This document shows, one piece after another, positions 1 to 64,000 of a stretch of 64,000 bases of DNA. Each line of letters begins with the position of its first letter. Position 1 is the first letter of the stretch. A program made the position numbers and the translations under genes. The stretch comes from Gemmatimonadota bacterium (GTDB lineage: Bacteria > Gemmatimonadota > Gemmatimonadetes > Longimicrobiales > Gaopeijiaceae), in NCBI GenBank assembly GCA_007121455.1, contig SKKN01000003.1, forward strand, positions 124,001 to 188,000, given 5' to 3'. Under the pieces are notes generated by a model. The model worked only from the letters and a program-made list of their open reading frames with translations. It ran no database searches and was not told the DNA's origin.

Positions 1-442
1 TGAACGCCGGCACGGTACGCGCGAGTCCACGGATCGAGATCTCTCATGGAGCCGCCACCATCCCCTCGTCCTCTGACGGGACCGGAGTGATTGGGGCTGG
101 CTGAAGAATTCCTGCCGGATGAGCCGAACCCCCGGTCCTCGGCTCCCCGCGGCCTCGGAAAAGATGAGGCGTCCGGTGACCCGGTGGGTGGGTCGGGGAG
201 GTCAGTCGGGATCAATCCCAACGAAGGGATGCCCTTCGATACGCAAATCCTTGTTAATTCCTAACCGACACGGCGGGAGGATGTTCCCGGAGTGAGCCTC
301 CCTCGGGGTCGGTTCGGATCACGGCGGTACGAGCCGCTGGCGGTGAGCGGACCCGTGGGGTATCGTAGGGTTATATCATCCGGATGCTCGCCCCAACACC
401 GCGAGCAGGTGTACGTACACCACTTCCAGCAAGGAGCTGGAT
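1..442. other. Intergenic region, no gene recognised
   Basis: No frame on either strand gives a convincing protein here; the open frames are short and arginine-rich, typical of high-GC noise. The region is the upstream side of the lipoprotein gene that starts at 443. It contains a 17-nt inverted repeat at 222-238 (arms cgaaggg/cccttcg with a 3-nt loop) and a short AT-richer patch around 240-265, which could belong to a promoter or operator. I cannot assign either. A gene ending just left of the window is possible. Confidence 0.5.
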
Positions 443-832
443 ATGCCGGCGTCGAAGATGCAGTCCTTCACACTCGGCCGAGTTCTCCCCGTCCTCTTCT
501 TGACGGTATGGCTCGCGGCGCTCTCCGGTTGCGGGTTGCTCTCGAGCCGTGAGCCCCGAGGTTGGACGGCCGGGAACGAGAACAGCACCGAGGTGATCCT
601 CGACATCCGCAACGACAACGCGAACGACGCGCGTGTCTACGTGCGGTGGAACGGCGACCGTCGCCGGTTGGGTTCGGTGACTGCGAAGAGTTCGGCGACC
701 TTCCGCACACCGTGGAGGGCGAGTGACCTGAGGATCGAGGTGGATTTCCTCGCGGGGCGCGGGTTTCTGAGCGATCCCGCGATCGTCTCCCCGGGAGATC
801 GCGTCGATTTCCGGATCCCCGTCAACCGTTGA
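443..832 (+). CDS. Small secreted lipoprotein of unknown function
   Basis: 129 aa. A hydrophobic N-terminal segment (about residues 13-30) ends in a lipobox, LSGCG, so the mature protein should be lipid-anchored. The mature part is mainly beta: repeated hydrophobic/polar alternation around VILDIRN, ARVYVRW and IEVDF suggests a small beta-sandwich, and it ends in RIPVNR. The start is well chosen: AAGGAG lies 6 nt before the ATG. No enzyme motif is visible and I do not recognise the family. It is followed on the same strand by the DUF6165 gene, with a gap of about 70 nt, so the two may be co-transcribed. Confidence 0.8.
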   Translation: MPASKMQSFTLGRVLPVLFLTVWLAALSGCGLLSSREPRGWTAGNENSTEVILDIRNDNANDARVYVRWNGDRRRLGSVTAKSSATFRTPWRASDLRIEVDFLAGRGFLSDPAIVSPGDRVDFRIPVNR

Positions 833-905
833 AGCCCGAGGCCCCCGTGCGCTGCTTCTACCGAGACCTGGAAATGCGGTGCCCTTCCTCCTGGATGCCT
901 GCGTG

Positions 906-1310
906 ATGCAGTTGCGTGTACCGGTATCCGCAGGTGAGCTCCTCGACAAGATCTCGATCCTCGAGATCAAGTCCGAGCGGATCGATGACGCGGGCAAGCT
1001 CGTGAATATACGAAGGGAGCTCGACCTCCTCCACGAGGTCTGGACAGAGGTCGCTCCGGACGGCGATCCCCAGGTGGACCGGCTTCGGGAAGAGCTCAAG
1101 GAAGTGAACGAGGAACTCTGGGAGATCGAGGACGCGATTCGGGAGCAGGAATTCGCGGGAACGTTCGGCCCCACATTCGTCGAGCTGGCGCGGAGCGTGT
1201 ACCTGACGAACGACCGGAGGGCCGACCTCAAGAAGAGGCTCAACCTCCGCCTGGGTTCCGAGTTGGTCGAGGAGAAGTCCTACTCCGACTATCGTCCTGC
1301 GGGAGATTGA
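906..1310 (+). CDS. DUF6165 family protein
   Basis: 134 aa from this ATG. The sequence matches what I know of DUF6165: PVSAGELLDKISIL near the N-terminus, LWEIEDAIR in the middle, ARSVYLTNDRRADLK, and a C-terminal VEEKSY. It is largely helical and acidic, with no signal peptide, so cytoplasmic. DUF6165 genes are often found beside glycosyltransferases of surface polysaccharide loci, and here the neighbour is a GT9 enzyme in convergent orientation; the two 3' ends overlap by 22 nt (1289-1310). A GTG at 879 in frame is an alternative start, but the family begins close to the ATG at 906. Biochemical role unknown. Confidence 0.85.
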   Translation: MQLRVPVSAGELLDKISILEIKSERIDDAGKLVNIRRELDLLHEVWTEVAPDGDPQVDRLREELKEVNEELWEIEDAIREQEFAGTFGPTFVELARSVYLTNDRRADLKKRLNLRLGSELVEEKSYSDYRPAGD

Positions 1311-2437
1311 GGCCATCGGGTCTCACGGATCCGCGGTGGAGAAACGACCTCTCGCCCCTCCTCCATTTCCTCTACAAGCCGATCGAGCGTCTCGACCACG
1401 GGTGCGACCTCGATCAGGTCCATGACCCCCGGTTCTTCGATCTTCTCGGCCCACGGCAACTCGTGCTCCGGCCTCCCGCGGAACCCCCCGGCTGCTTCGG
1501 AAAAGACATCCACACACCATTGAAGGCTGCGGTACGGTCCACTTCGAGCCGATCGGGTCGCGGCGTGCAACCCGATCACGGGGGTCCCGACCGCGCTCGC
1601 CATGTGGGCGGGCCCGGAATCGGGCGACAGCACCACCGTGGCACGCTCGAGCACGGCGAGTAGCCTCTTCAGGGTATCTCGTCCCACGAGGTTGGTCACA
1701 GGACGATCGATTGCCCGCGAGATCGCGTCTGCCATCGCCCTCTCGGTTTCGGTCGGGCTTCCGCAGATCACGATCCGCATCCGGTGCTGGTCCACCGCGT
1801 GCGCTGCCACTCGTGCGTACCGCTCGGGACTCCAGTTCCGGAGGGTATGACTCGAGCAGGGGCTGATCACCATGCACCGCTCCCCGTCCGGCAGGTGCGC
1901 GCGGGCAAAGCGGCGGTCCTCCTCGGAGAGGGGGATCTCCCAGCGCAGCACCGGGCTGTCCACACCGAGACTCCGGGCGAAGGAGAAGAAGCTCTCGAGG
2001 ACGTGGTCTTCCGGGCCGGGTGCAATGCGCTCGTTCACGAAGAGCCCGTGGAGCTCCCGGGATCGCTCTGCGTCGAAGCCGAGACGGATCGGAGCGGCGA
2101 CGACCCGACTCAGGAGGTTTGCCCTCAGGGAGGGCTGCATGTGAAGGAGCGTGTCGAACCGCCGGGAGCGCAGATGGCGCGCGAGCGCCCGGATTGCCTT
2201 CCACCCATCCTTTTTCCGAAAGGGCACGATCTCGACGTCGTCCAGGTCTCCGAGCAGGTGTGCCTCCCCCGAGCCCATCAGCCAGGTGAAAGAGGCGTCC
2301 GGCCACTTCCGCTGAAGCGCCCGGATCGTCGGGACCACTTGCACCACATCCCCGATCGCCGATAGGCGCAACACGCAGAAGGATCCGGCGGCATCTCGGC
2401 CGAGTGGACGCGGGAACGAGCCGGTCATGCCCCCCAC
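1289..2437 (-). CDS. Glycosyltransferase family 9 (heptosyltransferase-like)
   Basis: 382 aa, the usual length for ADP-heptose:LPS heptosyltransferases. The GT9 landmarks are present: an N-terminal VLRLSAIGDVV motif (about residues 22-32), a central PCSSHTLRNWSPERYA block at the start of the donor domain, and the C-terminal SPDSGPAHMASAVGTPVIGL signature of the nucleotide-sugar site. Known members add heptose to the lipopolysaccharide inner core at the cytoplasmic face of the inner membrane; the exact acceptor cannot be read from sequence. The 3' end overlaps the convergent DUF6165 gene by 22 nt. Its start lies 4 nt from the stop of the PQQ dehydrogenase gene (2442), so it is probably the last gene of a minus-strand unit cytochrome c - PQQ dehydrogenase - GT9. 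Confidence 0.9.
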   Translation of the reverse strand: MGGMTGSFPRPLGRDAAGSFCVLRLSAIGDVVQVVPTIRALQRKWPDASFTWLMGSGEAHLLGDLDDVEIVPFRKKDGWKAIRALARHLRSRRFDTLLHMQPSLRANLLSRVVAAPIRLGFDAERSRELHGLFVNERIAPGPEDHVLESFFSFARSLGVDSPVLRWEIPLSEEDRRFARAHLPDGERCMVISPCSSHTLRNWSPERYARVAAHAVDQHRMRIVICGSPTETERAMADAISRAIDRPVTNLVGRDTLKRLLAVLERATVVLSPDSGPAHMASAVGTPVIGLHAATRSARSGPYRSLQWCVDVFSEAAGGFRGRPEHELPWAEKIEEPGVMDLIEVAPVVETLDRLVEEMEEGREVVSPPRIRETRWPQSPAGR

Positions 2438-2441
2438 AGGC

Positions 2442-4430
2442 TCAGGGAAGGGTCAGTGCGACCAGCTCGGCCGGGTGGTCGGGGGCGGCGACTGAGAGGA
2501 CGATGTACTGCTTTCCTTCGTGCCGGAACGTCATCGGCGCCGTGGTCGTGGGCGCCGGGATTCCCACGCGCGCCACTTCCTCGCCCGTTTCCTTGTCGAC
2601 GGCGCGGAAATTGGGTTCTCCGGACCGGCCTTCACCGTACATCAGGAGGGTCGAGGTGGCGAGCACGGTCGCGTGCGATCGATGCCCGGTCCGCCCCACG
2701 TCCACGTCCTCGAGGGCTGGGTGCTCCAGGACGTCGTGCGGTGTGTCCCCGTTCGGAATCCACCAAAGGTGTTCGCCCGTGTTCAGATCGATCGCCGTGA
2801 TTCGTCCCCACGGGGGCTTGAAGAGGGGAAGGCCCTGAGGTCCGCCGACTCCACCGGGGCCTCGTGTGACGTAGCGCATGTTCGAGTCCGGGTCCACACC
2901 CTCTCCAGGCACGAGTTGCGGTGCGCTGCATCCCTTGATCGATGCCACGTAGAGGACCCCGCGTTCCGGATCGACAGCCGCTCCACCTGGGATGTTTGCG
3001 CCTCCGAAGGCTCCGGGACAGTGGATCGAAGCCAGCGTGCCGTCCTCTGCGTTGCGAATGGACGGGGGATTGAAGAGGGGGCCGATCCGGTAGTTTTCGA
3101 TGATTTCGAGGGCCTGCTCACGGAGTTCCGGTGTGAAGTCGATCAGGTCGTCCTCGCCGAGTCCCTGCATCTCGAAGGCTGCCGGCCGGGTGGGAAAGGG
3201 CTGAACGGGGGACAGCTCTTCCCCGGGGACGTCCGACTGCGGTACTTCCAGGTATTCGAAGGGCCAGATGGGTTCGCCGGTCTCTCGATTGAATACATAG
3301 GCGAAGCTCTGTTTCGTCACCTGCGCCACGGCCGGAACCCGTTCCCCGTTCACCGTGACGTCGAGCAGCTGAGGAGCGTGCGGCACGTCGTAGTTCCAGA
3401 CGTCGTGGCGGACGATCTGGTAGTGCCAGATCCGTTCTCCCGATCGAGCGTCCAGCGCGAGGAGGCTGGTTCCGAAGAGGTTGTCGCCCCGACGATGTCC
3501 ACCGTAGTAGTCGTTCGTTCCCGGCTTCGTCGGAATGAAAACGATCCCCCGCTCCCGGTCGGCGGAGAGCGGGGCCCACGACCCCACATTGCCGGTATAC
3601 TCCCAGGATCCGTCCTCCCAGGTGTCGTTCCCGTATTCACCGGGCCGGGGGATGACGTGGAAGCGCCAGAGGAACTCACCGCTGGCCGCGTCGTACGCGA
3701 GAATGTGGCCGGGGATGTCCTCGCGTCGGGTCTGGTAGTAGCCCTGCTCCCCGGAATTCCCGACGACCACGACCCCGTCGACGACGATGGGTGGGGATGA
3801 GCTGGTGATGTGCCCCTCCTCCGGCGCAAACCCTTCCCATGGGTCCGGCTCCCCGACGCCGAGGTCCGCCTTGAGGTCGACCATTCCGTCCCCGTCCGGT
3901 CCCCAGCCCTCGACCGGAAGTCCGGTTTCGGCTTCGAGCGCGACGAGCCAGAACCCCGGGGTGATGGTGTACACGATCCCCCGGCCATCGACCTCCTCGT
4001 AGGCCACGCCCTTGCCGTAATTCTTCCGGACCGACTTCTCCCATCTCGGCTTGTCGGGCATCCGCCACATCCAGAGGGTTTCCCCGGTGGCCGGCTCGAT
4101 CGCGACCACCGCACGGCGGGCCCCCGCCACCGTGAAGAGCCGGCCGTCGGCGTAGATCGGGGTGGCCCGGTAGACGAAGTCGGGTTCAGGCCCGTAGTTT
4201 TCCGCCTGCCAGCGCCACGCCACATCGAGATCGGTGAAGTTCCCGGCGTGGATCTGATCGAGAGCCGAATAGCGCGTGCTCCCGGCGTCCCCTCCCCAGT
4301 AGCGCCACTCGCCCTGAGCATCCTCCTGTGCGGAAAGGGAGGTGAATCCCAGGAGGAGGGTGCTGAAGAGCAACGAGGTTCCCCACCGGACGGACGAGGA
4401 ATGGGGACGGTGGGCGGCGGGATTCCTCAT
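2442..4430 (-). CDS. Secreted PQQ-dependent dehydrogenase (quinoprotein glucose/alcohol dehydrogenase type)
   Basis: 662 aa. A signal peptide (residues 1-35, hydrophobic core then LSAQE) leads into an eight-bladed beta-propeller starting WRYWGGDAGSTRYSALDQI. Repeated W-motif blades occur throughout: AIEPATGETLW, ALEAETGLP, AYDAASGEFLW, ALDARSGERIW, NRETGEPIW, AIDLNTGEHLWW. It should oxidise an alcohol or sugar in the periplasm. It lacks the N-terminal membrane domain of E. coli Gcd and has no fused haem domain, so electrons must leave through a partner; the cytochrome c gene immediately upstream (4435-4893, 4-nt gap) is the obvious candidate. The substrate cannot be deduced. The family assignment is firm. 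Confidence 0.9.
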   Translation of the reverse strand: MRNPAAHRPHSSSVRWGTSLLFSTLLLGFTSLSAQEDAQGEWRYWGGDAGSTRYSALDQIHAGNFTDLDVAWRWQAENYGPEPDFVYRATPIYADGRLFTVAGARRAVVAIEPATGETLWMWRMPDKPRWEKSVRKNYGKGVAYEEVDGRGIVYTITPGFWLVALEAETGLPVEGWGPDGDGMVDLKADLGVGEPDPWEGFAPEEGHITSSSPPIVVDGVVVVGNSGEQGYYQTRREDIPGHILAYDAASGEFLWRFHVIPRPGEYGNDTWEDGSWEYTGNVGSWAPLSADRERGIVFIPTKPGTNDYYGGHRRGDNLFGTSLLALDARSGERIWHYQIVRHDVWNYDVPHAPQLLDVTVNGERVPAVAQVTKQSFAYVFNRETGEPIWPFEYLEVPQSDVPGEELSPVQPFPTRPAAFEMQGLGEDDLIDFTPELREQALEIIENYRIGPLFNPPSIRNAEDGTLASIHCPGAFGGANIPGGAAVDPERGVLYVASIKGCSAPQLVPGEGVDPDSNMRYVTRGPGGVGGPQGLPLFKPPWGRITAIDLNTGEHLWWIPNGDTPHDVLEHPALEDVDVGRTGHRSHATVLATSTLLMYGEGRSGEPNFRAVDKETGEEVARVGIPAPTTTAPMTFRHEGKQYIVLSVAAPDHPAELVALTLP

Positions 4431-4434
4431 CGAT

Positions 4435-4893
4435 TCATCTCCGCGGACCTTCAGGTCGCTCGATCAGGATCCGGCCGAGCTCCTCCGGTTCCGGGGACAG
4501 GTCGTCATCGCCGACCGGATACTCATTCAGCCTGAAAATGTATGCGATGAGGTCGGTGTACTGCTGCCTGGTGAGGCTCGCCGGTCGGTCGACCGGCATG
4601 GTGGCGCGGATATGCTCCAGGGCGTCACCGGCGGAGCGTCCACTCCAACGCGCCGTCCAGATCGTGCCCTGGAACTCGTCGTGGAAATGACACGTCGAGC
4701 ACTCCGCCTCGAAGGTTTCCTTTCCACGGTCTGCTTGCGCTTCCGTGTAGACGCCATGGAGTACGGAGCGCTGGGACCCGGGGTCCTGCGGTTCAGCCGG
4801 AGCGGCTGACGCCGCGAGGACGAGAGCTGCAGCGAGAGGTCCGACGAAGCCAGGAGAGGGTGGGCGGACCCGAGCCCGGAAATCGATTCGCAT
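4435..4893 (-). CDS. Small secreted monohaem cytochrome c
   Basis: 152 aa. Signal peptide of about 35 residues rich in Ala/Leu, then one haem-attachment site CSTCH (residues 66-70). The probable distal ligand is the Met in ATMPVDRPASL (about residue 99), followed by QYTDLIAYIFRLNEYP, a typical class I C-terminal helix. It lies 4 nt upstream of the PQQ dehydrogenase in the same operon and is its likely electron acceptor. The start at 4893 was chosen because the signal peptide begins there; the frame stays open further upstream but without coding character. It is clearly paralogous to the cytochrome at 18467-18979 (shared GVY-E-QA-RG-TF motif before the haem site). Confidence 0.85.
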   Translation of the reverse strand: MRIDFRARVRPPSPGFVGPLAAALVLAASAAPAEPQDPGSQRSVLHGVYTEAQADRGKETFEAECSTCHFHDEFQGTIWTARWSGRSAGDALEHIRATMPVDRPASLTRQQYTDLIAYIFRLNEYPVGDDDLSPEPEELGRILIERPEGPRR

Positions 4894-4982
4894 GCGGAAC
4901 CCCCTCTCCGTTCGTCGGTGGATCGAGTTCTGACCTCCGCCCCCCAGAGAGCGACCGGAGCAGGCGGGATCCTGGCAGCACG

Positions 4983-5243
4983 TTACCCGAGACTCGTTCG
5001 ATCCGTCAAGAACGCGCCCGACCCGGCTCGGAGGCCGGAGAGGGCCTCGTCGATGGGTGTGGCGCCGTTCAGGATCTCGAAGATCTTCCCGATCGTGGCC
5101 GGTTGGTCGATGCAGGCCACGAGAACCGAGGCGACGTCGTCGCGCGTGATGGTTCCTCGGACCTCGAGCTCTGCGGCGAGGTGGATCAGGCCGGTACGCG
5201 GCTCGTCGCTCAGCCTTCCTGGACGGACGACCGTGTGCTCCAG
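4983..5243 (-). pseudogene. C-terminal remnant of an atypical SDR / NAD(P)H-binding (NmrA-like) gene
   Basis: About 85 residues resemble the C-terminal third of small NAD(P)H-binding SDR proteins: TVVRPGRLSDEP, then GTITRDDVASVLVACID, then IGKIFEILNGATPIDEAL, ending shortly after. The N-terminal Rossmann half, which should contain GxxGxxG, is missing: upstream (5244-5380) no frame on this strand continues the similarity, and glnS begins at 5380 in the opposite direction. I read this as a truncated, dead gene. A real short gene starting at the ATG at 5279 is the alternative, but it would lack the cofactor site. Confidence 0.6.
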
Positions 5244-5379
5244 TCCACTTTTCCCCGTACCGCAGCGTGGATTCACCACAGCCGAGCTGGACCGACCTGC
5301 CGGACGCTACACCGAATCTCGGCGCGGTTTCCGGGGGCGAGGGCGCTGATCCGGTCCGACCTTCCTGTAGGACGCCGCG

Positions 5380-7857
5380 ATGCCTAGGTTTGAAGGCCCT
5401 CGAAGAAAGGAATCTGGATCGAAGCCCATGACCGAATCGGAAGGACAGGTACCGAGCAGGGCTGCGCCGCCCGAAAGCCCCCGCTCCTCGGAGCCGCCGG
5501 GGCCCACAGCGGGTGGTCGTGACTTCATCCGGCAGATCGTCGCACAGGACCTTGAAGCGGGGAGGAACGGGGGGCGGGTCGTGACCCGGTTTCCACCGGA
5601 GCCGAACGGCTATCTCCACATCGGTCACGCCAAATCGGTGGTGCTCAACTTCGGGATTGCGGGGGAGCACCCGGGCGGCCGGTGCCACCTCCGCTTCGAC
5701 GACACGAACCCGACCACCGAGGATCTCCACTACGTCGAGGCGATCCAGGAGGATCTACGCTGGCTCGGATTCGATTGGGGAGAGCACCTCTACTTCGCGT
5801 CCGAATACTTCGGGAGAATGTACGAATTCGCGGAGGAGCTGATCCGGAAGGGGCTGGCCTACGTCGACAGCCAGAGCGAGGAGGAGAGTCGAAAGAGCCG
5901 CGGGACGGTGACGGAGCCCGGGAGCGAGAGCCCGTACCGGAGCCGCTCGGTGAGCGAGAACCTCGAGCTCTTCAGGAAGATGCGGGAGGGCGTCTTTTCC
6001 GATGGTGCCCACGTGCTCCGGGGGAAGATCGACATGTCGTCCCCGAACATGCTCATGCGCGATCCGGTCCTCTACCGGATCCGGCACGCGGAGCATTACC
6101 GAACGGGAGGGGAATGGTGCATCTACCCGATGTACGACTTCGCCCACCCGCTGGAAGATGCCCTGGAGTGCGTCACGCACTCCCTCTGTACGCTGGAGTT
6201 CGAGAACAACCGGGAGCTCTACGACTGGGTCGTGGAGAGCACGAGCGTCGAATGCCGTCCGCACCAGTACGAGTTTGCTCGCCTGAACCTCGAATACATG
6301 GTGATGAGCAAGCGGAAGTTGGGGAGGTTGGTCCGGGAAGGGGATGTGCGAGGGTGGGATGATCCACGGATGCCTACGATCGCGGGCCTTCGGAGAAGAG
6401 GGGTCACGCCCGAGGCGATCCGGAACTTCTGTGAGATGATCGGCGTCGCGAGGTCCGATTCGCGCGTCGACATGGCGAAGCTCGAATTTGCGATCCGTGA
6501 CGACCTGAATCTACGCGTACCCCGCGTCCTCTGTGTCGCGAAGCCACTAAAGGTGGTGATCACGAGTTGGCCGGAGGGCGAGGTGGATTGGCTCGAAGCT
6601 CCCTACTACCCTCGGGACGTCCCCAAAGAAGGGGGCAGGGAGCTCCCCTTCTCCCGCACGCTCTACATCGAGCGAGAGGATTTCATGGAGGAGCCGGTCG
6701 CAGGGTTTCATCGGCTCGTGACCGGTGGAGAGGTGCGGCTCCGGTACGGCTATATCATCCGGTGCGAAGAGGCGGTGAAGGATGAGCGGGGCGAGATCGT
6801 GGAGCTTCGTTGCTCGCACGACCCCGAGAGCCGGGGCGGCACCGCAGCCGACAGGAGGAAGGTGAAGGGTACGATCCACTGGGTTTCGTTGGAACACGCG
6901 ATCCCGGTGGAGCTTCGGCTCTATGACCGGCTCTTCCGGGTTCCGGAACCGGACCTACGGCCGCCGGAGGAGGACGAAGAAGGGGAGAGCGATTTTCGGG
7001 CTTATCTCAACCCCGATTCCCTCGTCGTTCACCATGGCTGGATCGAACCTGCCGTGCGGGATCATCCCCCCGAGACGCGATACCAGTTTGAACGGGTGGG
7101 GTACTTCTGGCCGGACCCGCAGGACCGTCTCGAGGACGGGATGGTCTTCAACCGGACGGTCACCTTGCGGGATGGCTGGGCACGGAAAGAGGCCCGCCGC
7201 GGCGAGGACGGGGGCGCCGGAAGGAGGCTCGCCCGGAAAACCTCCCCCTCTCCGCCGGGTCGGAGGCCCGAGGTTCCGAAGGAGGTGAAGCTACGGGCCG
7301 ACTCGCTCAGCCGGGACTTCGGACTCGGCGAGGTCGATGCGGAGATCCTGGCTCGGGAGCCGGAGACGGAACGGTTCTACCGCCGTGCAGTCGGCTCGCC
7401 GGAGGGAAGCGGGTACGAGGGAGCGGTGGCGAACTGGATCATTCACGAGCTTCCACCCGTGCAGGGGGAGCGTGCTCTCGGCGACCTTCCTTTCGGTCCC
7501 ACCGAGCTGGCCCGCCTGGTGGAGCTCGTGGGCACGGAGGTCGTGTCGAGTCGGGGGGCCAAGCAGGTGCTCGAGGTTCTCGGACGGGAGGGGGGAAGCC
7601 CGGAGGAGATCGTGGAGCGGCTCGACCTCGCTCAGGTGCGTGATCCTGGAGCGCTGGTCGCCTTGATCGACGAGGTGATCGAGGCAAACCCCGAAAAGGT
7701 AGAGGAGTATCGGTCGGGCCGGCGGGGGTTGATCGGGTTCTTCATGGGGCAGGTCATGTCCCATTCCCAGGGAAAGGCGGACCCCGAGTTGGCAAAGCGG
7801 TTGCTCCTGGGAAGGCTCGAGGCATCCGGACCGTCCGACGAACCCGGAGGGGAGTAG
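5380..7857 (+). CDS. glnS: Glutaminyl-tRNA synthetase with YqeY/GatB-like C-terminal domain
   Basis: 825 aa, much longer than E. coli GlnRS (about 550). The class I core has HIGH (residues 80-83, in PPEPNGYLHIGHAK) and the KMSKS equivalent VMSKRKL (308-314), then the anticodon-binding beta-barrels up to about residue 610. After an arginine-rich linker comes a helical extension (about 645-815) ending GLIGFFMGQVMSHSQGKADP, the signature of the GatB/YqeY tRNA-binding tail. This fusion is known from Deinococcus GlnRS, where the tail helps bind tRNA-Gln. The enzyme charges tRNA-Gln in the cytoplasm. An ATG at 5428 is an equally good start: the first 45 residues are low-complexity and not conserved. 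nadE follows after 2 nt. Confidence 0.95.
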   Translation: MPRFEGPRRKESGSKPMTESEGQVPSRAAPPESPRSSEPPGPTAGGRDFIRQIVAQDLEAGRNGGRVVTRFPPEPNGYLHIGHAKSVVLNFGIAGEHPGGRCHLRFDDTNPTTEDLHYVEAIQEDLRWLGFDWGEHLYFASEYFGRMYEFAEELIRKGLAYVDSQSEEESRKSRGTVTEPGSESPYRSRSVSENLELFRKMREGVFSDGAHVLRGKIDMSSPNMLMRDPVLYRIRHAEHYRTGGEWCIYPMYDFAHPLEDALECVTHSLCTLEFENNRELYDWVVESTSVECRPHQYEFARLNLEYMVMSKRKLGRLVREGDVRGWDDPRMPTIAGLRRRGVTPEAIRNFCEMIGVARSDSRVDMAKLEFAIRDDLNLRVPRVLCVAKPLKVVITSWPEGEVDWLEAPYYPRDVPKEGGRELPFSRTLYIEREDFMEEPVAGFHRLVTGGEVRLRYGYIIRCEEAVKDERGEIVELRCSHDPESRGGTAADRRKVKGTIHWVSLEHAIPVELRLYDRLFRVPEPDLRPPEEDEEGESDFRAYLNPDSLVVHHGWIEPAVRDHPPETRYQFERVGYFWPDPQDRLEDGMVFNRTVTLRDGWARKEARRGEDGGAGRRLARKTSPSPPGRRPEVPKEVKLRADSLSRDFGLGEVDAEILAREPETERFYRRAVGSPEGSGYEGAVANWIIHELPPVQGERALGDLPFGPTELARLVELVGTEVVSSRGAKQVLEVLGREGGSPEEIVERLDLAQVRDPGALVALIDEVIEANPEKVEEYRSGRRGLIGFFMGQVMSHSQGKADPELAKRLLLGRLEASGPSDEPGGE

Positions 7858-7859
7858 CG

Positions 7860-9806
7860 ATGCGGTTGGTCAAGGTGGGTGTAGGAAGTGTCAGCACCAC
7901 GGTCGGAGCCGTCCGTTCGAACCGCCGGCGGCTGGTAGCGCTGGCGCACGAAATGGCGGCAGATGGGATCACGGTCGCTTCCTTTCCGGAACAGGCGCTC
8001 GGCGGATATCCACCCGAAGACCTCGTCCAGTGGCGAGCCTTCGTCGAGTCCCAGCGTCGGGAGCTCGAGTCCTTTGCAGCCGAAACCGCCGATCTCGGGA
8101 CCGTCTTCGTACTCGGCACGACCGCCTCGGTCGGATCCCAGCTCTTCAACTGCGCCGCTGCAGTCCACCGGGGGGCGATTCTCGGGCTGGTCCCGAAGGA
8201 GAAGCTGCCTACGTACGACATTTTCTACGAAGGGAGAACGTTCTCCAGGGGAAGCCCCGGCCTGCATCTCGATTGGGAGGGGGTGCCTCTCGGCGATCTC
8301 GTCTTCCGCTTCGATTTCGGCACCCTGGCAGTCGAGGTCTGCGAAGACGTCTGGTCCCCGGACGGGCCGATGCGTCGTCGGTGCCACTCCGGGGCCGAGA
8401 TTGTGGTGAACGTCTCGTCGTCGCCCTATCGGATCGGCGTCCACGACATGCGGAAGGAAATCCTCGCCACCCGCTCCGGGGACAATGAGGCCACCCTCGT
8501 CTACGCGAATCTGGTAGGGGGACAGGACGCCCTCGTCTTCGATGGAGGTGGCTTCGTGTTCCAGAACGGGCGATTGCTTCTGGATGCCCCCCGTTTTCGC
8601 GAGGGGTTTGCTTCCAGCGTCCTGGATCTCGATCGGACTCGGAGGCTTCGGATCGAGAACACCACATGGCGCTCGGACTGCGAAGCATTTCGAGGGTTGG
8701 GCTCTCCGGTCCACGAGGTGTCCGTCAGGGCCGAGACGGCGGATCGATCCTCGCTCCGGTACCCGGCTCCCGTCGGGGGGAGCTTCTTCCTCCCGCAAGA
8801 TGGACCCCCCGCTCGTTCGCCCAGAGACCTCACGCTCGACGAGCTCTTCGAGGTCCTCGCGTTGGGCGTCCGGGACTACTACCGGAAGACGGGCGTCTTC
8901 CGGCACTTCGGCGTGGGGCTTTCCGGGGGGCGGGATTCCCTTCTGACCCTGCTCGTGGCATGGCATGCCGCGCGCGGGTTGGGCGGTGGAGGGGAGGGGG
9001 TCGGAGAAGCGGAGGCCCTGGCGAACGGCGGCGAGGCGCTTCTGCGCGTCTTCTACATGCCGAGCCGTTTCTCGACCGGGCTGACCCGTACCGCTGCCGA
9101 GACGATATGCCGAGAGCTCGGCGTTGGGCTCACTGTGGATCCGATCGACGAGGCCTTCGAGCGTGAGGCGACGGCCGCCCGAAAGATGCTGCACGATGGT
9201 GAGGAGTTGAATGCGGTGACGCTCGAGAACATCCAGGCACGAATCAGGGGAGCGCGCATGTGGAACTGGGCGAACGCCACGGGGGGGCTCTTCCTTCAGA
9301 CGAGCGACATGAGCGAGAAGGCCGTGGGATACACCACCGTCGGCGGGGATCTGGAGGGCGCCCTCTCCGTGATCGCCAATGTGCCGAAGACCGTGGTGAT
9401 CGCCCTGCTGGAGCGGTTGCACGCCCGATTCGGTTTCGAGGGCATCCGATTGACGCTGGAGACCTCTCCGGGACCCGAGCTGTCGGAGGAGCAGGAGGCG
9501 GAGGACGAGCTCATGCCCTTCGACGTCCTCGACGCGTGTCTCCACCTCTATGCAGGAGAGAAGCTTTCGCCGGATGAGGTGGCGGAGGCGCTCCCCTCCA
9601 TCTTCCCCGAGCGTGAACGCGAGGAGCTCGTGAAGCAGGCGCACCGGTTTGCCCGGCTCTTCAGCGCCTCGATCTTCAAATGGGTTCAGGCACCGCTCGC
9701 CCTGCACGTGGGCCCTCTCGACCTGGACCGGGAGCGTGCACTCCAGCTCCCGGTGGTGCAGAACAACGAATGGGGGAACTCGGGCGGGGGCGCGGAGGAG
9801 GGCTGA
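7860..9806 (+). CDS. nadE: Glutamine-dependent NAD+ synthetase
   Basis: 648 aa, the two-domain form. The N-terminal nitrilase-type amidase has the Glu-Lys-Cys triad: E44 in SFPEQAL, K113 in VPKEKLPTYD, C161 in VEVCEDVW. The C-terminal synthetase has the ATP pyrophosphatase loop SGGRDS (355-360) and later TSDMSEKAVGYTTVGGD, which lines the NaAD site. It converts deamido-NAD, ATP and glutamine to NAD+. The gene starts 2 nt after glnS, so the two are co-transcribed; both enzymes use glutamine. The length and all catalytic residues are normal. Confidence 0.95.
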   Translation: MRLVKVGVGSVSTTVGAVRSNRRRLVALAHEMAADGITVASFPEQALGGYPPEDLVQWRAFVESQRRELESFAAETADLGTVFVLGTTASVGSQLFNCAAAVHRGAILGLVPKEKLPTYDIFYEGRTFSRGSPGLHLDWEGVPLGDLVFRFDFGTLAVEVCEDVWSPDGPMRRRCHSGAEIVVNVSSSPYRIGVHDMRKEILATRSGDNEATLVYANLVGGQDALVFDGGGFVFQNGRLLLDAPRFREGFASSVLDLDRTRRLRIENTTWRSDCEAFRGLGSPVHEVSVRAETADRSSLRYPAPVGGSFFLPQDGPPARSPRDLTLDELFEVLALGVRDYYRKTGVFRHFGVGLSGGRDSLLTLLVAWHAARGLGGGGEGVGEAEALANGGEALLRVFYMPSRFSTGLTRTAAETICRELGVGLTVDPIDEAFEREATAARKMLHDGEELNAVTLENIQARIRGARMWNWANATGGLFLQTSDMSEKAVGYTTVGGDLEGALSVIANVPKTVVIALLERLHARFGFEGIRLTLETSPGPELSEEQEAEDELMPFDVLDACLHLYAGEKLSPDEVAEALPSIFPEREREELVKQAHRFARLFSASIFKWVQAPLALHVGPLDLDRERALQLPVVQNNEWGNSGGGAEEG

Positions 9807-9834
9807 TCCGGCTCCAGTCTCGCCGGTGTTGGAG

Positions 9835-10212
9835 TCAGGAGCCGCCCTCGACGACGTCAATGCTCGCGGACTCGATCACGGTCTCGCCGCCGAACGTCGT
9901 CAGCGATGCTTCGATCTGATAGGAGCCGGCGGCTTCGTACAGGTGCGCCTTGCGACGTCCGAACTCTACGGCGTTCATGAGCTCGACCATGTCGAATGCG
10001 CCGTCACCCCAGGAAACCGTCAACTCACCGAGGGACTGTCCCTCACCCTCTACTCGGACAACGACGGAATCACCCACCTGAACCGTGCCATTCTCGACGG
10101 TGAGCTCGAGGTCGAGCGCCCGGTGGGCGCCCACGGAATCGTCGAGGCATCCACCCAGCGGCAACACGAGCAGGGCGAGGACCAAGACAAGGGGGAGTGC
10201 TGAGCGCCGCAT
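9835..10212 (-). CDS. Small lipoprotein with Ig/PKD-like fold
   Basis: 125 aa. Signal peptide rich in Leu/Val with lipobox LGGCL (residues 18-22). The mature part looks like one immunoglobulin-like beta-sandwich: LELTVENGTVQVGDSVVVRV, then a WGDG turn (as in PKD domains, which carry WDFGDG), then HLYEAAGSYQIEASL, the usual PKD strand F/G pattern. Such domains serve adhesion or scaffolding; no catalytic motif is seen. It converges with nadE (28-nt gap) and diverges from the M20 peptidase gene, with a shared promoter region of 175 nt between 10213 and 10387. Confidence 0.75.
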   Translation of the reverse strand: MRRSALPLVLVLALLVLPLGGCLDDSVGAHRALDLELTVENGTVQVGDSVVVRVEGEGQSLGELTVSWGDGAFDMVELMNAVEFGRRKAHLYEAAGSYQIEASLTTFGGETVIESASIDVVEGGS

Positions 10213-10387
10213 GGAAGGACCTCCGTGGAAACCTGATGCGGGAAGGGATCAAGAAGGAATAAAGGCTCTCTTTCGGGATCTGGCAAGAGGCGGCGGAGTG
10301 GACGGGGGTGCCCGCGTGACGTACTCTGTGAAGGGTACGCTGGCGCCCCTCGGGCGCGCTCCGAAACCTCATGCAGGAAGGAGTCCC

Positions 10388-11758
10388 ATGAGTCTCGGCC
10401 ACCTCCGTTTCCGCACGCTTGCGCTCACCGCAGTCGGCCCCGCCGTTCTCGGGCTCGCGGTGGGATGTGGCGAACCGCCCGATGCCGAAGCCCTCGGAGG
10501 AACCGCGGGCCAGGAGGTTCAAGAGGTGTCGATCGGCGAGGAGTACCTCCAGGAGATGGAGGCGCTCGCGGCCGATCCGAGGGTCGTGGACGCCTTCCGA
10601 ATCATCGAAGAGCTCGAGCCCCAGACGATGGAGGATCTCATCACGATCACCGAGATCCCTGCACCCCCCTTCATGGAGGACGAGCGAGCGGAGGCGTACG
10701 TCGAGATGATCCGGGAAGCCGGGATCGACGAGGTCTACCGGGATGAGGAAGGCAATGTGATCGGGGTCCGTCGCGGTACCACCGGGGAGAGGACGCTCGT
10801 GCTTTCGGGGCATCTCGATACGGTCTTTCCCGAGGGCACGGACGTCACGGTCCAGTTCCGTGGCGACACTCTCTACGCTCCTGGCGTCGGAGATGATTCC
10901 CGTGGGGTCACTATGGTCCTCACCGTCCTTCGCGCGATGAACCAGGCAGAGATCCAGACGGACGCCGACGTCTGGTTCGTCGGTACCGTCGGAGAGGAGG
11001 GGCTCGGGGACCTGCGCGGCGTGAAGCACCTCTTCCGGGAAGGCGGTCCTGAGATCGACGCCTTCATCTCGGTGGATGGGGGAGGGGATTCCCGGGTGGT
11101 GAACGCGGGGCTCGGCTCCCGGCGGTATCGGGTGACGTTCGAGGGGCCTGGCGGCCATTCCTGGGGGGCGTTCGGCCTCGGAAACCCCGCCCACGCGCTC
11201 TCCCGCGCCGTCCGCATGTTCGACGAAGCCGCGGCGGAGTACGTCTCCGAGGGCCCACGGACGAGCTACAACGTGGGGCGGATCGGCGGAGGTACCTCGG
11301 TGAACTCCATCCCGTTCGAGGCGTGGATGGAAGTGGATATGCGTTCCGTCGACCCCGATCGCCTTGCGGGAATCGACGCCCTTTTCGTCGAAACCATGGA
11401 GCGCGCTCTGGCCGAGCAGAACGAGCTCCGGCTGGAGGGGGAGCCCCTCGAGGTGGACCTCGAGCTGGTAGGGGATCGGCCCTCGGGCGAAATTCCTCCC
11501 TCGGAGCCGTTCGTCCAGCGTGCAATGGCTTCGGTTCAGTACTTCGGTTTCGAACCCGAGCTCGCTCGCTCCTCCACCGACTCCAACGTACCGATCTCCC
11601 TCGGTGTGCCCTCCGCCACCGTGGGACGGGGAGGCGCGGGCGGGAACGGCCACTCCTTGAACGAGTGGTGGCTGAACGAGGATGGGCACATTGCGATCCA
11701 GCGTACCCTGCTCCTCGTCCTGGCAGAGGCTGGGCTGGCGGGAGGAGTGACCGAATGA
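10388..11758 (+). CDS. M20 family metallopeptidase, lipoprotein
   Basis: 456 aa. N-terminal lipobox (LAVGCG, about residues 23-28), then a helical stretch, then an M20 catalytic domain. Di-zinc ligands are visible: His and the catalytic Asp in LSGHLDTVF, the bridging Asp in GVGDDSRG, the base/ligand pair in GTVGEEGLGD, Asp in SVDGGG, and the late His in GGNGHSLNEWW. The lid/dimerisation domain includes GPGGHSWGAFGLGNPAH. It is probably a periplasmic or outer-membrane-anchored di/tripeptidase resembling peptidase T. AGGAAGGAG sits just upstream of the ATG at 10388. The 3' end overlaps the next small gene as ATGA. Confidence 0.9.
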   Translation: MSLGHLRFRTLALTAVGPAVLGLAVGCGEPPDAEALGGTAGQEVQEVSIGEEYLQEMEALAADPRVVDAFRIIEELEPQTMEDLITITEIPAPPFMEDERAEAYVEMIREAGIDEVYRDEEGNVIGVRRGTTGERTLVLSGHLDTVFPEGTDVTVQFRGDTLYAPGVGDDSRGVTMVLTVLRAMNQAEIQTDADVWFVGTVGEEGLGDLRGVKHLFREGGPEIDAFISVDGGGDSRVVNAGLGSRRYRVTFEGPGGHSWGAFGLGNPAHALSRAVRMFDEAAAEYVSEGPRTSYNVGRIGGGTSVNSIPFEAWMEVDMRSVDPDRLAGIDALFVETMERALAEQNELRLEGEPLEVDLELVGDRPSGEIPPSEPFVQRAMASVQYFGFEPELARSSTDSNVPISLGVPSATVGRGGAGGNGHSLNEWWLNEDGHIAIQRTLLLVLAEAGLAGGVTE

Positions 11759-11997
11759 AGCGGCGCAATTCTTGCGGCGTCACTTTTCCAGCAGGGAGCT
11801 ACCTGGTGAGGACCCGGCAGCACGAAGGACGTCTGATTCCTCAGTTGTTGGAGCCGGATGCCGTCGATTCCGTGGTTCGCTGGAATTTTCTGGACCATTC
11901 CATCCCAACTCGCGGATCGGACGATGAGGAGGACCGGTTCGTGCCGATCTGCCGGCTGGGAGGACCGCCGGGGGCAGCCACGATCCTGCTTCCGTGA
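11755..11997 (+). CDS. Orphan C-terminal domain of an M14-type carboxypeptidase (fragment or small protein)
   Basis: 80 aa, starting inside the stop of the M20 gene (ATGA). The sequence resembles the extreme C-terminus of secreted M14 zinc carboxypeptidases: FPAGSYLVRTRQ, then LIPQLLEPDAVDSVVRWNFLD, then VPICRL. No HxxE zinc motif or catalytic Glu is present because the catalytic domain is absent; the preceding DNA codes for the M20 peptidase in another frame. Either it is the leftover of a gene largely replaced by the M20 gene, or a translationally coupled short protein. It has no signal peptide of its own, which favours a remnant. Confidence 0.5.
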   Translation: MKRRNSCGVTFPAGSYLVRTRQHEGRLIPQLLEPDAVDSVVRWNFLDHSIPTRGSDDEEDRFVPICRLGGPPGAATILLP

Positions 11998-12281
11998 GGC
12001 AGAGGAGGGTCCCGAGTTGGAGCGGTTTTTTTTGTCATTCGAGCGGCGGCTGACCTCGAAGCATACGGGGAATCAGACTGGGTTCCATCCCGGCGTGGAT
12101 GGCTTGACATCGGCAACGAATTCTGATTACCGTCCATGCAATCCGGTTCCCGTTCGGATCATACCGGACGGATCCGCTTGATGGTGACTTTTTAGTCGTG
12201 GGAGATTGATAGATATGTAGGAAGCAGCATTCGCAGATCGGTACGCGTGGGATCACCGGGTACGGAGCGGAGGACAACATA
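11998..12281 (+). promoter_or_regulatory. Intergenic leader upstream of the DUF1592 gene
   Basis: 284 nt without a gene. It is more AT-rich than its surroundings. A TTGACA hexamer at 12103-12108 is a good -35 candidate; the matching -10 is weak (TGATTA or ATTACC at about 12124-12131). An oligo-T run of eight at about 12027-12034 has no clear preceding stem. This region most likely carries the promoter for the DUF1592-DUF1552-ankyrin unit. Only the -35 element is more than suggestive. Confidence 0.35.
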
Positions 12282-14846
12282 ATGGCGCAGGCACAAGGCC
12301 CGAAGTTGAAGACGCCGGTCGGCGTAGCGGCGGTCGTCGCCGTGTTGGGCATGGCTCTCGTGGTGATGGGCGAGCAAGCCCAGGACGAGCGGGTCAATAC
12401 GCACGTGGCCGCGATGGAGGGATCTTCTTCCGCCCCAGACGGTGATCGGCCTTCGGCATCGGGTTCTTCGGAACTCGACGCCTTTTTGTTGGTGGACCGG
12501 TCCAATGACGTGCCTCCCGATGCGAGCGCCTCGGACGAAGCGTTGACGCGGGTCGTTCAGCGTCTTTGCGTGGCCTGCCACAACGACCAGTTGGAGACGG
12601 GGACCCTGTCGCTTCAGGGGTACGAGGTCGAGGCGGCAGTCGACCGGCCGGAGACGACGGAGAAGATCATCGCCAAGCTGCGGGCGGAGATGATGCCTCC
12701 TCCGGGTATGCCCCGTCCCGGCGGTGATACGCTGACGCTCCTCGTCGAAACGCTCGAGCAGAAGATCGACGACGCAGCAGCATCGACGACGGCCGGGGGG
12801 GAGCGATCCTTCCAGCGCCTGAACCGGGCCGAGTACGAGCGCTCCGTTCGTGACCTGCTCGGACTCGAGGTCGATGCCGGGAATTGGCTGCCGCTCGATA
12901 TGCGGATGGCGAACTTCGACAATATTTCCGACGCGCAGGTCCTGTCGACGACCCTTCTCGAGTCGTACTTGAACGCCGCCGCCGAAATCAGCCGGATGGC
13001 AGTGGGAGACGCCAGCGCTTCCCCGCGGGAGGCCGAGTACCGTGTACCTCGCTGGGTGACTCAGACGGAGCGGGTCGACGGCGCGCCCTACGGTACGCGT
13101 GGCGGGACCTCGGTGGAGCACACTTTCCTCGCGGACGGGGAGTACGTGTTCCAGCTTTCATTCCATCACGAGACGACAGGATCCCTGGTCGGTAATGCTC
13201 AATCCGCCCTCCACAGCGTGGAGTCCCCGGAGCAGATGGAGGTCTCGGTCAACGGTGAGCCCGTCGCCGTGCTCGACGTCGATCCTTGGATGCACGTGGC
13301 GAACGAAGGTGTCACGCTTCGCACCGAGCCGATCTTCGTCCCCGCGGGTTCGCAGCGCGTATCCGCAGCCTTCATTCGCAGACTCGAGGGGCCCGTTCAG
13401 GACATCGTGGCGCCGCATGAATGGTCGCTTGCCAGCACCGCGATTGCAGGCCGCTACGGGGTTATGTCGCTTCCCCACCTCCGTGATCTCACCATCATCG
13501 GCCCCGACAAGGTGACTGGGATCTCGGAAACGCCCGTCCGGGAGCGAATCTTCTCCTGCCGTCCGGACTCCCCGGACGAAGCGCGCCCCTGCGCCGAGCA
13601 GATCGTGAACGAGCTCGCGACCCAGGCCTACCGTCGCCCCCTTCACGATGACGAACTCGACAACCTCATGTCCTTCTATGAGCTGGGGGCCGACGATGGG
13701 GACTTCGAGATCGGGGTTCGCACGGCTCTGGAAGCGATCCTCGCCAGCCCTCACTTCGTCTTCCGTCTCGAGCGGGAACCGATGGGGCTCCAAGCCGGCG
13801 AGTTCTATCCGATCAGCGACCTGGACCTCGCATCCAGGATTTCCTTCTTCCTCTGGGGTCTGCCCCCGGACGAGGAGCTCCTGGGTCTCGCACGAGAGGG
13901 CGCCCTCTCGAGCGACGAGGTGCTCGAAGAACAGGTGTGGAGGATGCTCGAAGACCCGCGCTCCGAGGCGCTGGCCTCTCGATTCGCGGCGCAGTGGCTT
14001 CGCTTGCACGACCTCGACGGGATGCAGCCGGACGTCCGCCGTCACCCCGAGTTCCATGAACAGCTGAGTCGGGCGATGCGGCAGGAGACGGAGACCTTCT
14101 TCCACAATCTGGTGGTGGAGGATCGGAGTGTCCTGGAGCTGCTCACGGCGGATTACACCTTCGTGAACGAGCGCCTCGCTCGTCACTATGGCTTCGACGA
14201 CGTGGCGGGCGACCAGTTCCGAAGGGTCGAGTATCCAGACGATCGGAGGCGGGGCATCCTCGGCCACGGGGCGATCCTGATGTCCACGTCCCATGCCGGA
14301 CGGACCTCGCCGACGGATCGCGGCAAGTGGGTGATGGAGGTGTTGCTGGGCACGCCGCCCCCGCCTCCGCCGCCCGTGCCTGCGCTGGAGGAGACCTCAA
14401 GCTCCGAGGAAGGGCGGCAGTTGACGACCCGTGAGCGGATGGCGATCCACGCCGAGAACCCGGCGTGCAACGCCTGCCACCAGTTCATGGACCCGATCGG
14501 GATCGCCCTGGACAATTTCGATGTGACGGGCCGCTATCGCACGACGGACTACGGTTTGCCACTCGATACGCGCGGCCAGCTCTACGACGGGACCCAGGTC
14601 TCCAGCGCGGGTGAGTTGATCGATGCACTCCTCGAGCGTCCCATCCCCTTCGTCAGGACTTTCACGGAGAACATGATGGCCTACGCGTTGGGGCGCCGGA
14701 TCGAATGGTACGACAAGCCGACGGTGCGTGCGGTCTCCGCCCAGGCCGCCGCCGATGACTACAGAATGTCCAACTTCATCCTCGGTATCGTGCAGAGCGA
14801 CGAGTTCAGGATGAAGAGAGCGACGGGGATCGCGGACGACCGGTAG
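12282..14846 (+). CDS. DUF1592 multidomain protein with cytochrome-c-like haem sites
   Basis: 854 aa. A membrane anchor or signal (residues 12-30) leads to a planctomycete-type cytochrome domain with CVACH (96-100). Then come DUF1587 (about 130-200), an all-beta carbohydrate-binding-like insert (about 250-380), DUF1595 (about 425-490), DUF1592 (about 500-630), DUF1588 with a second CxxCH in PACNACHQFMDPIG (about 727-740), and DUF1585 at the C-terminus. The architecture is that of the large planctomycete/gammaproteobacterial proteins of unknown function. It should be periplasmic and able to bind one or two haems c. The DUF1552 gene follows after 106 nt, the usual partner. The GTAGCGGCGG-rich N-terminus is ordinary; the start is supported by family length. 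Confidence 0.9.
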   Translation: MAQAQGPKLKTPVGVAAVVAVLGMALVVMGEQAQDERVNTHVAAMEGSSSAPDGDRPSASGSSELDAFLLVDRSNDVPPDASASDEALTRVVQRLCVACHNDQLETGTLSLQGYEVEAAVDRPETTEKIIAKLRAEMMPPPGMPRPGGDTLTLLVETLEQKIDDAAASTTAGGERSFQRLNRAEYERSVRDLLGLEVDAGNWLPLDMRMANFDNISDAQVLSTTLLESYLNAAAEISRMAVGDASASPREAEYRVPRWVTQTERVDGAPYGTRGGTSVEHTFLADGEYVFQLSFHHETTGSLVGNAQSALHSVESPEQMEVSVNGEPVAVLDVDPWMHVANEGVTLRTEPIFVPAGSQRVSAAFIRRLEGPVQDIVAPHEWSLASTAIAGRYGVMSLPHLRDLTIIGPDKVTGISETPVRERIFSCRPDSPDEARPCAEQIVNELATQAYRRPLHDDELDNLMSFYELGADDGDFEIGVRTALEAILASPHFVFRLEREPMGLQAGEFYPISDLDLASRISFFLWGLPPDEELLGLAREGALSSDEVLEEQVWRMLEDPRSEALASRFAAQWLRLHDLDGMQPDVRRHPEFHEQLSRAMRQETETFFHNLVVEDRSVLELLTADYTFVNERLARHYGFDDVAGDQFRRVEYPDDRRRGILGHGAILMSTSHAGRTSPTDRGKWVMEVLLGTPPPPPPPVPALEETSSSEEGRQLTTRERMAIHAENPACNACHQFMDPIGIALDNFDVTGRYRTTDYGLPLDTRGQLYDGTQVSSAGELIDALLERPIPFVRTFTENMMAYALGRRIEWYDKPTVRAVSAQAAADDYRMSNFILGIVQSDEFRMKRATGIADDR

Positions 14847-14952
14847 CACCCCTCCGCGAACACTCGGTGAGGCAGGGCTCCGGGTGCGGGGCCGCGGAAG
14901 TTCAGGAAGTTGGAAGCCGACAGTTGACCCTTAGGTTGAGGAAGGCCCGAAC

Positions 14953-16371
14953 ATGAAATTCATCACCGGAAAGCACGTCCCCCGCCGTACGTTCCTCCGC
15001 GGCATGGGTGCAACGGTTGCCCTTCCGTTCCTGGACGCGATGGTCCCGGCAGGTTTCGGCTGGAGCCGCATGATCGACAAGATCGACCGTCCGCGCCTGC
15101 TGGCGATCGAGATGGTGCACGGGGCCGCGGGTGCGGAAACCGGGCTCGGGGCTCCCATGAACCTCTGGTCTCCGGCGGAGGTGGGCCGGAACTTCACGCT
15201 CAACTCGGACAGCGCCCTGAAGCCGCTCGAGGACTGGCGCGAGTACCTGACGATCATCAGCGATACCGACTGTCGCATGGCGGAGGCGTATCAGCCGGGA
15301 GAGGTCGGCGGAGACCACTTCCGTTCGAGTGCGGTCTTCCTGACCCAGTCCCATCCAAGGCAGACTGAAAGTTCGGACGTGTATGTGGGAACGTCCCTGG
15401 ACCAGATCTACGCCAGCCTCCAGGACACACCGATCCCGTCGATGCAGCTCTGTATCGAGAACATCGACCAGTCGGGAGGCTGTGCGTACGGATATAGCTG
15501 TGTCTATACCGACTCGATCAGTTGGTCCGCACCCAATACGCCGCTTCCGATGATTCGTGACCCGAGAATCGCATTCGAGCAGCTCTTCGGAGCGGGTGGT
15601 ACGGCCGAGGAGCGGGCGAATCGGATGAGGACCCGGGGCAGCATGCTCGACTGGATCGGCAACGAGATCGGGCAGCTTCAGAGGGAGCTCGGTGCAGCCG
15701 ACCGAAACCGTCTGGATGGATATCTCCAGAACGTGCGCGAGGTCGAACAGCGGATCCAGAGGATCGAGGCGCGGAACGCGAGCGGTGAGGTTCGCGAGAT
15801 TCCAGAGGCGCCTGCCGGTGTTCCGGATTCGTTCGCGGATCATGTGAAGCTCATGTTCGACCTGCAGGTTCTTGGATTCGAGTCGGACATGACTCGCGTG
15901 TTCTCCTTCAAGATGGGTCGGGATGCGTCCGCCCGGGTGTACCCCGAGAGCGGCACGGACCGGCCGTTCCACCCCGCCTCGCACCATGGGGGCCGGGAGC
16001 AGCAGTTGATGGAGTTCAACATGATCAATCGGTACCATGTGGCGATGCTGCCCTACCTCCTCGAGAGGCTCAATGAGGTTGTGGAGGGAGATAGCACGCT
16101 CCTCGACAAGACCGCAGTCGTCTACGGCTCTCCGATGGCGGACGGCAATCTCCATAACCATCGTCGCTGCCCGCTTCTCCTGATGGGTGGAGCGAACGGC
16201 CAGCTCGAAGGAAATCTCCACCTGCGGGCCCCTGCCGGGACGCCGATGGCGAACGTGATGCTGAGCCTCCTGCATTCGCTCGGCGTCGACGACATGAGCA
16301 GCTTCGGGGACAGCACCGGCACCTTTTCGCTCGCGCCGACTCCGTCGCGGTCGCTGGCAGACGTACGGTAG
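14953..16371 (+). CDS. DUF1552 family protein with Tat signal
   Basis: 472 aa. Twin-arginine signal: RRTFLRGMGATVALPFLDA at residues 10-28, so it is exported folded and may bind a cofactor. The rest fits DUF1552 (PF07586), which is distantly related to DUF1501/sulfatase-like secreted proteins: an early EMVHGAAGAETG block, a middle helical segment with LDGYLQNVREVEQRIQRIE, and a C-terminal part with FHPASHHGG and LLLMGGANG. The reaction is unknown. Genes of this family almost always lie beside DUF1592 genes, as here, implying a two-protein complex or pathway. Downstream after 49 nt is the ankyrin protein. Confidence 0.9.
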   Translation: MKFITGKHVPRRTFLRGMGATVALPFLDAMVPAGFGWSRMIDKIDRPRLLAIEMVHGAAGAETGLGAPMNLWSPAEVGRNFTLNSDSALKPLEDWREYLTIISDTDCRMAEAYQPGEVGGDHFRSSAVFLTQSHPRQTESSDVYVGTSLDQIYASLQDTPIPSMQLCIENIDQSGGCAYGYSCVYTDSISWSAPNTPLPMIRDPRIAFEQLFGAGGTAEERANRMRTRGSMLDWIGNEIGQLQRELGAADRNRLDGYLQNVREVEQRIQRIEARNASGEVREIPEAPAGVPDSFADHVKLMFDLQVLGFESDMTRVFSFKMGRDASARVYPESGTDRPFHPASHHGGREQQLMEFNMINRYHVAMLPYLLERLNEVVEGDSTLLDKTAVVYGSPMADGNLHNHRRCPLLLMGGANGQLEGNLHLRAPAGTPMANVMLSLLHSLGVDDMSSFGDSTGTFSLAPTPSRSLADVR

Positions 16372-16420
16372 GGCCACGGAAGGGTCGTTTACGGTTGACA
16401 CGCACCATCGGGAGGAGACC

Positions 16421-18109
16421 ATGAGAGGCAGCCGGTACGGAAAAGTGCTCGGTATGCTGTCGATGCTCGTACTGTTCGTCGCGGCTGCTCCCTCCTCGAC
16501 ATCTCCGGTTGCCGATGCCGTGATGCAGGGCGACAAGGACGCCGTCCGCGCTCTGCTTGCACAGGGCGCCGATGTCAACGAAGCGCAGGGCGATGGAATG
16601 ACTGCGCTTCACTGGGCGGCGGAGCGAGGGGACGCGGACGTCGCGGAAATCCTGATCGGCGCCGGCGCCGAGGTTGATCGCGTCACCCGCCTCGGCGCGT
16701 ACACGCCGCTGCATCTGGCGAGCAAGAGCGGCCATGGATCGGTCGTCGAGCTCCTGGTGGCAGCCGGAGGCGATGCGAACGCGGTGACCCAGACCGGGGA
16801 CGTGACCGCGCTCCACTTCGCGGCTCGCGGTGGTAGCACGGTGGCCGTGCGGGCGCTCCTGGCCCACGGCGCGGATCCAAACGCACAGGAGTCGCAGTGG
16901 GGCCAGACCCCTCTCATGTTCGCAGCCGTGCAGAATCGAACCTCCGCGATCGAATTGCTGCTCGAGCACGGCGCTGATCCGAGCATTCCCGCCCGTGTAC
17001 TCGACATACGGGAATGGGACCGAATCGTCTCCATGGTCCGCGCCGGAGAGGACTTCGAGGCGGCCCGGCGGGCGGTCGCGGAGGACCCCGAAGAGGACGA
17101 TGACGACCCGAACACACCGGTGTCTTATACCCAGATGGTGGGAACGTACGGGGGGCTCACGCCGCTTCTGATGGCCGCTCGAGACGGACATAAGGCCGCT
17201 GTGCGAACCCTGCTGGAGGGTGGCGCCGATCTGAACGAGGTCAGCGCGGGGGACGGCACGAGTGCGCTCCTCATCGCCACGATCAACGGCCACTTCGACC
17301 TGGCGCTGGAACTCCTCCAGGGTGGAGCGGATCCGACCCTTGCGAGCGAGGCTGGGGCGACACCGCTGTACACCACTTTGAACAAGCAGTGGATTCCTGC
17401 GACTCGGCACCCGCAGCCGACCCACTACCTCTATCAAGACACTTCATACCTGACATTGATGGAGGAGTTGCTGAAGGCGGGAGCGGATCCGAATGTCCGG
17501 CTGAAGACGTCTCTCTGGTACACCACCTTCGGACGAGACCACCTCGGTGTCGATCGCATGGGAGCCACACCCTTCTGGCGGGCCGCTCATGCAGTCGACC
17601 TCGATGCCATGAAGCTCCTTGTCGAGTACGGTGCCGACCCGAATATCCCCACGAAGGCACCGCCCGCGCGAGGGGGCGGATACGGGCAGGAGGATGACAC
17701 GGACCATTCCGGGCTGCCGCCGATGGAGCCGGGTGGGCCAGGGGCGTATCCGATCCATGCTGCGGCAGGTGTCGGTTACGGCCAGGACTTCGTCGGGAAC
17801 GATCACCGCCATAGGGAAGATGGTTGGCTGCCGGCCGTCCGGTACCTGGTGGAGGAGCACGGCGCCGATGTGAACATGCGGGATCACAACGGCTTCAACC
17901 CGATTCATCATGCCGCTGCTCGAGGAGACAACGAACTGATCGAGTATCTCGTCGCCGAAGGAGCGGATGTCACGGCCGTGGGGCGACGGGGCCAGACTAC
18001 TGCCGACATGGCGAACGGCCCCGTCCAGCGGGTTCCCCCGTTCCTGAGCACTGTTAGGCTGCTCGAGGGCCTTGGGGCCGTGAACAACGACAACTGTCAG
18101 TCCTGCTGA
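16421..18109 (+). CDS. Secreted ankyrin-repeat protein
   Basis: 562 aa. Signal peptide (residues 1-27, core MLVLFVAAA), then about ten ankyrin repeats with the GADVN/GADPN and TPLHxAA signatures: DGMTALHWAAERGDADVAE, AYTPLHLASKSGH, VTALHFAARGG, QTPLMFAAVQN, LTPLLMAARDGH, TSALLIATINGH, ATPFWRAAHAVD, AYPIHAAAGVG, FNPIHHAAARGD. An acidic spacer (EEDDDDPN, about residue 225) and longer Gly/Pro-rich insertions break the stack. The protein ends NDNCQSC, a C-terminal CxxC. A protein-binding scaffold in the periplasm is the likely role. It is the third gene of the DUF1592-DUF1552 unit (49-nt gap) and is followed by a strong stem-loop. Confidence 0.9.
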   Translation: MRGSRYGKVLGMLSMLVLFVAAAPSSTSPVADAVMQGDKDAVRALLAQGADVNEAQGDGMTALHWAAERGDADVAEILIGAGAEVDRVTRLGAYTPLHLASKSGHGSVVELLVAAGGDANAVTQTGDVTALHFAARGGSTVAVRALLAHGADPNAQESQWGQTPLMFAAVQNRTSAIELLLEHGADPSIPARVLDIREWDRIVSMVRAGEDFEAARRAVAEDPEEDDDDPNTPVSYTQMVGTYGGLTPLLMAARDGHKAAVRTLLEGGADLNEVSAGDGTSALLIATINGHFDLALELLQGGADPTLASEAGATPLYTTLNKQWIPATRHPQPTHYLYQDTSYLTLMEELLKAGADPNVRLKTSLWYTTFGRDHLGVDRMGATPFWRAAHAVDLDAMKLLVEYGADPNIPTKAPPARGGGYGQEDDTDHSGLPPMEPGGPGAYPIHAAAGVGYGQDFVGNDHRHREDGWLPAVRYLVEEHGADVNMRDHNGFNPIHHAAARGDNELIEYLVAEGADVTAVGRRGQTTADMANGPVQRVPPFLSTVRLLEGLGAVNNDNCQSC

Positions 18110-18183
18110 TCCCATCATCGCGGGGAAGTCGCGCGACGGCGATCGCGGGGCTTACGTGTCAGGAGGGCGCAGGGCGACGATGA

Positions 18184-18223
18184 AGGGGCCGGTCGGGGGT
18201 GAAAAACCCCCGGGCCGGCCCCT
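18184..18223 (+). terminator. GC-rich stem-loop after the ankyrin gene
   Basis: Arms aggggccgg and ccggcccct pair, the stem continues through a short imperfect step to ggggg/ccccc, and the loop is tgaaaaa. The stem is about 16 bp, 75 nt past the ankyrin stop. There is no T tract, so it may terminate only weakly or protect the 3' end of the mRNA. Confidence 0.5.
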
Positions 18224-18334
18224 GAGCCGTTCAGGGCCCCATAGAGACACCGTGCGCGTCGCTTTCCGTCGCGTGTCTGGAGTCATTCCGGCGTGCTCGC
18301 TTCTCCCCTCCGTCCATCTTGGAAATCGCGGGCA

Positions 18335-18362
18335 TTGAACAAAATGCCAGAACGAATATTTT
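18335..18362 (+). promoter_or_regulatory. Probable promoter of the second small cytochrome c gene
   Basis: TTGAAC (18335-18340), 16-nt spacer, TATTTT (18357-18362). It lies in an AT-rich island between the stem-loop of the ankyrin gene and the cytochrome gene, about 80-100 nt before the likely start codon. The wider stretch 18110-18448 has no other gene that I can see. Sigma-70-like consensus is assumed. Confidence 0.4.
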
Positions 18363-18466
18363 TACTTCGGCTCCGATGTGTCCTCGCGGATTGAAACCAA
18401 GAGAGCTCCTTCTTGGTACGACTATGGGTAGACCGGCATCGAAAACGTATGCAGAGGCAAGCGATC

Positions 18467-18979
18467 ATGTTGAAGGGAGCGAATAGCAGCGAAGGCAGGA
18501 CCGTCGTTCGGGCGATCCGGCGCGTGGCGCAAGCGACGGGAGCGTGGCGGTCCCGTGGCGGTGCGTCGTTGGCGTGTCTGCTTCTTTTCGCCGGATTTCT
18601 CCATGCTCCGGTCTCGGTCGAGGCCCAGGAGAGCCGCTCCGCGCTCGAGGGAGTGTACAGCGAGGAGCAGGCGGAGCGGGGCGAACGCACCTTCCGCGCC
18701 TTCTGCGCCACATGCCACACGGAGTCCGAATTCCACGGAGATCACTTCCAGCGGCAGGTGGGTGGGGATTCGGTCGACCGATTCTTCGACTACGTGCGGT
18801 TCAACATGCCGCAGGATTCCCCTGGCTCCCTCTCCCGGCGTAACTACGTCGACGTGATGGCCTACATCCTCAAGCTCAACGGCTATCCGGCCGGTGAGGA
18901 GGATCTCCCGAGCGCTGCCGGGGGGCTCCAGCAGATCCACTTCTCGGAATTCGACGAGAATCCGGGCGGCTCGCGCTGA
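18467..18979 (+). CDS. Small secreted monohaem cytochrome c (paralogue of 4435-4893)
   Basis: 170 aa from this ATG. Long basic n-region, then a hydrophobic signal core (ASLACLLLFAGFLHAP) cleaved near VEAQE. One haem site, CATCH, preceded by LEGVYSEEQAERGERTFRAF. The likely distal Met is in FNMPQDSPGSLS, followed by YVDVMAYILKLNGYPAG. Spacing and flanking motifs match the cytochrome beside the PQQ dehydrogenase. An in-frame ATG at 18449 is an alternative start. Its own promoter and a strong terminator bracket it, so it is probably transcribed alone. Its place after the DUF1592/DUF1552/ankyrin unit suggests it is the electron carrier of that locus. Confidence 0.85.
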   Translation: MLKGANSSEGRTVVRAIRRVAQATGAWRSRGGASLACLLLFAGFLHAPVSVEAQESRSALEGVYSEEQAERGERTFRAFCATCHTESEFHGDHFQRQVGGDSVDRFFDYVRFNMPQDSPGSLSRRNYVDVMAYILKLNGYPAGEEDLPSAAGGLQQIHFSEFDENPGGSR

Positions 18980-19007
18980 CTCGGATCGTTCATCGGCTGG
19001 ACCCTTC

Positions 19008-19052
19008 ACCGGCGTCGGCTCCCGATCATTCGGGTGCCGACGCCGGTTTTTT
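19008..19052 (+). terminator. Rho-independent terminator
   Basis: A 12-bp perfect outer stem (accggcgtcggc / gccgacgccggt) continues into an inner cccga/tcggg stem closed by a 4-nt loop, and is followed directly by six T residues (19047-19052). It lies 29 nt after the cytochrome c stop. This is the best intrinsic terminator in the window. Confidence 0.9.
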
Positions 19053-19073
19053 CATTGCGTCATGAGCGGGCGA

Positions 19074-20153
19074 TCAGGGGTTCGAGGTGAGGGGAGGGTC
19101 CGCCAGGTCGAACTCGGGGGCTCCGTAGAGCGCGAACCATTCGTCGACTTGGTCGGGGTCGTCCGTGAAGGCGAGCGAGAGGAGCAGAAGCAACCGCGTC
19201 TTTTGCGGCATCAGGTTGTCGCGGCCGGACCGGAAGCGGCTCTGGGTCCGAAATATGACCCCGTCCGCCTCCGCGGCCTCCCGCGCCTCCCGGAAATACG
19301 GACTCCCTCCGGCGAGGACGATCCCTTCCACACCGGCCTCGTGGAACGCCGTGATCGCCTCCGGTCCCGCTCCCTGGTATCCGACCACGATCTCCGCGCG
19401 AGGAAGTTCTTCTTTCGCGACCCGGCTCAGGTCGAAGGGCGTCCGCCACTGCGCGGGGTCATCGCAGCGCTGAATGCGGGGAGGAGCGCGAAAAACCCGG
19501 ACATCACGCTCGTCGACGTAGCCGAGGGTACCCTGGAGCCGGGAGATGAACGTGTTCATGCGATAGTCATCCGACTTCCACGCTTCCTTCGCAGCGTGGA
19601 TCTCGTCGTTCATCAGGATCACGGTGCCGAAGCACGTGGTCCTGCCGCTCGCCGCCAGCGTGATCGCGTTGAAGAGGTTCGCGTGGGCGTCCGTTCCGAT
19701 CACCGTCCAGGGTCTCATGGCGCCCGTGAGGACGACCGGCTTCGGGCTCTGCACCGTGAGGTCGAGCCAGTAGGCGAACTCCTCCATCGTCGTGGTACCC
19801 ACGGTGACGACCACGGCGTCTGCGGTCTCCAGCGCCTCCTCGACCGCGAAGGTCAGGTCGTAGTAGTCTGCGACCTCGTATCCCCCTGAGCCCCGATTGT
19901 CGAACTGAACGGTGCTGACGTCGGCGACCTCGCCGATCTCCGGCTGGAGATCCGCCAGCATCTCCTCGATCGGCAACTGTCCCGCGCGGTAGCTCTGAAA
20001 GCTCGTGCGGGTCTCCGAGGTTCCCGCAATCGTGCCTCCGGTCGCGACGATGGTGACGCGTGGCACCTGCTCTTGAGCGTTGGCGGGGGCCGCGAGGAAC
20101 AAGATCAGGGCGAGTGCCGGAAGCATTCGGATTGCCCAGTGTAGACGAGTCAT
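19074..20153 (-). CDS. ansB: Periplasmic L-asparaginase (type II)
   Basis: 359 aa. Signal peptide (MTRLHWAIRMLPALALILFL, cut after ANAQE), then the asparaginase domain. Nucleophile Thr in ATGGTIAGT (first conserved block), second block VVVTVGTTTMEEFAYW containing the catalytic Thr and acid, then TGAMRP. The second domain has GIVLAGGSP. It hydrolyses asparagine to aspartate and ammonia outside the cytoplasm. The typical TGTDTMEETA of block two reads TVGTTTMEEFA: the Asp that normally sits between the two threonines is Thr here, so activity on asparagine should not be taken for granted. GGAGGAAAGGC lies just upstream of the ATG at 20153. The DUF1028 gene is 134 nt upstream on the same strand. 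Confidence 0.85.
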   Translation of the reverse strand: MTRLHWAIRMLPALALILFLAAPANAQEQVPRVTIVATGGTIAGTSETRTSFQSYRAGQLPIEEMLADLQPEIGEVADVSTVQFDNRGSGGYEVADYYDLTFAVEEALETADAVVVTVGTTTMEEFAYWLDLTVQSPKPVVLTGAMRPWTVIGTDAHANLFNAITLAASGRTTCFGTVILMNDEIHAAKEAWKSDDYRMNTFISRLQGTLGYVDERDVRVFRAPPRIQRCDDPAQWRTPFDLSRVAKEELPRAEIVVGYQGAGPEAITAFHEAGVEGIVLAGGSPYFREAREAAEADGVIFRTQSRFRSGRDNLMPQKTRLLLLLSLAFTDDPDQVDEWFALYGAPEFDLADPPLTSNP

Positions 20154-20287
20154 GCCTTTCCTCCAGTATGTGCCGTGGTTCGCGCCCCCCTCTCCCGGGG
20201 GAGAGACGCTAGACCTCACGGCGGCGTTCGGCAAGCGGCCTGGAGGGGCGTTGAAAGCCCCCCCCGGCCGGGTGAGCTCCACAGCGG

Positions 20288-21355
20288 TCACCTTCGGACC
20301 ATCACGACCTCGAGAAGCTTCTCCCGCACCTCTTCGGCCAGCCCCCGTTCCTCGAGTTCTCTCCAGAGCAGATCCACCAGCTCGTCATCGACGAGGCCGA
20401 GAGGTGCGCCCTGCCCGGCACTCGCGAGTCCCGCACGGGCGCGGAAGTCGTCCACCGCGTGGATCGCCTCCGTCGTGTAGAGCAGCGCATCGTCCTCGTC
20501 CGGATCGAAATCCTCCTCATCCGGACGGAAGATCCCGAGCGCATGCAGGATCACCTTGAGCTGCAGGACGTCCCCCCCGCTCTCCTGCTCGAGCGTGCGG
20601 TAGCCCAGGGTCTGGGAGACCGTGTTGTATACCCTCCGGATCTCCTGGACGGGCGTCGGATGCTCACAGGCGTGGATCTGGACGGTCATCCCGTCCGTCC
20701 GACGAGCCATGCCGGGCCGCGGGTCGGCGACGATCACGGCGGCAGACTGCAGCCTCCCCCGTCGGGAGTCCCCTCCCAGCTCCTGCCCAGCAGAGAGCGC
20801 GTCGATGAGACGGTCCGCAAGGTGGCGGGGGGAGCCTTCGCTCGCCTCGAAGTTCCGGGCGACGGCCTCCAGGACCTCAGGTCCGACGAGCGTGTTGCCC
20901 TGTGCCACGTAGTTCGTGCCGGCAAGATGGCCGTTCCACGTGCTCGTGCTGTCGCCCGTGTGCTGAGCGGACCGGCCGTCGAGACCGATGACGCCCACCT
21001 GGCGGCGATCCGGCCGGTCGTCCTCCGCAATCCTCGCCGAGAGCGCTTCCGCAGGATCGACGCCCTCCTCGAGCAGGTCCAGCAACTCGTGTCCGTATTC
21101 GGTTCGGGTGGAGGCCTGCGTGGCGACTGCACCGACACCCGCACGAACCCAGGGGACTCCGTTGCCGACGCACACGTTCCGCGTCGTCACCGCCACTCCG
21201 GATTCGCCTGTCGCGGGATCGACGGCTGCGATGGAGAATGTGTGGAACAGGGGCTCCTCCTCCCACGCCATGGGTTCCTGAGCCGCGGCCGGCACTGCCA
21301 GGAAGAGGAGGATGAACAGGGCAGGACCGTAGAGACGTGCACCGACTTCGATCAC
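20288..21355 (-). CDS. DUF1028 protein with C-terminal peptidoglycan-binding-like domain, secreted
   Basis: 355 aa from a GTG at 21355, which has AAGGAG 7 nt upstream; a TTG at 21394 would be longer but has no such site. Signal peptide (LYGPALFILLFLAVPAAAQ), then DUF1028: HTFSIAAVDPATGESGVAV, GAVATQAST, LLDLLEEGVDPAEALS and YVAQGNTLVG. DUF1028 is related to Ntn-hydrolases but has no proven reaction. The last 120 residues (GGDVLQLKVILHALG, then a helix-rich end) resemble the peptidoglycan-binding-like tail often fused to DUF1028. A second DUF1028 protein is encoded at 51235-52320 with a different tail. Confidence 0.85.
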   Translation of the reverse strand: MIEVGARLYGPALFILLFLAVPAAAQEPMAWEEEPLFHTFSIAAVDPATGESGVAVTTRNVCVGNGVPWVRAGVGAVATQASTRTEYGHELLDLLEEGVDPAEALSARIAEDDRPDRRQVGVIGLDGRSAQHTGDSTSTWNGHLAGTNYVAQGNTLVGPEVLEAVARNFEASEGSPRHLADRLIDALSAGQELGGDSRRGRLQSAAVIVADPRPGMARRTDGMTVQIHACEHPTPVQEIRRVYNTVSQTLGYRTLEQESGGDVLQLKVILHALGIFRPDEEDFDPDEDDALLYTTEAIHAVDDFRARAGLASAGQGAPLGLVDDELVDLLWRELEERGLAEEVREKLLEVVMVRR

Positions 21356-21583
21356 TGCTGGACTCCTTCGGCTCGGGTTTGTTGCTCGACGCAATCGGAT
21401 GGCTCGTGGCCGCTCCGGTTCCCCGCACGGTAGGACGGAATGGCAGGTGAAGGCAACGGAGGGTCACTGCCACATGGATCGTTGCGGGTTCATCTCTCGG
21501 CTTCCATGTTGAATCCAGGGTCCCGAATGTCCGTTCCCCGTGGACGGGTCAAGGTGGGACAGGACGAATCAAAGGAGGGGATC

Positions 21584-22900
21584 ATGGGCCGTAAGCCGCT
21601 CCGCTCTACCGATGACGCGCAGCCGGGTGGGACGCCTTCGCCGGAGGCGACTGAGGTGCCGGAGAAGCGGCCGGGCTCCGGCCGAATGGGCCGCCGCACC
21701 TTCGTCGTCGGAGCGGCTGGAATCCTCGGGGCCGGGGTGCTGAAGGGGCTCGCGGATCCGGCTCACGCCCAGGAGGCGCAGGTCATCGTCCCGGATGACC
21801 CCACGAAGGTCCAGGGACCGACTGCAAGCCTCGTGGGAGGACGCTCTCCGTTCGAGCAGCCCGAACGGTTTCTTCACCCCCAGTTGACGTCTTCGCGCAC
21901 TCCGCTGCAGGAGCTCCACGGCACGATCACTCCCTCCGACCTGCACTTCGAGCGGCACCACGGTGGAGTGGCGCACATCGATCCCGACAAGTACTCGCTC
22001 CTCGTCCATGGCCTGGTCGAACGGCCGATGGTGTTCACCCTCCGGGATCTGAAGCGATTCCCTTCCCAGTCGACGGTCTACTTCATGGAGTGCTCGGGCA
22101 ACTTCCCGAGAAACGCCTCCGAGGACACGCTTCCGCAGCAGATCTGCGGCCTCACGAGCCAGAGTGAGTGGACCGGAATCCCGCTCTCCACGCTCTTCCG
22201 GGAGGTGGGGGTTCTGCCCGAGGCCACCTGGTTCCTCGCGGAGGGGCAGGACGCGGCCGTCATGACGCGGAGTATTCCGGTGGAGAAGGCATGGGACGAC
22301 GCGATGATCGCGTACGGCCAGAACGGGGAGGCGCTGCGGCCGGAGAACGGATATCCGGCGCGACTCTTCCTTCCGGGCTGGGAGGGGAATGCAAGCGTGA
22401 AGTGGCTTCGCCGGATCGAACTCTCGGACGGACCCTTCCAGACCCGGGAGGAGACGAGCCGCTACACCGACCCGCTGAAGGACGGAAAGGTGCGGCAGTT
22501 CAGCTTCGTGATGGACGCGCGTTCCATCATCACCTCCCCCTGCTATCCGGACCGGGTGGAGCCCGGTTGGCTCGAGCTCCGGGGGATCGCGTGGAGCGGA
22601 CGCGGACGAATCCGATCGGCGGAGATCAGCTTCGATGAGGGAGCGACGTGGCACGCGGCCGACCTGCAGGAGCCGGTCCTCCCGAAGGCCCACGTCCGCT
22701 TCCGGTACATGTGGAAGTGGGATGGGAGGGAGGCCACCGTCCTCAGCCGAACGACGGACGAGACCGGCTACGTTCAGCCTACGCAGCAGGAGCTGATCGA
22801 GGCACGCGGGGTCGGGACGCGCTACCACCTGAACCCGATCACCGGATGGCGGATCCGCACCGACGGCTCCGTCGTCTACAGGACGGAGGAATGGGCATGA
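21584..22900 (+). CDS. soxC: Molybdopterin sulfite dehydrogenase, SoxC-like
   Basis: 438 aa from the ATG at 21584, which directly follows AAAGGAGGGG. Twin-arginine signal GRRTFVVGAAGILGAG, so the protein is exported folded with its Mo cofactor. The sulfite-oxidase core has the Mo-ligand Cys in FMECSGNFPRN, LFLPGWEGNASVKWLRRIE, and a C-terminal Ig-like dimerisation domain (EISFDEGATW). Known enzymes oxidise sulfite (SorA) or act in the Sox complex as SoxC. The next gene overlaps and encodes a cytochrome c, as in soxCD/sorAB. No other sox gene is in view, so free sulfite is the more likely substrate. Confidence 0.9.
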   Translation: MGRKPLRSTDDAQPGGTPSPEATEVPEKRPGSGRMGRRTFVVGAAGILGAGVLKGLADPAHAQEAQVIVPDDPTKVQGPTASLVGGRSPFEQPERFLHPQLTSSRTPLQELHGTITPSDLHFERHHGGVAHIDPDKYSLLVHGLVERPMVFTLRDLKRFPSQSTVYFMECSGNFPRNASEDTLPQQICGLTSQSEWTGIPLSTLFREVGVLPEATWFLAEGQDAAVMTRSIPVEKAWDDAMIAYGQNGEALRPENGYPARLFLPGWEGNASVKWLRRIELSDGPFQTREETSRYTDPLKDGKVRQFSFVMDARSIITSPCYPDRVEPGWLELRGIAWSGRGRIRSAEISFDEGATWHAADLQEPVLPKAHVRFRYMWKWDGREATVLSRTTDETGYVQPTQQELIEARGVGTRYHLNPITGWRIRTDGSVVYRTEEWA

Positions 22901-23514
22901 GGACGGCCGGGAGCCTCGCCGTCCTTGCTGCCTTCGCCGGCTTCGGATGCGGCGGGGGTGACGCACAGTCGGGCGGCAATGGGGAGTCCTCCCTCCAGGG
23001 CGTAGCCAGCTCCGAGCCGATTCCGGAGAGCTTCGAGCTGGGCCGGACCGCCACGGACGAGGAGATCGACACGCTTGCGATTGCAGTGATGCCGGACGGC
23101 CGCGGACTTCCCCCCGGAGGCGGAACTCCCGGAGAGGGCGCGGAGATCTACGCCGCGCAGTGCGCCGCGTGCCACGGTCCCGAGGGGGAGGGCGGGGGGG
23201 GAGGCCAGCTCGTGGGACGGATTCCCGGTGACCCGTTCGATTGGGGCGATGGGATGCAGGGGCCGCGCACGATCGGGAGCTTCTGGCCTCACGCGACCAC
23301 CGTGTTCGACTACACCCGACGGGCCATGCCCTGGGACCGCCCCGGGAGCCTCTCCGATGACGAGGTATACGCCGTCACCGCATACCTTCTCTTCCTGAAC
23401 GAGCTGATCGGGGAAGAGGACGAAATGAACGCGGAGACCCTCCCACGAGTGGTCATGCCCGCATACGGCCGATTCGTACCGGACGACCGCGAGGAGACGA
23501 CGAGGGTGCATTGA
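22897..23514 (+). CDS. Cytochrome c subunit of the sulfite dehydrogenase, SoxD-like
   Basis: 205 aa. ATG overlaps the upstream stop (ATGA) and has GGACGGAGGA 6 nt before it; a second ATG 6 nt earlier is possible. Lipoprotein-type signal ending FGFGCGGG. One haem site CAACH (YAAQCAACHGPEGEG), with a likely distal Met in RRAMPWDRPGSLSDDEVYAVTAYLL. It should take electrons from the molybdenum enzyme and hand them to the respiratory chain. It overlaps the next gene, whose TTG start lies inside its stop. Confidence 0.9.
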   Translation: MRTAGSLAVLAAFAGFGCGGGDAQSGGNGESSLQGVASSEPIPESFELGRTATDEEIDTLAIAVMPDGRGLPPGGGTPGEGAEIYAAQCAACHGPEGEGGGGGQLVGRIPGDPFDWGDGMQGPRTIGSFWPHATTVFDYTRRAMPWDRPGSLSDDEVYAVTAYLLFLNELIGEEDEMNAETLPRVVMPAYGRFVPDDREETTRVH

Positions 23515-24377
23515 TTCCCGGCCTCGAGGGTCAGGGGGGGTGGGGCTGGCCGGCCCTCTCCGGCGTCGTACTCCTGATGCTCTTCGGCACGCCTTGCGCC
23601 GCCCAATGGGCCGAGGAGCCGGGAAGGGGGTGGATCTCCGGCTCGGTCCACCACCACGACACCCGCACGGCGTTCGACATGCACGGCGCCCGCTATGACT
23701 TCGTGCTCGACGGCAGGGCCGTCTCCACCTCGGGCTATCTTACCGCGGCCGCCGGTCTCGTCACGGGGATCGACGCCTGGGCCCAGCTTTCCTTCCACCG
23801 GTTCCGGTTCGACGATTCAGCCGCCCGCCGGGTCTCCACGGGCCCGGGGGACGCTCGCCTCTACCTCCGCGCCAACCCCCTCCACTGGATCGGAGAGCCG
23901 CTACCGTTCGCCCTGCGAGCCGGGGTCAAGTTGCCTGTGGGCGATCTTGATGTCGGCTCCTCCCTCCTTCCCCTCGGGGACGGGCAGACGGATTACGAGC
24001 TTCTCGTGGAGGCGGGCCGTTCCTTTCATCCGAAGCCTCTCTATCTCATGGGCTGGGTGGGACACCGCTGGCGAGCAGCGAATCGGGAAACGGGGCGGAG
24101 CTTCGGGGACGAGTGGTTCTACTTCGTTCAGGTGGGGGGGACGCTGGGAGTAATGGAGTACAAGTTGATCCTCGAGGGACTGCGTGGAGATGGGGCCGGG
24201 ACGTCGGGAGGTCCTGCGTATGGACCCAGGCGCGAGCTCGCGGTGGTGAATCCCTCCCTCGGGGTTTCCCTCGGTCCTGGTGCTGTGGAGCTTGGTCTGC
24301 GGGTCCCGGTCGCGGGAAAGAACCTTCCTGCAGGGCACGCGTGGACGGCCGGTTACTTCATGAGGTGGGGTTCCTGA
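23511..24377 (+). CDS. Outer-membrane beta-barrel protein of the sulfite dehydrogenase operon
   Basis: 288 aa. TTG start at 23511 overlapping the previous stop (TTGA); no ATG or GTG lies between it and the signal core VVLLMLFGTPCAAQ. After cleavage the protein shows alternating beta strands typical of a 12-14 strand barrel: YDFVLDGRAVS, AWAQLSFHRFRF, ARLYLRAN, FALRAGVKLPVGD, FYFVQVGGTLG, VELGLRVPV, ending in an aromatic-containing GYFMRWGS. The GVKLPVGD element is common in the MetA-phenol/transporter-like outer-membrane families. Role unknown; possibly sulfite/sulfate exchange or metal-cofactor-related. Coupling to soxCD is clear from the overlap. Confidence 0.75.
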   Translation: MIPGLEGQGGWGWPALSGVVLLMLFGTPCAAQWAEEPGRGWISGSVHHHDTRTAFDMHGARYDFVLDGRAVSTSGYLTAAAGLVTGIDAWAQLSFHRFRFDDSAARRVSTGPGDARLYLRANPLHWIGEPLPFALRAGVKLPVGDLDVGSSLLPLGDGQTDYELLVEAGRSFHPKPLYLMGWVGHRWRAANRETGRSFGDEWFYFVQVGGTLGVMEYKLILEGLRGDGAGTSGGPAYGPRRELAVVNPSLGVSLGPGAVELGLRVPVAGKNLPAGHAWTAGYFMRWGS

Positions 24378-24407
24378 TGGTGGCCGGACGGTGGGGTTCG
24401 TCTCGCG

Positions 24408-25457
24408 TCAGCTCCGGAAGGTGAGCAATTCCGGGTTGTAGAGATCCGCGACCCACTCTCCATATCCGTTGAAGAGCAGCGTTTGCCTCCGCTCTCCCGT
24501 GCCGAGCATCTCCTCCATCCCCTGGGACCACCTCGGGTGCGGGACGTCCGGGTTCACGATGGAGTAGAAGCCGTACTCGTCTGGCTCTACATCGCTCCAG
24601 AAGATGGACGGGCGGTCGACGAGGAACTCGATCCGGTGGACCGACTTCGGGCTCTTGAACCCGTACTTCCATGGAGCCACGATCCGGAGGGGCGCTCCGT
24701 GCTGCTTCGGGAGTGGCTCTCCGTAGACTCCGGTCGCGACCATCGTCAACTCGTTCATCGCCTCGTCCATGCGGAGCGCTTCGTAGTATGGCCACGGGTA
24801 CCACCCCTCGATGGCCTGGCCCACGGCCTGCTCCGGGCGGTCGAAGCTCACGAACCGGACGTACTGCGCGGTGGAGAGCGGCTTCACCTTCTCGATCAGC
24901 TTCGACAACGGGAAGCCGGCCCAGGGCACGGCGATCGCCCATGCCTCGACGCAGCGGAGCCGGTAGAGCCGTTCTTCGAGCCCGAACTCCCTCTCCAGGT
25001 CTTCCACGTCGAAATGGCCCGGATTCTCCACCTCGCCGGCGATCTCCACACTCCACGGCCGCACGCGGAAGGGCCCCGTGAGATCCCAGATACGGTTCGG
25101 CTCGTTCATCCTTCCGATGAATTCGTAGAAATTGTTGTACGTCGCGGCTTCGATCCGGTCGGTGAGAGGGCGATCCAGCTCGAATCGATCGTCTCTGGCG
25201 GGCGGGTAGAGGTCCTCGTTTGCGGTGGGGCAGATCGTCTGGAGCGGGTGGCTCGGAGGATGGGCGTTGCAGCCGTCCCCCGGCCCGCCGGTCGGGGGCT
25301 CGAGCGGGGTGAACGAGGAGCCGCATCCCGATGTGGCCACCGCGGCGGCCCCGAGACCCAGCGTGCGAAGGAACGCCTTCCGATTCCAGAAGACCGGCTC
25401 GGGTGTCGCTTCCCGCTCCGGAATCCTCCACCCGGGTGGGACGATGATGTTGGCCAC
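24408..25457 (-). CDS. msrP: MsrP-like molybdopterin methionine-sulfoxide reductase subunit
   Basis: 349 aa from a GTG at 25457 with GGAG 5-8 nt upstream (25502 GTG is longer, without a site). YedY/MsrP fold: PGWRIPEREATPEPVFW, NNFYEF, Mo-ligand Cys in LRCVEAWAIAVPW, and GAPLRIVAPWKYGFKSPKS. The family repairs oxidised methionine in periplasmic proteins. The export signal reads NRKAFLRTLGLG: Arg-Lys instead of twin Arg, and it ends in TSGCGSS, which could be a lipobox. The usual membrane haem partner MsrQ is not adjacent. It faces the soxCD operon tail to tail (30 nt), so two sulfur-related Mo enzymes lie side by side. Confidence 0.85.
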   Translation of the reverse strand: MANIIVPPGWRIPEREATPEPVFWNRKAFLRTLGLGAAAVATSGCGSSFTPLEPPTGGPGDGCNAHPPSHPLQTICPTANEDLYPPARDDRFELDRPLTDRIEAATYNNFYEFIGRMNEPNRIWDLTGPFRVRPWSVEIAGEVENPGHFDVEDLEREFGLEERLYRLRCVEAWAIAVPWAGFPLSKLIEKVKPLSTAQYVRFVSFDRPEQAVGQAIEGWYPWPYYEALRMDEAMNELTMVATGVYGEPLPKQHGAPLRIVAPWKYGFKSPKSVHRIEFLVDRPSIFWSDVEPDEYGFYSIVNPDVPHPRWSQGMEEMLGTGERRQTLLFNGYGEWVADLYNPELLTFRS

Positions 25458-25701
25458 AGGCTCTCCGGGGCCGGGTCTCGCGGTACGATCGATGCGGATC
25501 ACCGCCGTGCCGTCGCTGCCCCCGCTCTCGCTCCAACATACCCTTGGATCCGGAGCAGGGTCAATCGATTGAGATCAGCGGGGGCAGGGTCGCATGGCTT
25601 GCCCTCGAGCCGCGTCCCCTACACACTTTCCGAAGTCATTGCCCGCGCCGTGTGGACGGCCGCGGAACCGATATTCGATGCAGCTTCGAAGGGGACGGTC
25701 C

Positions 25702-26481
25702 ATGGAGTTCGGTTTGAACGGGAAGGTGGCGCTGGTCACCGGGGGGAGTCGGGGGATCGGAGCGGCAATCGCTCACTCCCTGGCACGGGAAGGCTGCTCG
25801 CTGGCGATCTGTGCTCGGGATGGGAAGGCGCTGGAGGCGGCTGCGGAGAGCTTGCGGGAAGCTGGAGCGCCGCATGTGTTCGCTCGGCCGCTGGACGTGA
25901 CGGAGCGGAGCGAAGCGGCTCCGTTCGTGGCCGAGGCGGTTCGTGAGCTCGGCGGCGTCGACGTCCTCGTGAACAATGTGGGTGGAAACCGCCGCAAGCC
26001 CTTCGAGGAGACGACGGACGAGGATTGGGACGATCTTCTCGAGCTGAACCTCCTCTCCGCCCTGAGGTTCTCCCGCCTCGCCATTCCCGAAATGCGGAAG
26101 CGCGAGGGCGGGTCGATCGTCTTCATCTCCTCCGTCTTCGGCCGGGAGGCCGGCGGGCCCGGCCTCTCCCTCTACAACGTGACGAAGACCGCCATGATCA
26201 GCGCTGCAAAGATCATGGCGCTGGAGGTCGCCGGGGACGGGATCCGTGTAAACAGCGTAGCGCCGGGCTCCATCCGGTTTCCGGGGGGAAGCTGGGACCG
26301 CCGGGTAAAGGAGGATCCGGAGGGGATGGACGCATTCGTCGAGGCGAACCTTCCGCTCGGGCGGTTCGGAACCGCGGAGGAGGTCGCGAATCTGGTCACG
26401 TTTCTCGCTTCGCCGAGGGCGGGGCTGCTGACCGGGGCGTGCATCCCGGCGGATGGGAGTCAGGGCAAGTCGCTGATCTGA
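25702..26481 (+). CDS. SDR family oxidoreductase
   Basis: 259 aa classical SDR. Cofactor site TGGSRGIGAAIA (residues 12-23), NNVGG (about 93), catalytic Ser in VFISSVFG and Tyr-Lys in YNVTKTA, then the N(S)VAPGSI block. CARDGKAL after the second strand suggests preference for NADP(H). Closest in style to FabG-like 3-oxoacyl reductases and glucose dehydrogenase-type SDRs; the substrate is unknown. The ATG at 25702 follows GGGGACGG. A longer frame upstream has no coding signal. It converges with the YjbQ-like gene (42-nt gap). Confidence 0.9.
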   Translation: MEFGLNGKVALVTGGSRGIGAAIAHSLAREGCSLAICARDGKALEAAAESLREAGAPHVFARPLDVTERSEAAPFVAEAVRELGGVDVLVNNVGGNRRKPFEETTDEDWDDLLELNLLSALRFSRLAIPEMRKREGGSIVFISSVFGREAGGPGLSLYNVTKTAMISAAKIMALEVAGDGIRVNSVAPGSIRFPGGSWDRRVKEDPEGMDAFVEANLPLGRFGTAEEVANLVTFLASPRAGLLTGACIPADGSQGKSLI

Positions 26482-26523
26482 GGCCCCACGAGTCGAGGCG
26501 GCGTCGGCTCCGGGGAGCGTGCC

Positions 26524-27594
26524 TCAGTGGAGGCGGACGAACGTGAGCTCTACTTCACGAAGTGCGGAAGGAGCGCTCCGCCAATGCACGAGGATGGGAC
26601 TCTGGTAGGTCCCTTCGGCGATGCGGCCCGCGCCATTTCCGTCGAGCGCGAGGATGGGAAGGCTGATCGCCTTTTTCACCCGGAGGAACCGGGAGGCAGG
26701 AACGGCCATGAATCGATTCACGATCCGCTCCACGACGGATTCGCTCATTCCGAGGACGTCCATGAGCTCATTGATGATCTTCACGACGTCGTAACGAGCG
26801 TAATTCATCGTCTTGCCGGGTATGGCACGCGGATCCCGGATCGCTCCCTTCCCCTTCTCGAGCATGAACCGGAGGGGATTCGAGAGCACCTCCGGGAGAT
26901 CATGGCTCATGAGGAGGGTCTCGTATTCGTTTACGGTGAGCCCGGCGTGCTGCTCCTCGGGAAGGAGCGCGATGTCGACGCGGCCCCGGTCGATCCCCTG
27001 TCGGCGCACCTCCTCCTCGATGCGGGCGAAGAGCCCGATCCGGGGATCCTTGAGGTTGACCGAATCGACCGCATGCCGGGAGACCGGGATCTTCATCCGC
27101 GTGGTCCCGGTGACCTCCTCTCCGTGGTACCCCACGACCGTGGTCTTCCTCGTTCGACGCACGGGGCCGTTCGTCCCGTCGAGGTCGACGAACCAGGTGC
27201 GGGTGTCGCCGGTCTGCTCCACGCTCACGCAGTTGGCCAGTCCGGCGGCAATGAACGTCAGGTGGGAGTCCGCGTTTCGCGGCTCCGTGGCCCGCTGCTC
27301 CTCGCTCAGCTCGGAGCGAAGATCGAGCTCGTCGTGCCGGTATCCGGCGTCCGGGGGGAAGACGCGTTGGAAGGCAGAGAGAAATTGCCGGATGCTGTCC
27401 TGGTCGTGATTGAGGCGTCCGGCGAGACGGGTGTCCACATATCCCGCGGTGGTGTGATAGGAGAGGTAGAGGGCCTTCGGATATGCGTGGAGGCGGTCCC
27501 CGACCTGATCCTTCAGGTGACGGTTGACATCAACCACTTCCAGCCGAGAGGAAGGCCGGAGCTCCAGCGTCGTTTGAAAGGGAGCCGAGGACAT
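26524..27594 (-). CDS. Duplicated YjbQ/UPF0047-like protein
   Basis: 356 aa, against about 135 for ordinary YjbQ proteins. The first half (about 15-165) has the YjbQ pattern: LYLSYHTTAGYVDTR (HTTAG is the family motif), then DSHLTFIAAGLANCVSV and a terminal VDLDG...RRTRKTTVVG. The second half repeats the order in diverged form: HAGLTVNEYE in place of HTTAGVTINE, and at the end GTYQSPILVHWRSAP followed by ELTFVRLH, matching the GTWQGI...R end of YjbQ. No signal peptide; cytoplasmic. YjbQ members have been linked to thiamine-phosphate synthase activity, but no firm role exists. The tandem reading is my inference from these motifs. Confidence 0.7.
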   Translation of the reverse strand: MSSAPFQTTLELRPSSRLEVVDVNRHLKDQVGDRLHAYPKALYLSYHTTAGYVDTRLAGRLNHDQDSIRQFLSAFQRVFPPDAGYRHDELDLRSELSEEQRATEPRNADSHLTFIAAGLANCVSVEQTGDTRTWFVDLDGTNGPVRRTRKTTVVGYHGEEVTGTTRMKIPVSRHAVDSVNLKDPRIGLFARIEEEVRRQGIDRGRVDIALLPEEQHAGLTVNEYETLLMSHDLPEVLSNPLRFMLEKGKGAIRDPRAIPGKTMNYARYDVVKIINELMDVLGMSESVVERIVNRFMAVPASRFLRVKKAISLPILALDGNGAGRIAEGTYQSPILVHWRSAPSALREVELTFVRLH

Positions 27595-27775
27595 GGAGAC
27601 GGCCCGTGGGTTTCGCGGCGTGAGCGGGTCCGGAGGCCCGGAGCTTCGATCGATGCAGCCTCTATGAAATCGCCATTTTCTCGTGGCGCGTCAACGGGTG
27701 ACGTTCGGAGGCTCCATCTACCACCGTGCCGGCTCGAGCCTCCGGAGCCGGTGGTGAGCCACGACGAGGAGTACG

Positions 27776-28357
27776 ATGACACGTGATGCCGACACTCTGG
27801 AAGTCCGCGGCGGCCTGTGGTGCGACCCCGCCACCGGAGAGCCCTTCACGGGACCGGTCGAGGGCCGCCATCCCGGTGGAGCAATGGCGTGGAGGGGCCA
27901 ACTCGAACAGGGCCGGTGGCACGGTCGCTTCGAACGCTGGTTCCAGGATGGATCTCCCCACCGGGTCGCGCATTACGACCGTGGTACGCCGGACGGTATC
28001 CAGGTTCTGTGGGATGAGAGCGGCCACAAGAAGTGGGAGTTCACGCTCGTCGATGGCCGCCAGGAGGGGGTCGTCACGCATTGGCACCCGAATGGGGAGA
28101 AGCAGTCGGAGGGTACGTATCGGCAAGGCAAACCCCATGGGACCGTCACCCATTGGTACGAGAGCGGCGTGAAGGAGTCGGAGATCGCGTACGTGGACGG
28201 AAGGCGCGAGGGGGCGTGGGTCCAGTGGTATGACAATGGTCAGAAGGAGTCGCAGGGCGAGGTGAGGGACGGAAGGAAGGTGGGCACCTGGATTCGGTGG
28301 GACCGCGACGGCACCGAGGCGAAGCGGGTGGATAACGGTAGTCCGGGGGACGCATGA
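27776..28357 (+). CDS. MORN-repeat / YwqK-like protein
   Basis: 193 aa built from about seven repeats of roughly 23 residues: GRWHGRFERWFQDGSPH, GTPDGIQVLWDESGHK, GRQEGVVTHWHPNGEKQS, GKPHGTVTHWYESGVKES, GRREGAWVQWYDNGQKES, GRKVGTWIRWDRDGTEA. These are the MORN-variant repeats of YwqK-type proteins, sometimes annotated as antitoxins, though without proof. No signal peptide and no toxin gene beside it, so it is better called a repeat protein of unknown role. The first 25 residues are non-repetitive. A symmetrical hairpin follows 16 nt after the stop. Confidence 0.85.
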   Translation: MTRDADTLEVRGGLWCDPATGEPFTGPVEGRHPGGAMAWRGQLEQGRWHGRFERWFQDGSPHRVAHYDRGTPDGIQVLWDESGHKKWEFTLVDGRQEGVVTHWHPNGEKQSEGTYRQGKPHGTVTHWYESGVKESEIAYVDGRREGAWVQWYDNGQKESQGEVRDGRKVGTWIRWDRDGTEAKRVDNGSPGDA

Positions 28358-28372
28358 CTCCTGAATGAGAAA

Positions 28373-28407
28373 GCCCCGGCAGGGAAGTCCTCCTTCCCTG
28401 CCGGGGC
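28373..28407 (-). terminator. Hairpin between convergent genes
   Basis: Perfect 15-bp stem (gccccggcagggaag / cttccctgccggggc) with a 5-nt loop. Read on the minus strand it is followed by TTTCTCATT, so it suits the gene at 28453-29043 best; on the plus strand there is no T run, but it lies 16 nt after the MORN gene and may stop both transcripts. Confidence 0.75.
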
Positions 28408-28452
28408 CGGCTGAGCCACCGTCGCGCGGAGCGACGCCCGATCAGCGTCTGA

Positions 28453-29043
28453 TCAGTTGCCCGGAGGCGGACCGGCGTGGGCCCCGAGAATCTCCGCGAG
28501 CTCCTCCAGACGCTCGAGGAGCTCATCCGCCTCGGGGTCGAGGCTCGTGATCTCCGCCATGAGTCTGTCCTGGAAGGACTCGATTCCTTCCCGGACCTCG
28601 GGCTGCTCCATTGCCTGGGCCTGGGCCTGCTGAAGTCGGACTTCGATCTGCTGGGCCTCCTGGAAGATCTGCTGGGCTGCGGCTTCATCCTCCTCGGCCT
28701 GCGCCTGCATCATCTCACCCTGGAGTTCCCCGAGCCGCTCGACTCCCTGCTCGAACTCGGGGTCGGCTTCGTGCATGGCCACCTCCATCATCTCCTGGAG
28801 CTCGGCCTGCTGCGTCTGAAGCTCCGGATTCTCCTGCATCGCCTGGGCCTGGAGCGTCTGCAACTGCTGCTGCTTCTCCTCGAACTCCTGGAAGAGCTCC
28901 TGGATGCCCTCCTGGCCGGGAACGTCCTGCCCCGGAATCTGCTGCGCTGCCACGGGGGCGTGCAGGAGAAGGAAGAGAACGGCTGCACCCGCCAGGGTAA
29001 GCTTCCAGATCAGCGCGTGGCCGGCATGGGCAACGCTGTTCAT
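28453..29043 (-). CDS. Secreted coiled-coil protein, Gln/Glu-rich
   Basis: 196 aa. Signal peptide (WKLTLAGAAVLFLLLHAPVAAQ), then an almost fully helical, very acidic and Gln-rich mature part: QELFQEFEEKQQQLQTLQAQAM, ELQTQQAELQEMM, EAQQIEVRLQQAQAQAM. Heptad spacing of Leu/Met suggests a long coiled coil from about residue 45 to 185, interrupted by DPEFEQG and SLDPEADEL. The periplasm is the likely location. It resembles Skp/OmpH-type chaperones in composition only; I do not recognise the family. Confidence 0.8.
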   Translation of the reverse strand: MNSVAHAGHALIWKLTLAGAAVLFLLLHAPVAAQQIPGQDVPGQEGIQELFQEFEEKQQQLQTLQAQAMQENPELQTQQAELQEMMEVAMHEADPEFEQGVERLGELQGEMMQAQAEEDEAAAQQIFQEAQQIEVRLQQAQAQAMEQPEVREGIESFQDRLMAEITSLDPEADELLERLEELAEILGAHAGPPPGN

Positions 29044-29279
29044 ACGCGTACTCCCGCTGAAGTCGGTCTGATGAATCCCGGTTCCAGATCAGCCCGAACC
29101 GGCTCCGAGAAGAGAAGGCTAACCCTCTCCTGCATGCAAGGCCCCGGGTGTGCCGGGAACCGCCCTCCGGGGAGGGCCGAGGCTATCCTTACAGGTGAGG
29201 GAGGCCCAGGTTCCGCCCCGCGCAGTCCGTCCCGCATCCTCCGGCCTCGGGTTTTGCACCTATGCGCGCGCGCGATCGC
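29044..29279. other. First half of a 465-nt divergent intergenic region
   Basis: Together with the two elements below, 29044-29508 separates the coiled-coil gene from the TRAP transporter gene. No protein-coding gene is apparent. It includes an alternating purine-pyrimidine run, gcgcgcgcgcg, near 29264-29274 just before the tandem repeat. Confidence 0.5.
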
Positions 29280-29320
29280 GGTAGGCGACGGAGCTTAAAT
29301 GGTAGGCGACGGAGCTTAAA
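29280..29320. repeat. Two tandem copies of a 21-nt unit
   Basis: ggtaggcgacggagcttaaa occurs at 29280-29299 and identically at 29301-29320, one base between them, making a 21-nt direct repeat period (two helical turns). It lies upstream of the TRAP transporter gene in a non-coding region. It could be a pair of regulator sites on the same helix face or a simple duplication. Confidence 0.85.
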
Positions 29321-29367
29321 GTTCCCATGAACGACCGCCTCCGGGATTCGTGGGGCACTGGTCTCCG

Positions 29368-29390
29368 ACCCGCCTTGACGGGCGGGTTTT
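29368..29390 (+). promoter_or_regulatory. Short terminator-like hairpin or promoter upstream of the TRAP gene
   Basis: acccgcc / ggcgggt (7 bp) with loop ttgacg, followed by four T residues including the last stem base. The loop contains TTGACG, which, with TACCTT at 29397-29402 and a 16-nt spacer, could instead be a promoter. Both readings fit; as no plus-strand gene precedes it, an attenuator in a leader or the end of a short RNA is possible. Confidence 0.35.
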
Positions 29391-29508
29391 CCAGCCTACC
29401 TTTGCCTGCCCTGAAGTACGGCTGCGGTCGGTACTGCGGCCGGGGGGCTGCCTCACGAGGCGTCCACCTCGGTACGTTGCCTTCAAGAGCCCTAAGGAGA
29501 TTCAGTTC

Positions 29509-31398
29509 GTGGCGATTCGGTACGTCATTTTCGGCCTCGCGGCCACCGCGGCGGCATTCCACCTGTATGCGGCGGGGGTCGAGCCGTTCACCGCGCTCGT
29601 TCAGCGTCCGGTCCACCTCGCGCTCATGTCCGCTCTGGGGTTTCTCGGAGTCGGCGTCATGGTCGGCGCCGGGAAAAAGTGGGATGCGCAGAGCAAGGTC
29701 GAGAAGGGAATCTCGCTCGTGCTCGGCGCGGGGATGGTATGGAGCTGCATCCATCTCGCCGTTCGTCACGAGGAGCTGGTCCAACAGGTCGGCCGCCCGC
29801 AGCAGCTCGATATCGTTGCCGGTGTGATCTGCATCCTGACGCTTCTCGAGCTCACGCGTCGCACGACCGGTTGGGGGCTGATTTCGATCGCGATCGCAGC
29901 CATCATCTATGCGGTGGTCGGCCCTTACCTCCCCGGGATCCTCGCCCACCGTGGTTACACCCCCGGCCGGATCGTGGAGCACCTCTACCTCTCGATGGAC
30001 GGGATCTGGGGAATACCGCTCGGCGTCTCGGCCGACTTCGTCTACCTGTTCGTGCTCTTCGGGACGATCCTGGAGGTCGCCGGAGGTGGGCTGCTCCTCA
30101 TCGGTCTGGCCGCACGAGTCGCGGGTCGACTCCGGGGAGGACCTGCGATCACGGCGAGCGTGGCGAGCGCGTTCATGGGATCGCTCTCGGGGAGCGCGGT
30201 GGCCAACGTGGTGACGACCGGCTCGCTCACGATTCCGGTCATGAAGAAGGCCGGCTTCCGCCCCCACTACGCCGGAGGGATCGAGGCGGCAGCGAGCACG
30301 GCGGGGCAGCTCATGCCTCCCGTCATGGGTGCGGGGGCCTTCATCCTCGCGACCTGGACGAACATCCCGTACATCACCGTCGCGACGGCGGCCATCATTC
30401 CCGCGCTTCTCTACTACACGGCGCTCGTGATGGCCATCCAGTTCCGGGCGGCGAAGATGGACCTGGACGCCAGGGGGGCCGTGGAGGATTCCGGGCCGGT
30501 CCTCCCTCGACTGCACCTCCTGCTCCCCGTCGTGGTCATCGTCGTCTTTCTCGCCATGGGCCGGTCGCCGATGCGAGCGGCCTTCTGGGGCGTGGTGTCC
30601 GGGATCGCGGTCACCTTCCTCGTCCGGCAGACATGGCTCTCGCGGGACCAGTTGAAGGATGCGATCGTCGGAGGTGCTGCCAGCACCGTGCAGGTGGCGG
30701 CTGCCTGTGCCGCGGCCGGGCTCGTCGTTGGGGTCGCCTCGCTCACCGGGATCGGCCTCCGGATGTCGGATTTGATCGTGACCCTTTCGATGGGTCAGCT
30801 CCCCCTCGCGCTCTTCTTCACGGCACTCGGTTCGATCATCCTGGGGATGGGCCTTCCGACCACGGCCGCCTATGTGGTCCTTGCTGCGCTTGCGGCGCCG
30901 GCCCTGACGGATCTCGGCGTGCCACTCCTCGCGGCACACCTGTTCGTGTTCTACTTCGGATGCATGTCGAACGTCACGCCGCCCGTTGCACTCGCCGCGT
31001 TCGCGGCATCAGGTGTGGCCGGAGGGCAGGCGATGCAGACCGCGGTGACCGCGATGCTCCTGGCGGGTGCAGGGTTCATCGTTCCCTTCATGTTCGTGTA
31101 CGGTCCGCCTCTCCTGCTCGACGGTACCGTCTTCGAGATCGGCTTCGCGGTGATCAGCGGGATGATCGGCGTGACGGCGCTCGCGGCCGCGGCAATGGGA
31201 TACCTCAACCGGGATCTTCCCTTCTGGGAACGGCTCTTTCTCGGAGTTTCCGCGCTCATCATGCTTTACCCGGGCCTATTCACGGACGCGGTGGGCCTCG
31301 GACTCATCCTCTTCGTCTTCTTCCGGAAGGGAACCGGTGCTCCGGGCAGAACGGCGCCCAGTGTGCAGGAGGCGGATCCGGCGGTAGGCGCCGGCTGA
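29509..31398 (+). CDS. TRAP transporter permease, fused 4TM/12TM (TAXI type)
   Basis: 629 aa from a GTG at 29509 with AAGGAG 9 nt upstream. About 16-18 hydrophobic helices. The first 170 residues are the small DctQ-like part; the rest is the DctM-like core with the inverted repeat motifs GSLSGSAVANVVTTGSLTIPVMKK and GMGLPTTAAYVVLAALAAPAL, plus FYFGCMSNVTPPVALAAFAASG. Such fused permeases work with TAXI-type periplasmic receptors to take up organic acids driven by a sodium gradient. The receptor gene follows at 31630. Earlier in-frame codons would add a non-hydrophobic, arginine-rich stretch, so GTG is preferred. Confidence 0.9.
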   Translation: MAIRYVIFGLAATAAAFHLYAAGVEPFTALVQRPVHLALMSALGFLGVGVMVGAGKKWDAQSKVEKGISLVLGAGMVWSCIHLAVRHEELVQQVGRPQQLDIVAGVICILTLLELTRRTTGWGLISIAIAAIIYAVVGPYLPGILAHRGYTPGRIVEHLYLSMDGIWGIPLGVSADFVYLFVLFGTILEVAGGGLLLIGLAARVAGRLRGGPAITASVASAFMGSLSGSAVANVVTTGSLTIPVMKKAGFRPHYAGGIEAAASTAGQLMPPVMGAGAFILATWTNIPYITVATAAIIPALLYYTALVMAIQFRAAKMDLDARGAVEDSGPVLPRLHLLLPVVVIVVFLAMGRSPMRAAFWGVVSGIAVTFLVRQTWLSRDQLKDAIVGGAASTVQVAAACAAAGLVVGVASLTGIGLRMSDLIVTLSMGQLPLALFFTALGSIILGMGLPTTAAYVVLAALAAPALTDLGVPLLAAHLFVFYFGCMSNVTPPVALAAFAASGVAGGQAMQTAVTAMLLAGAGFIVPFMFVYGPPLLLDGTVFEIGFAVISGMIGVTALAAAAMGYLNRDLPFWERLFLGVSALIMLYPGLFTDAVGLGLILFVFFRKGTGAPGRTAPSVQEADPAVGAG

Positions 31399-31445
31399 GT
31401 CGGCGCTGGATCGCTTCCGGTTGGTGGCTCCGGAGGCTGGCCCGC

Positions 31446-31475
31446 TTGACGCGTGGATGCATTGTAGGGTATAGA
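31446..31475 (+). promoter_or_regulatory. Probable promoter of the TAXI receptor gene
   Basis: TTGACG (31446-31451), 18-nt spacer, TATAGA (31470-31475). It lies in the 231-nt gap between permease and receptor, giving a leader of about 150 nt. An internal promoter here would let the receptor be made in excess over the permease, which is usual for binding-protein transporters. Confidence 0.5.
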
Positions 31476-31629
31476 TTCCATGCGGTCGGCGAGTATCTGT
31501 GGTTCCCAGCCTTCGCCCTTCCCCACCACAAAGGCTGTCTTCGCACGGGACGGACGTGTGCCTGGTGGAGTACCTGGTGGAGTAGGTCTGCTGCGGCCGC
31601 GAAATCGGTCAACTCAGGAGGAAAACAGG

Positions 31630-32589
31630 ATGTTGCGGATGAAGTTCGGTGCAGGTGTTCTGGCGCTCTTCACGGTCGCCCTGCTCGGCGGCTGTGATCT
31701 CGAGGGCCGCTCGTACATGAGCATCGGGACCGCGGGCACCGGTGGGCTCTACTATCCTCTCGGCGGGACGCTGGCCAGCCGCCTTTCCGCCCTCGACGAG
31801 ACGGGGCGCAGCTTCACGGCCGAGGTTACCGGGGGCTCAGTCCAGAACGTGGACCTGCTCCAACGCGGTGACCTCGACCTCGCGATGACGATCAGCACCA
31901 CGGTCTACGGGGCATACAACGGGGACCGGCACTTCCCTGAGGGTTTCGAGGACCTGAGAATCGTCGCACCGCTCTACCCGAACGTGCTGAACGTCCTCGT
32001 ACCCCGGAACTCCGATGCGAGCAGCATCGCGGACCTCCGTGGGCAGAGGGTATCCGTCGGTGCGGCGGGTAGCGGCACGGAGCAGGTGTCCTGGTTCGTA
32101 CTGGACGTGTACGGCCTCGACCAGGAATCGGTTCGGGACCGGTACCTCACCTTCAGCGAGTCGGCTGCCGCCCTCCGCGACGGGTCGATCGAAGCTGCGA
32201 TCATCTCCGTCGGGTATCCCGCTGCCGCGGTGATGGAGGTAATGGAGACCGGAGATGGACGACTCCTCCCGGTCGGCCCGCCCGAGTCCGAGACTCTCAC
32301 CGAGCGGCATCCCTTCTACTTCCAGAGCATCATTCCCGAAGGGTCCTACCGCGGAGTGACGGAGGACGTCCCGACGATCGCCGAGTGGAACTGGATCGTC
32401 GCTCGCGCCGACCTCCCCGACGATGTGGTCCGTTCCGTCCTCACGATCCTCTCGGAGGAGCGCGACCGCCTGGAGCGGGTTACGACGATCGCCAACCAGA
32501 TCGACCTGGATGCGCTCCATGACGCGCCCATTCCGCTCCATCCGGCCGCAGAGGCGTGGCTCGCCGAAAATCGCGGGGGCACCCCTTAG
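31630..32589 (+). CDS. TAXI family TRAP transporter substrate receptor, lipoprotein
   Basis: 319 aa. Start ATG preceded by CAGGAGGAAA. Lipobox LLGGCDL (about residues 18-24), so the receptor is membrane-anchored. Family motifs: MSIGTAGTGGLYYPLGG at the mature N-terminus, AEVTGGSVQNVDLLQRGDLDLAM, and RGQRVSVGAAGSGTE. The receptor should capture an organic acid (TAXI members are known for glutamate/2-oxoglutarate-like substrates) and deliver it to the fused permease. The adjacent acyl-CoA genes suggest a C4/C5 dicarboxylate. It is followed after 5 nt by the GcdH-like gene, a likely co-transcript. Confidence 0.9.
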   Translation: MLRMKFGAGVLALFTVALLGGCDLEGRSYMSIGTAGTGGLYYPLGGTLASRLSALDETGRSFTAEVTGGSVQNVDLLQRGDLDLAMTISTTVYGAYNGDRHFPEGFEDLRIVAPLYPNVLNVLVPRNSDASSIADLRGQRVSVGAAGSGTEQVSWFVLDVYGLDQESVRDRYLTFSESAAALRDGSIEAAIISVGYPAAAVMEVMETGDGRLLPVGPPESETLTERHPFYFQSIIPEGSYRGVTEDVPTIAEWNWIVARADLPDDVVRSVLTILSEERDRLERVTTIANQIDLDALHDAPIPLHPAAEAWLAENRGGTP

Positions 32590-32594
32590 GCGGG

Positions 32595-33782
32595 ATGATG
32601 GCCGGCGCCTTCCAGGGGATCGACTTCTACGACGTCGACGGGCTCCTCGATGACGAGGAGCGGATGACCCGGGACATGGTGCGCGAGTGGGTCGATGACC
32701 GACTCCTCCCGATCATCGAGGAGGCGTACGTCGAACGACGCTTTCCGACCGAGATCGTTCCCGAGCTCGGCACGCTCGGGATGCTCGGCGCGAACCTCCC
32801 GGAAGAGTACGGATGCGCGGGGCTGAACAACGTCGCGTACGGTTTGATCATGCAGGAGCTGGAGCGGGGCGATTCCGGGATCCGCTCCTTCGCCTCGGTG
32901 CAGGGCGCGCTGGTGATGTACCCGATCTACGCATTCGGAAGTGAGGCCCAGAAGCGCGACTGGCTTCCGCGCCTCCAGTCCGGGGATGCGATCGGGTGCT
33001 TTGGGTTGACCGAGCCCGACTACGGATCCAACCCCGCCGGCATGATCACGACCGCACAGAAAACGGCCGATGGATGGGTGCTGAACGGGACGAAGATGTG
33101 GATCACGAACGGATCCATGGCGGATGTCGCGGTGATCTGGGCCCAGACGGGAGAAGTCGGCGATGTGCCGGGCATCCGGGGGTTCCTCGTCGAGACGGAT
33201 ACCCCGGGCTTCTCGGCTCGGGACCAGAAGGGGAAGCTCTCCCTTCTGGCATCCGACACGAGCGAGCTCCACCTGGCCGACGTGGAGGTCGGGGACGCGG
33301 CACTCCTTCCGGAGTCGAGGGGGCTCAAGAGCCCGCTCATGTGCCTGACGCAGGCCCGCTACGGGATCGCCTGGGGCGCGGTGGGCGCCGCAATGGCATG
33401 CCTCGACGAGGCGGTCCGGTATGCGAAGGAGCGGAAGATGTTCGACGGGCCGATCGGCGGAAAACAGATTCAGCAGGTACGACTCGCGGACATGCTGACC
33501 CAGCTCACCCAGGGCCAGCTCCTCGCGCTTCGCCTCGGGCGTCTGAAGGACGAGGGCACGATGACCCCTCAGCAGGTCTCCCTCGCGAAACGCGCCAACG
33601 TGGACATGGCGTGCGATACGGCTCGGGAGGCGAGGCGGCTACTGGGAGCGAACGGGATCCTCGTCGAGTACGCCTCGATGCGGCACATGGCGAACCTCGA
33701 GTCCGTCTATACCTATGAGGGCACGCACGACATCCACTCTCTGATCCTCGGGCAGGCCCTCACGGGCCTCTCCGCGTTCTGA
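32595..33782 (+). CDS. Acyl-CoA dehydrogenase, glutaryl-CoA dehydrogenase-like
   Basis: 395 aa. ACAD fold with FAD/substrate motifs CFGLTEPDYGSNPAG, KMWITNG, and the C-terminal MRHMANLESVYTYEGTHDIHSLILGQALTG, where the Glu of YEGT is the catalytic base. This end and ANGILVEYASMRHM are typical of GcdH, which oxidises and decarboxylates glutaryl-CoA to crotonyl-CoA. An enzyme for another C5 dicarboxyl-CoA is possible in this context. ATG at 32595 or 32598. Placed right behind the TAXI receptor; it meets the MmgE/PrpD gene tail to tail with 3 nt between. Confidence 0.85.
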   Translation: MMAGAFQGIDFYDVDGLLDDEERMTRDMVREWVDDRLLPIIEEAYVERRFPTEIVPELGTLGMLGANLPEEYGCAGLNNVAYGLIMQELERGDSGIRSFASVQGALVMYPIYAFGSEAQKRDWLPRLQSGDAIGCFGLTEPDYGSNPAGMITTAQKTADGWVLNGTKMWITNGSMADVAVIWAQTGEVGDVPGIRGFLVETDTPGFSARDQKGKLSLLASDTSELHLADVEVGDAALLPESRGLKSPLMCLTQARYGIAWGAVGAAMACLDEAVRYAKERKMFDGPIGGKQIQQVRLADMLTQLTQGQLLALRLGRLKDEGTMTPQQVSLAKRANVDMACDTAREARRLLGANGILVEYASMRHMANLESVYTYEGTHDIHSLILGQALTGLSAF

Positions 33783-33785
33783 AGC

Positions 33786-35129
33786 TCAGAACGTCTCAGG
33801 GGGCCAGGGGAGAGCGAACGCGGATGCGTTCTCCGGAAGGTGCCGACAGTCGCGAAGTAGCTCTTCAGTTTCGGCCTCCCCGAGTCCCCCGGCTTCGAGA
33901 AGGTGCACGACCTTTTCGTTGAGGTCCTCGTCCGAAAGAGGGGCCGCTGGATCCCCCGGGGCCTCCGTTCGGACGGAGGAGACGGCCTTCCCTCCACCGG
34001 ACGGCTGGACGGTCACCTCCGCACCCCACTGCTCGGGGTACCGGGCGTCGAAGGAAGGTGAGCCGGTCACCCGGATTTTCGCCGCGAGCCGCCGTACCCG
34101 GGGATCTTCGAGGCGCTCCTCGAACAGCTCCAGATCGACCTCCCCGAGGACCAGCGCCGCCGCGACGCAGAACTGCATGCTGAACTTCGCATCGTACGAG
34201 GTCCTGGGATCGGGGGCGTCCACGATGTGAAGCCCGGCCGTGTAGGTCTTCACGTGAACGTTCTCCACTTTGGCGGCAGCGCCGGTCCCCTCCCTCGAGT
34301 CCAACCGACCCTTCACTTCGAGTGCCGCGGCGATCGCCGGGTGGATGTGGCCGCAGCACGGATACGGTTTGAGGGAGGTGTCGAGGAGCTTCCAGCGGGG
34401 AGCGGGCTCGAGGAGGGCTTCCGGGTTCGGATCGGGGCAGAGGCCCCGGAGGAAGCCGTGGTCTCCCTCGAGGATGGTCTCCGGCCCCGTGAAGCCATGG
34501 CGGCCGAGCAGCGCGGAACGAAGCCCGGCGGCAGCGGCATGTCCCGGGTGAAGGTGCTTCGACATGGAGGCATCGGTGCGGAACTCCCACAGGCCTGCAG
34601 CCTGTGTACCCGCGTTGCCGAACGCCCAGACCCATTCCTCTTCCTCGAGGTCGAGCATCTGCGCGGCCGTCGCCGCCGCTCCGAAGACCCCGGCCGTGGC
34701 CGTGGTGTGGAAGGTGTGGTAGTGCGCGGGGCCGACGGCGGAACCCACCCGAATCATCGCCTCGTATCCGGCGAGGACCCCGTTCAGGATCGCGACTCCC
34801 TCCAGACCCTCCTCGTGCCCGAGGAGGAGCGCCGTTGGCACCACCACGCATGCCGGGTGGGTCACCGAGCCCTTATGGAGGTCGTCCGTCTCGGTGATGT
34901 GGGAGAGCGCAGCCGCGAGAAAGACCCGGCTCTCCAGGTCCCGGGCAGCACTGCCATAGGCGGAGAGGGCGCGTCCCGGCTCCGTAGGCCCTCCCGCCAC
35001 GAAGGAGCCGAGCCAGTCCCGTACGAAACGTTCCGCCTGGAGCCGGTCCTGATCGGAGGGCTCCTTGCGGCGAATCATTTGCGCGAGGCGCCGGGTGAGG
35101 GAAGGGTGACTCGACGGGCTCGAGGTCAT
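33786..35129 (-). CDS. MmgE/PrpD family protein
   Basis: 447 aa. MmgE/PrpD fold: N-terminal all-helical domain with ALSHITETDDLHKGSVTHPA and later KPYPCCGHIHPAI, then the smaller alpha/beta domain (VENVHVKTYTAGL). Known relatives are 2-methylcitrate dehydratase and cis-aconitate decarboxylase, the enzyme that makes itaconate; most members are uncharacterised. An isomerase, dehydratase or decarboxylase acting on a C5/C6 polycarboxylate fits the neighbours. ATG overlaps the stop of the upstream hydratase gene (ATGA), so translation is coupled. Confidence 0.85.
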   Translation of the reverse strand: MTSSPSSHPSLTRRLAQMIRRKEPSDQDRLQAERFVRDWLGSFVAGGPTEPGRALSAYGSAARDLESRVFLAAALSHITETDDLHKGSVTHPACVVVPTALLLGHEEGLEGVAILNGVLAGYEAMIRVGSAVGPAHYHTFHTTATAGVFGAAATAAQMLDLEEEEWVWAFGNAGTQAAGLWEFRTDASMSKHLHPGHAAAAGLRSALLGRHGFTGPETILEGDHGFLRGLCPDPNPEALLEPAPRWKLLDTSLKPYPCCGHIHPAIAAALEVKGRLDSREGTGAAAKVENVHVKTYTAGLHIVDAPDPRTSYDAKFSMQFCVAAALVLGEVDLELFEERLEDPRVRRLAAKIRVTGSPSFDARYPEQWGAEVTVQPSGGGKAVSSVRTEAPGDPAAPLSDEDLNEKVVHLLEAGGLGEAETEELLRDCRHLPENASAFALPWPPETF

Positions 35130-35995
35130 GGGACGATCCCCCACCGGGCCTCCATCACGAGGCCGCCATCGCTCGAAGCACCCCAGAGCGGGACGGTGCC
35201 GTCCGCGCTCCTGGCCCCTCCGTGCAGGTGCAGCTCCTCGCCGCAGTAGAGCGGGCTTCGTGCCCGGTACTCGAACGTCAGGGTCCCGGAAGCGAGCTGC
35301 TTGGCGCGGCGACTCGCCGCATCGAGCAGGAGAAGCGCCAGGAGGGGGGCGTGGACGACGGTGTCCCGCAGGCCCTCGACCTCCTGCGCATAGCGGCGGT
35401 CGTAGTGGATCCGGTGGCCGTTGAAGGTGAGAGCGGAGAAGCGGAAGAGGCTGACGTCGTCCGGAAGGAATCGCTCCTCCCAGGCGGAGGCCTCCGGTGC
35501 GGCGGGCCGCCGGGTGGCCGCCGTGCCGCTCCGGTCCCGCCGAAGGTAGACCAGGTTCTGGACCTCCTCGACCGCGGTCCCGCCGGCGTCCTCGATGCGG
35601 TGGTGTACGGCGACGAACACGAGCGGGCCCGTCCGCCCTTCCTTCTCCTCCACGGACTCGATCCGGGATGTCTTCCGGATCTTCTCGCCCACGACGAGCG
35701 GGCGCAGAAAGGAGAGGCTCCCCCCGGCCCACATCCGGTTGGGGAGGGGAACGGGAGGAAGGAAGCTTCCCCGCTTCTCATGGCCGTCCTCCGCCACATT
35801 GGAGCGCTTCGGGCAGGGCTTGAAGTAGAGCCAGTGCCACCCGAAGGGGAGCAGATCCCCCGCTTCGACCCCGTCCGGGTCCCGGTCGAGCAGGGCGTGC
35901 ATCGCGCGGACGGGGAAGAGCGTCGCGGTATCCTCCTGGGCCCGCTCTCTCCCGGTCCACGATCCGAGGTTTTTGTCGTTCACCCGATTCTCCAT
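35126..35995 (-). CDS. Itaconyl/mesaconyl-CoA hydratase-like protein (FAS1-like dehydratase, double hot-dog)
   Basis: 289 aa. N-terminal half has WHWLYFKPCPKRSNVAEDGH and PPVPLPNRMWAGG; C-terminal half has the hydratase motif FSALTFNGHRIHYDRRYA, then VVHAPLLALLLLD. These are hallmarks of the HTD2/FAS1-like hydratases that include mesaconyl-C4-CoA hydratase of the 3-hydroxypropionate bicycle and itaconyl-CoA hydratase (Ich, RipB) of itaconate breakdown. It probably hydrates itaconyl-CoA or mesaconyl-CoA to citramalyl-CoA in the cytoplasm. ATG at 35995 has GGAGGA upstream; a GTG one codon earlier is possible. Neighbours: lyase upstream, MmgE/PrpD coupled downstream. Confidence 0.85.
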   Translation of the reverse strand: MENRVNDKNLGSWTGRERAQEDTATLFPVRAMHALLDRDPDGVEAGDLLPFGWHWLYFKPCPKRSNVAEDGHEKRGSFLPPVPLPNRMWAGGSLSFLRPLVVGEKIRKTSRIESVEEKEGRTGPLVFVAVHHRIEDAGGTAVEEVQNLVYLRRDRSGTAATRRPAAPEASAWEERFLPDDVSLFRFSALTFNGHRIHYDRRYAQEVEGLRDTVVHAPLLALLLLDAASRRAKQLASGTLTFEYRARSPLYCGEELHLHGGARSADGTVPLWGASSDGGLVMEARWGIVP

Positions 35996-36095
35996 CACCC
36001 CCTATCCTCCATCACAGGGTACGGCTCCTGAGAGTGCTCCTTCATGAGAGGCGGCTGCTGCGAGGGCCGGCATGACGGGTGTGACGGTCCCCTCT

Positions 36096-36968
36096 TTATG
36101 CATCGTTCGGTCGAGGGACGAGCGCCAGCGTCCTCCGGGCTGCTGCCACCACGGGTGCGTCCACCATCCCGCCGCCGACCGAGACGGCGCCTCCTCCGTG
36201 TCGATCCCACTCCTCGACGATTCGGCGCGCCCGGTCGATCTCCTCTGCGGACGGAGTGAAGGCCCGGTGGATGGGGAGGACCTGGTCCGGGTGAAGGGCG
36301 ATCTTCCCGACGAAGCCGAGTGCACGAGACCGTTCTGCCTCCCGCTCCAGGCTGTCGAGGTCCCGGAAGTCGGGGAAGGGCATGTCGACGGCCGGTATCG
36401 TTTGGAGCGCAGCGGCGTGCACGATCCGGGAGCGTGCGTAGAGGAGGCTGTCCCACTCCGTGGAAGAGCCGAGCTCGGTTGAGAGGTCGATGCCCCCGAA
36501 TACGAGGAAGGCGACCCGGGGAGAGCCCCCGGCGATGTCGAACACCCGGTGGAGCCCTTCCGCAGTCTCGATCAACGGGGCGAGGGGGACGCCTGGCTCA
36601 GGCCCCAGGGCGTCCTCCACCTGCCGAAGGTCATCGGGGCCGCCGACCTTGGGGATGAGGATGGCGGAGGGCGGCATGGGCGTGCTTCCGAGGGCCCGGA
36701 GGTCGGCCGTTCCCACGTCCGTCGCTGCCGGATTGACCCGAACGAGCACGGCCGGCCCCCCGGTCGACCGCTCCTCGAGCATGCGAAGGGTCGTGGCGCG
36801 AGCCTTCTCCTTGCTCTTCAGGGGGACGGCGTCCTCGAGGTCGATGCAGACGGCATCGGCCTCCGAGGCGAGCGCTTTCGCGAAGAGGCGTTCCTGGTGC
36901 CCCGGAAAAAAGAGGACGCTGCGGAGGGGTCTTGCGGTCCGAAGAGAGGTGGCCTCCGCTTCAGCCAT
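36096..36968 (-). CDS. HpcH/HpaI aldolase / citrate-lyase-beta family, citramalyl-CoA-lyase-like
   Basis: 290 aa. TIM-barrel CitE-like motifs: RSVLFFPGHQERL near the N-terminus, AVCIDLEDAVPLKSKEKAR (Mg site), VRVNP, PLIETAEGL (second metal ligand) and GKIALHPDQV near the end. Family members split citramalyl-CoA, malyl-CoA or methylmalyl-CoA. Beside the hydratase it would convert citramalyl-CoA to pyruvate and acetyl-CoA, like Ccl/RipC of itaconate degradation. The start ATG shares one base with the stop of the acyl-CoA dehydrogenase (TGATG). Confidence 0.85.
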   Translation of the reverse strand: MAEAEATSLRTARPLRSVLFFPGHQERLFAKALASEADAVCIDLEDAVPLKSKEKARATTLRMLEERSTGGPAVLVRVNPAATDVGTADLRALGSTPMPPSAILIPKVGGPDDLRQVEDALGPEPGVPLAPLIETAEGLHRVFDIAGGSPRVAFLVFGGIDLSTELGSSTEWDSLLYARSRIVHAAALQTIPAVDMPFPDFRDLDSLEREAERSRALGFVGKIALHPDQVLPIHRAFTPSAEEIDRARRIVEEWDRHGGGAVSVGGGMVDAPVVAAARRTLALVPRPNDA

Positions 36969-38110
36969 CAGAACGACCGCGGCATCCCGAGCACGTGCTG
37001 GCCGATGTAGCTGAGCACCATGTTGTTCGAAATGGGGGCGACCATGTACAGCCGAGCCTCGCGGAACTTCCGCTCGATCCCGTATTCTTCCGCGAAGCCG
37101 TACCCCCCGAAGGCGTCCATGGCAACGTTCGCCGCATCCCAGGCGGCTTCTGCGGCGAGAAGCTTGGCCATGTTGGCCTCTGCACCGCACGCCTCGCCCC
37201 GGTCGTACCTTCGGACGGCTTCGTCCCGCATCGCGGCGGCGCCCCGGATCCCCACATACGCCTTCGCGATCGGAAACTGGACCCCCTGGTTCGCACCGAT
37301 CGGACGGCCGAAGACGACGCGTTCCCCCGCGTACTGCTTCGCACGATCCGTGAAGTAGAGGCCGTCCCCCACGGACTCGGAAGCGAGGAGGATCCGCTCC
37401 GCGTTCATCCCGCCGAGGATGTAGCGGAAGCCCTCCCCTTCCTCTCCAATCCGGTTCTCCACCGGAATCTCCAGCTCGTCGAGAAAGAGTTCGTTCGTCT
37501 CGTGGTTGATCATCGCTTCGATCGGCCGGACCTCCATCCGATTCTCCGGGACGTCGCGGAGGTCCACCACGAAGACGCTCATTCCCTTCGTCTTTTTCTC
37601 GACCTCCTCCAAGGGCGTCGTGCGGGCGAGGAGAATCATCAGGTCCGAGTGCTGGACTCGTGAGATGAAAATCTTCTTCCCCGACACGACGTACTTGTCC
37701 CCTTGCCTGTGCGCAAAGGTGCTGATCGCGGTGGTGTCGGAGCCCGCGTCGGGCTCGGTCACTGCAAAGGCCTGGAGGCGGAGGGTGCCGTCCGCGATGC
37801 CGGGGAGGTAGCGTGCCTTCTGGTCGTCCGAGCCATACCGGAGGAGAGTTCCCATCGTGTACATCTGGGCGTGGCAGGCCGCCGCGTTCCCACCCGATCG
37901 GTTGATCTCCTCCAGAATGATGCACGCTTCACGGATGCCGAGGCCCGATCCGCCATACTCCTCGGGGATGAGGCAAGCGAGATAGCCCGCCTCCGTGAGC
38001 TCGGCTACGAACGCGTCCGGATAGCTTCGGGTGCGATCCACGCGCTGCCAATAGTCGTTCGGGTACCGGGAGCAAAGCTCCCGCACCGCATCGCGAAGCT
38101 GCGCCTCCAT
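36968..38110 (-). CDS. Acyl-CoA dehydrogenase family protein without the canonical YEGT motif
   Basis: 380 aa, full ACAD length. Good N-terminal and middle motifs: LIPEEYGGSGLG, AFAVTEPDAGSDT, KIFISRV, AMDAFGGYGFAEEYGIERKFREARL. Where typical enzymes have YEGT with the catalytic Glu, this one reads MVAPISNNMVLSYIGQHVLG. The base must therefore sit elsewhere, as in some ACAD subfamilies, or the reaction differs. The subfamily with this ending often lies beside Ich- and Ccl-like genes. AAGGAG is 5 nt before the ATG at 38110. First gene of a minus-strand unit down to 33786. Confidence 0.85.
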   Translation of the reverse strand: MEAQLRDAVRELCSRYPNDYWQRVDRTRSYPDAFVAELTEAGYLACLIPEEYGGSGLGIREACIILEEINRSGGNAAACHAQMYTMGTLLRYGSDDQKARYLPGIADGTLRLQAFAVTEPDAGSDTTAISTFAHRQGDKYVVSGKKIFISRVQHSDLMILLARTTPLEEVEKKTKGMSVFVVDLRDVPENRMEVRPIEAMINHETNELFLDELEIPVENRIGEEGEGFRYILGGMNAERILLASESVGDGLYFTDRAKQYAGERVVFGRPIGANQGVQFPIAKAYVGIRGAAAMRDEAVRRYDRGEACGAEANMAKLLAAEAAWDAANVAMDAFGGYGFAEEYGIERKFREARLYMVAPISNNMVLSYIGQHVLGMPRSF

Positions 38111-38140
38111 TGGATCTCCTTCTGCGCGGGAAGAGATGGG

Positions 38141-38629
38141 TCACCAGCCTCCCGCGGGGAGGCGGCTCTCCAGATCGATCGGCCCGCCGGGCCGGGTCGC
38201 GTCTCCGCCCTCGTCGATGACCAGGGCGAAGACAGCGGCGGCCAAAACGGCGCCCACGGCTCCGGTCAGCATGAGGGTGCGGCCTCGATCGAGCTCTTTC
38301 CGCTCCACCTCCAGAATCGACTGGACCGGGATCTCCACGCGCTGGCGGAACGTCTGGACCCTCGCTCCCGCCAGCTCGGAGGCGACGCTCATGTCCATCG
38401 ACAGCGTCTCGTTCGAGCGTTCGGCGACGATCCCCTCGACCATGCGCGGGTTCCTCCGCTCCCTTCCGACGAGCTCCTCGAGGCGCTCCGCCTCCGCGAG
38501 GGAAACCCGGGCCCGAACCTCATGCAGAGGTGAAACCTCCTCCAGGTTCAGTGGGGTGTACGTGTAACACCCTCCGAGAGGCACGGCGACCAGCACGAAC
38601 AATCCCATGAAGATCCGGCGCATTGCCAT
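38141..38629 (-). CDS. Small lipoprotein with C-terminal transmembrane helix
   Basis: 162 aa from the ATG at 38629 with GGAGG 6-10 nt upstream (38635 and 38623 are other in-frame ATGs). Lipobox VPLGGCYTYTPL (Cys about residue 20). Then an Arg/Glu-rich domain, HEVRARVSLAEAERLEELVG, and a beta-like QRVEIPVQSILEVERKELD, followed by one hydrophobic helix, TLMLTGAVGAVLAAAVFALVI, and a short tail. This organisation (lipid anchor plus RVEIPxxxI...VE and a late helix) is common in Gemmatimonadota proteins of unknown function. 30 nt separate its end from the ACAD start. Confidence 0.75.
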   Translation of the reverse strand: MAMRRIFMGLFVLVAVPLGGCYTYTPLNLEEVSPLHEVRARVSLAEAERLEELVGRERRNPRMVEGIVAERSNETLSMDMSVASELAGARVQTFRQRVEIPVQSILEVERKELDRGRTLMLTGAVGAVLAAAVFALVIDEGGDATRPGGPIDLESRLPAGGW

Positions 38630-38769
38630 GTCCATCCTCCAGGAGTGATGAAGTGATTCGGGGCCGAGGGGCGGGAGGGCCGCGCCGGACAGCGTGACCG
38701 GCGACACGGTACGGCGCCGAGCGCGCCGTCGCAACACCTCCCCGGCCCTTTCGGCGTCGACCGGGCTGC

Positions 38770-38798
38770 TTGCTTTCTACCCCGATGGGTGGTAATTC
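38770..38798 (+). promoter_or_regulatory. Possible promoter of the first NHL lipoprotein gene
   Basis: TTGCTT (38770-38775), 17-nt spacer, TAATTC (38793-38798), about 120 nt before the ATG at 38924. Matches to the consensus are moderate. It lies in the 294-nt divergent region between two lipoprotein genes. Confidence 0.3.
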
Positions 38799-38923
38799 GA
38801 ACATCTCTCCGATTTCGCAAGAGTCCGCCCTGTGTCCCGGAGGGTCTGAAAAAAACTCGTACCTCGGGAGGGGCGTGGTTCGCTGCACGACTCTTCCCAC
38901 CAGGATAAGGGAGTCGTGTACCG

Positions 38924-40057
38924 ATGAGGCAACCATCGAACGTCAGATCCATAGTACCCCTGCTCGCTCTCTTCGCCTTCGTGGCGTGCGCTCCCGATCA
39001 GGAGCCCGCCGAGGCTCCCGGCGCAGCGGATGATCTGACTCCGGCCCCGAGCTTCGAGGCCGATGCAAATTGGCCCCAGCCCTATCCGGACCACTGGATT
39101 ATCGGGCCGGGAACCGGCATCCATGTGGACTCGCGGGACCATGTCTGGGTCCTCCACCGTCCCGAGCGGATCAGCGAGGAGGAGATCGAAGCGGCACAGG
39201 ACCCGTCGATCGAGGGTTGCTGCGAGCCCGCTCCGCCCCTGATCGAAATCGATCCGGACGGAAACGTGGTCCAGGCCTGGGGCAGCGTCGAGCCCGCCGA
39301 AGATTGGCCGCTGATGCCGCACGGAGTCTTCGTCGACCACAACGACTACGTCTGGGTCGCGACGTCGATCCACCACCAGGTGATGAAGTATACCCGTGAC
39401 GGCGAGCACCTCATGACGATCGGCGAGTTCGATCGCGCGGGACACAACAACGACACGGAGCTGCTCGGTGGATCCGCGGACATCCACGTGGACCCGGAGA
39501 CGAACGAGCTCTTCGTGGCGGATGGATACCAGAATGCCCGCGTGATCGTCTTCGATGCCGAGACCGGCGAGTACCTCCGGCACTGGGGTGCCTACGGCGA
39601 GGTGCCCGACGACGAGATCGGCCGGACGCCCCGGCAGGGCGACGATCCCCCCGCATCCGTCTTCTCGCTCGTGCACGGCGTGGGCGGATCGAACGACGGG
39701 CTGATCTATGTGGGAGACCGCACGGGGAGCCGCGTTCAGGTCTTCGAGCGCGACGGTACGTTCGTGCAGGAGCGGGTGCTGAGACCCGGGGCCGGCGCGG
39801 CCTTCGATGTGGCCTTCTCGAGCGATCCCGATCAGGAGTTCCTCTACGTCGCCGACGGCGCAGAGCACCAGATCTGGGTGCTCCGGCGGGACGACCTGGA
39901 GATCCTCGACACCTTCGGGAGCGAGGGCACGGAGTTCGGCCAGTTCGGGCGGCCCCACAACATGGCGACGGACTCGCACGGAAACATCTATGTGGCCGAG
40001 GCCGACCCGGGACGCCGGTTCCAGAAGTTCACATTCCAGGGTGAGCTCACGCCCTGA
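38924..40057 (+). CDS. NHL-repeat beta-propeller lipoprotein
   Basis: 377 aa. Lipobox FVACAPD (Cys about residue 22), acidic linker, then a six-bladed propeller with NHL-like strands: GIHVDSRDHVWVLHRP, GVFVDHNDYVWVATS, DIHVDPETNELFVADGYQNARVIVFDAETG, GLIYVGDRTGSRVQVFERDG, EFLYVADGAEHQIWVLRRD, HNMATDSHGNIYVAEAD. Two adjacent Cys occur in IEGCCEPAPPL. This fold covers PAL-type amidating lyases and other enzymes or binding proteins; catalytic residues are not evident to me. A close paralogue is at 44927-46072, with SusC/SusD between. Lipid-anchored, periplasmic or surface. Confidence 0.85.
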   Translation: MRQPSNVRSIVPLLALFAFVACAPDQEPAEAPGAADDLTPAPSFEADANWPQPYPDHWIIGPGTGIHVDSRDHVWVLHRPERISEEEIEAAQDPSIEGCCEPAPPLIEIDPDGNVVQAWGSVEPAEDWPLMPHGVFVDHNDYVWVATSIHHQVMKYTRDGEHLMTIGEFDRAGHNNDTELLGGSADIHVDPETNELFVADGYQNARVIVFDAETGEYLRHWGAYGEVPDDEIGRTPRQGDDPPASVFSLVHGVGGSNDGLIYVGDRTGSRVQVFERDGTFVQERVLRPGAGAAFDVAFSSDPDQEFLYVADGAEHQIWVLRRDDLEILDTFGSEGTEFGQFGRPHNMATDSHGNIYVAEADPGRRFQKFTFQGELTP

Positions 40058-40155
40058 AGGACGCCATCGCACGATGGAGCGGAGGGCCCCTCTCTGCGGT
40101 CGGAAATACCGTGGTACAGGGTGAGTGGATGTCGTGTGAACGGAACCAAATAAGC
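40058..40155 (+). other. Start of the 303-nt gap before the SusC gene
   Basis: The gap 40058-40360 between the NHL lipoprotein and SusC has no gene that I can support. This first part has no obvious stem-loop; the promoter below occupies its middle and about 170 nt of leader follow. Confidence 0.4.
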
Positions 40156-40185
40156 TTGACAAGGTGAACGTCGTCGGCGTACTGT
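40156..40185 (+). promoter_or_regulatory. Strong promoter candidate for the SusC/SusD pair
   Basis: TTGACA (40156-40161), 18-nt spacer, TACTGT (40180-40185), in a locally AT-rich spot. The predicted start of transcription, about 40192, leaves a leader of some 170 nt before the SusC ATG at 40361, long enough for post-transcriptional control, although no known riboswitch is recognised. Confidence 0.5.
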
Positions 40186-40360
40186 GCCGATGAGATCTAA
40201 GTTCCTGGTTGTGGCCCTCGTTCCGCCGACGATGGCCCTCCAACCGGGCGTTTTGGACAGGCAGGCCCCGCGACGGGCCCAGCACATGGGGCTTCGGACT
40301 TGCAATATGATCGGTCCGGGCATCAGGGCAGTTTTCTTTCCCATTTCCGGAGGGCCAGAC

Positions 40361-43303
40361 ATGTGGCGATTTATGGTACGGAACGCAGGAGGCGGTACTG
40401 GCGGTCTCGCTCGAGAGATTACGAGCGGGGTCGTGGGTCTTTTCCTCGTAGCGCTCATGGGTGTCCTCGCTACCGCTGAGGACGCACAAGCCCAGGAGCA
40501 GGGATCGATCACCGGTCAGGTGATCGCGGCTGAGACGCAGGCGCCCCTTGGGCAGGTGCAGGTCTACCTGGAAGGGACGAACTACGGAACGCTCACGAAC
40601 GCAAGCGGACGCTTCAACCTCTCCAACATCCCGGCCGGCGACTACGTGCTGCGGGCGCAGCGGGTGGGACTCGGATCTCAGGAGCGTGAGGTATCGGTGT
40701 CCGCGGGCGAGCAGATCACGGTCGATGTCGAACTGAGGCAGGAAGCGCTCGGTCTCGATGAGATCCTCGTGACCGGGACCGCCGGCGCCGCGCGCCGCCG
40801 CGAGATCGGGAACACGATCAACCAGATCAACGTGGCCGATCTCCCCGATCGTCCGCAGCAGGCCACGGACGCGCTCCAGGCAGCGGCGCCCGGCGTCGAG
40901 GTCATGAGCGCCGGAGGTGAGCTCGGGCAGGGCTCGCGGATTCAGCTTCGCGGCCAGAGCAGCCTCTCCATGACGAACCAGCCCATCATCTACATCGACG
41001 GTGTCCGGATGATGAGCCAGGGCTTTCCCACTACGGGACCGCCCGACCGGCGTGCCGGCCGGAGCGGGAACGTCACGCAGAGCCCCCTCGACCAGATCAA
41101 CCCGAACGACATCGAGCGGATCGAGATCATCAAGGGCTCCGCAGCCACCACCCTCTACGGGACGGAGGCTTCGGCGGGTGTCATCCAGATCTTCACCCGA
41201 AGCGGCTCGGCGGGAGCCCCGCTCTGGACGGTGGAGACGCAGCAGGGAACGATGTGGGCGCGCAACTTCGGCGTCGACGGCACGAATCGCTTCGAGCCCC
41301 ACGCCGAGCAGGCCTTCATGACCCCCTTCCTCCGGAGCGACCCCTTCGGGTTCGGTGACGGGGATTGGGGTACTGCCTGGACACAGCAGTACTCCGCCTC
41401 GGTGCAGGGTGGTGGCGAAGCGCTCCGCTACTTCGTCTCCGGCCAGATGCAGGACATGACGGGACAGCAGCCGTCCGACGCGCTCGAGCGGTGGCAGGTG
41501 CGGAGCAACTTCACCTTCACCCCGATCGACGGCCTCCAGTTCGACTGGAACAGCGGCTACTCGAACACCTGGCAGCAGAACACCCCGTCCGCGAACAACG
41601 CGCAGGGCCTCACCCTGAACGTCTTCCGCCAGGAGCGGAACTACTTCGGGACGGGCGACTTCGACCTGATGAACCAGATCCTCGTGCAGGAGTTCATCGA
41701 CACGATCGAGCGGTTCACCACGGGCGGAACGGTTACCTACTCGCCCACGAGCAACCTCACGAACCGGCTCACGATCGGGTATGACTACAACCAGAAGCTC
41801 CAGCGGCATCTGCGTCCCTTCGGCTTCGTGATGACGCCGCAGGGAATTCTGCACGTGAACCAGTGGGAGAACCGCCTCCTCACCTTCGACTACGTGGGGA
41901 CCTACAACTTCGAGATTTCGGATGCGGTCCGCTCCAACTTCTCCTGGGGTGGTCAGGCGGTCGGTGACGATACGCAGATGATCGAGGCCTTCGGAGAGGA
42001 CTTCCCGGGCGCGGAGAACCCGACGATCAACTCGGCCGCGATCAACATGGGCTTCGAGGAGCGGGAAAAGGTCTGGAACGCCGGCTTCTTCCTCCAGAAC
42101 GTCTTCGACATCAACGACAAGTACTTCGTCACGCTCGGCGCGCGCGTGGACGGGAACAGCGCGTTCGGTGACGACTTCGGGCTCCAGTTGTATCCGAAGG
42201 CGAGCGCCGCCTGGGTCACGTCCGACGAGGACTTCTGGAACCCGGCTTGGGGTACCTTCCGCCTCCGTGCTGCCTATGGGCAGTCGGGACGGGCTCCTGG
42301 AGCCTTCGACGCGGTCCGCACATGGGACCCGGTCGGCTACCGGGGGGCCCCCTCGTTCATCCCGCTCAACGTCGGAAACCCGGACCTCGGTCCCGAGGTC
42401 TCCGCCGAGTTCGAGACCGGATTCGAATGGACCACCGCCGGCGGGCGCTTCGACGTCGATCTGACGTACTTCCATCAGACCACCCAGGATGCGCTGCTCG
42501 ACGTTCCGCAGACGCCGTCGATGGGCTTCACGCAGGACCAGGCGCTGAACCTCGGTGAGGTTCAGAACTCCGGAGTCGAGATCGCGCTGAACAGCAGCCT
42601 CGTACAGCGTCAGGCCTGGGGCCTCGATGCGGGACTGAACTTTGGGTACAGCACGAACGAGATCACCGATCTCGGCACCGTGCAGGAGACGCCCACGCTT
42701 CGCGTCGGGCAGCCCATCCGGCCGATGATCCAGGACCGGGTCATCAACCCGGACGAGATCGCGGACCCGGAATTGGAGACGGATCACTTCTGGGGGCCGA
42801 CCCACCCGACGACGAGCATCAGCGGGCATACGACCGTACGGCTGCCGCACGGGATCCAGCTTTCCGCCCGCGGAGAGTACCGGGGTGGACACTACATGAA
42901 CGAAGAGGTGTTCGCGATCGGCCGGTCCGTTCGGTCGCCCCTCTGCTTCGAGCACTACGAGGATCCGTTCCTCGGCAGCGACCTGACGCTGAAAGCGGAT
43001 ACGCCGGCCATCTGGAGAGCGCGGTGCATGCCGGCGATCGCGGAGGGCTACACTTGGGATGCGTCCTTCTTCAAGCTCCGCAGTGTGAGCGCGACGGTCC
43101 CGGTCGACTTCGCATTCCCGCAGACGGTGAACAACGCGAGCCTCACGCTCGCCCTGAACAACTCGTACCTCTGGATGAAGGAGATGCCCTTCATGGATCC
43201 GGAGATGCTCGGAAATGACGGAATCAACACCGAGACCACTGGGTTCAGTGAGCGGATCCCGGCGCCGGTTACGCTCCGGGCGTCCCTCCGGATCACGTTC
43301 TGA
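40361..43303 (+). CDS. SusC/RagA family TonB-linked outer-membrane transporter
   Basis: 980 aa, normal for SusC. ATG at 40361 behind CCGGAGGG. Signal peptide cut near DAQAQEQ, then a carboxypeptidase-regulatory-like beta domain (about 48-125: GSITGQVIAAETQAPLGQV, GRFNLSNIPAGDYVLRAQ), a TonB-box-like LDEILVTGT, the plug (QLRGQSSLSMTNQPIIYIDG, NDIERIEIIKGSAATTLYG) and a long barrel ending in TLRASLRITF. No STN domain, so no anti-sigma coupling. It imports large ligands (glycans, peptides or other molecules) together with the SusD lipoprotein that follows after 56 nt. The ligand is unknown; no glycosidase is nearby, which argues against a polysaccharide locus. Confidence 0.95.
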   Translation: MWRFMVRNAGGGTGGLAREITSGVVGLFLVALMGVLATAEDAQAQEQGSITGQVIAAETQAPLGQVQVYLEGTNYGTLTNASGRFNLSNIPAGDYVLRAQRVGLGSQEREVSVSAGEQITVDVELRQEALGLDEILVTGTAGAARRREIGNTINQINVADLPDRPQQATDALQAAAPGVEVMSAGGELGQGSRIQLRGQSSLSMTNQPIIYIDGVRMMSQGFPTTGPPDRRAGRSGNVTQSPLDQINPNDIERIEIIKGSAATTLYGTEASAGVIQIFTRSGSAGAPLWTVETQQGTMWARNFGVDGTNRFEPHAEQAFMTPFLRSDPFGFGDGDWGTAWTQQYSASVQGGGEALRYFVSGQMQDMTGQQPSDALERWQVRSNFTFTPIDGLQFDWNSGYSNTWQQNTPSANNAQGLTLNVFRQERNYFGTGDFDLMNQILVQEFIDTIERFTTGGTVTYSPTSNLTNRLTIGYDYNQKLQRHLRPFGFVMTPQGILHVNQWENRLLTFDYVGTYNFEISDAVRSNFSWGGQAVGDDTQMIEAFGEDFPGAENPTINSAAINMGFEEREKVWNAGFFLQNVFDINDKYFVTLGARVDGNSAFGDDFGLQLYPKASAAWVTSDEDFWNPAWGTFRLRAAYGQSGRAPGAFDAVRTWDPVGYRGAPSFIPLNVGNPDLGPEVSAEFETGFEWTTAGGRFDVDLTYFHQTTQDALLDVPQTPSMGFTQDQALNLGEVQNSGVEIALNSSLVQRQAWGLDAGLNFGYSTNEITDLGTVQETPTLRVGQPIRPMIQDRVINPDEIADPELETDHFWGPTHPTTSISGHTTVRLPHGIQLSARGEYRGGHYMNEEVFAIGRSVRSPLCFEHYEDPFLGSDLTLKADTPAIWRARCMPAIAEGYTWDASFFKLRSVSATVPVDFAFPQTVNNASLTLALNNSYLWMKEMPFMDPEMLGNDGINTETTGFSERIPAPVTLRASLRITF

Positions 43304-43359
43304 GGAGCGCGCGTCTCATGAGCGGATGCCATGAAGGTCAACGAACAAACGGAGGACCC

Positions 43360-44745
43360 ATGAAGGTTAGAAATGTAGCCGATGCCAAACCCGTCGGGCG
43401 CCGCTGGCGCCTGACGGGGGCGGTCTGCGCGGCAACGGTGGGGATGATGATCACCGCAGGGTGTGAAGTCACCAACCCGGGGCCGGTGCAGGACGAGTTC
43501 CTGTTCGCCGAAAGCTCACACGCCCCGCTCGTCGCTGGGGCGGAGCGGCGCCTCGCTCAGTTGATCAAGAACCTCGCGTACGATGGCGCCCTGATGTCCC
43601 GGGAGCTTTTCCCGACCGGGCAGATCGGGGCCCACGGGCACCCGGTCACCTTCCAGGGTGGCCACCTGCCGGACAACGACACGTACATGAATGGTCGTTG
43701 GAACTTCGGCCAGCAGGCGCGGTGGATCGCGGAGAACGCGCTCGAGCGGTTCATCGAGGACGGTGCGATCCCGCCTGAGGAGCAGGCGAACAACCCGCTG
43801 ATCACCGACGCGCACATTACCGCCGCGTTCGCCACCCGAATCATGGGTGAGCACTGGTGCGATGCGGTTCTCGACGGGGGAGCACCGGAGTCCAACGAAG
43901 CGTGGTTCCAGCGTGCGGAGGAGCATTTCACCGCCGCGATCGGGATGGCGCCGGATGCGCAGCGCCGTGACGCCGCGACCGCAGGTCGCGCTCAGGTGCG
44001 GATGTGGCTCGGAGACTGGGCGGGAGCCGTGAGCGACGCGCAGCAAATCTCCACGGATTTCAACCACTCGGCGGTGATGGACGCCGACCCCGATGGTGCC
44101 CGGAATCGGATCTGGTTCTCGACCGTCGACTTGCCGTACCGGACGATCACGACCTGGAATTCGTGGCAGTATGAGTACTACAACGAGACCGGTGATCCCC
44201 GGGTGCCTTCCGTGGATCCGGGTCTCGGCTTCTCGACCGGAGCGCTTTCCGGCTTCGGGCAGGTTCCGTTCCGCCGTCAGCTCAAGTACCCCAACGGCGA
44301 CAGCGACATGCGCCTGGCGGGGGGCGTCGAGATGCGCCTGATCGAGGCCGAGGCGTTGCTGCGGGAGGGCACTTGGGAGCCGGCCATGGACCTCATCAAC
44401 GAGGTGCGCACCCGGAACGTGAGTGACATCACCGGGCAGCCGATGGAGGCGTGGTCGGCGAGCTCGCTCGAAGAGGCGTGGGAGTATCTCAAGCGGGAGC
44501 GCTTCATCGAGTTCTGGCTCGAGGGTCGCCGGATGGGTGACATGCGCCGGTGGGAGGACACCGGAGCGCCAGGAGCGATCGACTGGATGGACTTCGAGTC
44601 GATGAGCCCGATTTTCGCTCAGAACCCGCGTTCGCGGTGCTACACGATTCCGACGAACGAGCGGAATGCGAACCCGAACGTTCCCGTCGAACTTCCGACG
44701 GACATCCACTTTGCTTCTCCGGGAGACACTCCGGGGCAGGGATGA
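43360..44745 (+). CDS. SusD/RagB family outer-membrane lipoprotein
   Basis: 461 aa, start ATG behind GGAGGA. Lipobox ITAGCEVTNPGP, the typical SusD mature N-terminus. Helical TPR-like framework; the C-terminal blocks MRLIEAEALLREGTW and RERFIEFWLEGRRMGDMRRW are classic for the family, as is the late Asn-rich YTIPTNERNANPN. It closes the SusC barrel and binds the ligand at the cell surface. Gemmatimonadota SusD proteins are shorter and more diverged than those of Bacteroides, as here. A long stem-loop separates it from the second NHL gene. Confidence 0.9.
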   Translation: MKVRNVADAKPVGRRWRLTGAVCAATVGMMITAGCEVTNPGPVQDEFLFAESSHAPLVAGAERRLAQLIKNLAYDGALMSRELFPTGQIGAHGHPVTFQGGHLPDNDTYMNGRWNFGQQARWIAENALERFIEDGAIPPEEQANNPLITDAHITAAFATRIMGEHWCDAVLDGGAPESNEAWFQRAEEHFTAAIGMAPDAQRRDAATAGRAQVRMWLGDWAGAVSDAQQISTDFNHSAVMDADPDGARNRIWFSTVDLPYRTITTWNSWQYEYYNETGDPRVPSVDPGLGFSTGALSGFGQVPFRRQLKYPNGDSDMRLAGGVEMRLIEAEALLREGTWEPAMDLINEVRTRNVSDITGQPMEAWSASSLEEAWEYLKRERFIEFWLEGRRMGDMRRWEDTGAPGAIDWMDFESMSPIFAQNPRSRCYTIPTNERNANPNVPVELPTDIHFASPGDTPGQG

Positions 44746-44807
44746 GCGGAAGCCAGTAGATCGACTACCCTCACTCCGAGGTTGGGGTGGGAGGGAGCGC
44801 AGGAACC

Positions 44808-44847
44808 CGGCCCGGTCGTGAAGCGGAGTTGCTTCGCGGCCGGGCCG
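44808..44847 (+). terminator. 17-bp stem-loop after the SusD gene
   Basis: cggcccggtcgtgaagc pairs over its whole length with gcttcgcggccgggccg (two G-T wobbles), loop ggagtt. It lies 63 nt after the SusD stop and 80 nt before the next ATG. There is no T tract. It may partly stop transcription, or stabilise the SusC/SusD mRNA so that the NHL gene is expressed at a different level. Confidence 0.6.
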
Positions 44848-44926
44848 ACCCTCATCCGGGCGGCGCCGAGGCATCTCGCAGGGCGTGCCGCGGGTCGTGC
44901 CATCACAGATCAGGAGATTTCGGACG

Positions 44927-46072
44927 ATGAAGGTTCAGAATCGGTGGTACACCGCAGGCGCTGTGGTGGCGGCCGTGGCGCTTACGGCAGGATGCAACGG
45001 TGCCCCGGAGGGTGGGGAGGATGAGGCGATAGCGGCTGCTGCAGCAGGGACGGCGGAGGCGCCGTCCTTCGAGGTCGACCTCGATTGGCCTCAGCCGCTT
45101 CCGAACAACTGGCTGATGTCTTCCGTGCTCGGCCTGTACGTCGATGCCGAGGATCACGTATGGGTCTCCCATCGGCCGGAGCTGCTTCCCGAGGAGGAGC
45201 TCGGGGCCGCTCAGGATCCCCCGACCGCGGACTGCTGCGTACCGGCGCCGGTCGTGATGCGTTTCAACGGGGCCGGCGAGGTCGTGCATTCGTGGGCGCA
45301 CTACGAGGAAGCCGACCAGTGGCCGGGTGTGCTCCACGGCTTCTTCGTGGATGACGATGCCAACCTCTGGATCTCGGCTCGCGACCAGCATCAGCTCAAG
45401 AAGTTCAGCCCCGACGGCGAGGTGCTTCTCACGATCGGCATCCAGGACGAGACGGGTGGCAGCGACGACACGGAGCGACTCGGCCGCCCTTCGGATATGG
45501 TTGTGGCGCCCGGGACGAACGAGCTCTTCGTCGTGGACGGGTATGTGAACCGCCGGGTCATCGTGTTCGACGCGGAAACCGGTGCCTACCTGCGTCACTG
45601 GGGTGCCTACGGGGAGGCGGCGGACGACGACTACGAGTTCGGCCCCCGTGGTGACGGCGATCCACCTGCTCGACAGTTCTCCACCGTGCATGGCATCACC
45701 GCCGCTGACGACGGCTTCATTTATGTCGCGGATCGGAACAACAGCCGGATTCAGGTCTTCGAGCACGACGGGACCTTCGTGCAGGAGCGGGTTCTGCGGT
45801 CCGGAACCGGCGCCGCATTCGACGTGGCCCTGTCCCACGATGCGGAACAGTCCTTTCTCTACGTGGCCGACGGTGAAGAGCACCAGATCTGGGTGCTTCG
45901 TCGGAGCGACCTCGAGGTGCTCGACCGGTTCGGGAGCGAAGGCACGGAGCCCGGGCAGTTTGGCCGCCCCCACAACCTCGAAGTGGACTCCCAGGGGAAC
46001 CTCTACGTCGCCGAGGCCGCCCCCGGCGCACGCGTCCAGCGCTTCCACTTCCTCGGGCTCGTGACCCGGTAG
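44927..46072 (+). CDS. NHL-repeat beta-propeller lipoprotein, paralogue
   Basis: 381 aa. AGGAG 10 nt before the ATG. Lipobox LTAGCNG, Ala/Glu-rich linker, then the same propeller as at 38924-40057: FEVDLDWPQPLPNNW, YVDAEDHVWVSHRPE, FFVDDDANLWISAR, NRRVIVFDAETGAYLRHWGAYGE, FIYVADRNNSRIQVFEHDG, FLYVADGEEHQIWVLRRS, HNLEVDSQGNLYVAEA. The vicinal Cys pair is kept (ADCCVPAP). Identity with the first copy looks high through blades 4-6, pointing to duplication. Likely lipid-anchored partner of the SusC/SusD pair. A stem-loop follows 14 nt after the stop. Confidence 0.85.
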   Translation: MKVQNRWYTAGAVVAAVALTAGCNGAPEGGEDEAIAAAAAGTAEAPSFEVDLDWPQPLPNNWLMSSVLGLYVDAEDHVWVSHRPELLPEEELGAAQDPPTADCCVPAPVVMRFNGAGEVVHSWAHYEEADQWPGVLHGFFVDDDANLWISARDQHQLKKFSPDGEVLLTIGIQDETGGSDDTERLGRPSDMVVAPGTNELFVVDGYVNRRVIVFDAETGAYLRHWGAYGEAADDDYEFGPRGDGDPPARQFSTVHGITAADDGFIYVADRNNSRIQVFEHDGTFVQERVLRSGTGAAFDVALSHDAEQSFLYVADGEEHQIWVLRRSDLEVLDRFGSEGTEPGQFGRPHNLEVDSQGNLYVAEAAPGARVQRFHFLGLVTR

Positions 46073-46086
46073 CCGCAAAGGCACTT

Positions 46087-46116
46087 CCTGCCGGGCTGTG
46101 GTTTCAGCCCGGCAGG
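46087..46116 (+). terminator. Stem-loop after the second NHL gene
   Basis: Perfect 12-bp stem cctgccgggctg / cagcccggcagg, loop tggttt, no T tract beyond gccgtgttgcc. Position right after the stop codon of a presumed last operon gene supports a terminator role. Confidence 0.6.
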
Positions 46117-46207
46117 CCGTGTTGCCCCATCCCCGAGCACTCCCTAACATCGTCCCGTTCATGCGTGGAAGGATGAGGTCGTAGAGCCGAACAGGAGGGT
46201 CTCCCTG

Positions 46208-47767
46208 ATGGATAGCCGGACCGAAGAACGGCAGGGCGCTGCCGCCGTCGCACCGCCGGACCAGGATTCCGGGAATGCCGGAAACGGGGAGCCGAAGCAC
46301 GAGGCCTCGAAGATGCGCCCCGCCCAGTGGTTCGGTCTGATCGGCGGTGCGGTCGGGTTCATCATCCTCCTCTTCGTCCCGCCCCCTCCGGGACTCCCCA
46401 TCGAAGGCTGGCGGACCGCCTCGGTCGCGTTCCTGATGGCGGTGTGGTGGATGACGGAGGCGATCCCCATCCCTGCGACCTCGATCATCCCCCTCGTCTT
46501 CTTTCCGGCCCTCGGCGTCCTGACGATGCCGGATGCGGCGGCGCCGTACGCGAACGAGCTCATCTTCCTCTTCATGGGCGGCTTCTTCATCGCCTTCTGC
46601 ATGGAGCGTTGGCAGCTCCACCGGAGGATCGCCCTCGCGATCGTGGCGACGGTTGGCACCGGACCCCGACAGCTCGTCCTCGGGTTCATGATCGCGACAG
46701 CCTTTCTCTCGATGTGGATTTCGAACACGGCCGCGACCGCGATGATGTTTCCCATCGGACTGGCACTCGGGGTGATGTTTCGGCCGGACAATCACCAGGG
46801 GCAGTATTCCTTTGGAATTGCACTGATGCTCGGTACGGCATATGCAGCAAACATTGGTGGGTCGGCTACCCTCATCGGGACGCCCCCAAATGCCGTGATG
46901 GCTGGAGCCGCGAACGAGATGCTCGGCATCGAGGTCGGCTTCGGCCAGTGGATGCTCGTCGGCCTCCCCATGACCATCGTCATGCTTCCGCTCGCCTGGA
47001 TTCTTCTCGTGGGATTTCTCTATCCACCGGGTGAACTCTCCGGGAATGCCGAGCAGCTCCTCCAGGAGGAGCGGCGTTCCCTGGGTGGGATGAGTCAGGG
47101 GGAAAAGGCGGTTGGCGCGGTCTTCACGATGACGGCGCTCGCATGGATCTTCCGCTCCCCGAAGCCGCTGAACGGTCTTACCATACCGGGGATCGAGACG
47201 TACATGCCGTTCGTGACGGATGGGACGATCGCGATGGCCGGGGCGCTTGCGCTCTTCCTCATCCCCGTCGACCGAAAGCGAGGGATCTTTGCGCTCGACT
47301 GGGAGACTGCGCGGAGAATCCCCTGGGGCGTTCTCGTCCTCTTCGGAGGGGGCCTCTCCCTTGCCCGCGCGATGGACCAGTCGGGCCTCGCGACCTGGAT
47401 CGGTACCGGCGTGGGCGCGCTGGGCATCGTGCCGACGGTCGTGATCCTCGCCTGCGTCGCTGCGCTCTTCGTGTTCTTGACGGAGATCACCTCGAACACG
47501 GCCACTTCCACCATGGCCATGCCGATCATGGCCGGGGTGGCGATCGGCCTGGGGATCGGGCCGCTCACATTGATGGCGACGGCCGCGCTCTCCGCGGCGA
47601 TGGCGTTCATGCTCCCCGTAGCCACACCGCCGAACGCCATCGTCTTCGGATCGGGTTACCTCACCATCCCCCAGATGGTGAAGGCGGGGATCTGGATGAA
47701 TATCATAGCGATCTCGATGATCACCCTGGCGGCGAGCTTCCTCGTCCCATTGGTGCTGGCTTCATGA
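46208..47767 (+). CDS. DASS family (SLC13) sodium:carboxylate/anion symporter
   Basis: 519 aa. AGGAGG lies upstream of the ATG. An unusual 35-residue polar, charged N-terminus precedes the membrane part of 11-12 helices. The two inverted-repeat motifs are intact: MWISNTAATAMMFPI and TEITSNTATSTMAMPI (SNT sodium sites), plus GGSATLIGTPPNAVM and LPVATPPNAIVFGSGYL (substrate sites). It should take up di- or tricarboxylates, possibly sulfate, with sodium. Physically next to the NHL/SusCD group but separated by a stem-loop and 135 nt. Confidence 0.9.
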   Translation: MDSRTEERQGAAAVAPPDQDSGNAGNGEPKHEASKMRPAQWFGLIGGAVGFIILLFVPPPPGLPIEGWRTASVAFLMAVWWMTEAIPIPATSIIPLVFFPALGVLTMPDAAAPYANELIFLFMGGFFIAFCMERWQLHRRIALAIVATVGTGPRQLVLGFMIATAFLSMWISNTAATAMMFPIGLALGVMFRPDNHQGQYSFGIALMLGTAYAANIGGSATLIGTPPNAVMAGAANEMLGIEVGFGQWMLVGLPMTIVMLPLAWILLVGFLYPPGELSGNAEQLLQEERRSLGGMSQGEKAVGAVFTMTALAWIFRSPKPLNGLTIPGIETYMPFVTDGTIAMAGALALFLIPVDRKRGIFALDWETARRIPWGVLVLFGGGLSLARAMDQSGLATWIGTGVGALGIVPTVVILACVAALFVFLTEITSNTATSTMAMPIMAGVAIGLGIGPLTLMATAALSAAMAFMLPVATPPNAIVFGSGYLTIPQMVKAGIWMNIIAISMITLAASFLVPLVLAS

Positions 47768-47934
47768 CCGCCGCCGTGGGTGGCTGAGGGCGGCCGGCCG
47801 CCTACGATCAGGGCGCTGGGTCGATCCGGAGCTCCAGATCCTTGGAGGCCGTTCGGCCATCGAGGTCGAGCGCGGTCGCTGTGACGAGGTAGTGGAGGCG
47901 ACGACTCTCTCGGCAATGGCCAAAGGGGGGACCG

Positions 47935-48195
47935 GTGCACGATTTGTCCGATGAAGAGCTGAACAGCTACATACTGACGCGGTTGAAGATTCTGGGTGTG
48001 GATCTCTCGGTTCTCCCCAAGGACGACGAGGATGCGCCGGCGGACCAGAAGCGGATCATGGAGTCCGCTCGACAGTTTCTCCGGAATACACCTCCCGCGA
48101 TCATCGAGTATTTCATGGACCCGCAGGAGGTGCCTCCGGAAATGTACCCGGCAGCCCTGGAGGCCCGGATGCGGGAGGCTCCCCATGGGGATTGA
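47935..48195 (+). CDS. Small acidic helical protein coupled to an amidase
   Basis: 86 aa. GTG start preceded by AAAGGGGGGA. No signal peptide. Helical, with SDEELNSYILTRLKILG, ADQKRIMESARQFLRN and MYPAALEARM; rich in Pro and Asp/Glu, with PPAIIEYFMDPQEVPPEMYP in the middle. Its last 11 nt overlap the start of the amidase gene, so translation is coupled. Small helical partners are known for other amidase-signature enzymes (GatC with GatA, AtzG with AtzE); this could be one, but I see no sequence similarity and the amidase has a Tat signal. Confidence 0.7.
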   Translation: MHDLSDEELNSYILTRLKILGVDLSVLPKDDEDAPADQKRIMESARQFLRNTPPAIIEYFMDPQEVPPEMYPAALEARMREAPHGD

Positions 48196-49978
48196 GTCGG
48201 GAGGACCAGGCCGGGAGCTTTCGGTTCCGAACCGGGATTCCCGGGAAAGCCTGCCCACGGACCGGAAGGTCGACCGTCGCGGATTTCTGCAGCGGATGAC
48301 GGCAATCACCGCGGCCGTTTCCGCCGGGACGGCGGTGTACCCGATTACGCCCTTGCCGGGCTCCGGGACGGCCGCGGGAGCCGTCTCTGCTCCGCGTGCA
48401 CCTGGCTCGAGGCGGAAGCGTCCCTCCGGGAGCCGGGATCCTTTTCGGCGCCCGCTGCCCCTGCCGGAAGCTTCGCGTATCTCCCTGAACGATCCGGTTG
48501 CCCTCAGTCTGGCGGAGCTGGCATCGCTCATCGAGGCGGGTCGGCTGTCCCCGGTCGAGCTCGTCGAGGCGTATCTCGCGCGCATCGACGCGCATGACTC
48601 CGTGTACCGGGCGTTCAAGCTCGTGCTCGCCGACGAGGCCCTGGCGGATGCGGAAGAGCTGGCCCGAGCCTCCTGGCGGGGGCCCCTTCATGGGATTCCG
48701 TTGGCGGTGAAGGACAACTTTTACACTGCAGGCGTGCCGACCCTCGCCAACTCGCACATTTTCGAAGATTTCGTTCCGGACTTCGACGCCACCGCGGTCA
48801 GCCGGCTCCAGGGTGCCGGGGCGATCCTCCTCGGCAAGACCGAGATGGGCCCGCTCGCGACCAGTCGCGCCACGACTCCGGATGGAGACTGGACGACGCT
48901 CAATGCCTGGGCTCCGCACATTCCGGAGGTGAGCCCCGGAGGTTCTTCCAGCGGCTCGGCGACCTCGGTGGCCAGTCGGATGGCGGCATCGAGCATCGGA
49001 ACCCAGACCGGGGGGTCGATCAACAATCCCTCCCTCGCGCTGGGTCTCACCGGTCTCAAGCCCACGATGGGGAGGGCGTCGGTCTACGGGGTCATTCCCC
49101 TTACCTATACCCGCGACCACCCCGGCCCACTCGCCCGCGATGCGCTCGACGCCGCGATCATCATGCAGGCGATCGCAGGGCCGGATCCCTCGGATCCCCG
49201 CACCCTTGGCCTGCCCGAGGTCTCGGACCTGGTGGAGGCAGCTACACCCATCCGAACGAACGGCCGCCCCGCAGTGCGCTGGCCCACGACATTGGGGGTG
49301 CTGCCCGGCTACCTCGATCTCGAGGTCTCCGGTGCGGGCGACGAGGACACGGAAGAGGAGAGGGTGGCACGGCGAGGTCGAAGTGAGGCGGAGGTGAATG
49401 CCCGAAAGGAGATGCTCCGCGTCTTCGAGGAGCTCGGCGTGCGAGTGGTAGAGGTGAACCTCCCCGAGGACTGGGAGATCTTGAGCGGTCGTCTCTTCAA
49501 CAACGTGCGGCTTCCGGAGCGGTCCGAGCCATTTCTGGAGGTGCTCAGAGAGGATGTTCGGAAGTTCGGTGTCTCCCTCGCCCCCTGGATCAACGGACTT
49601 CTTCTCGACGGAACCGAATACCTACGCGGCCAACGTGCGAAGCTCCTCCTTCTCGAGCGAGTTCTGGATCAGTTCTTCGGCCATTGCGATGTCGTGGTCC
49701 AGACGGATGCATACCGCTTTGACATTATCGGACTTCCCTTGATCAACTTTCCGATCGGGTTCGAGGAAGCCTCGACGGGATACCCGCGACCACTCGGCGC
49801 AATGCTTGGAGGAATGCCGTACGCCGAAGATCGCCTCCTTTCCCTGGCCGCAGCGTACCAGGAGGTGACGGACTGGCATCGTCGGAGGCCGGCGGAGCCG
49901 GAGACGTTCGTAGTCGACGGCCGCGAGGCGAGGCGGCCGCGGATCAATCTGCGTGAGGTCATGGAGGTGGGAGAGTAA
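48185..49978 (+). CDS. Tat-exported amidase-signature hydrolase
   Basis: 597 aa. Long N-terminus with Tat motif DRRGFLQRMTAITAAVSAGTAVYP (about 29-52) and a basic linker, then the amidase domain (about 105-590). Ser-cisSer-Lys triad is visible: Lys in LAVKDNF, cis-Ser in PGGSSSGSAT, nucleophile in GTQTGGSINN. The residue after GGSI is Asn instead of the usual Arg, so the site differs from GatA. The second half has an insert with acidic GDEDTEEERVARRGRSE. It hydrolyses some amide in the periplasm; the substrate is unknown. The export signal rules out a tRNA amidotransferase role. Coupled to the small gene before it. Confidence 0.85.
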   Translation: MGIESGGPGRELSVPNRDSRESLPTDRKVDRRGFLQRMTAITAAVSAGTAVYPITPLPGSGTAAGAVSAPRAPGSRRKRPSGSRDPFRRPLPLPEASRISLNDPVALSLAELASLIEAGRLSPVELVEAYLARIDAHDSVYRAFKLVLADEALADAEELARASWRGPLHGIPLAVKDNFYTAGVPTLANSHIFEDFVPDFDATAVSRLQGAGAILLGKTEMGPLATSRATTPDGDWTTLNAWAPHIPEVSPGGSSSGSATSVASRMAASSIGTQTGGSINNPSLALGLTGLKPTMGRASVYGVIPLTYTRDHPGPLARDALDAAIIMQAIAGPDPSDPRTLGLPEVSDLVEAATPIRTNGRPAVRWPTTLGVLPGYLDLEVSGAGDEDTEEERVARRGRSEAEVNARKEMLRVFEELGVRVVEVNLPEDWEILSGRLFNNVRLPERSEPFLEVLREDVRKFGVSLAPWINGLLLDGTEYLRGQRAKLLLLERVLDQFFGHCDVVVQTDAYRFDIIGLPLINFPIGFEEASTGYPRPLGAMLGGMPYAEDRLLSLAAAYQEVTDWHRRRPAEPETFVVDGREARRPRINLREVMEVGE

Positions 49979-49979
49979 A

Positions 49980-50100
49980 CGGCTCGATATAGACGAGGAA
50001 CAGGTCGCTCAGGGGCGCGTGGATGAAGTTGGACCGCAGACTCGTGACGAGCTCCTGCTCTGCATCGCGCGACGCGAGGAGGTTCGGGCCCTGGGCCCGC
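49980..50100 (-). pseudogene. Possible remnant of a DUF5916-type outer-membrane protein C-terminus
   Basis: One minus-strand frame reads SLRSNFIHAPLSDLFLVY followed by a stop soon after. This recalls the end of the C-terminal barrel of secreted DUF5916 proteins, where NxxxxPLSDLFVVYNE is common. Nothing upstream in this strand (Fe-S carrier gene at 50143-50508) extends the similarity, so at most about 35 residues survive. It fills most of the 164-nt gap after the amidase. Confidence 0.3.
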
Positions 50101-50142
50101 TCGATTCGATGTGACGGTTCAAGGCGGCGCCTCGGCCTGGCC

Positions 50143-50508
50143 TCAGCAGGACCGCTTGTGGGTTCCTCGCGGGTGCTGGAACGCGAATCCGCTCCCCAGG
50201 ATGGGCGATTCCACATAATCGATCTGAAGTCCATCCAGCGACCAGGTGCTCCCGGGATCCAGGAAGATCCGGATGCCCCCTGCGGAGAGCACGACGTCGT
50301 CCGCCTCCGGCTCATGCTCGAGGATCAGATCGAACTGGAGAGGCGCGGAGCAGCCTCCTCCGTGGTGAGCCGAGATCCGGAGGCCTCCCTCGGCGAGCAG
50401 CTCCTCTTCTTCCAGCATCGCTCGCACGCGGTCGAGGGCCTCGGCGGTCAGGTGGATCTTCGGCGGAGTGAGGACGGGCTCGGTGCCCGCCGGGTCAGGT
50501 CCATGCAT
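50143..50508 (-). CDS. A-type Fe-S carrier-like protein (HesB/IscA/ErpA fold) with degenerate C-terminus
   Basis: 121 aa. The family core is present: ITAEALDRV-type start (LTAEALDRVRAML), RISAHHGGGCSAPLQFDL with the first conserved Cys, ADDVVLSAGGIRIFLDPGS, LDGLQIDYVES, and GSGFAFQHP. Normal A-type carriers end in CGCG, giving three cluster ligands; here the end is GTHKRSC, leaving a single Cys as the last residue. It may bind a cluster differently or have another role. It diverges from DoxX. Start ATG at 50508 gives a 13-residue non-conserved N-terminus. Confidence 0.8.
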   Translation of the reverse strand: MHGPDPAGTEPVLTPPKIHLTAEALDRVRAMLEEEELLAEGGLRISAHHGGGCSAPLQFDLILEHEPEADDVVLSAGGIRIFLDPGSTWSLDGLQIDYVESPILGSGFAFQHPRGTHKRSC

Positions 50509-50659
50509 GATGCCTTCTCACTGGTGGGGGGGGAACGTCGCGCCTCACAGTCGAACCCGTGGGAGGGACATCTCGTTCCGCAGTGGAAGCGGAACGATTC
50601 GTGCGAGGCGCATCGTGCAAGGAATTCGTGGTTCACCATGGTCCGCAGGAGGAAAGTCC

Positions 50660-51103
50660 ATGTCCAGCGTCGATTCGATGTCCCGCCATGCCCACTGGGC
50701 TCTCCGGTTGGCGATCGTGAGCGTCTTCCTCTACCACGGGTTGAGCAAGCTCTTCGATCTCGGGGGCTTCGCCGCCATGGCGGGGGTGCGCCCTACGACG
50801 GCCCTGCTCGTCGCCCAGGCCGAGATCGCAGGAGCGGTGCTGGTTTTCCTCGGGGGGTTCATGCGGAGCTGGATGACGCTCGTCGGGGCCTTGGTCATCA
50901 TGCCGGTGATGGTGGGAGCGATCTTGATGGTCCACTGGGGGCAGTGGCATTTCATGGCAACGGAGACGCATCCGATGGGAGGCATGCAGTTCCAGGTCAC
51001 CTTGCTTCTGGTCCTGATCTATCTTGCCCTCAAGGGGAACGCGATCCAGCCAGGAGTCGATCCGGATGATAGGGCGCGGGAAGAGGAGACGGCGCACGCC
51101 TGA
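50660..51103 (+). CDS. DoxX family membrane protein
   Basis: 147 aa, four transmembrane helices: LRLAIVSVFLYHGLSKLFDL (first helix with the family HGxxKL motif), ALLVAQAEIAGAVLVFLGGF, TLVGALVIMPVMVGAILMV, and QVTLLLVLIYLAL, ending in a charged tail. The MVHWGQWHF loop is typical. DoxX-like proteins are linked to thiosulfate:quinone oxidation in Acidianus and to redox stress in other bacteria; function here is open. AGGAGGA is 7 nt before the ATG. Confidence 0.85.
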   Translation: MSSVDSMSRHAHWALRLAIVSVFLYHGLSKLFDLGGFAAMAGVRPTTALLVAQAEIAGAVLVFLGGFMRSWMTLVGALVIMPVMVGAILMVHWGQWHFMATETHPMGGMQFQVTLLLVLIYLALKGNAIQPGVDPDDRAREEETAHA

Positions 51104-51234
51104 TCCTCCCCGTCTTTCCCCGCTGCGTGATCACGGGCTACTCTAACGTGAATGGTACCACCACCCCGGACCCCCGCAGCATGATCGTGGGAGTGGTGTG
51201 CGTTGGACCGTGAACCCTCAGCGAAGAGGACTCG

Positions 51235-52320
51235 ATGATCTCGACGTCGCCCATGCGGATTTTCCTCCGAAGCGCCATGCTGTTGGCGGTTTCCGGATTC
51301 TTCCTGCTCGCCACGACGGCCTCTGCCCAGGACGTTCCCGCGACCGGCACGTCGGGTGACGATCACGGCGGCCTTGCCGATCCGTGGTTTTCCACCTTCT
51401 CGATCATCGTCTACGATCCCGACACGGGAGAACATGGGGTCGCTGTTCAGTCCCGCGCGTTCGGAGCCGGCGCGGCGGTACCGTATGCAAAGTCGGGAGT
51501 GGGTGCGATCGCCACCCAGGCGGCGGCCAACCGACAGTACGGCCCCTTGGCGATCGAGCTGCTCGAAGAAGGGCTGAGCCCGGAGGAGGTCGTTCGACGG
51601 ATCACGGACGATGACGCGCACCGGGATCGCCGGCAGGTGGCGGTCATGGACGCGGAGGGACGGTCGGCGGTCTACACCGGAAGCTTCGTCCAGGAGCGAG
51701 GGAGCGACCCCGAAGCGATGCTTCCCTCCTGGGCTGGGCACCTGATCGAGCCGAACGTTTCCGCCCAGGGGAATACGCTTGCCGGAGAAGAGGTCGTGGA
51801 GGCGATGGTCCGCGCGTACGAGGAGGGGGAGGGAGAGATGGCCGAACGGCTGATGGACGCGCTCGAGGCCGCTCAGGCCGCGGGGGGCGACGTGCGCGGA
51901 ATGCAGTCGGCAGGGATCCTCGTGGTGCGGCCGCTGACGGACTATCCGGACGATACGGTCGAGCGGGTCATGGACATCCGTGTCGACGATGCGGTCGACC
52001 CGTACGCCGAGCTCCGGCGGGTCATGAACGTCCGGCTGAGCGGCCGCCATGCGCAGCGCTCCGCCCAGCTCGCGGAGGAGGGGCGCTTCGTCGAGGCGCT
52101 CGAGGAGCAGAAGAAGGTCGCGGAGATGAACCCGCATCGTGAAGGTCCGCACTACGGGCTCGCCCAGCGCTACGCGCAGGTGGGGGAGTACCTGAACGCG
52201 CTCCGGTCGCTCGATCGAGCACTGGAGCTGCAGCCCCGGCTGAACCGCGAAGCGGCGGCGGACGAGGCGTTCGTCGAGATGCGGGACCTGGTCGAGTTCC
52301 AGCGTCTCGTGGAGGGATGA
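51235..52320 (+). CDS. DUF1028 protein with C-terminal TPR-like domain, secreted
   Basis: 361 aa. Signal peptide (RSAMLLAVSGFFLLATTASAQ), then DUF1028: PWFSTFSIIVYDPDTGEHGVAVQS, GVGAIATQAAANRQYG, LLEEGLSPEEVVRRI, NVSAQGNTLAGEEVV, GILVVRP. From about residue 275 two TPR-like hairpins follow, ALEEQKKVAEMNP and LNALRSLDRALELQP. The other DUF1028 copy (20288-21355) has a peptidoglycan-binding-like tail instead. Catalytic function unproven. ATG at 51235, with a second ATG at 51253 also possible. Confidence 0.85.
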   Translation: MISTSPMRIFLRSAMLLAVSGFFLLATTASAQDVPATGTSGDDHGGLADPWFSTFSIIVYDPDTGEHGVAVQSRAFGAGAAVPYAKSGVGAIATQAAANRQYGPLAIELLEEGLSPEEVVRRITDDDAHRDRRQVAVMDAEGRSAVYTGSFVQERGSDPEAMLPSWAGHLIEPNVSAQGNTLAGEEVVEAMVRAYEEGEGEMAERLMDALEAAQAAGGDVRGMQSAGILVVRPLTDYPDDTVERVMDIRVDDAVDPYAELRRVMNVRLSGRHAQRSAQLAEEGRFVEALEEQKKVAEMNPHREGPHYGLAQRYAQVGEYLNALRSLDRALELQPRLNREAAADEAFVEMRDLVEFQRLVEG

Positions 52321-52347
52321 ACCGATGGGTGGCCCGAACCTTCGGAG

Positions 52348-53973
52348 CTAGTTCCTCCGGCGCGCTCTCGCTTTGCTCCCTTCGGGGCCGAGCGCGTACC
52401 CGAGCTCGTCGCTCGTAAGGGAAATTCGACCTCCGTCACTCGCCTCGAACCACCGGAGGAAGTCCGCCGCCCCGGCCTCTGAGTAGAGGATGGGGCGGCC
52501 ACCCCGTTCCTCGATCCAGCGGGCATCCTCCACGTTGAAAGCCCTCACGAGCACGGGGACGTCGTGGGTGAAGGCGAGGAGCGGCCCGTTATCCTCCGTC
52601 CTCCGGATCGTGGAGATCACGATTCGGGCCTGATCCGCTCCGGCCGAGCGAAGCACCTCGAAGTCGGAGGCGTCCCCTCGGATCGCGCGCACGCGTGCGT
52701 CCCGGAGCCGTTCGATCAGTGCAGGGTCGTCGTCCACCACGACCACTTCATGCGGTCCGACGATGAGCGTCTCCAACAGCGAGATGCCGTTCTGGCCGCA
52801 TCCTATGAGCAGGACGTGCCCCCGGGGCCTCTCTCCGATGGTGGGGACGTGACGAAAAGGGTGCAGCTTCATGAGCCCCCAGGTCACGCTGTCCGACGCG
52901 ATCACCGGCGTAATGACCATCGTGATCAATGTGGTGAGCACGATGATCGTGAACGCCTCCGGGGCGATCTGGGCGAGCACGACTCCCTGAAGGCCGACGA
53001 CCAGGGAGAATTCGCTCGTCTGGGAGAGAAGCAGCCCGCCGAGCACCGCCGGGCGCGCCGAGAACCCCGCGCGTTCGGTCACGATCGCCACGAGCGGGGG
53101 CGTGAGCACGATCACGCCGAGCGCGAGCGCGAGTGCCTGGAGGAGCTCCGCTGCGGTCGGAAGGAGGAGGAAGGCACCGAGCGCGGTGAAGAAGAGGGCG
53201 GAAAAGAAGTCCGAGAGCGAGTTGAGCTGCCCCCTGACGACGCTGTTTGCGGGAAATCCCGACAGCGACACCCCTGCGAAGAAGGCGCCCGCGATCAGAG
53301 GCAGGTCGAAGAGGTCGGCAAGCCCCAGAAAGATGAAGAGGAGCCCGAGGACCACGAGCAGCAGGCTCTCCTCGTCGAACGCGACCTTCTGGACGAGCGC
53401 GGGTGCCGCCCACTTCAGGCACACCCATGCGAGCAGCGCGAGACCGGAGGTCGCGAGAAGCCCGATCGCCACCGAACCCCACCCCTCGGGAATGCGGGTG
53501 AGCACGGGGATGAGCATGATCACCAGGAGGTCCTGGAGGAGGAGGACGCCGATCAGGAAGCGTCCCACCGGTTCGTAGAGCTGTCTCCGCTTCTGGAGGA
53601 GCCGCACCACGACGAGGGTGGAGCTCGCCGTGAGTGCCAGCCCGATGTAGGCGGCAGTCTGGACGTCGAACCCCAGGAGCCTCGCGATTCCGATGCCCAA
53701 CGCTCCAAGCACGACGAACTGGAGGGTTCCCACCTGGAGGGCGAGGCGCTTCTGGCGTCCCACCTTCGTGGGGTTCAGCTCGATCCCGGCCACGAACACC
53801 ATGATCGTGAGGCCGAGAATGAGAGCGTCGGTGACGAGATCCTGGTCCAGCGCCCCCGTGAACGTGGTGAGGAACCCCATGAGGACCAGGATCGGAAGCG
53901 CGGGGATCTGAAGCCACTTCGCGATCCCGAATCCGGCTGCGGCTGCGGCGAGGAGGAGGGCGATCGCCGTCAT
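52348..53973 (-). CDS. CPA2 cation:proton antiporter with TrkA-N domain (third of three)
   Basis: 541 aa. About 12 helices with the CPA2 exchanger core: ALTASSTLVVVRLL, VGRFLIGVLLLQDLLVIML, LIAGAFFAGVSLSG, LLSQTSEFSLVVG. From about residue 395 a Rossmann RCK/TrkA-N domain starts with VLLIGCGQNGISLLE (GxGxxG) and VVVVDDDP, which would sense NAD(H) or a nucleotide. It probably exchanges K+ or Na+ for protons, Kef-like. Start overlaps the previous antiporter stop (ATGA), so the pair is translated together. The last 25 residues are basic. Confidence 0.9.
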   Translation of the reverse strand: MTAIALLLAAAAAGFGIAKWLQIPALPILVLMGFLTTFTGALDQDLVTDALILGLTIMVFVAGIELNPTKVGRQKRLALQVGTLQFVVLGALGIGIARLLGFDVQTAAYIGLALTASSTLVVVRLLQKRRQLYEPVGRFLIGVLLLQDLLVIMLIPVLTRIPEGWGSVAIGLLATSGLALLAWVCLKWAAPALVQKVAFDEESLLLVVLGLLFIFLGLADLFDLPLIAGAFFAGVSLSGFPANSVVRGQLNSLSDFFSALFFTALGAFLLLPTAAELLQALALALGVIVLTPPLVAIVTERAGFSARPAVLGGLLLSQTSEFSLVVGLQGVVLAQIAPEAFTIIVLTTLITMVITPVIASDSVTWGLMKLHPFRHVPTIGERPRGHVLLIGCGQNGISLLETLIVGPHEVVVVDDDPALIERLRDARVRAIRGDASDFEVLRSAGADQARIVISTIRRTEDNGPLLAFTHDVPVLVRAFNVEDARWIEERGGRPILYSEAGAADFLRWFEASDGGRISLTSDELGYALGPEGSKARARRRN

Positions 53974-55601
53974 GGCGAGAAGATTCCCTCTCGTTTGAGC
54001 TCAGCGGTCAGCCGCTCGATTCCGACCCGACGGGAGTCGATGAGGAAGGTGGGGCCGAGCTGGCTGATCTCCTGAGCCGCCTCCTGGTCGAACGCGTGGA
54101 CTGCGCAGGGGACGTCCACGGCGAGGCACCGGTATACGAGCAGGCGATTCGTGTCCTCGATCTGGAGTGCGGACACCAGGAGCTTGGCCCGTTCGAGCCC
54201 CGCCTCTTCCAGCACCGAGAGGTACTCCGCGTTTCCGAGGAGCGTGCCGCAGGGAAGCTCCTGAAGCTTACGCGGGTCCGTGTCGATGGCGAGGACGTCT
54301 TCCCTCTTCCGGCCGAGCTCCATCACGATTGCCCGGCCGAGCGAGTTCATCCCCACGACGATCACGTGGTTCGCCAGCCCCACCACCTCCTCCTCGTCAT
54401 CGCGGTCGCTCGCACCGAAGATTCGGAGGACGCCCGTGCGGCGAACGAATTCGTACAGGGGCCGGTTGTACAGGATCATGTACGAGGAGGCCGCAATCGT
54501 CACGAGTCCCACCATGGCGACGAGAGAAAGGATCCCCTCGTCGATCAGGCCGGCCGCAAGGCCCATCGCGGCGAAGATGAACGAGAACTCACTGATCTGT
54601 GCCACCGTGACGCTGGTGAGGAACGACGTCCGCTCCCCATAGCCCATGCGCGCGATGATCCACATGAAGATGAACGGGTTTCCGACGAGGACGAAGAGCG
54701 AGAGGACGATGGCCGGCAGCCACGCCTCCGCCGCGGCACCGAACTCCATCCGGATCCCCAGCGACACGAAGAAGACCGCGATGAAGAAGTTCATGAGGGG
54801 GTGAACTCTTCGCCTCAGGTCGTGGTTGTACGGGAGCTGCGCGAGGCTGATTCCGGCGAGGAAAGCGCCGATCTCGAGCGAGAGTCCCATTCCTTCCGCG
54901 CCGAGAACGAGGAGGAAGCACCAGAAGAGGCTCCATACGAAGAGCGCCTCCTGAGAGTCGGCCAGCCAGCCGAAGACCGTAGGGAGGATCCATTTCGCCG
55001 AGACGGCCGCGACCACGAGGAGCGCGCCCATCCCGATGAAGGCGAAGGCCACGCCGCGAGCCATCTCCATACCGGTCGGAGCTTCGCCGGTGCCGAGTCC
55101 GGCGAGGAAGGTGAGCGCCACGATGACGACGAGGTCCTGGACCAGAAAGATCCCGACGGCGATCCGCCCGTAGACCGTGTCGAGCTCGCCCTTCTGATCC
55201 AGGAGCTTCACCACCACCACGGTGCTGGAGAAGGTGAGGGCCGTGGCGATGAAGACGCCCTCGATGAGGGAGAATCCCAACAGGAGGCAGAAGGCGAACC
55301 CCCCGGCAGCGGTGAAGACCACCTGACCGATCCCCGCCACGATCGCTACCCTGCCGACATCGCGGATCTTGTCGAGGGAGAGCTCGAGGCCGACGAGGAA
55401 AAGAAGCAGTGCGATCCCTGCTTCCGAGATCAGGTCGACGGTTTCCGTGACGGTGACGAGGCCCAGGATCGGTCCCAGGGCAAGCCCCGCCAGGATGTAC
55501 GCCACGATGGAAGGGATCCGTGCGAGCCGGGAAAGGAGCACGAAGATGAGTGCTGCCAGGACGATCAGCCCGAGATCGGCGAGGAGTGGGTTGGCATCCA
55601 T
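53970..55601 (-). CDS. CPA2 cation:proton antiporter with TrkA-N domain (second of three)
   Basis: 543 aa. Exchanger helices with ALTFSSTVVVVKLLDQKG, YGRIAVGIFLVQDLVVIV, IGAFLAGISLAQLPYN and TVAQISEFSFIFAAMGL. The cytoplasmic domain (from about 405) has NHVIVVGMNSLGRAIVME: the second Gly of GxGxxG is Asn, and it ends DTDPRKLQEL. Kef/YbaL type. Reads as paralogous to the next gene, but with the helix order and linker of the YbaL-like group. 6 nt separate it from the upstream 830-aa antiporter. Confidence 0.9.
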   Translation of the reverse strand: MDANPLLADLGLIVLAALIFVLLSRLARIPSIVAYILAGLALGPILGLVTVTETVDLISEAGIALLLFLVGLELSLDKIRDVGRVAIVAGIGQVVFTAAGGFAFCLLLGFSLIEGVFIATALTFSSTVVVVKLLDQKGELDTVYGRIAVGIFLVQDLVVIVALTFLAGLGTGEAPTGMEMARGVAFAFIGMGALLVVAAVSAKWILPTVFGWLADSQEALFVWSLFWCFLLVLGAEGMGLSLEIGAFLAGISLAQLPYNHDLRRRVHPLMNFFIAVFFVSLGIRMEFGAAAEAWLPAIVLSLFVLVGNPFIFMWIIARMGYGERTSFLTSVTVAQISEFSFIFAAMGLAAGLIDEGILSLVAMVGLVTIAASSYMILYNRPLYEFVRRTGVLRIFGASDRDDEEEVVGLANHVIVVGMNSLGRAIVMELGRKREDVLAIDTDPRKLQELPCGTLLGNAEYLSVLEEAGLERAKLLVSALQIEDTNRLLVYRCLAVDVPCAVHAFDQEAAQEISQLGPTFLIDSRRVGIERLTAELKREGIFSP

Positions 55602-55607
55602 GTCGCG

Positions 55608-58100
55608 CTAACCCGGACCTTCCACGCTTTCACCATCGGCCGCGAACCAGCGCGCCACTTCATCGACGGAGCTCGCCTTCTGCAGTTCCTCGATGTCGTT
55701 CCTCTTCCGGAGGAGTCGTGCCATTCGGGTCAGGATGCGGAGGTGGTCATGGCGCCGGCCGGCCGGCCCGAGGAGGATGAACAGGGTATGGACCGGGCTC
55801 GAAGCACCGGGGAGATCGACCCCGTCCGGAGAAATGCCCAGGAACATGAGACATTTCTCGAGACCCGGCACCAAGGTATGGGGCAGCGCGACGCCGGGCC
55901 GAACCTCCGATGGGAACTCCCTTTCCGCGTCCAGCAGTTGGTCCGCGATCGTCTTTACGCGGCTTCGATCCTCCGGGAACTCCGTCATCAGTACTCGCCT
56001 CAGCGCCTCGTCGGCGGAGAGCCCGGGCAGGTCCAGGACGAGCCGTTTCTCGGTAAGGCCGCTCGGGAAGGCGCCTTCCGGTACCCCGTCCATTCCGTGT
56101 GTGGCATCCGCCTCGGAAGGGTGGACCAGGAGGAAGCTTTCCGGTACGAGGCTGGAGAGCTGGGACGGCAGACGGTCGAGCTCCCGGTGCCATGAGACGG
56201 CACCCCGGCGGGCGCTCATGACCACCACGAGATCCTCCGGCTCGAGGCGGCTGCGAAACTCCCAGAGAAGGGGGCCCCATCCTTCGACCGCTTCGAACTC
56301 GCCCGCGAGCGGAGGCTTCACCTTCTCGTAGATGGCCTCGTACCGTTTGGGGTCTTCTCCGATCACGAGCCCCAGGAAGGACGCTTCGAGCTCCGAAGCC
56401 AGGTGCTTGACCGCCGCGAGCGCCCCCCCGAATCCGGGGTGATGATCGCTCCCCGGAGGAAAGACGGCGACGAGCCGACGCGTGGTATTCAGCGGGTGAC
56501 CCATCTTGGCCACGATCACCATCTGCTTCGTCTGTTCGAGGAGCTGATCCAGGACGCTGCCGAATACGGCGCCCCGGCTTCCGCGCTCGCCGTCCCACCC
56601 GACGACCAGGATCGAGCTCCGGGTTTCCGTCGCCGCGCGCGCTACACCCGTCGCGATATTTGCGTCCACTCGCGTGAGGGGGCTCACCGGAACGTCTGCA
56701 CCGGCCGAATACAGGACCGCGTGCGAGAGCATCTTCTCCGCCTCCGCCACCTGCGCCTCCGATTCATCCTCCGTCCCCCGGACGACCATGAGCGGATAGA
56801 GGGGCTCGTCGGTGGTTCGCTCGCGCAGGTGGAACGCGATATCGAGGAGGGAGTCCGCAGTGCTCGGATTGGAGACGGGAATCAGGATCCGTCGGGGCGC
56901 TTCTCTCGGGTCGTACGGCTTCCGCTCCTCGTGGAGGGCGATCGCGCGCCCGAAGCGTTCCACGAGGAAGGGGCCCACCAGGACGCTCACGAGGATCATG
57001 AGAATCACCGCATTCAGCACCGTCTCGCCGAAGAGGCCGATCTCCAGCCCGACGAACGTCACCGCGAGCGTCGCGGCTGCCTGCGGAGTGGAGAGCCCGA
57101 ACATTGCGAGCCCTTCGTCCCGGCTGTAGCCGAAGATCGCTTTGGTCCCCCACGCGCCGGCGAACTTTCCGGCGTGGACCAGCACCGTAAGCGTCCCCGC
57201 GACCGCCCACACCTGCCAACTCCCGGTGAGCACGCCGGGGTCGACGAGCATCCCCACGCTCAGGAGGAAGAAGGGAATGAACAGCGCGTTCCCCACGAAC
57301 CGGACCCGAGTCATGAGCGGGCTGTGGAGCGGGATGAGCCGGTTCAGGGTCAACCCTGCGAGGAAGGCCCCGATGATCGGCTCCGCTCCTGCCAGGTCCG
57401 CCGCCCAGGCCGTGCCGAAGAGCACGACCATCAGAAAGATGAATTCCGCCGGAGCCTGACCCGGTACGTTTCGGAAGAACCAGCGCCCTACCTTCGGAAC
57501 GGTCCAGAGCACCACCACGGCGTACAGCCCGAGCACACCGAAGAGCGCGAAGAGAAAGGGAGCGTCCACCTCCCCGGCCATCGTCCCGGCGACGACGGCG
57601 AGCACCGTCAGCGCGAGCGTGTCCGTGACCAGGGTGCCTCCGACCACGGTAATCATCGCCGGGTTCTTGAGGATCCCGAGCCGGCTGACGACCGGGTAGG
57701 CGAGGAGCGTGTGCGATCCGATGATCGCGCCGATCAGCAGCGCCGCCGAAAGGTCGTATCCCCACAGGGGCATGACCGCCAACGAGAGTCCCATCGGCAC
57801 GGAGAACGAGAGCAGCCCGAAGACGATGCTTCGCTCCCGGTACTCCTTGAACCGGTTGAGATCGAGCTCGAGCGCCGCGAGGAAGACGAGGTAGAGAAGT
57901 CCGACGGTGCCCAGCAGCTCGAACGTGAAGTCCCGCTCCAGGAGGTTGAGGACGTTCGGGCCCACCACCATTCCGGCGAGGATCAACCCGACGATACCCG
58001 GGATCTTGAAGCGCTCGAAGACCACCGGGGCGAGGAGGAAGATTCCCATCGCCAGCGCAAAGATGAGGACTGGATCACTGATGGGAAAAGTGATCGGCAT
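55608..58100 (-). CDS. CPA2 antiporter fused to UspA-like and PTS-IIA-like domains (first of three)
   Basis: 830 aa. Residues 1-385: sodium/proton exchanger domain (GAIIGSHTLLAYPVVSRLG, AEPIIGAFLAGLTLNRLIPL, GLSTPQAAATLAVTFVG). About 395-680: two UspA-like halves, RRILIPVSNPSTADSLLD and RRLVAVFPPGSDHHPG, with the nucleotide-site-like GSRGAVFGSVLDQLL. About 685-830: a PTS EIIA type-2-like domain with VRPGVALPHTLVPGLEKC, whose His corresponds to the phosphorylated His. Stress-sensing and PTS-type phosphorylation could therefore gate cation exchange. ATG at 58100; earlier codons give non-hydrophobic sequence. Divergent from menF across 217 nt. Confidence 0.9.
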   Translation of the reverse strand: MPITFPISDPVLIFALAMGIFLLAPVVFERFKIPGIVGLILAGMVVGPNVLNLLERDFTFELLGTVGLLYLVFLAALELDLNRFKEYRERSIVFGLLSFSVPMGLSLAVMPLWGYDLSAALLIGAIIGSHTLLAYPVVSRLGILKNPAMITVVGGTLVTDTLALTVLAVVAGTMAGEVDAPFLFALFGVLGLYAVVVLWTVPKVGRWFFRNVPGQAPAEFIFLMVVLFGTAWAADLAGAEPIIGAFLAGLTLNRLIPLHSPLMTRVRFVGNALFIPFFLLSVGMLVDPGVLTGSWQVWAVAGTLTVLVHAGKFAGAWGTKAIFGYSRDEGLAMFGLSTPQAAATLAVTFVGLEIGLFGETVLNAVILMILVSVLVGPFLVERFGRAIALHEERKPYDPREAPRRILIPVSNPSTADSLLDIAFHLRERTTDEPLYPLMVVRGTEDESEAQVAEAEKMLSHAVLYSAGADVPVSPLTRVDANIATGVARAATETRSSILVVGWDGERGSRGAVFGSVLDQLLEQTKQMVIVAKMGHPLNTTRRLVAVFPPGSDHHPGFGGALAAVKHLASELEASFLGLVIGEDPKRYEAIYEKVKPPLAGEFEAVEGWGPLLWEFRSRLEPEDLVVVMSARRGAVSWHRELDRLPSQLSSLVPESFLLVHPSEADATHGMDGVPEGAFPSGLTEKRLVLDLPGLSADEALRRVLMTEFPEDRSRVKTIADQLLDAEREFPSEVRPGVALPHTLVPGLEKCLMFLGISPDGVDLPGASSPVHTLFILLGPAGRRHDHLRILTRMARLLRKRNDIEELQKASSVDEVARWFAADGESVEGPG

Positions 58101-58317
58101 CGCGTCGCTTCGTCGGAGGGGTTGGCTCCCGAGCGCCCGTTCCACGGCCCGGAGGGAAGGTAGGCGTGGCCCACAACCTGACCTCGTCGGGCCGAATCTA
58201 CCCCCGTGAGGCATCTCGTTCAACGACCGCGCGCCATCGCTCTGCGTTGGGGGATACGGATGAGGTGCCTATATTCGGGGGGCTCGAAGCTGACTGGATC
58301 ATCCCTGCGGGGGACGC

Positions 58318-59724
58318 GTGCGTATCGTCGAAAGCGAGGCAGGATCTCTCATTCGGGTTTCCGCTCGAGTACCGGGCCTTTCCCCGTGGCGGTTCCTCCG
58401 CTGGGCGGGGGGAGAGTCGCGAGGGTTCTGGGCACGAGGGGATCGCTGGCTTGCCCACTCAGGCTCCGTCCTGACGCTGGAGCCTCCCTTCCGCTCCCGG
58501 GAGCGAGGAGACGATCGCTTCGAGTCGGTGCGACGGACCTCCCTCTCCCTTCGTGACGATTCACCCACCCTGGGCGGGTTCGAGGACAGCGAGCTTCCCT
58601 CCCCACGCTTCTTCGGAGGCTTCTCCTTCGGCGATGGCCACGATCCGTCCGGGGTCTGGAGTGGGTTCCCCGCCGCCCGTTTCGTTCTTCCGGCGCTCGA
58701 GGTGCGTGGGAAGCCGGAAGGGGTCCGCATCATCCTTCAAGAGCTGTACCGGTCCCAATCATCCGCATCGCCGGCGGAGCGGAGGAAGGCGCTCGAAACG
58801 CGGCTGGCCGGGATCGTTCACGAGCTTGGGGAAGAGGAAGGAAGGGAAGGGGGGGTTCAGCGGTCGCCTCTCGCCGCATTCCCGTTCGGGCCTCCTGAAG
58901 CGGTCAATGGCAACGGGTGGGGTCCTTGGCGGGCGGCGGTCGATGCGGTCCTCCGCGCCGTGTCGGAGGGGCAGGTTTCCAAGGTGGTGCTCGCACGCAC
59001 CCTCGACGTTCCTCTCGAAAGCGGGGCATCCCCCCTCCAGGTCCTCGAACGGCTCTACCTCGAGAACCATGCTTCCCACGTCTTCCTCTTCGAACCCGTT
59101 CCCGGGGCCGCCTTTCTCGGTGCCGCGCCGGAGACGGTTGCGACGCTCGAAGGCTCGAGCTTCGAAGCCACGGCCGTGGCAGGCTCCGCTCCCGCCGGGA
59201 CGTCCGAGGAGGATGCACGGGAGCAGGGACAACGACTCCTGGCCAGCGAAAAGGACCGACGGGAGCATGCCGTCACGACCCGGGAAATGCTGCGTTGCCT
59301 CAGCCCTCTCATGGAGGAGCTGAAGGCGGACGCGGAGCCCCATGTGCTCCGTCTGCCGGGCATCCAACACCTCGAGACCCGTGTCCACGGCACGGTGCGG
59401 TCCGGCGAACACGTGCTCTCGCTCCTCGCCGCCGTCCACCCCACTCCCGCCGTGTGCGGGCTTCCCAGAGAGGAGGCCCTGAGGCTCATCCAGGAAGTGG
59501 AACCGTTCGAGCGCGGATGGTATGCGGGCCCGGTAGGCTGGTTCGACCTCGAGGGGGACGGCATCTTCGCGCCGGCCCTCCGCTCTGCGGTCCACGGGGA
59601 TGGGAGATGGCGCCTCTTCGCGGGCGCGGGTCTCGTGGAGGGGTCCCGACCGGACGCCGAATGGGAGGAGACGGGCATGAAGTTCGATCCGGTCCTACGG
59701 GCGTTGGGGGTGGGAGTCCGGTGA
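58318..59724 (+). CDS. menF: Isochorismate synthase
   Basis: 468 aa. GTG start. The chorismate-binding domain occupies the second half: VSKVVLARTLDV with the active-site Lys, FEPVPGAAFLGAAPETV, VAGSAPAG, the acidic EKDRREHAVTTREM, AVHPTPAVCGLPREEAL and ERGWYAGPVGWFD with a metal-binding Glu before it. It converts chorismate to isochorismate, the first step of classical menaquinone synthesis. The N-terminal 170 residues are poorly conserved, as usual. Its stop overlaps menD (GTGA). Confidence 0.9.
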   Translation: MRIVESEAGSLIRVSARVPGLSPWRFLRWAGGESRGFWARGDRWLAHSGSVLTLEPPFRSRERGDDRFESVRRTSLSLRDDSPTLGGFEDSELPSPRFFGGFSFGDGHDPSGVWSGFPAARFVLPALEVRGKPEGVRIILQELYRSQSSASPAERRKALETRLAGIVHELGEEEGREGGVQRSPLAAFPFGPPEAVNGNGWGPWRAAVDAVLRAVSEGQVSKVVLARTLDVPLESGASPLQVLERLYLENHASHVFLFEPVPGAAFLGAAPETVATLEGSSFEATAVAGSAPAGTSEEDAREQGQRLLASEKDRREHAVTTREMLRCLSPLMEELKADAEPHVLRLPGIQHLETRVHGTVRSGEHVLSLLAAVHPTPAVCGLPREEALRLIQEVEPFERGWYAGPVGWFDLEGDGIFAPALRSAVHGDGRWRLFAGAGLVEGSRPDAEWEETGMKFDPVLRALGVGVR

Positions 59725-61583
59725 CGGATCGAAACCGGAACGAGGTCTGGGGGCGGGTTTTCTTCGACGAGCTGGTGCGCCACGGCGTGGAGCACGTCTG
59801 CCTCGCTCCCGGTTCCCGGTCGACACCGCTGGTTCTCGCCGCAGCCGAGCGGCCGGAGCTTCGGGTCCACCCGTTTCTGGACGAGCGCTCCGCCGCCTTC
59901 TTCGCTCTCGGAGTCGCAAAGGCCTCGACCCGACCCGTGGCCATGATCACCACGTCGGGCACGGCGGTCGCGAATCTCTTCCCGGCGGTGGTCGAGGCCT
60001 CACACGCCGAGGTGCCACTCCTCCTCCTGACCGCGGACCGCCCACGGCACCTCCGCGACGGCGATGCGAACCAGACGATCGATCAGGTCAGGATCTTCGG
60101 CGGGTACGTGCGTTCCTTCATCGAAGCAGGTCCTCCTGAGGTCGGCGACGTGGCACTTCGCCATCTGAGGGTGACGGCGGCCCGCGCGTTCGCTGAATGT
60201 CTTGGGGCCCCGGCAGGTCCGGTCCACGTCAATTTTCCCTTTGCGAAGCCGCTGGAGCCCCTCCTCGTCCCGGACGATGTCCCGGACGGCTTCGAGCGCG
60301 CTCACCCGCTCGCCGCCTTCGGTCGGACCGGGTGCGCGCCGTTCACCCGCGTGAGCACCCGGAGGCCCCGCCTGGCGGATGAGGAGGTGGAGGAGATCGC
60401 GAGCGCCCTGAGGCGATCCAATCGGCCTCTGGTCGTGGCGGGCCCCGCCCCGGATCCCCTTCGCCGGGGTCGGCTCCTCCGGCGGCTCTCCCGGGCCGGG
60501 GGCCTCCCCCTTCTCGCCGACCCGCTCTCGGGGGCCCGGACCGGCCGGGAGGAGGAGGGCGCGCTGGTCGCGCATTACGACCTCTTCCTTCGCGATGATG
60601 CCGTCCTCGATCGGCTGGCGCCGGACCTGATCCTTCGTGTGGGAGGTGCGCCCACCTCTGCCGCGCTCCTCCGCTACCTTGGCGGGGTCGAAGGTTCGGT
60701 TCCGCAGCTCGTCGTGGATGTGGGAGGGGCATGGAAGGATCATCTCTCCACAGCGTCGCGGTATTTCCGCGGGGAGCCCGAGGATGCGCTGCTCCGCATC
60801 GCCGCCTCAGTTGCAAGGCAGGGAGGAGACGGTGGGACGGCGGACTGGACTGCGCTCTGGTTGCGAGCGGAACGCGTGGCCGAGCGGGTGTCGAGGGAGG
60901 GGGCGGCGGGAGTGTTCTTCGAGGGGGCGCTGTTCGCAGAGGTGTCGGAGGCGCTTCCCCCGGAGGGAGCGCTCTTCGTTTCGAGCAGCATGCCGGTCCG
61001 GGACCTCGACGCCTTCGGCGGAGACGCGGCCGCCGGCGGTGCCATCTACGGAAATCGGGGCGCAAGCGGCATCGACGGAATCGTCTCCACGGCGTGCGGA
61101 GTCTCTCTCGGTCGGGGCACACCTGTGCTCGCGGTCGTCGGCGACGTGGCCTTCCACCACGACATGAACGGGCTCCTCGCGGCGCGGGAGGCCGGCGTCC
61201 GGGTCGTGTTCGTCGTGGTGCACAACGATGGAGGCGGCATCTTCCAGATGCTTCCCATCCGGGAGCACGAGCCCGCGTTCACGCGGTACTTCTCCACACC
61301 ACACGGCCTGGATTTCCGGCATGCGGCGGCTCTGTACGGCCTTCCCTTCCGCCGGGTGGAGGGGCGTTCCGTGGACGCCGGCGGCTCGACCGGCGAGGAT
61401 TCGGTGCGGGGGCGGTTCGCGGAAGCGCTTCGCTGGGCGCTGAGTGAGGAGACGAGCGTCGTGGTGGAGGTGCGGGCGGACCGGGAGGAGAACCGCTCGA
61501 GACGCGCAGAGGTGGTGAAGCGCGTGGCCGAGGCGGTGCGGGATGAACTCGAACTGGAGCGCGAAGTGGAGGAGAGGCGATGA
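59721..61583 (+). CDS. menD: SEPHCHC synthase (MenD)
   Basis: 620 aa from a GTG overlapping the menF stop. ThDP enzyme: N-terminal [19 protein letters not shown] and [16 protein letters not shown] (with the catalytic Glu), [17 protein letters not shown], and the C-terminal cofactor site [14 protein letters not shown]...[11 protein letters not shown], the GDx-25-N signature. [17 protein letters not shown] is diagnostic for MenD. It joins 2-oxoglutarate to isochorismate. Frame continues open upstream but only as the shadow of menF. Confidence 0.95.
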
Positions 61584-62419
61584 GTCAGCCGGAGTGGCGG
61601 CAGGTCGGAGAGTACACGGATATCACCTATCACAAGGCGGATGGGGTCGCTCGGATCGCGTTCAACCGACCCGAGGTGCGAAACGCCTTCCGCCCGGAAA
61701 CGCTCCTCGAGTTGCAGGAAGCGTTCAAGGATGCGGGGGAGGACACCGAGATCGGAGTCGTCCTCTTCACGGGGAATGGCCCTGCGAAGGACGGGAAGTA
61801 CGCCTTCTGCTCCGGCGGAGACCAGCGAATCCGGGGAGACGAGGGGTATGTCGGGGGCGACGGCCTTCCGCGCCTCAACGTGCTCGAGCTGCAGCGCTAC
61901 ATCCGGAGCATGACGAAGCCCGTGATCGCGCTCGTCGCGGGCTACGCGATCGGGGGCGGACACGTCCTCCATGTGATCTGCGACCTCACCATCGCTGCCG
62001 ACAACGCGGTCTTCGGCCAGACCGGTCCGAAGGTGGGCAGCTTCGACGGAGGCTTCGGCGCCTCCTACCTCGCCAGCATCGTCGGTCAGAAGAAGGCCCG
62101 GGAGATCTGGTACCTCTGCCGACAGTACTCCGCGGAGGAAGCGGAGGCGATGGGGCTCGTGAACGAGGTGGTTCCGGTCGACGAGCTCGAATCGGAAGGG
62201 TGGCGCTGGGCGCAGGAGATCCTGGACAAGAGTCCGCTCGCGATCCGGCTCATGAAGAGCTCCTTCAATGCCGCGGTCGACGGTCAGGCGGGGCTTCAGG
62301 AGCTGGCTGGAAATGCCACGCTTCTCTTCTACATGACCGAGCAGGCCCAGGAGGCGAAGAACGCCTTCCTGCGGAAGGAGAAGCCGGACTTCCGGAAGTA
62401 CCCGTGGCTGCCCTGGTGA
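61580..62419 (+). CDS. menB: 1,4-dihydroxy-2-naphthoyl-CoA synthase
   Basis: 279 aa crotonase-fold enzyme. ATG overlaps the menD stop. Hallmarks: [15 protein letters not shown], the oxyanion loop [49 protein letters not shown], and [19 protein letters not shown], ending in FRKYPWLPW, which is strongly conserved in MenB. It closes the second ring of the naphthoate. All expected residues are present. Confidence 0.95.
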
Positions 62420-63351
62420 ATCCTGATCCTTCGGAGACCGAGCTGCAGGGGCGAGAGGTCACACGGATCGACGCCTGGCTGCTCGCCGTCCGGCCACAGA
62501 CGCTTCCGGCGGCCGTGGCACCGGTCGTCCTGGGGACCGGAATCGCGGTGAGCCGTGGGGTCGCCGATCCGCTTCCGGCCTCAGCGGCACTCGTGGCGGC
62601 CCTCCTGATCCAGATCGCCACGAACCTCGCGAACGACTATTTCGACTTCGTGAAAGGGGGAGACGGGGAAGATCGGGTGGGACCGACAAGAGTGGTTCAG
62701 GCGGGGCTCCTCTCCCCCCGATCGGTGCTCCGGGGCACCTGGATCGCCCTGACGCTCGCGACGCTGATCGGGGGATACCTCGTCTGGGTCGGGGGTCTGC
62801 CGATCCTCGTGATCGGGCTTCTCGCGCTGGCATGTGCCGTCGCGTACACGGGGGGCCCCTTCCCACTCGCTTACCACGGCCTCGGCGACGTCTTCGTCTT
62901 CCTCTTCTTCGGACTCGCGGCGGTGGGAGGAACGTACTGGGTGCAGGCGCGACACTTTCATCCCGAGCTTCTCCTCGCCGGGGCCGGCATCGGAAGCCTG
63001 ATCACGGCGATCCTGGTGGTCAACAACCTCCGGGACCGGGAGACGGACGCGCGTGCCGGAAAGCGAACGCTCGCGGTTCGGCTCGGTGTGACCGGAAGCC
63101 GAGTCGAGTACGGGGTGCTCCTCCTCCTCGCATTTTCAGTTCCCCCGATCGGGATTGCCCTCTTCGGATGGAGCCCCTGGACTCTTCTCGCTCTCGGGGC
63201 GGTCCACCCTCTTTTCCATGCCCTCACGACGATCCTCACCTACGCCGACCCGCGGGAGCTGAACCCCGTGCTCGGGAGCACCGCCCGCGGAGTGACACTG
63301 TATGCCGTGCTCCTCACCGCGGGGTTCGTGCTGGGGGAAGGGCTTCGATGA
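62416..63351 (+). CDS. menA: 1,4-dihydroxy-2-naphthoate polyprenyltransferase
   Basis: 311 aa from a GTG overlapping the menB stop. UbiA-fold membrane enzyme with about 8-9 helices. Two aspartate motifs: [14 protein letters not shown] (first, with the prenyl-diphosphate site) and [23 protein letters not shown] (second). It attaches the polyprenyl chain to the naphthoate at the inner membrane. The hydrophobic pattern begins at [23 protein letters not shown]. Confidence 0.9.
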
Positions 63352-64000
63352 CCCTGGCTCGGTCCGTGCATTCCCGGCGGGTGGATCGAGTGGCCTCGGT
63401 GCTTCGGTCCTACGGCGTCGGTCCGGGTCGCCGGGTGGCGGTACAGGCGCATCCGGACGCGGACGGAGTGGCTGCGCTTCTCGGATCGGGAGCGACCGGG
63501 GCGCTCGTCTCTCCGATCGGCCCTCGATGGGCAGACGAGGAACGGGCCCGCGCGCTCGATCTGCTCGAGCCCCATCTGGTCATTGTCGGGGCCGGAGTCG
63601 ATTCTCCCCCCCTCTCGAGTGGTCGAGTCGTCCTCCGCACGGCGGCGCTCGAGCGGGAGGCGCGCGAACTGAGGGATGCCGGAACCGGAGTGCAGCCTTC
63701 TGCCTCGGCGAAGGCCCCCGAGGCGCGCTGGTTGCTCTGGACGTCCGGCACGACCGGAGCTCCCAGGGGCGTGGTGCTCGATCACTCCTGCTTTCGGGTA
63801 TCCGCGAAGGCGGTGGCCGTGCGTCTGGGGCTCAGCGCCTCCGATCGTTGGCTCGCGTCCCTCTCCTTCGCGCACGTAGGGGGACTCGCTCTGCTCCTTC
63901 GCGCGCGCATGCTCGGGAGTGGGATCGTCGCGGCAGGATCGTTCGATCCGGGGGTGTTCTCCGAGGTCATCGAGCGGGAGGAGATCACTCATGCCTCCCT
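63348..64000 (+). CDS. menE: o-succinylbenzoate-CoA ligase, 5' part (runs off the window)
   Basis: 217 codons are visible, from an ATG that overlaps the menA stop (ATGA) to the window edge. The AMP-binding loop LLWTSGTTGAPRGVVL (about residues 128-143) is clear; the usual Lys of PKG is Arg. The short N-terminal domain before it fits MenE rather than longer acyl-CoA synthetases. Position at the end of menF-D-B-A supports MenE, which activates o-succinylbenzoate. menC and menH are not seen here and may follow downstream or lie elsewhere. Confidence 0.85.
   Translation, partial: MTLARSVHSRRVDRVASVLRSYGVGPGRRVAVQAHPDADGVAALLGSGATGALVSPIGPRWADEERARALDLLEPHLVIVGAGVDSPPLSSGRVVLRTAALEREARELRDAGTGVQPSASAKAPEARWLLWTSGTTGAPRGVVLDHSCFRVSAKAVAVRLGLSASDRWLASLSFAHVGGLALLLRARMLGSGIVAAGSFDPGVFSEVIEREEITHAS

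Follow-up and report, generated by a model that had tools for sequence, protein, structure and literature searches.

Genes and features of the locus

The window, a stretch of 64,000 nucleotides from a Gemmatimonadota assembly (G000; 3.53 Mb in 80 contigs, with Gemmatimonadota MAGs as relatives), carries four genes for exported proteins in line (Table 1). A preliminary description had recognized this arrangement, and open reading frames and Pfam searches agree with it: all four genes are real, lie where they had been placed and belong to the families assigned. Third-position G+C is high in each of them. Both CxxCH motifs claimed for the large protein were found, and it scores 154 bits for PSD4 and 113 bits for PSCyt3 (curated Pfam cut-offs 23 and 27, respectively). 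The DUF1552 protein matches PF07586 with 264.9 bits (cut-off 30, E 1.5e-78). Its predicted Tat export, likewise proposed before, agrees with the sequence RRTFLRG at the N-terminus and with a Tat-like arginine pair in 140 of 141 related triads. The small cytochrome c matches Cytochrome_CBB3 at E 1.3e-6, barely above the Pfam cut-off. The most diagnostic feature of the locus, which the preliminary description had overlooked, is the NNDNCQSC tail of the ankyrin protein.

Table 1. Positions of genes and motifs at the locus (window coordinates)
Feature	Position	Strand	Remarks
DUF1592 protein	12282..14846	+	854 aa; Pfam PSD3-PSD5-PSD4(DUF1592)-PSCyt3-PSD2; di-haem candidate
CxxCH no. 1, CVACH, residues 96-100 of DUF1592 protein	12567..12581	+	invariant in 52 homologues
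Predicted beta-sandwich, ~residues 249-407 of DUF1592 protein	13026..13502	+	from structure model; weak matches
CxxCH no. 2, CNACH, residues 729-733, in PSCyt3 of DUF1592 protein	14466..14480	+	invariant
DUF1552 (HXXSHH) protein	14953..16371	+	472 aa; predicted Tat export and alkaline-phosphatase-like fold
Twin-arginine motif RRTFLR, DUF1552 residues 11-16	14983..15000	+	from sequence
H-x8-T-Q motif HFRSSAVFLTQ, DUF1552 residues 122-132	15316..15348	+	in register with sulfatase C-x-P-S-R-x3-L-T-G
HxxSHH motif HPASHH, DUF1552 residues 340-345	15970..15987	+	from sequence
Exported ankyrin-repeat protein	16421..18109	+	562 aa; hydrophobic N-terminus; third cassette member
NNDNCQSC, C-terminal tail of ankyrin protein	18083..18106	+	CxxC in 128/132 complete homologues
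Small exported cytochrome c	18413..18979	+	one CxxCH at 18704-18718; neighbour, judged outside cassette

Gene order and co-inheritance

Gene order was compared in a pooled set of 161 distinct DUF1552 genes (duplicates removed); almost all come from Gemmatimonadota, and a few carry the label Acidobacteria. A DUF1592 gene lies directly upstream of DUF1552 in 151 of 153 cases, and an ankyrin gene directly downstream in 141 of 149; this order is far beyond chance. A scan of the DUF1552 alignment against 84,980 species genomes gave at least 77 loci with flanks of up to 10 kb, whose titles name Gemmatimonadota almost throughout and Acidobacteria or Vicinamibacteria in a few cases; three of these loci bear taxon labels that resemble mis-binning. 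Among the scan matches listed, DUF1592 precedes DUF1552 in 92 of 93, an ankyrin gene follows in 85 of the 87 with room downstream, and 84 of 87 ankyrins have a CxxC end. In a second sample, 40 regions across Gemmatimonadota genera picked by the DUF1552 Pfam family alone, the ankyrin gene is directly downstream in 39 and 1.8 kb away in the fortieth (L130). DUF1552 is present in 40 of 101 sampled Gemmatimonadota genomes, with up to 12 copies each. These counts describe MAG-rich collections, one scan (matches listed) and relatives of this subfamily; outside Gemmatimonadota, DUF1552 was sampled by one scan and a plasmid collection, which is not a census. No further family was a neighbour of the triads in more than 14 loci of this comparison.

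Judged by gene order, the ankyrin gene belongs with DUF1592 and DUF1552 to a strictly conserved cassette, and the cytochrome c gene lies outside it. Of the two companions that had been grouped with the DUF1592–DUF1552 pair, the ankyrin gene thus co-occurs consistently (141/149), whereas the cytochrome gene does not. The near-invariable ankyrin with its diagnostic CxxC tail turns two orphan domains into a defined three-gene unit.

The same cassette was reached from the opposite end. A 24-base degenerate DNA pattern for NNDNCx(S/T)C, run over 295 genomes of the class without regard to DUF1552, matched 23 genomes, and the reversed control pattern matched none. All 20 sites inspected are ankyrin C-termini: 18 belong to full triads, one follows a DUF1592 gene without DUF1552, and at the last the contig ends before any neighbours. 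Distance matrices of any two of the three proteins correlate with r 0.82-0.83 (124 triads; shuffles at most 0.21), which is no proof of contact because shared species history contributes. Tandem head-to-tail cassettes occur in many loci. For all 36 DUF1552 and ankyrin genes compared there, the nearest relatives lie in other loci, so that the tandem cassettes must be old, inherited whole and without exchange of partners. Across Gemmatimonadota the three genes are passed on as a set with very few exceptions, probably as one enzyme system.

Exceptions are few. G000 carries four DUF1552 and four DUF1592 genes. Three of these pairs are followed by an ankyrin gene ending in NNDNC(Q/V)SC (in the window, at L010 9595-11427 and at L011 11599-13482), and the fourth, split across two contig ends (L012, L009), is followed by none. 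It is one of 8 pairs among 149 without an ankyrin gene directly after them. In four of the eight (L016, L037, L049, L154) the pair runs directly into the DUF1592 gene of a further set, and the others include one frameshifted gene and one doubled DUF1552. A few loci have DUF1592 and ankyrin without DUF1552 (L031, L164). The eight pairs imply that the ankyrin protein is dispensable in places or shared. They also make it very improbable that the ankyrin protein is an inhibitor that keeps a potentially harmful periplasmic enzyme in check in the manner of an immunity protein. Such a role would agree with a dedicated, adjacent and co-inherited gene, but some pairs do without it, one of them in G000, L031 and L164 keep it beside DUF1592 in the absence of DUF1552, and there is no toxin-like feature.

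The cytochrome c gene

The preliminary description had counted the cytochrome at 18413 as the fourth part of the system, and this did not hold up. The gene does lie on the same strand, about 300 bases past the ankyrin gene, its product is exported with one CxxCH, and recruitment in this lineage alone is conceivable. However, no relative of it stands beside the other three G000 pairs, and among the matches listed, 76 of 77 related loci lack a homologue, while the single one found lies some 5 kb upstream of its triad. Any CxxCH gene at all starts within 2.5 kb downstream in 13 of 132 related triads. The family is common in relatives (48 of 58 genomes), yet not beside cassettes; one genus has a homologue loosely near DUF1552, about 9 kb off. 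Within the window, the closest paralogue of the cytochrome c gene lies next to a PQQ dehydrogenase on the opposite strand. It is therefore improbable that the cassette has a dedicated electron carrier in this cytochrome, and by its neighbourhood the gene is to be regarded as a chance neighbour. The protein itself could still take up electrons, like any other soluble cytochrome c.

The DUF1592 protein

Both CxxCH motifs are invariant in 52 DUF1592 homologues, down to 37% identity, and so are the C426/C437 pair and M138 of an MMPPP motif. Met138, downstream of the first CxxCH, is a candidate haem ligand. No Met or His is invariant after the second CxxCH in these homologues, so that the haem site there could be open and catalytic. 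AlphaFold models carry no haem, and it is the invariance of CxxCH that points to a haem-loaded protein. Together with the consistent co-occurrence of the ankyrin gene, it makes an exported redox system likely.

The structure model (pLDDT 85, pTM 0.85) contains one large beta domain, a predicted beta-sandwich, whose best PDB matches are BcsB and carbohydrate-binding domains of the CBM6/35/36 type; all are weak (best E ~2e-3). Over its whole length the model has no fold relatives in the PDB, where it found the sandwich and chance matches only. A PDB sequence search with DUF1592 and DUF1552 gave no relatives, only short helical chance matches (E 0.03-0.07).

Relatives outside Gemmatimonadota

Many environmental bacteria carry DUF1592 and DUF1552, for which no reaction has been assigned. 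In the literature searched we found no paper naming both, and no functional study of DUF1592, DUF1552 or PSCyt. He et al. noted that PSCyt3 genes usually stand beside a family of unknown genes (PMC5615132). These PSCyt3/DUF1592–DUF1552 pairs of Planctomycetes and Verrucomicrobia have the Pfam domains and order of the cassette. On a Planctomyces plasmid the order is DUF1587, DUF1592, DUF1552, DUF1080; the pair is thus followed by DUF1080, whereas the Gemmatimonadota cassette continues with an ankyrin that has a CxxC tail. A Novosphingobium plasmid carries DUF1592-DUF1552-ankyrin; its ankyrin is shorter and lacks the CxxC.

On three Sphingobium plasmids the core order is that of the cassette, but DUF1552 is only 20-24% identical, the ankyrin gene is absent, and dedicated genes for cytochrome c' and cytochrome b561 follow instead. 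Genes for TonB receptors and AraC regulators occur in the vicinity, as do those for acyl-CoA dehydrogenase or for Rieske and flavin oxygenases. Of the two haem motifs, DUF1592 retains only that of PSCyt3 here, as if an external cytochrome had replaced the fused haem. Of the independent evidence, these loci hint most strongly at a redox-active pair, in which the N-terminal haem of the fused DUF1592 would be the electron exit. Most of the Sphingobium records are isolates from tomatine-treated soil (PMC10653915); the tomatine-degradation paper makes no mention of the DUF names or of cytochromes.

The DUF1552 protein

The DUF1552 model is of fair to mediocre quality (pLDDT 71, pTM 0.79), and its best-scoring PDB fold matches all belong to the alkaline-phosphatase superfamily (best E 1.7e-4, prob 1.0). 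Sulfatases, LtaS and phosphonate (monoester) hydrolases are at the top, with low full-length TM-scores of 0.31-0.39. On this model, DUF1552 is a likely member of the superfamily. A shared motif points in the same direction: the DUF1552 proteins of 140 of 141 triads read H-x8-T-(Q/G/H), those examined from Novosphingobium and Sphingobium read H-x8-T-G, and same-phylum sulfatases have C-x8-T-G around the nucleophile, with the same x8-T spacing. A profile comparison with sulfatases gave a short, weak match in sensible register (E 0.0023 over 26 columns).

H-x8-T-G is also found in most DUF1501 proteins examined, and in Planctomycetes the DUF1501 gene often adjoins that of a repeat protein, WD40 (PMC5587647). 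That system resembles the cassette in both respects, motif and repeat-protein neighbour, but its repeat fold is unlike ankyrin, and the DUF1501–DUF1552 profile match, though in sensible register, is short and weak (E 0.047 over 41 columns).

Folds of the alkaline-phosphatase/sulfatase type bind metal ions, not redox cofactors. The Tat signal, from which a redox cofactor in DUF1552 had been deduced, is thus no argument for redox chemistry, as the model resembles this fold; it fits the export of a folded metalloprotein. An ordinary formylglycine sulfatase (PF00884) was considered for DUF1552 and rejected: C/S-x-P-S/x-R is absent, and the His at the place of the Cys nucleophile (140/141 triads) is evidence against sulfatase chemistry. 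DUF1552 further differs from sulfatases in its low TM-scores and in having a haem-protein gene as partner.

DUF1552 could nevertheless be the catalytic core as a hydrolase of the superfamily, acting on sulfate, phosphate or related esters, with DUF1592 as accessory binder whose haems sense or tune. The top fold matches, all sulfatases, LtaS or phosphonate hydrolases, agree with this, as do the carbohydrate-binding-like sandwich of DUF1592 and the finding that PSCyt genes adjoin those of sulfatases in Verrucomicrobia (He et al., PMC5615132). In the whole G000 genome, moreover, no PF00884 sulfatase exceeds the cut-off. We consider a hydrolytic core unlikely, since His occupies the nucleophile place, both haem motifs of DUF1592 are invariant, and the Sphingobium relatives stand beside cytochromes c' and b561.

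The ankyrin protein and its CxxC tail

The pooled set contains 132 complete ankyrins, 128 of which have the CxxC tail, and in 109 of the 128 the second Cys is the last residue. Cassette ankyrins conserve N-N-[HND]-x before the CxxC and [S/A/G] before the last Cys. The tail is missing from divergent cassette ankyrins, among them L120, L130, L153 and L229, the first two from Gemmatimonadota; it is therefore not essential to every cassette. Since the Novosphingobium plasmid, L120 and L130 have ankyrins without it, the ankyrin partner is more widespread than the tail.

For the CxxC, a metal or haem site, a redox pair and a disulfide cap are all conceivable. That the protein is a plain structural scaffold, its CxxC forming a disulfide to cap the last repeat or shield the C-terminus, is plausible, if somewhat short of an even bet: exported CxxC pairs often make disulfides, and L120, L153 and L229 manage without the tail. 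Yet the location at the very end (109/128) and the conserved N-N-[HND]-x and [S/A/G] go beyond what a cap needs, and the invariant tail suggests something more specific. More tentatively, and rather on the unlikely side, the ankyrin may be an active cofactor-handling or redox subunit, in which the tail CxxC and nearby His/Asn/Asp deliver haem or metal, or exchange disulfides or electrons with DUF1592. It would then be a dedicated maturation factor for a large periplasmic oxidoreductase family.

Ankyrin genes also adjoin haem catalase genes, as in AnkB-KatB of Pseudomonas, Cj1386-KatA of Campylobacter and ank-katE of Leptospira, and catalase activity is reported to depend on the ankyrin helper, which probably permits haem binding (PMC7567364, PMC9426514). 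If DUF1592 is a haem protein, the cassette shares this adjacency of ankyrin and haem-enzyme genes (141/149). The enzyme is a different one, and the likeness, known here as repeat plus adjacency, is analogy and not homology. We know of no report of a CxxC tail in the catalase helpers.

A model for the cassette

We give about an even chance to the view that the window holds one copy of a DUF1592-DUF1552-ankyrin cassette whose products act as one periplasmic di-haem oxidoreductase system with an ankyrin helper. DUF1592 would be the di-haem c-type oxidoreductase, with the substrate held by its predicted beta-sandwich and the PSCyt3 haem as universal core. From there, we infer, electrons could leave through the N-terminal PSCyt1-like haem to any available soluble cytochrome c and on to the respiratory chain. 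DUF1552, as a Tat-exported metalloprotein of predicted alkaline-phosphatase fold with His at the sulfatase nucleophile place, may bind or prime the haem protein's substrate, which would be anionic and carbohydrate- or terpenoid-like. Loading, stabilising or docking of the complex would fall to the ankyrin as a dedicated helper, with the C-terminal CxxC as its working end.

The electron-transfer enzyme of the preliminary description thus survives in part: the invariant haem motifs, the co-occurrence of the genes and the Sphingobium cytochromes speak for it, but the reasoning from Tat signal to cofactor is lost. Should the ankyrin load or dock a haem enzyme, the catalase–ankyrin theme would extend to a second enzyme class. 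The Sphingobium and Novosphingobium members offer culturable hosts, and hint at electron acceptors and substrates.

Variants and relatives of the cassette

The composition of the DUF1592-DUF1552-ankyrin cassette varies among loci from other genomes, and in two of them DUF1552 is missing (Table). In the tandem sets of L016, L037, L049 and L154, a DUF1592-DUF1552 pair without an ankyrin gene of its own precedes a further set, an arrangement that looks, from the gene order, as if two pairs shared one ankyrin protein. Gemmatimonadota-type cassettes also occur in L027, L044 and L046, records titled Euryarchaeota or Gammaproteobacteria; these titles are probably wrong.

Relatives of the pair reside on plasmids of Sphingobium and Novosphingobium. 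TonB receptors are encoded close to all three Sphingobium clusters, and acyl-CoA dehydrogenases are also found near those of L247 and L248. The genes of the Novosphingobium triad are unannotated in the collection's gene table.

Neighbouring redox and apparently exported proteins

Downstream of the cassette in the window, a cytochrome c gene overlaps the end of the gene for a SoxC-type sulfite dehydrogenase, and the two constitute a periplasmic redox unit of their own. The asparaginase-like and DUF1028 genes overlap by 4 bases, and both products appear to be exported. The closest paralogue, within the window, of the small exported cytochrome c encoded at 18413 is the cytochrome c-domain frame beside the PQQ dehydrogenase.

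Table. Coordinates of cassette variants, plasmid relatives and neighbouring genes
Locus	Position	Strand	Feature
L031	9161-13746		DUF1592 directly followed by ankyrin gene, without DUF1552
L164	5583-8473		As L031
L247	6806-10993		DUF1592, DUF1552, cytochrome c', cytochrome b561; Sphingobium plasmid
L248	5345-9535		As L247
L232	6172-10363		As L247
L229	4401-9599		DUF1592-DUF1552-ankyrin triad; Novosphingobium plasmid
Window	2442-4430, 4435-5730	both (-)	PQQ-dependent alcohol/glucose dehydrogenase (complete) and adjoining cytochrome c-domain reading frame
Window	19074-21394	(-)	Type II asparaginase-like and DUF1028 genes
Window	21440-23514		SoxC-type sulfite dehydrogenase (494.7 bits against 420) and cytochrome c gene
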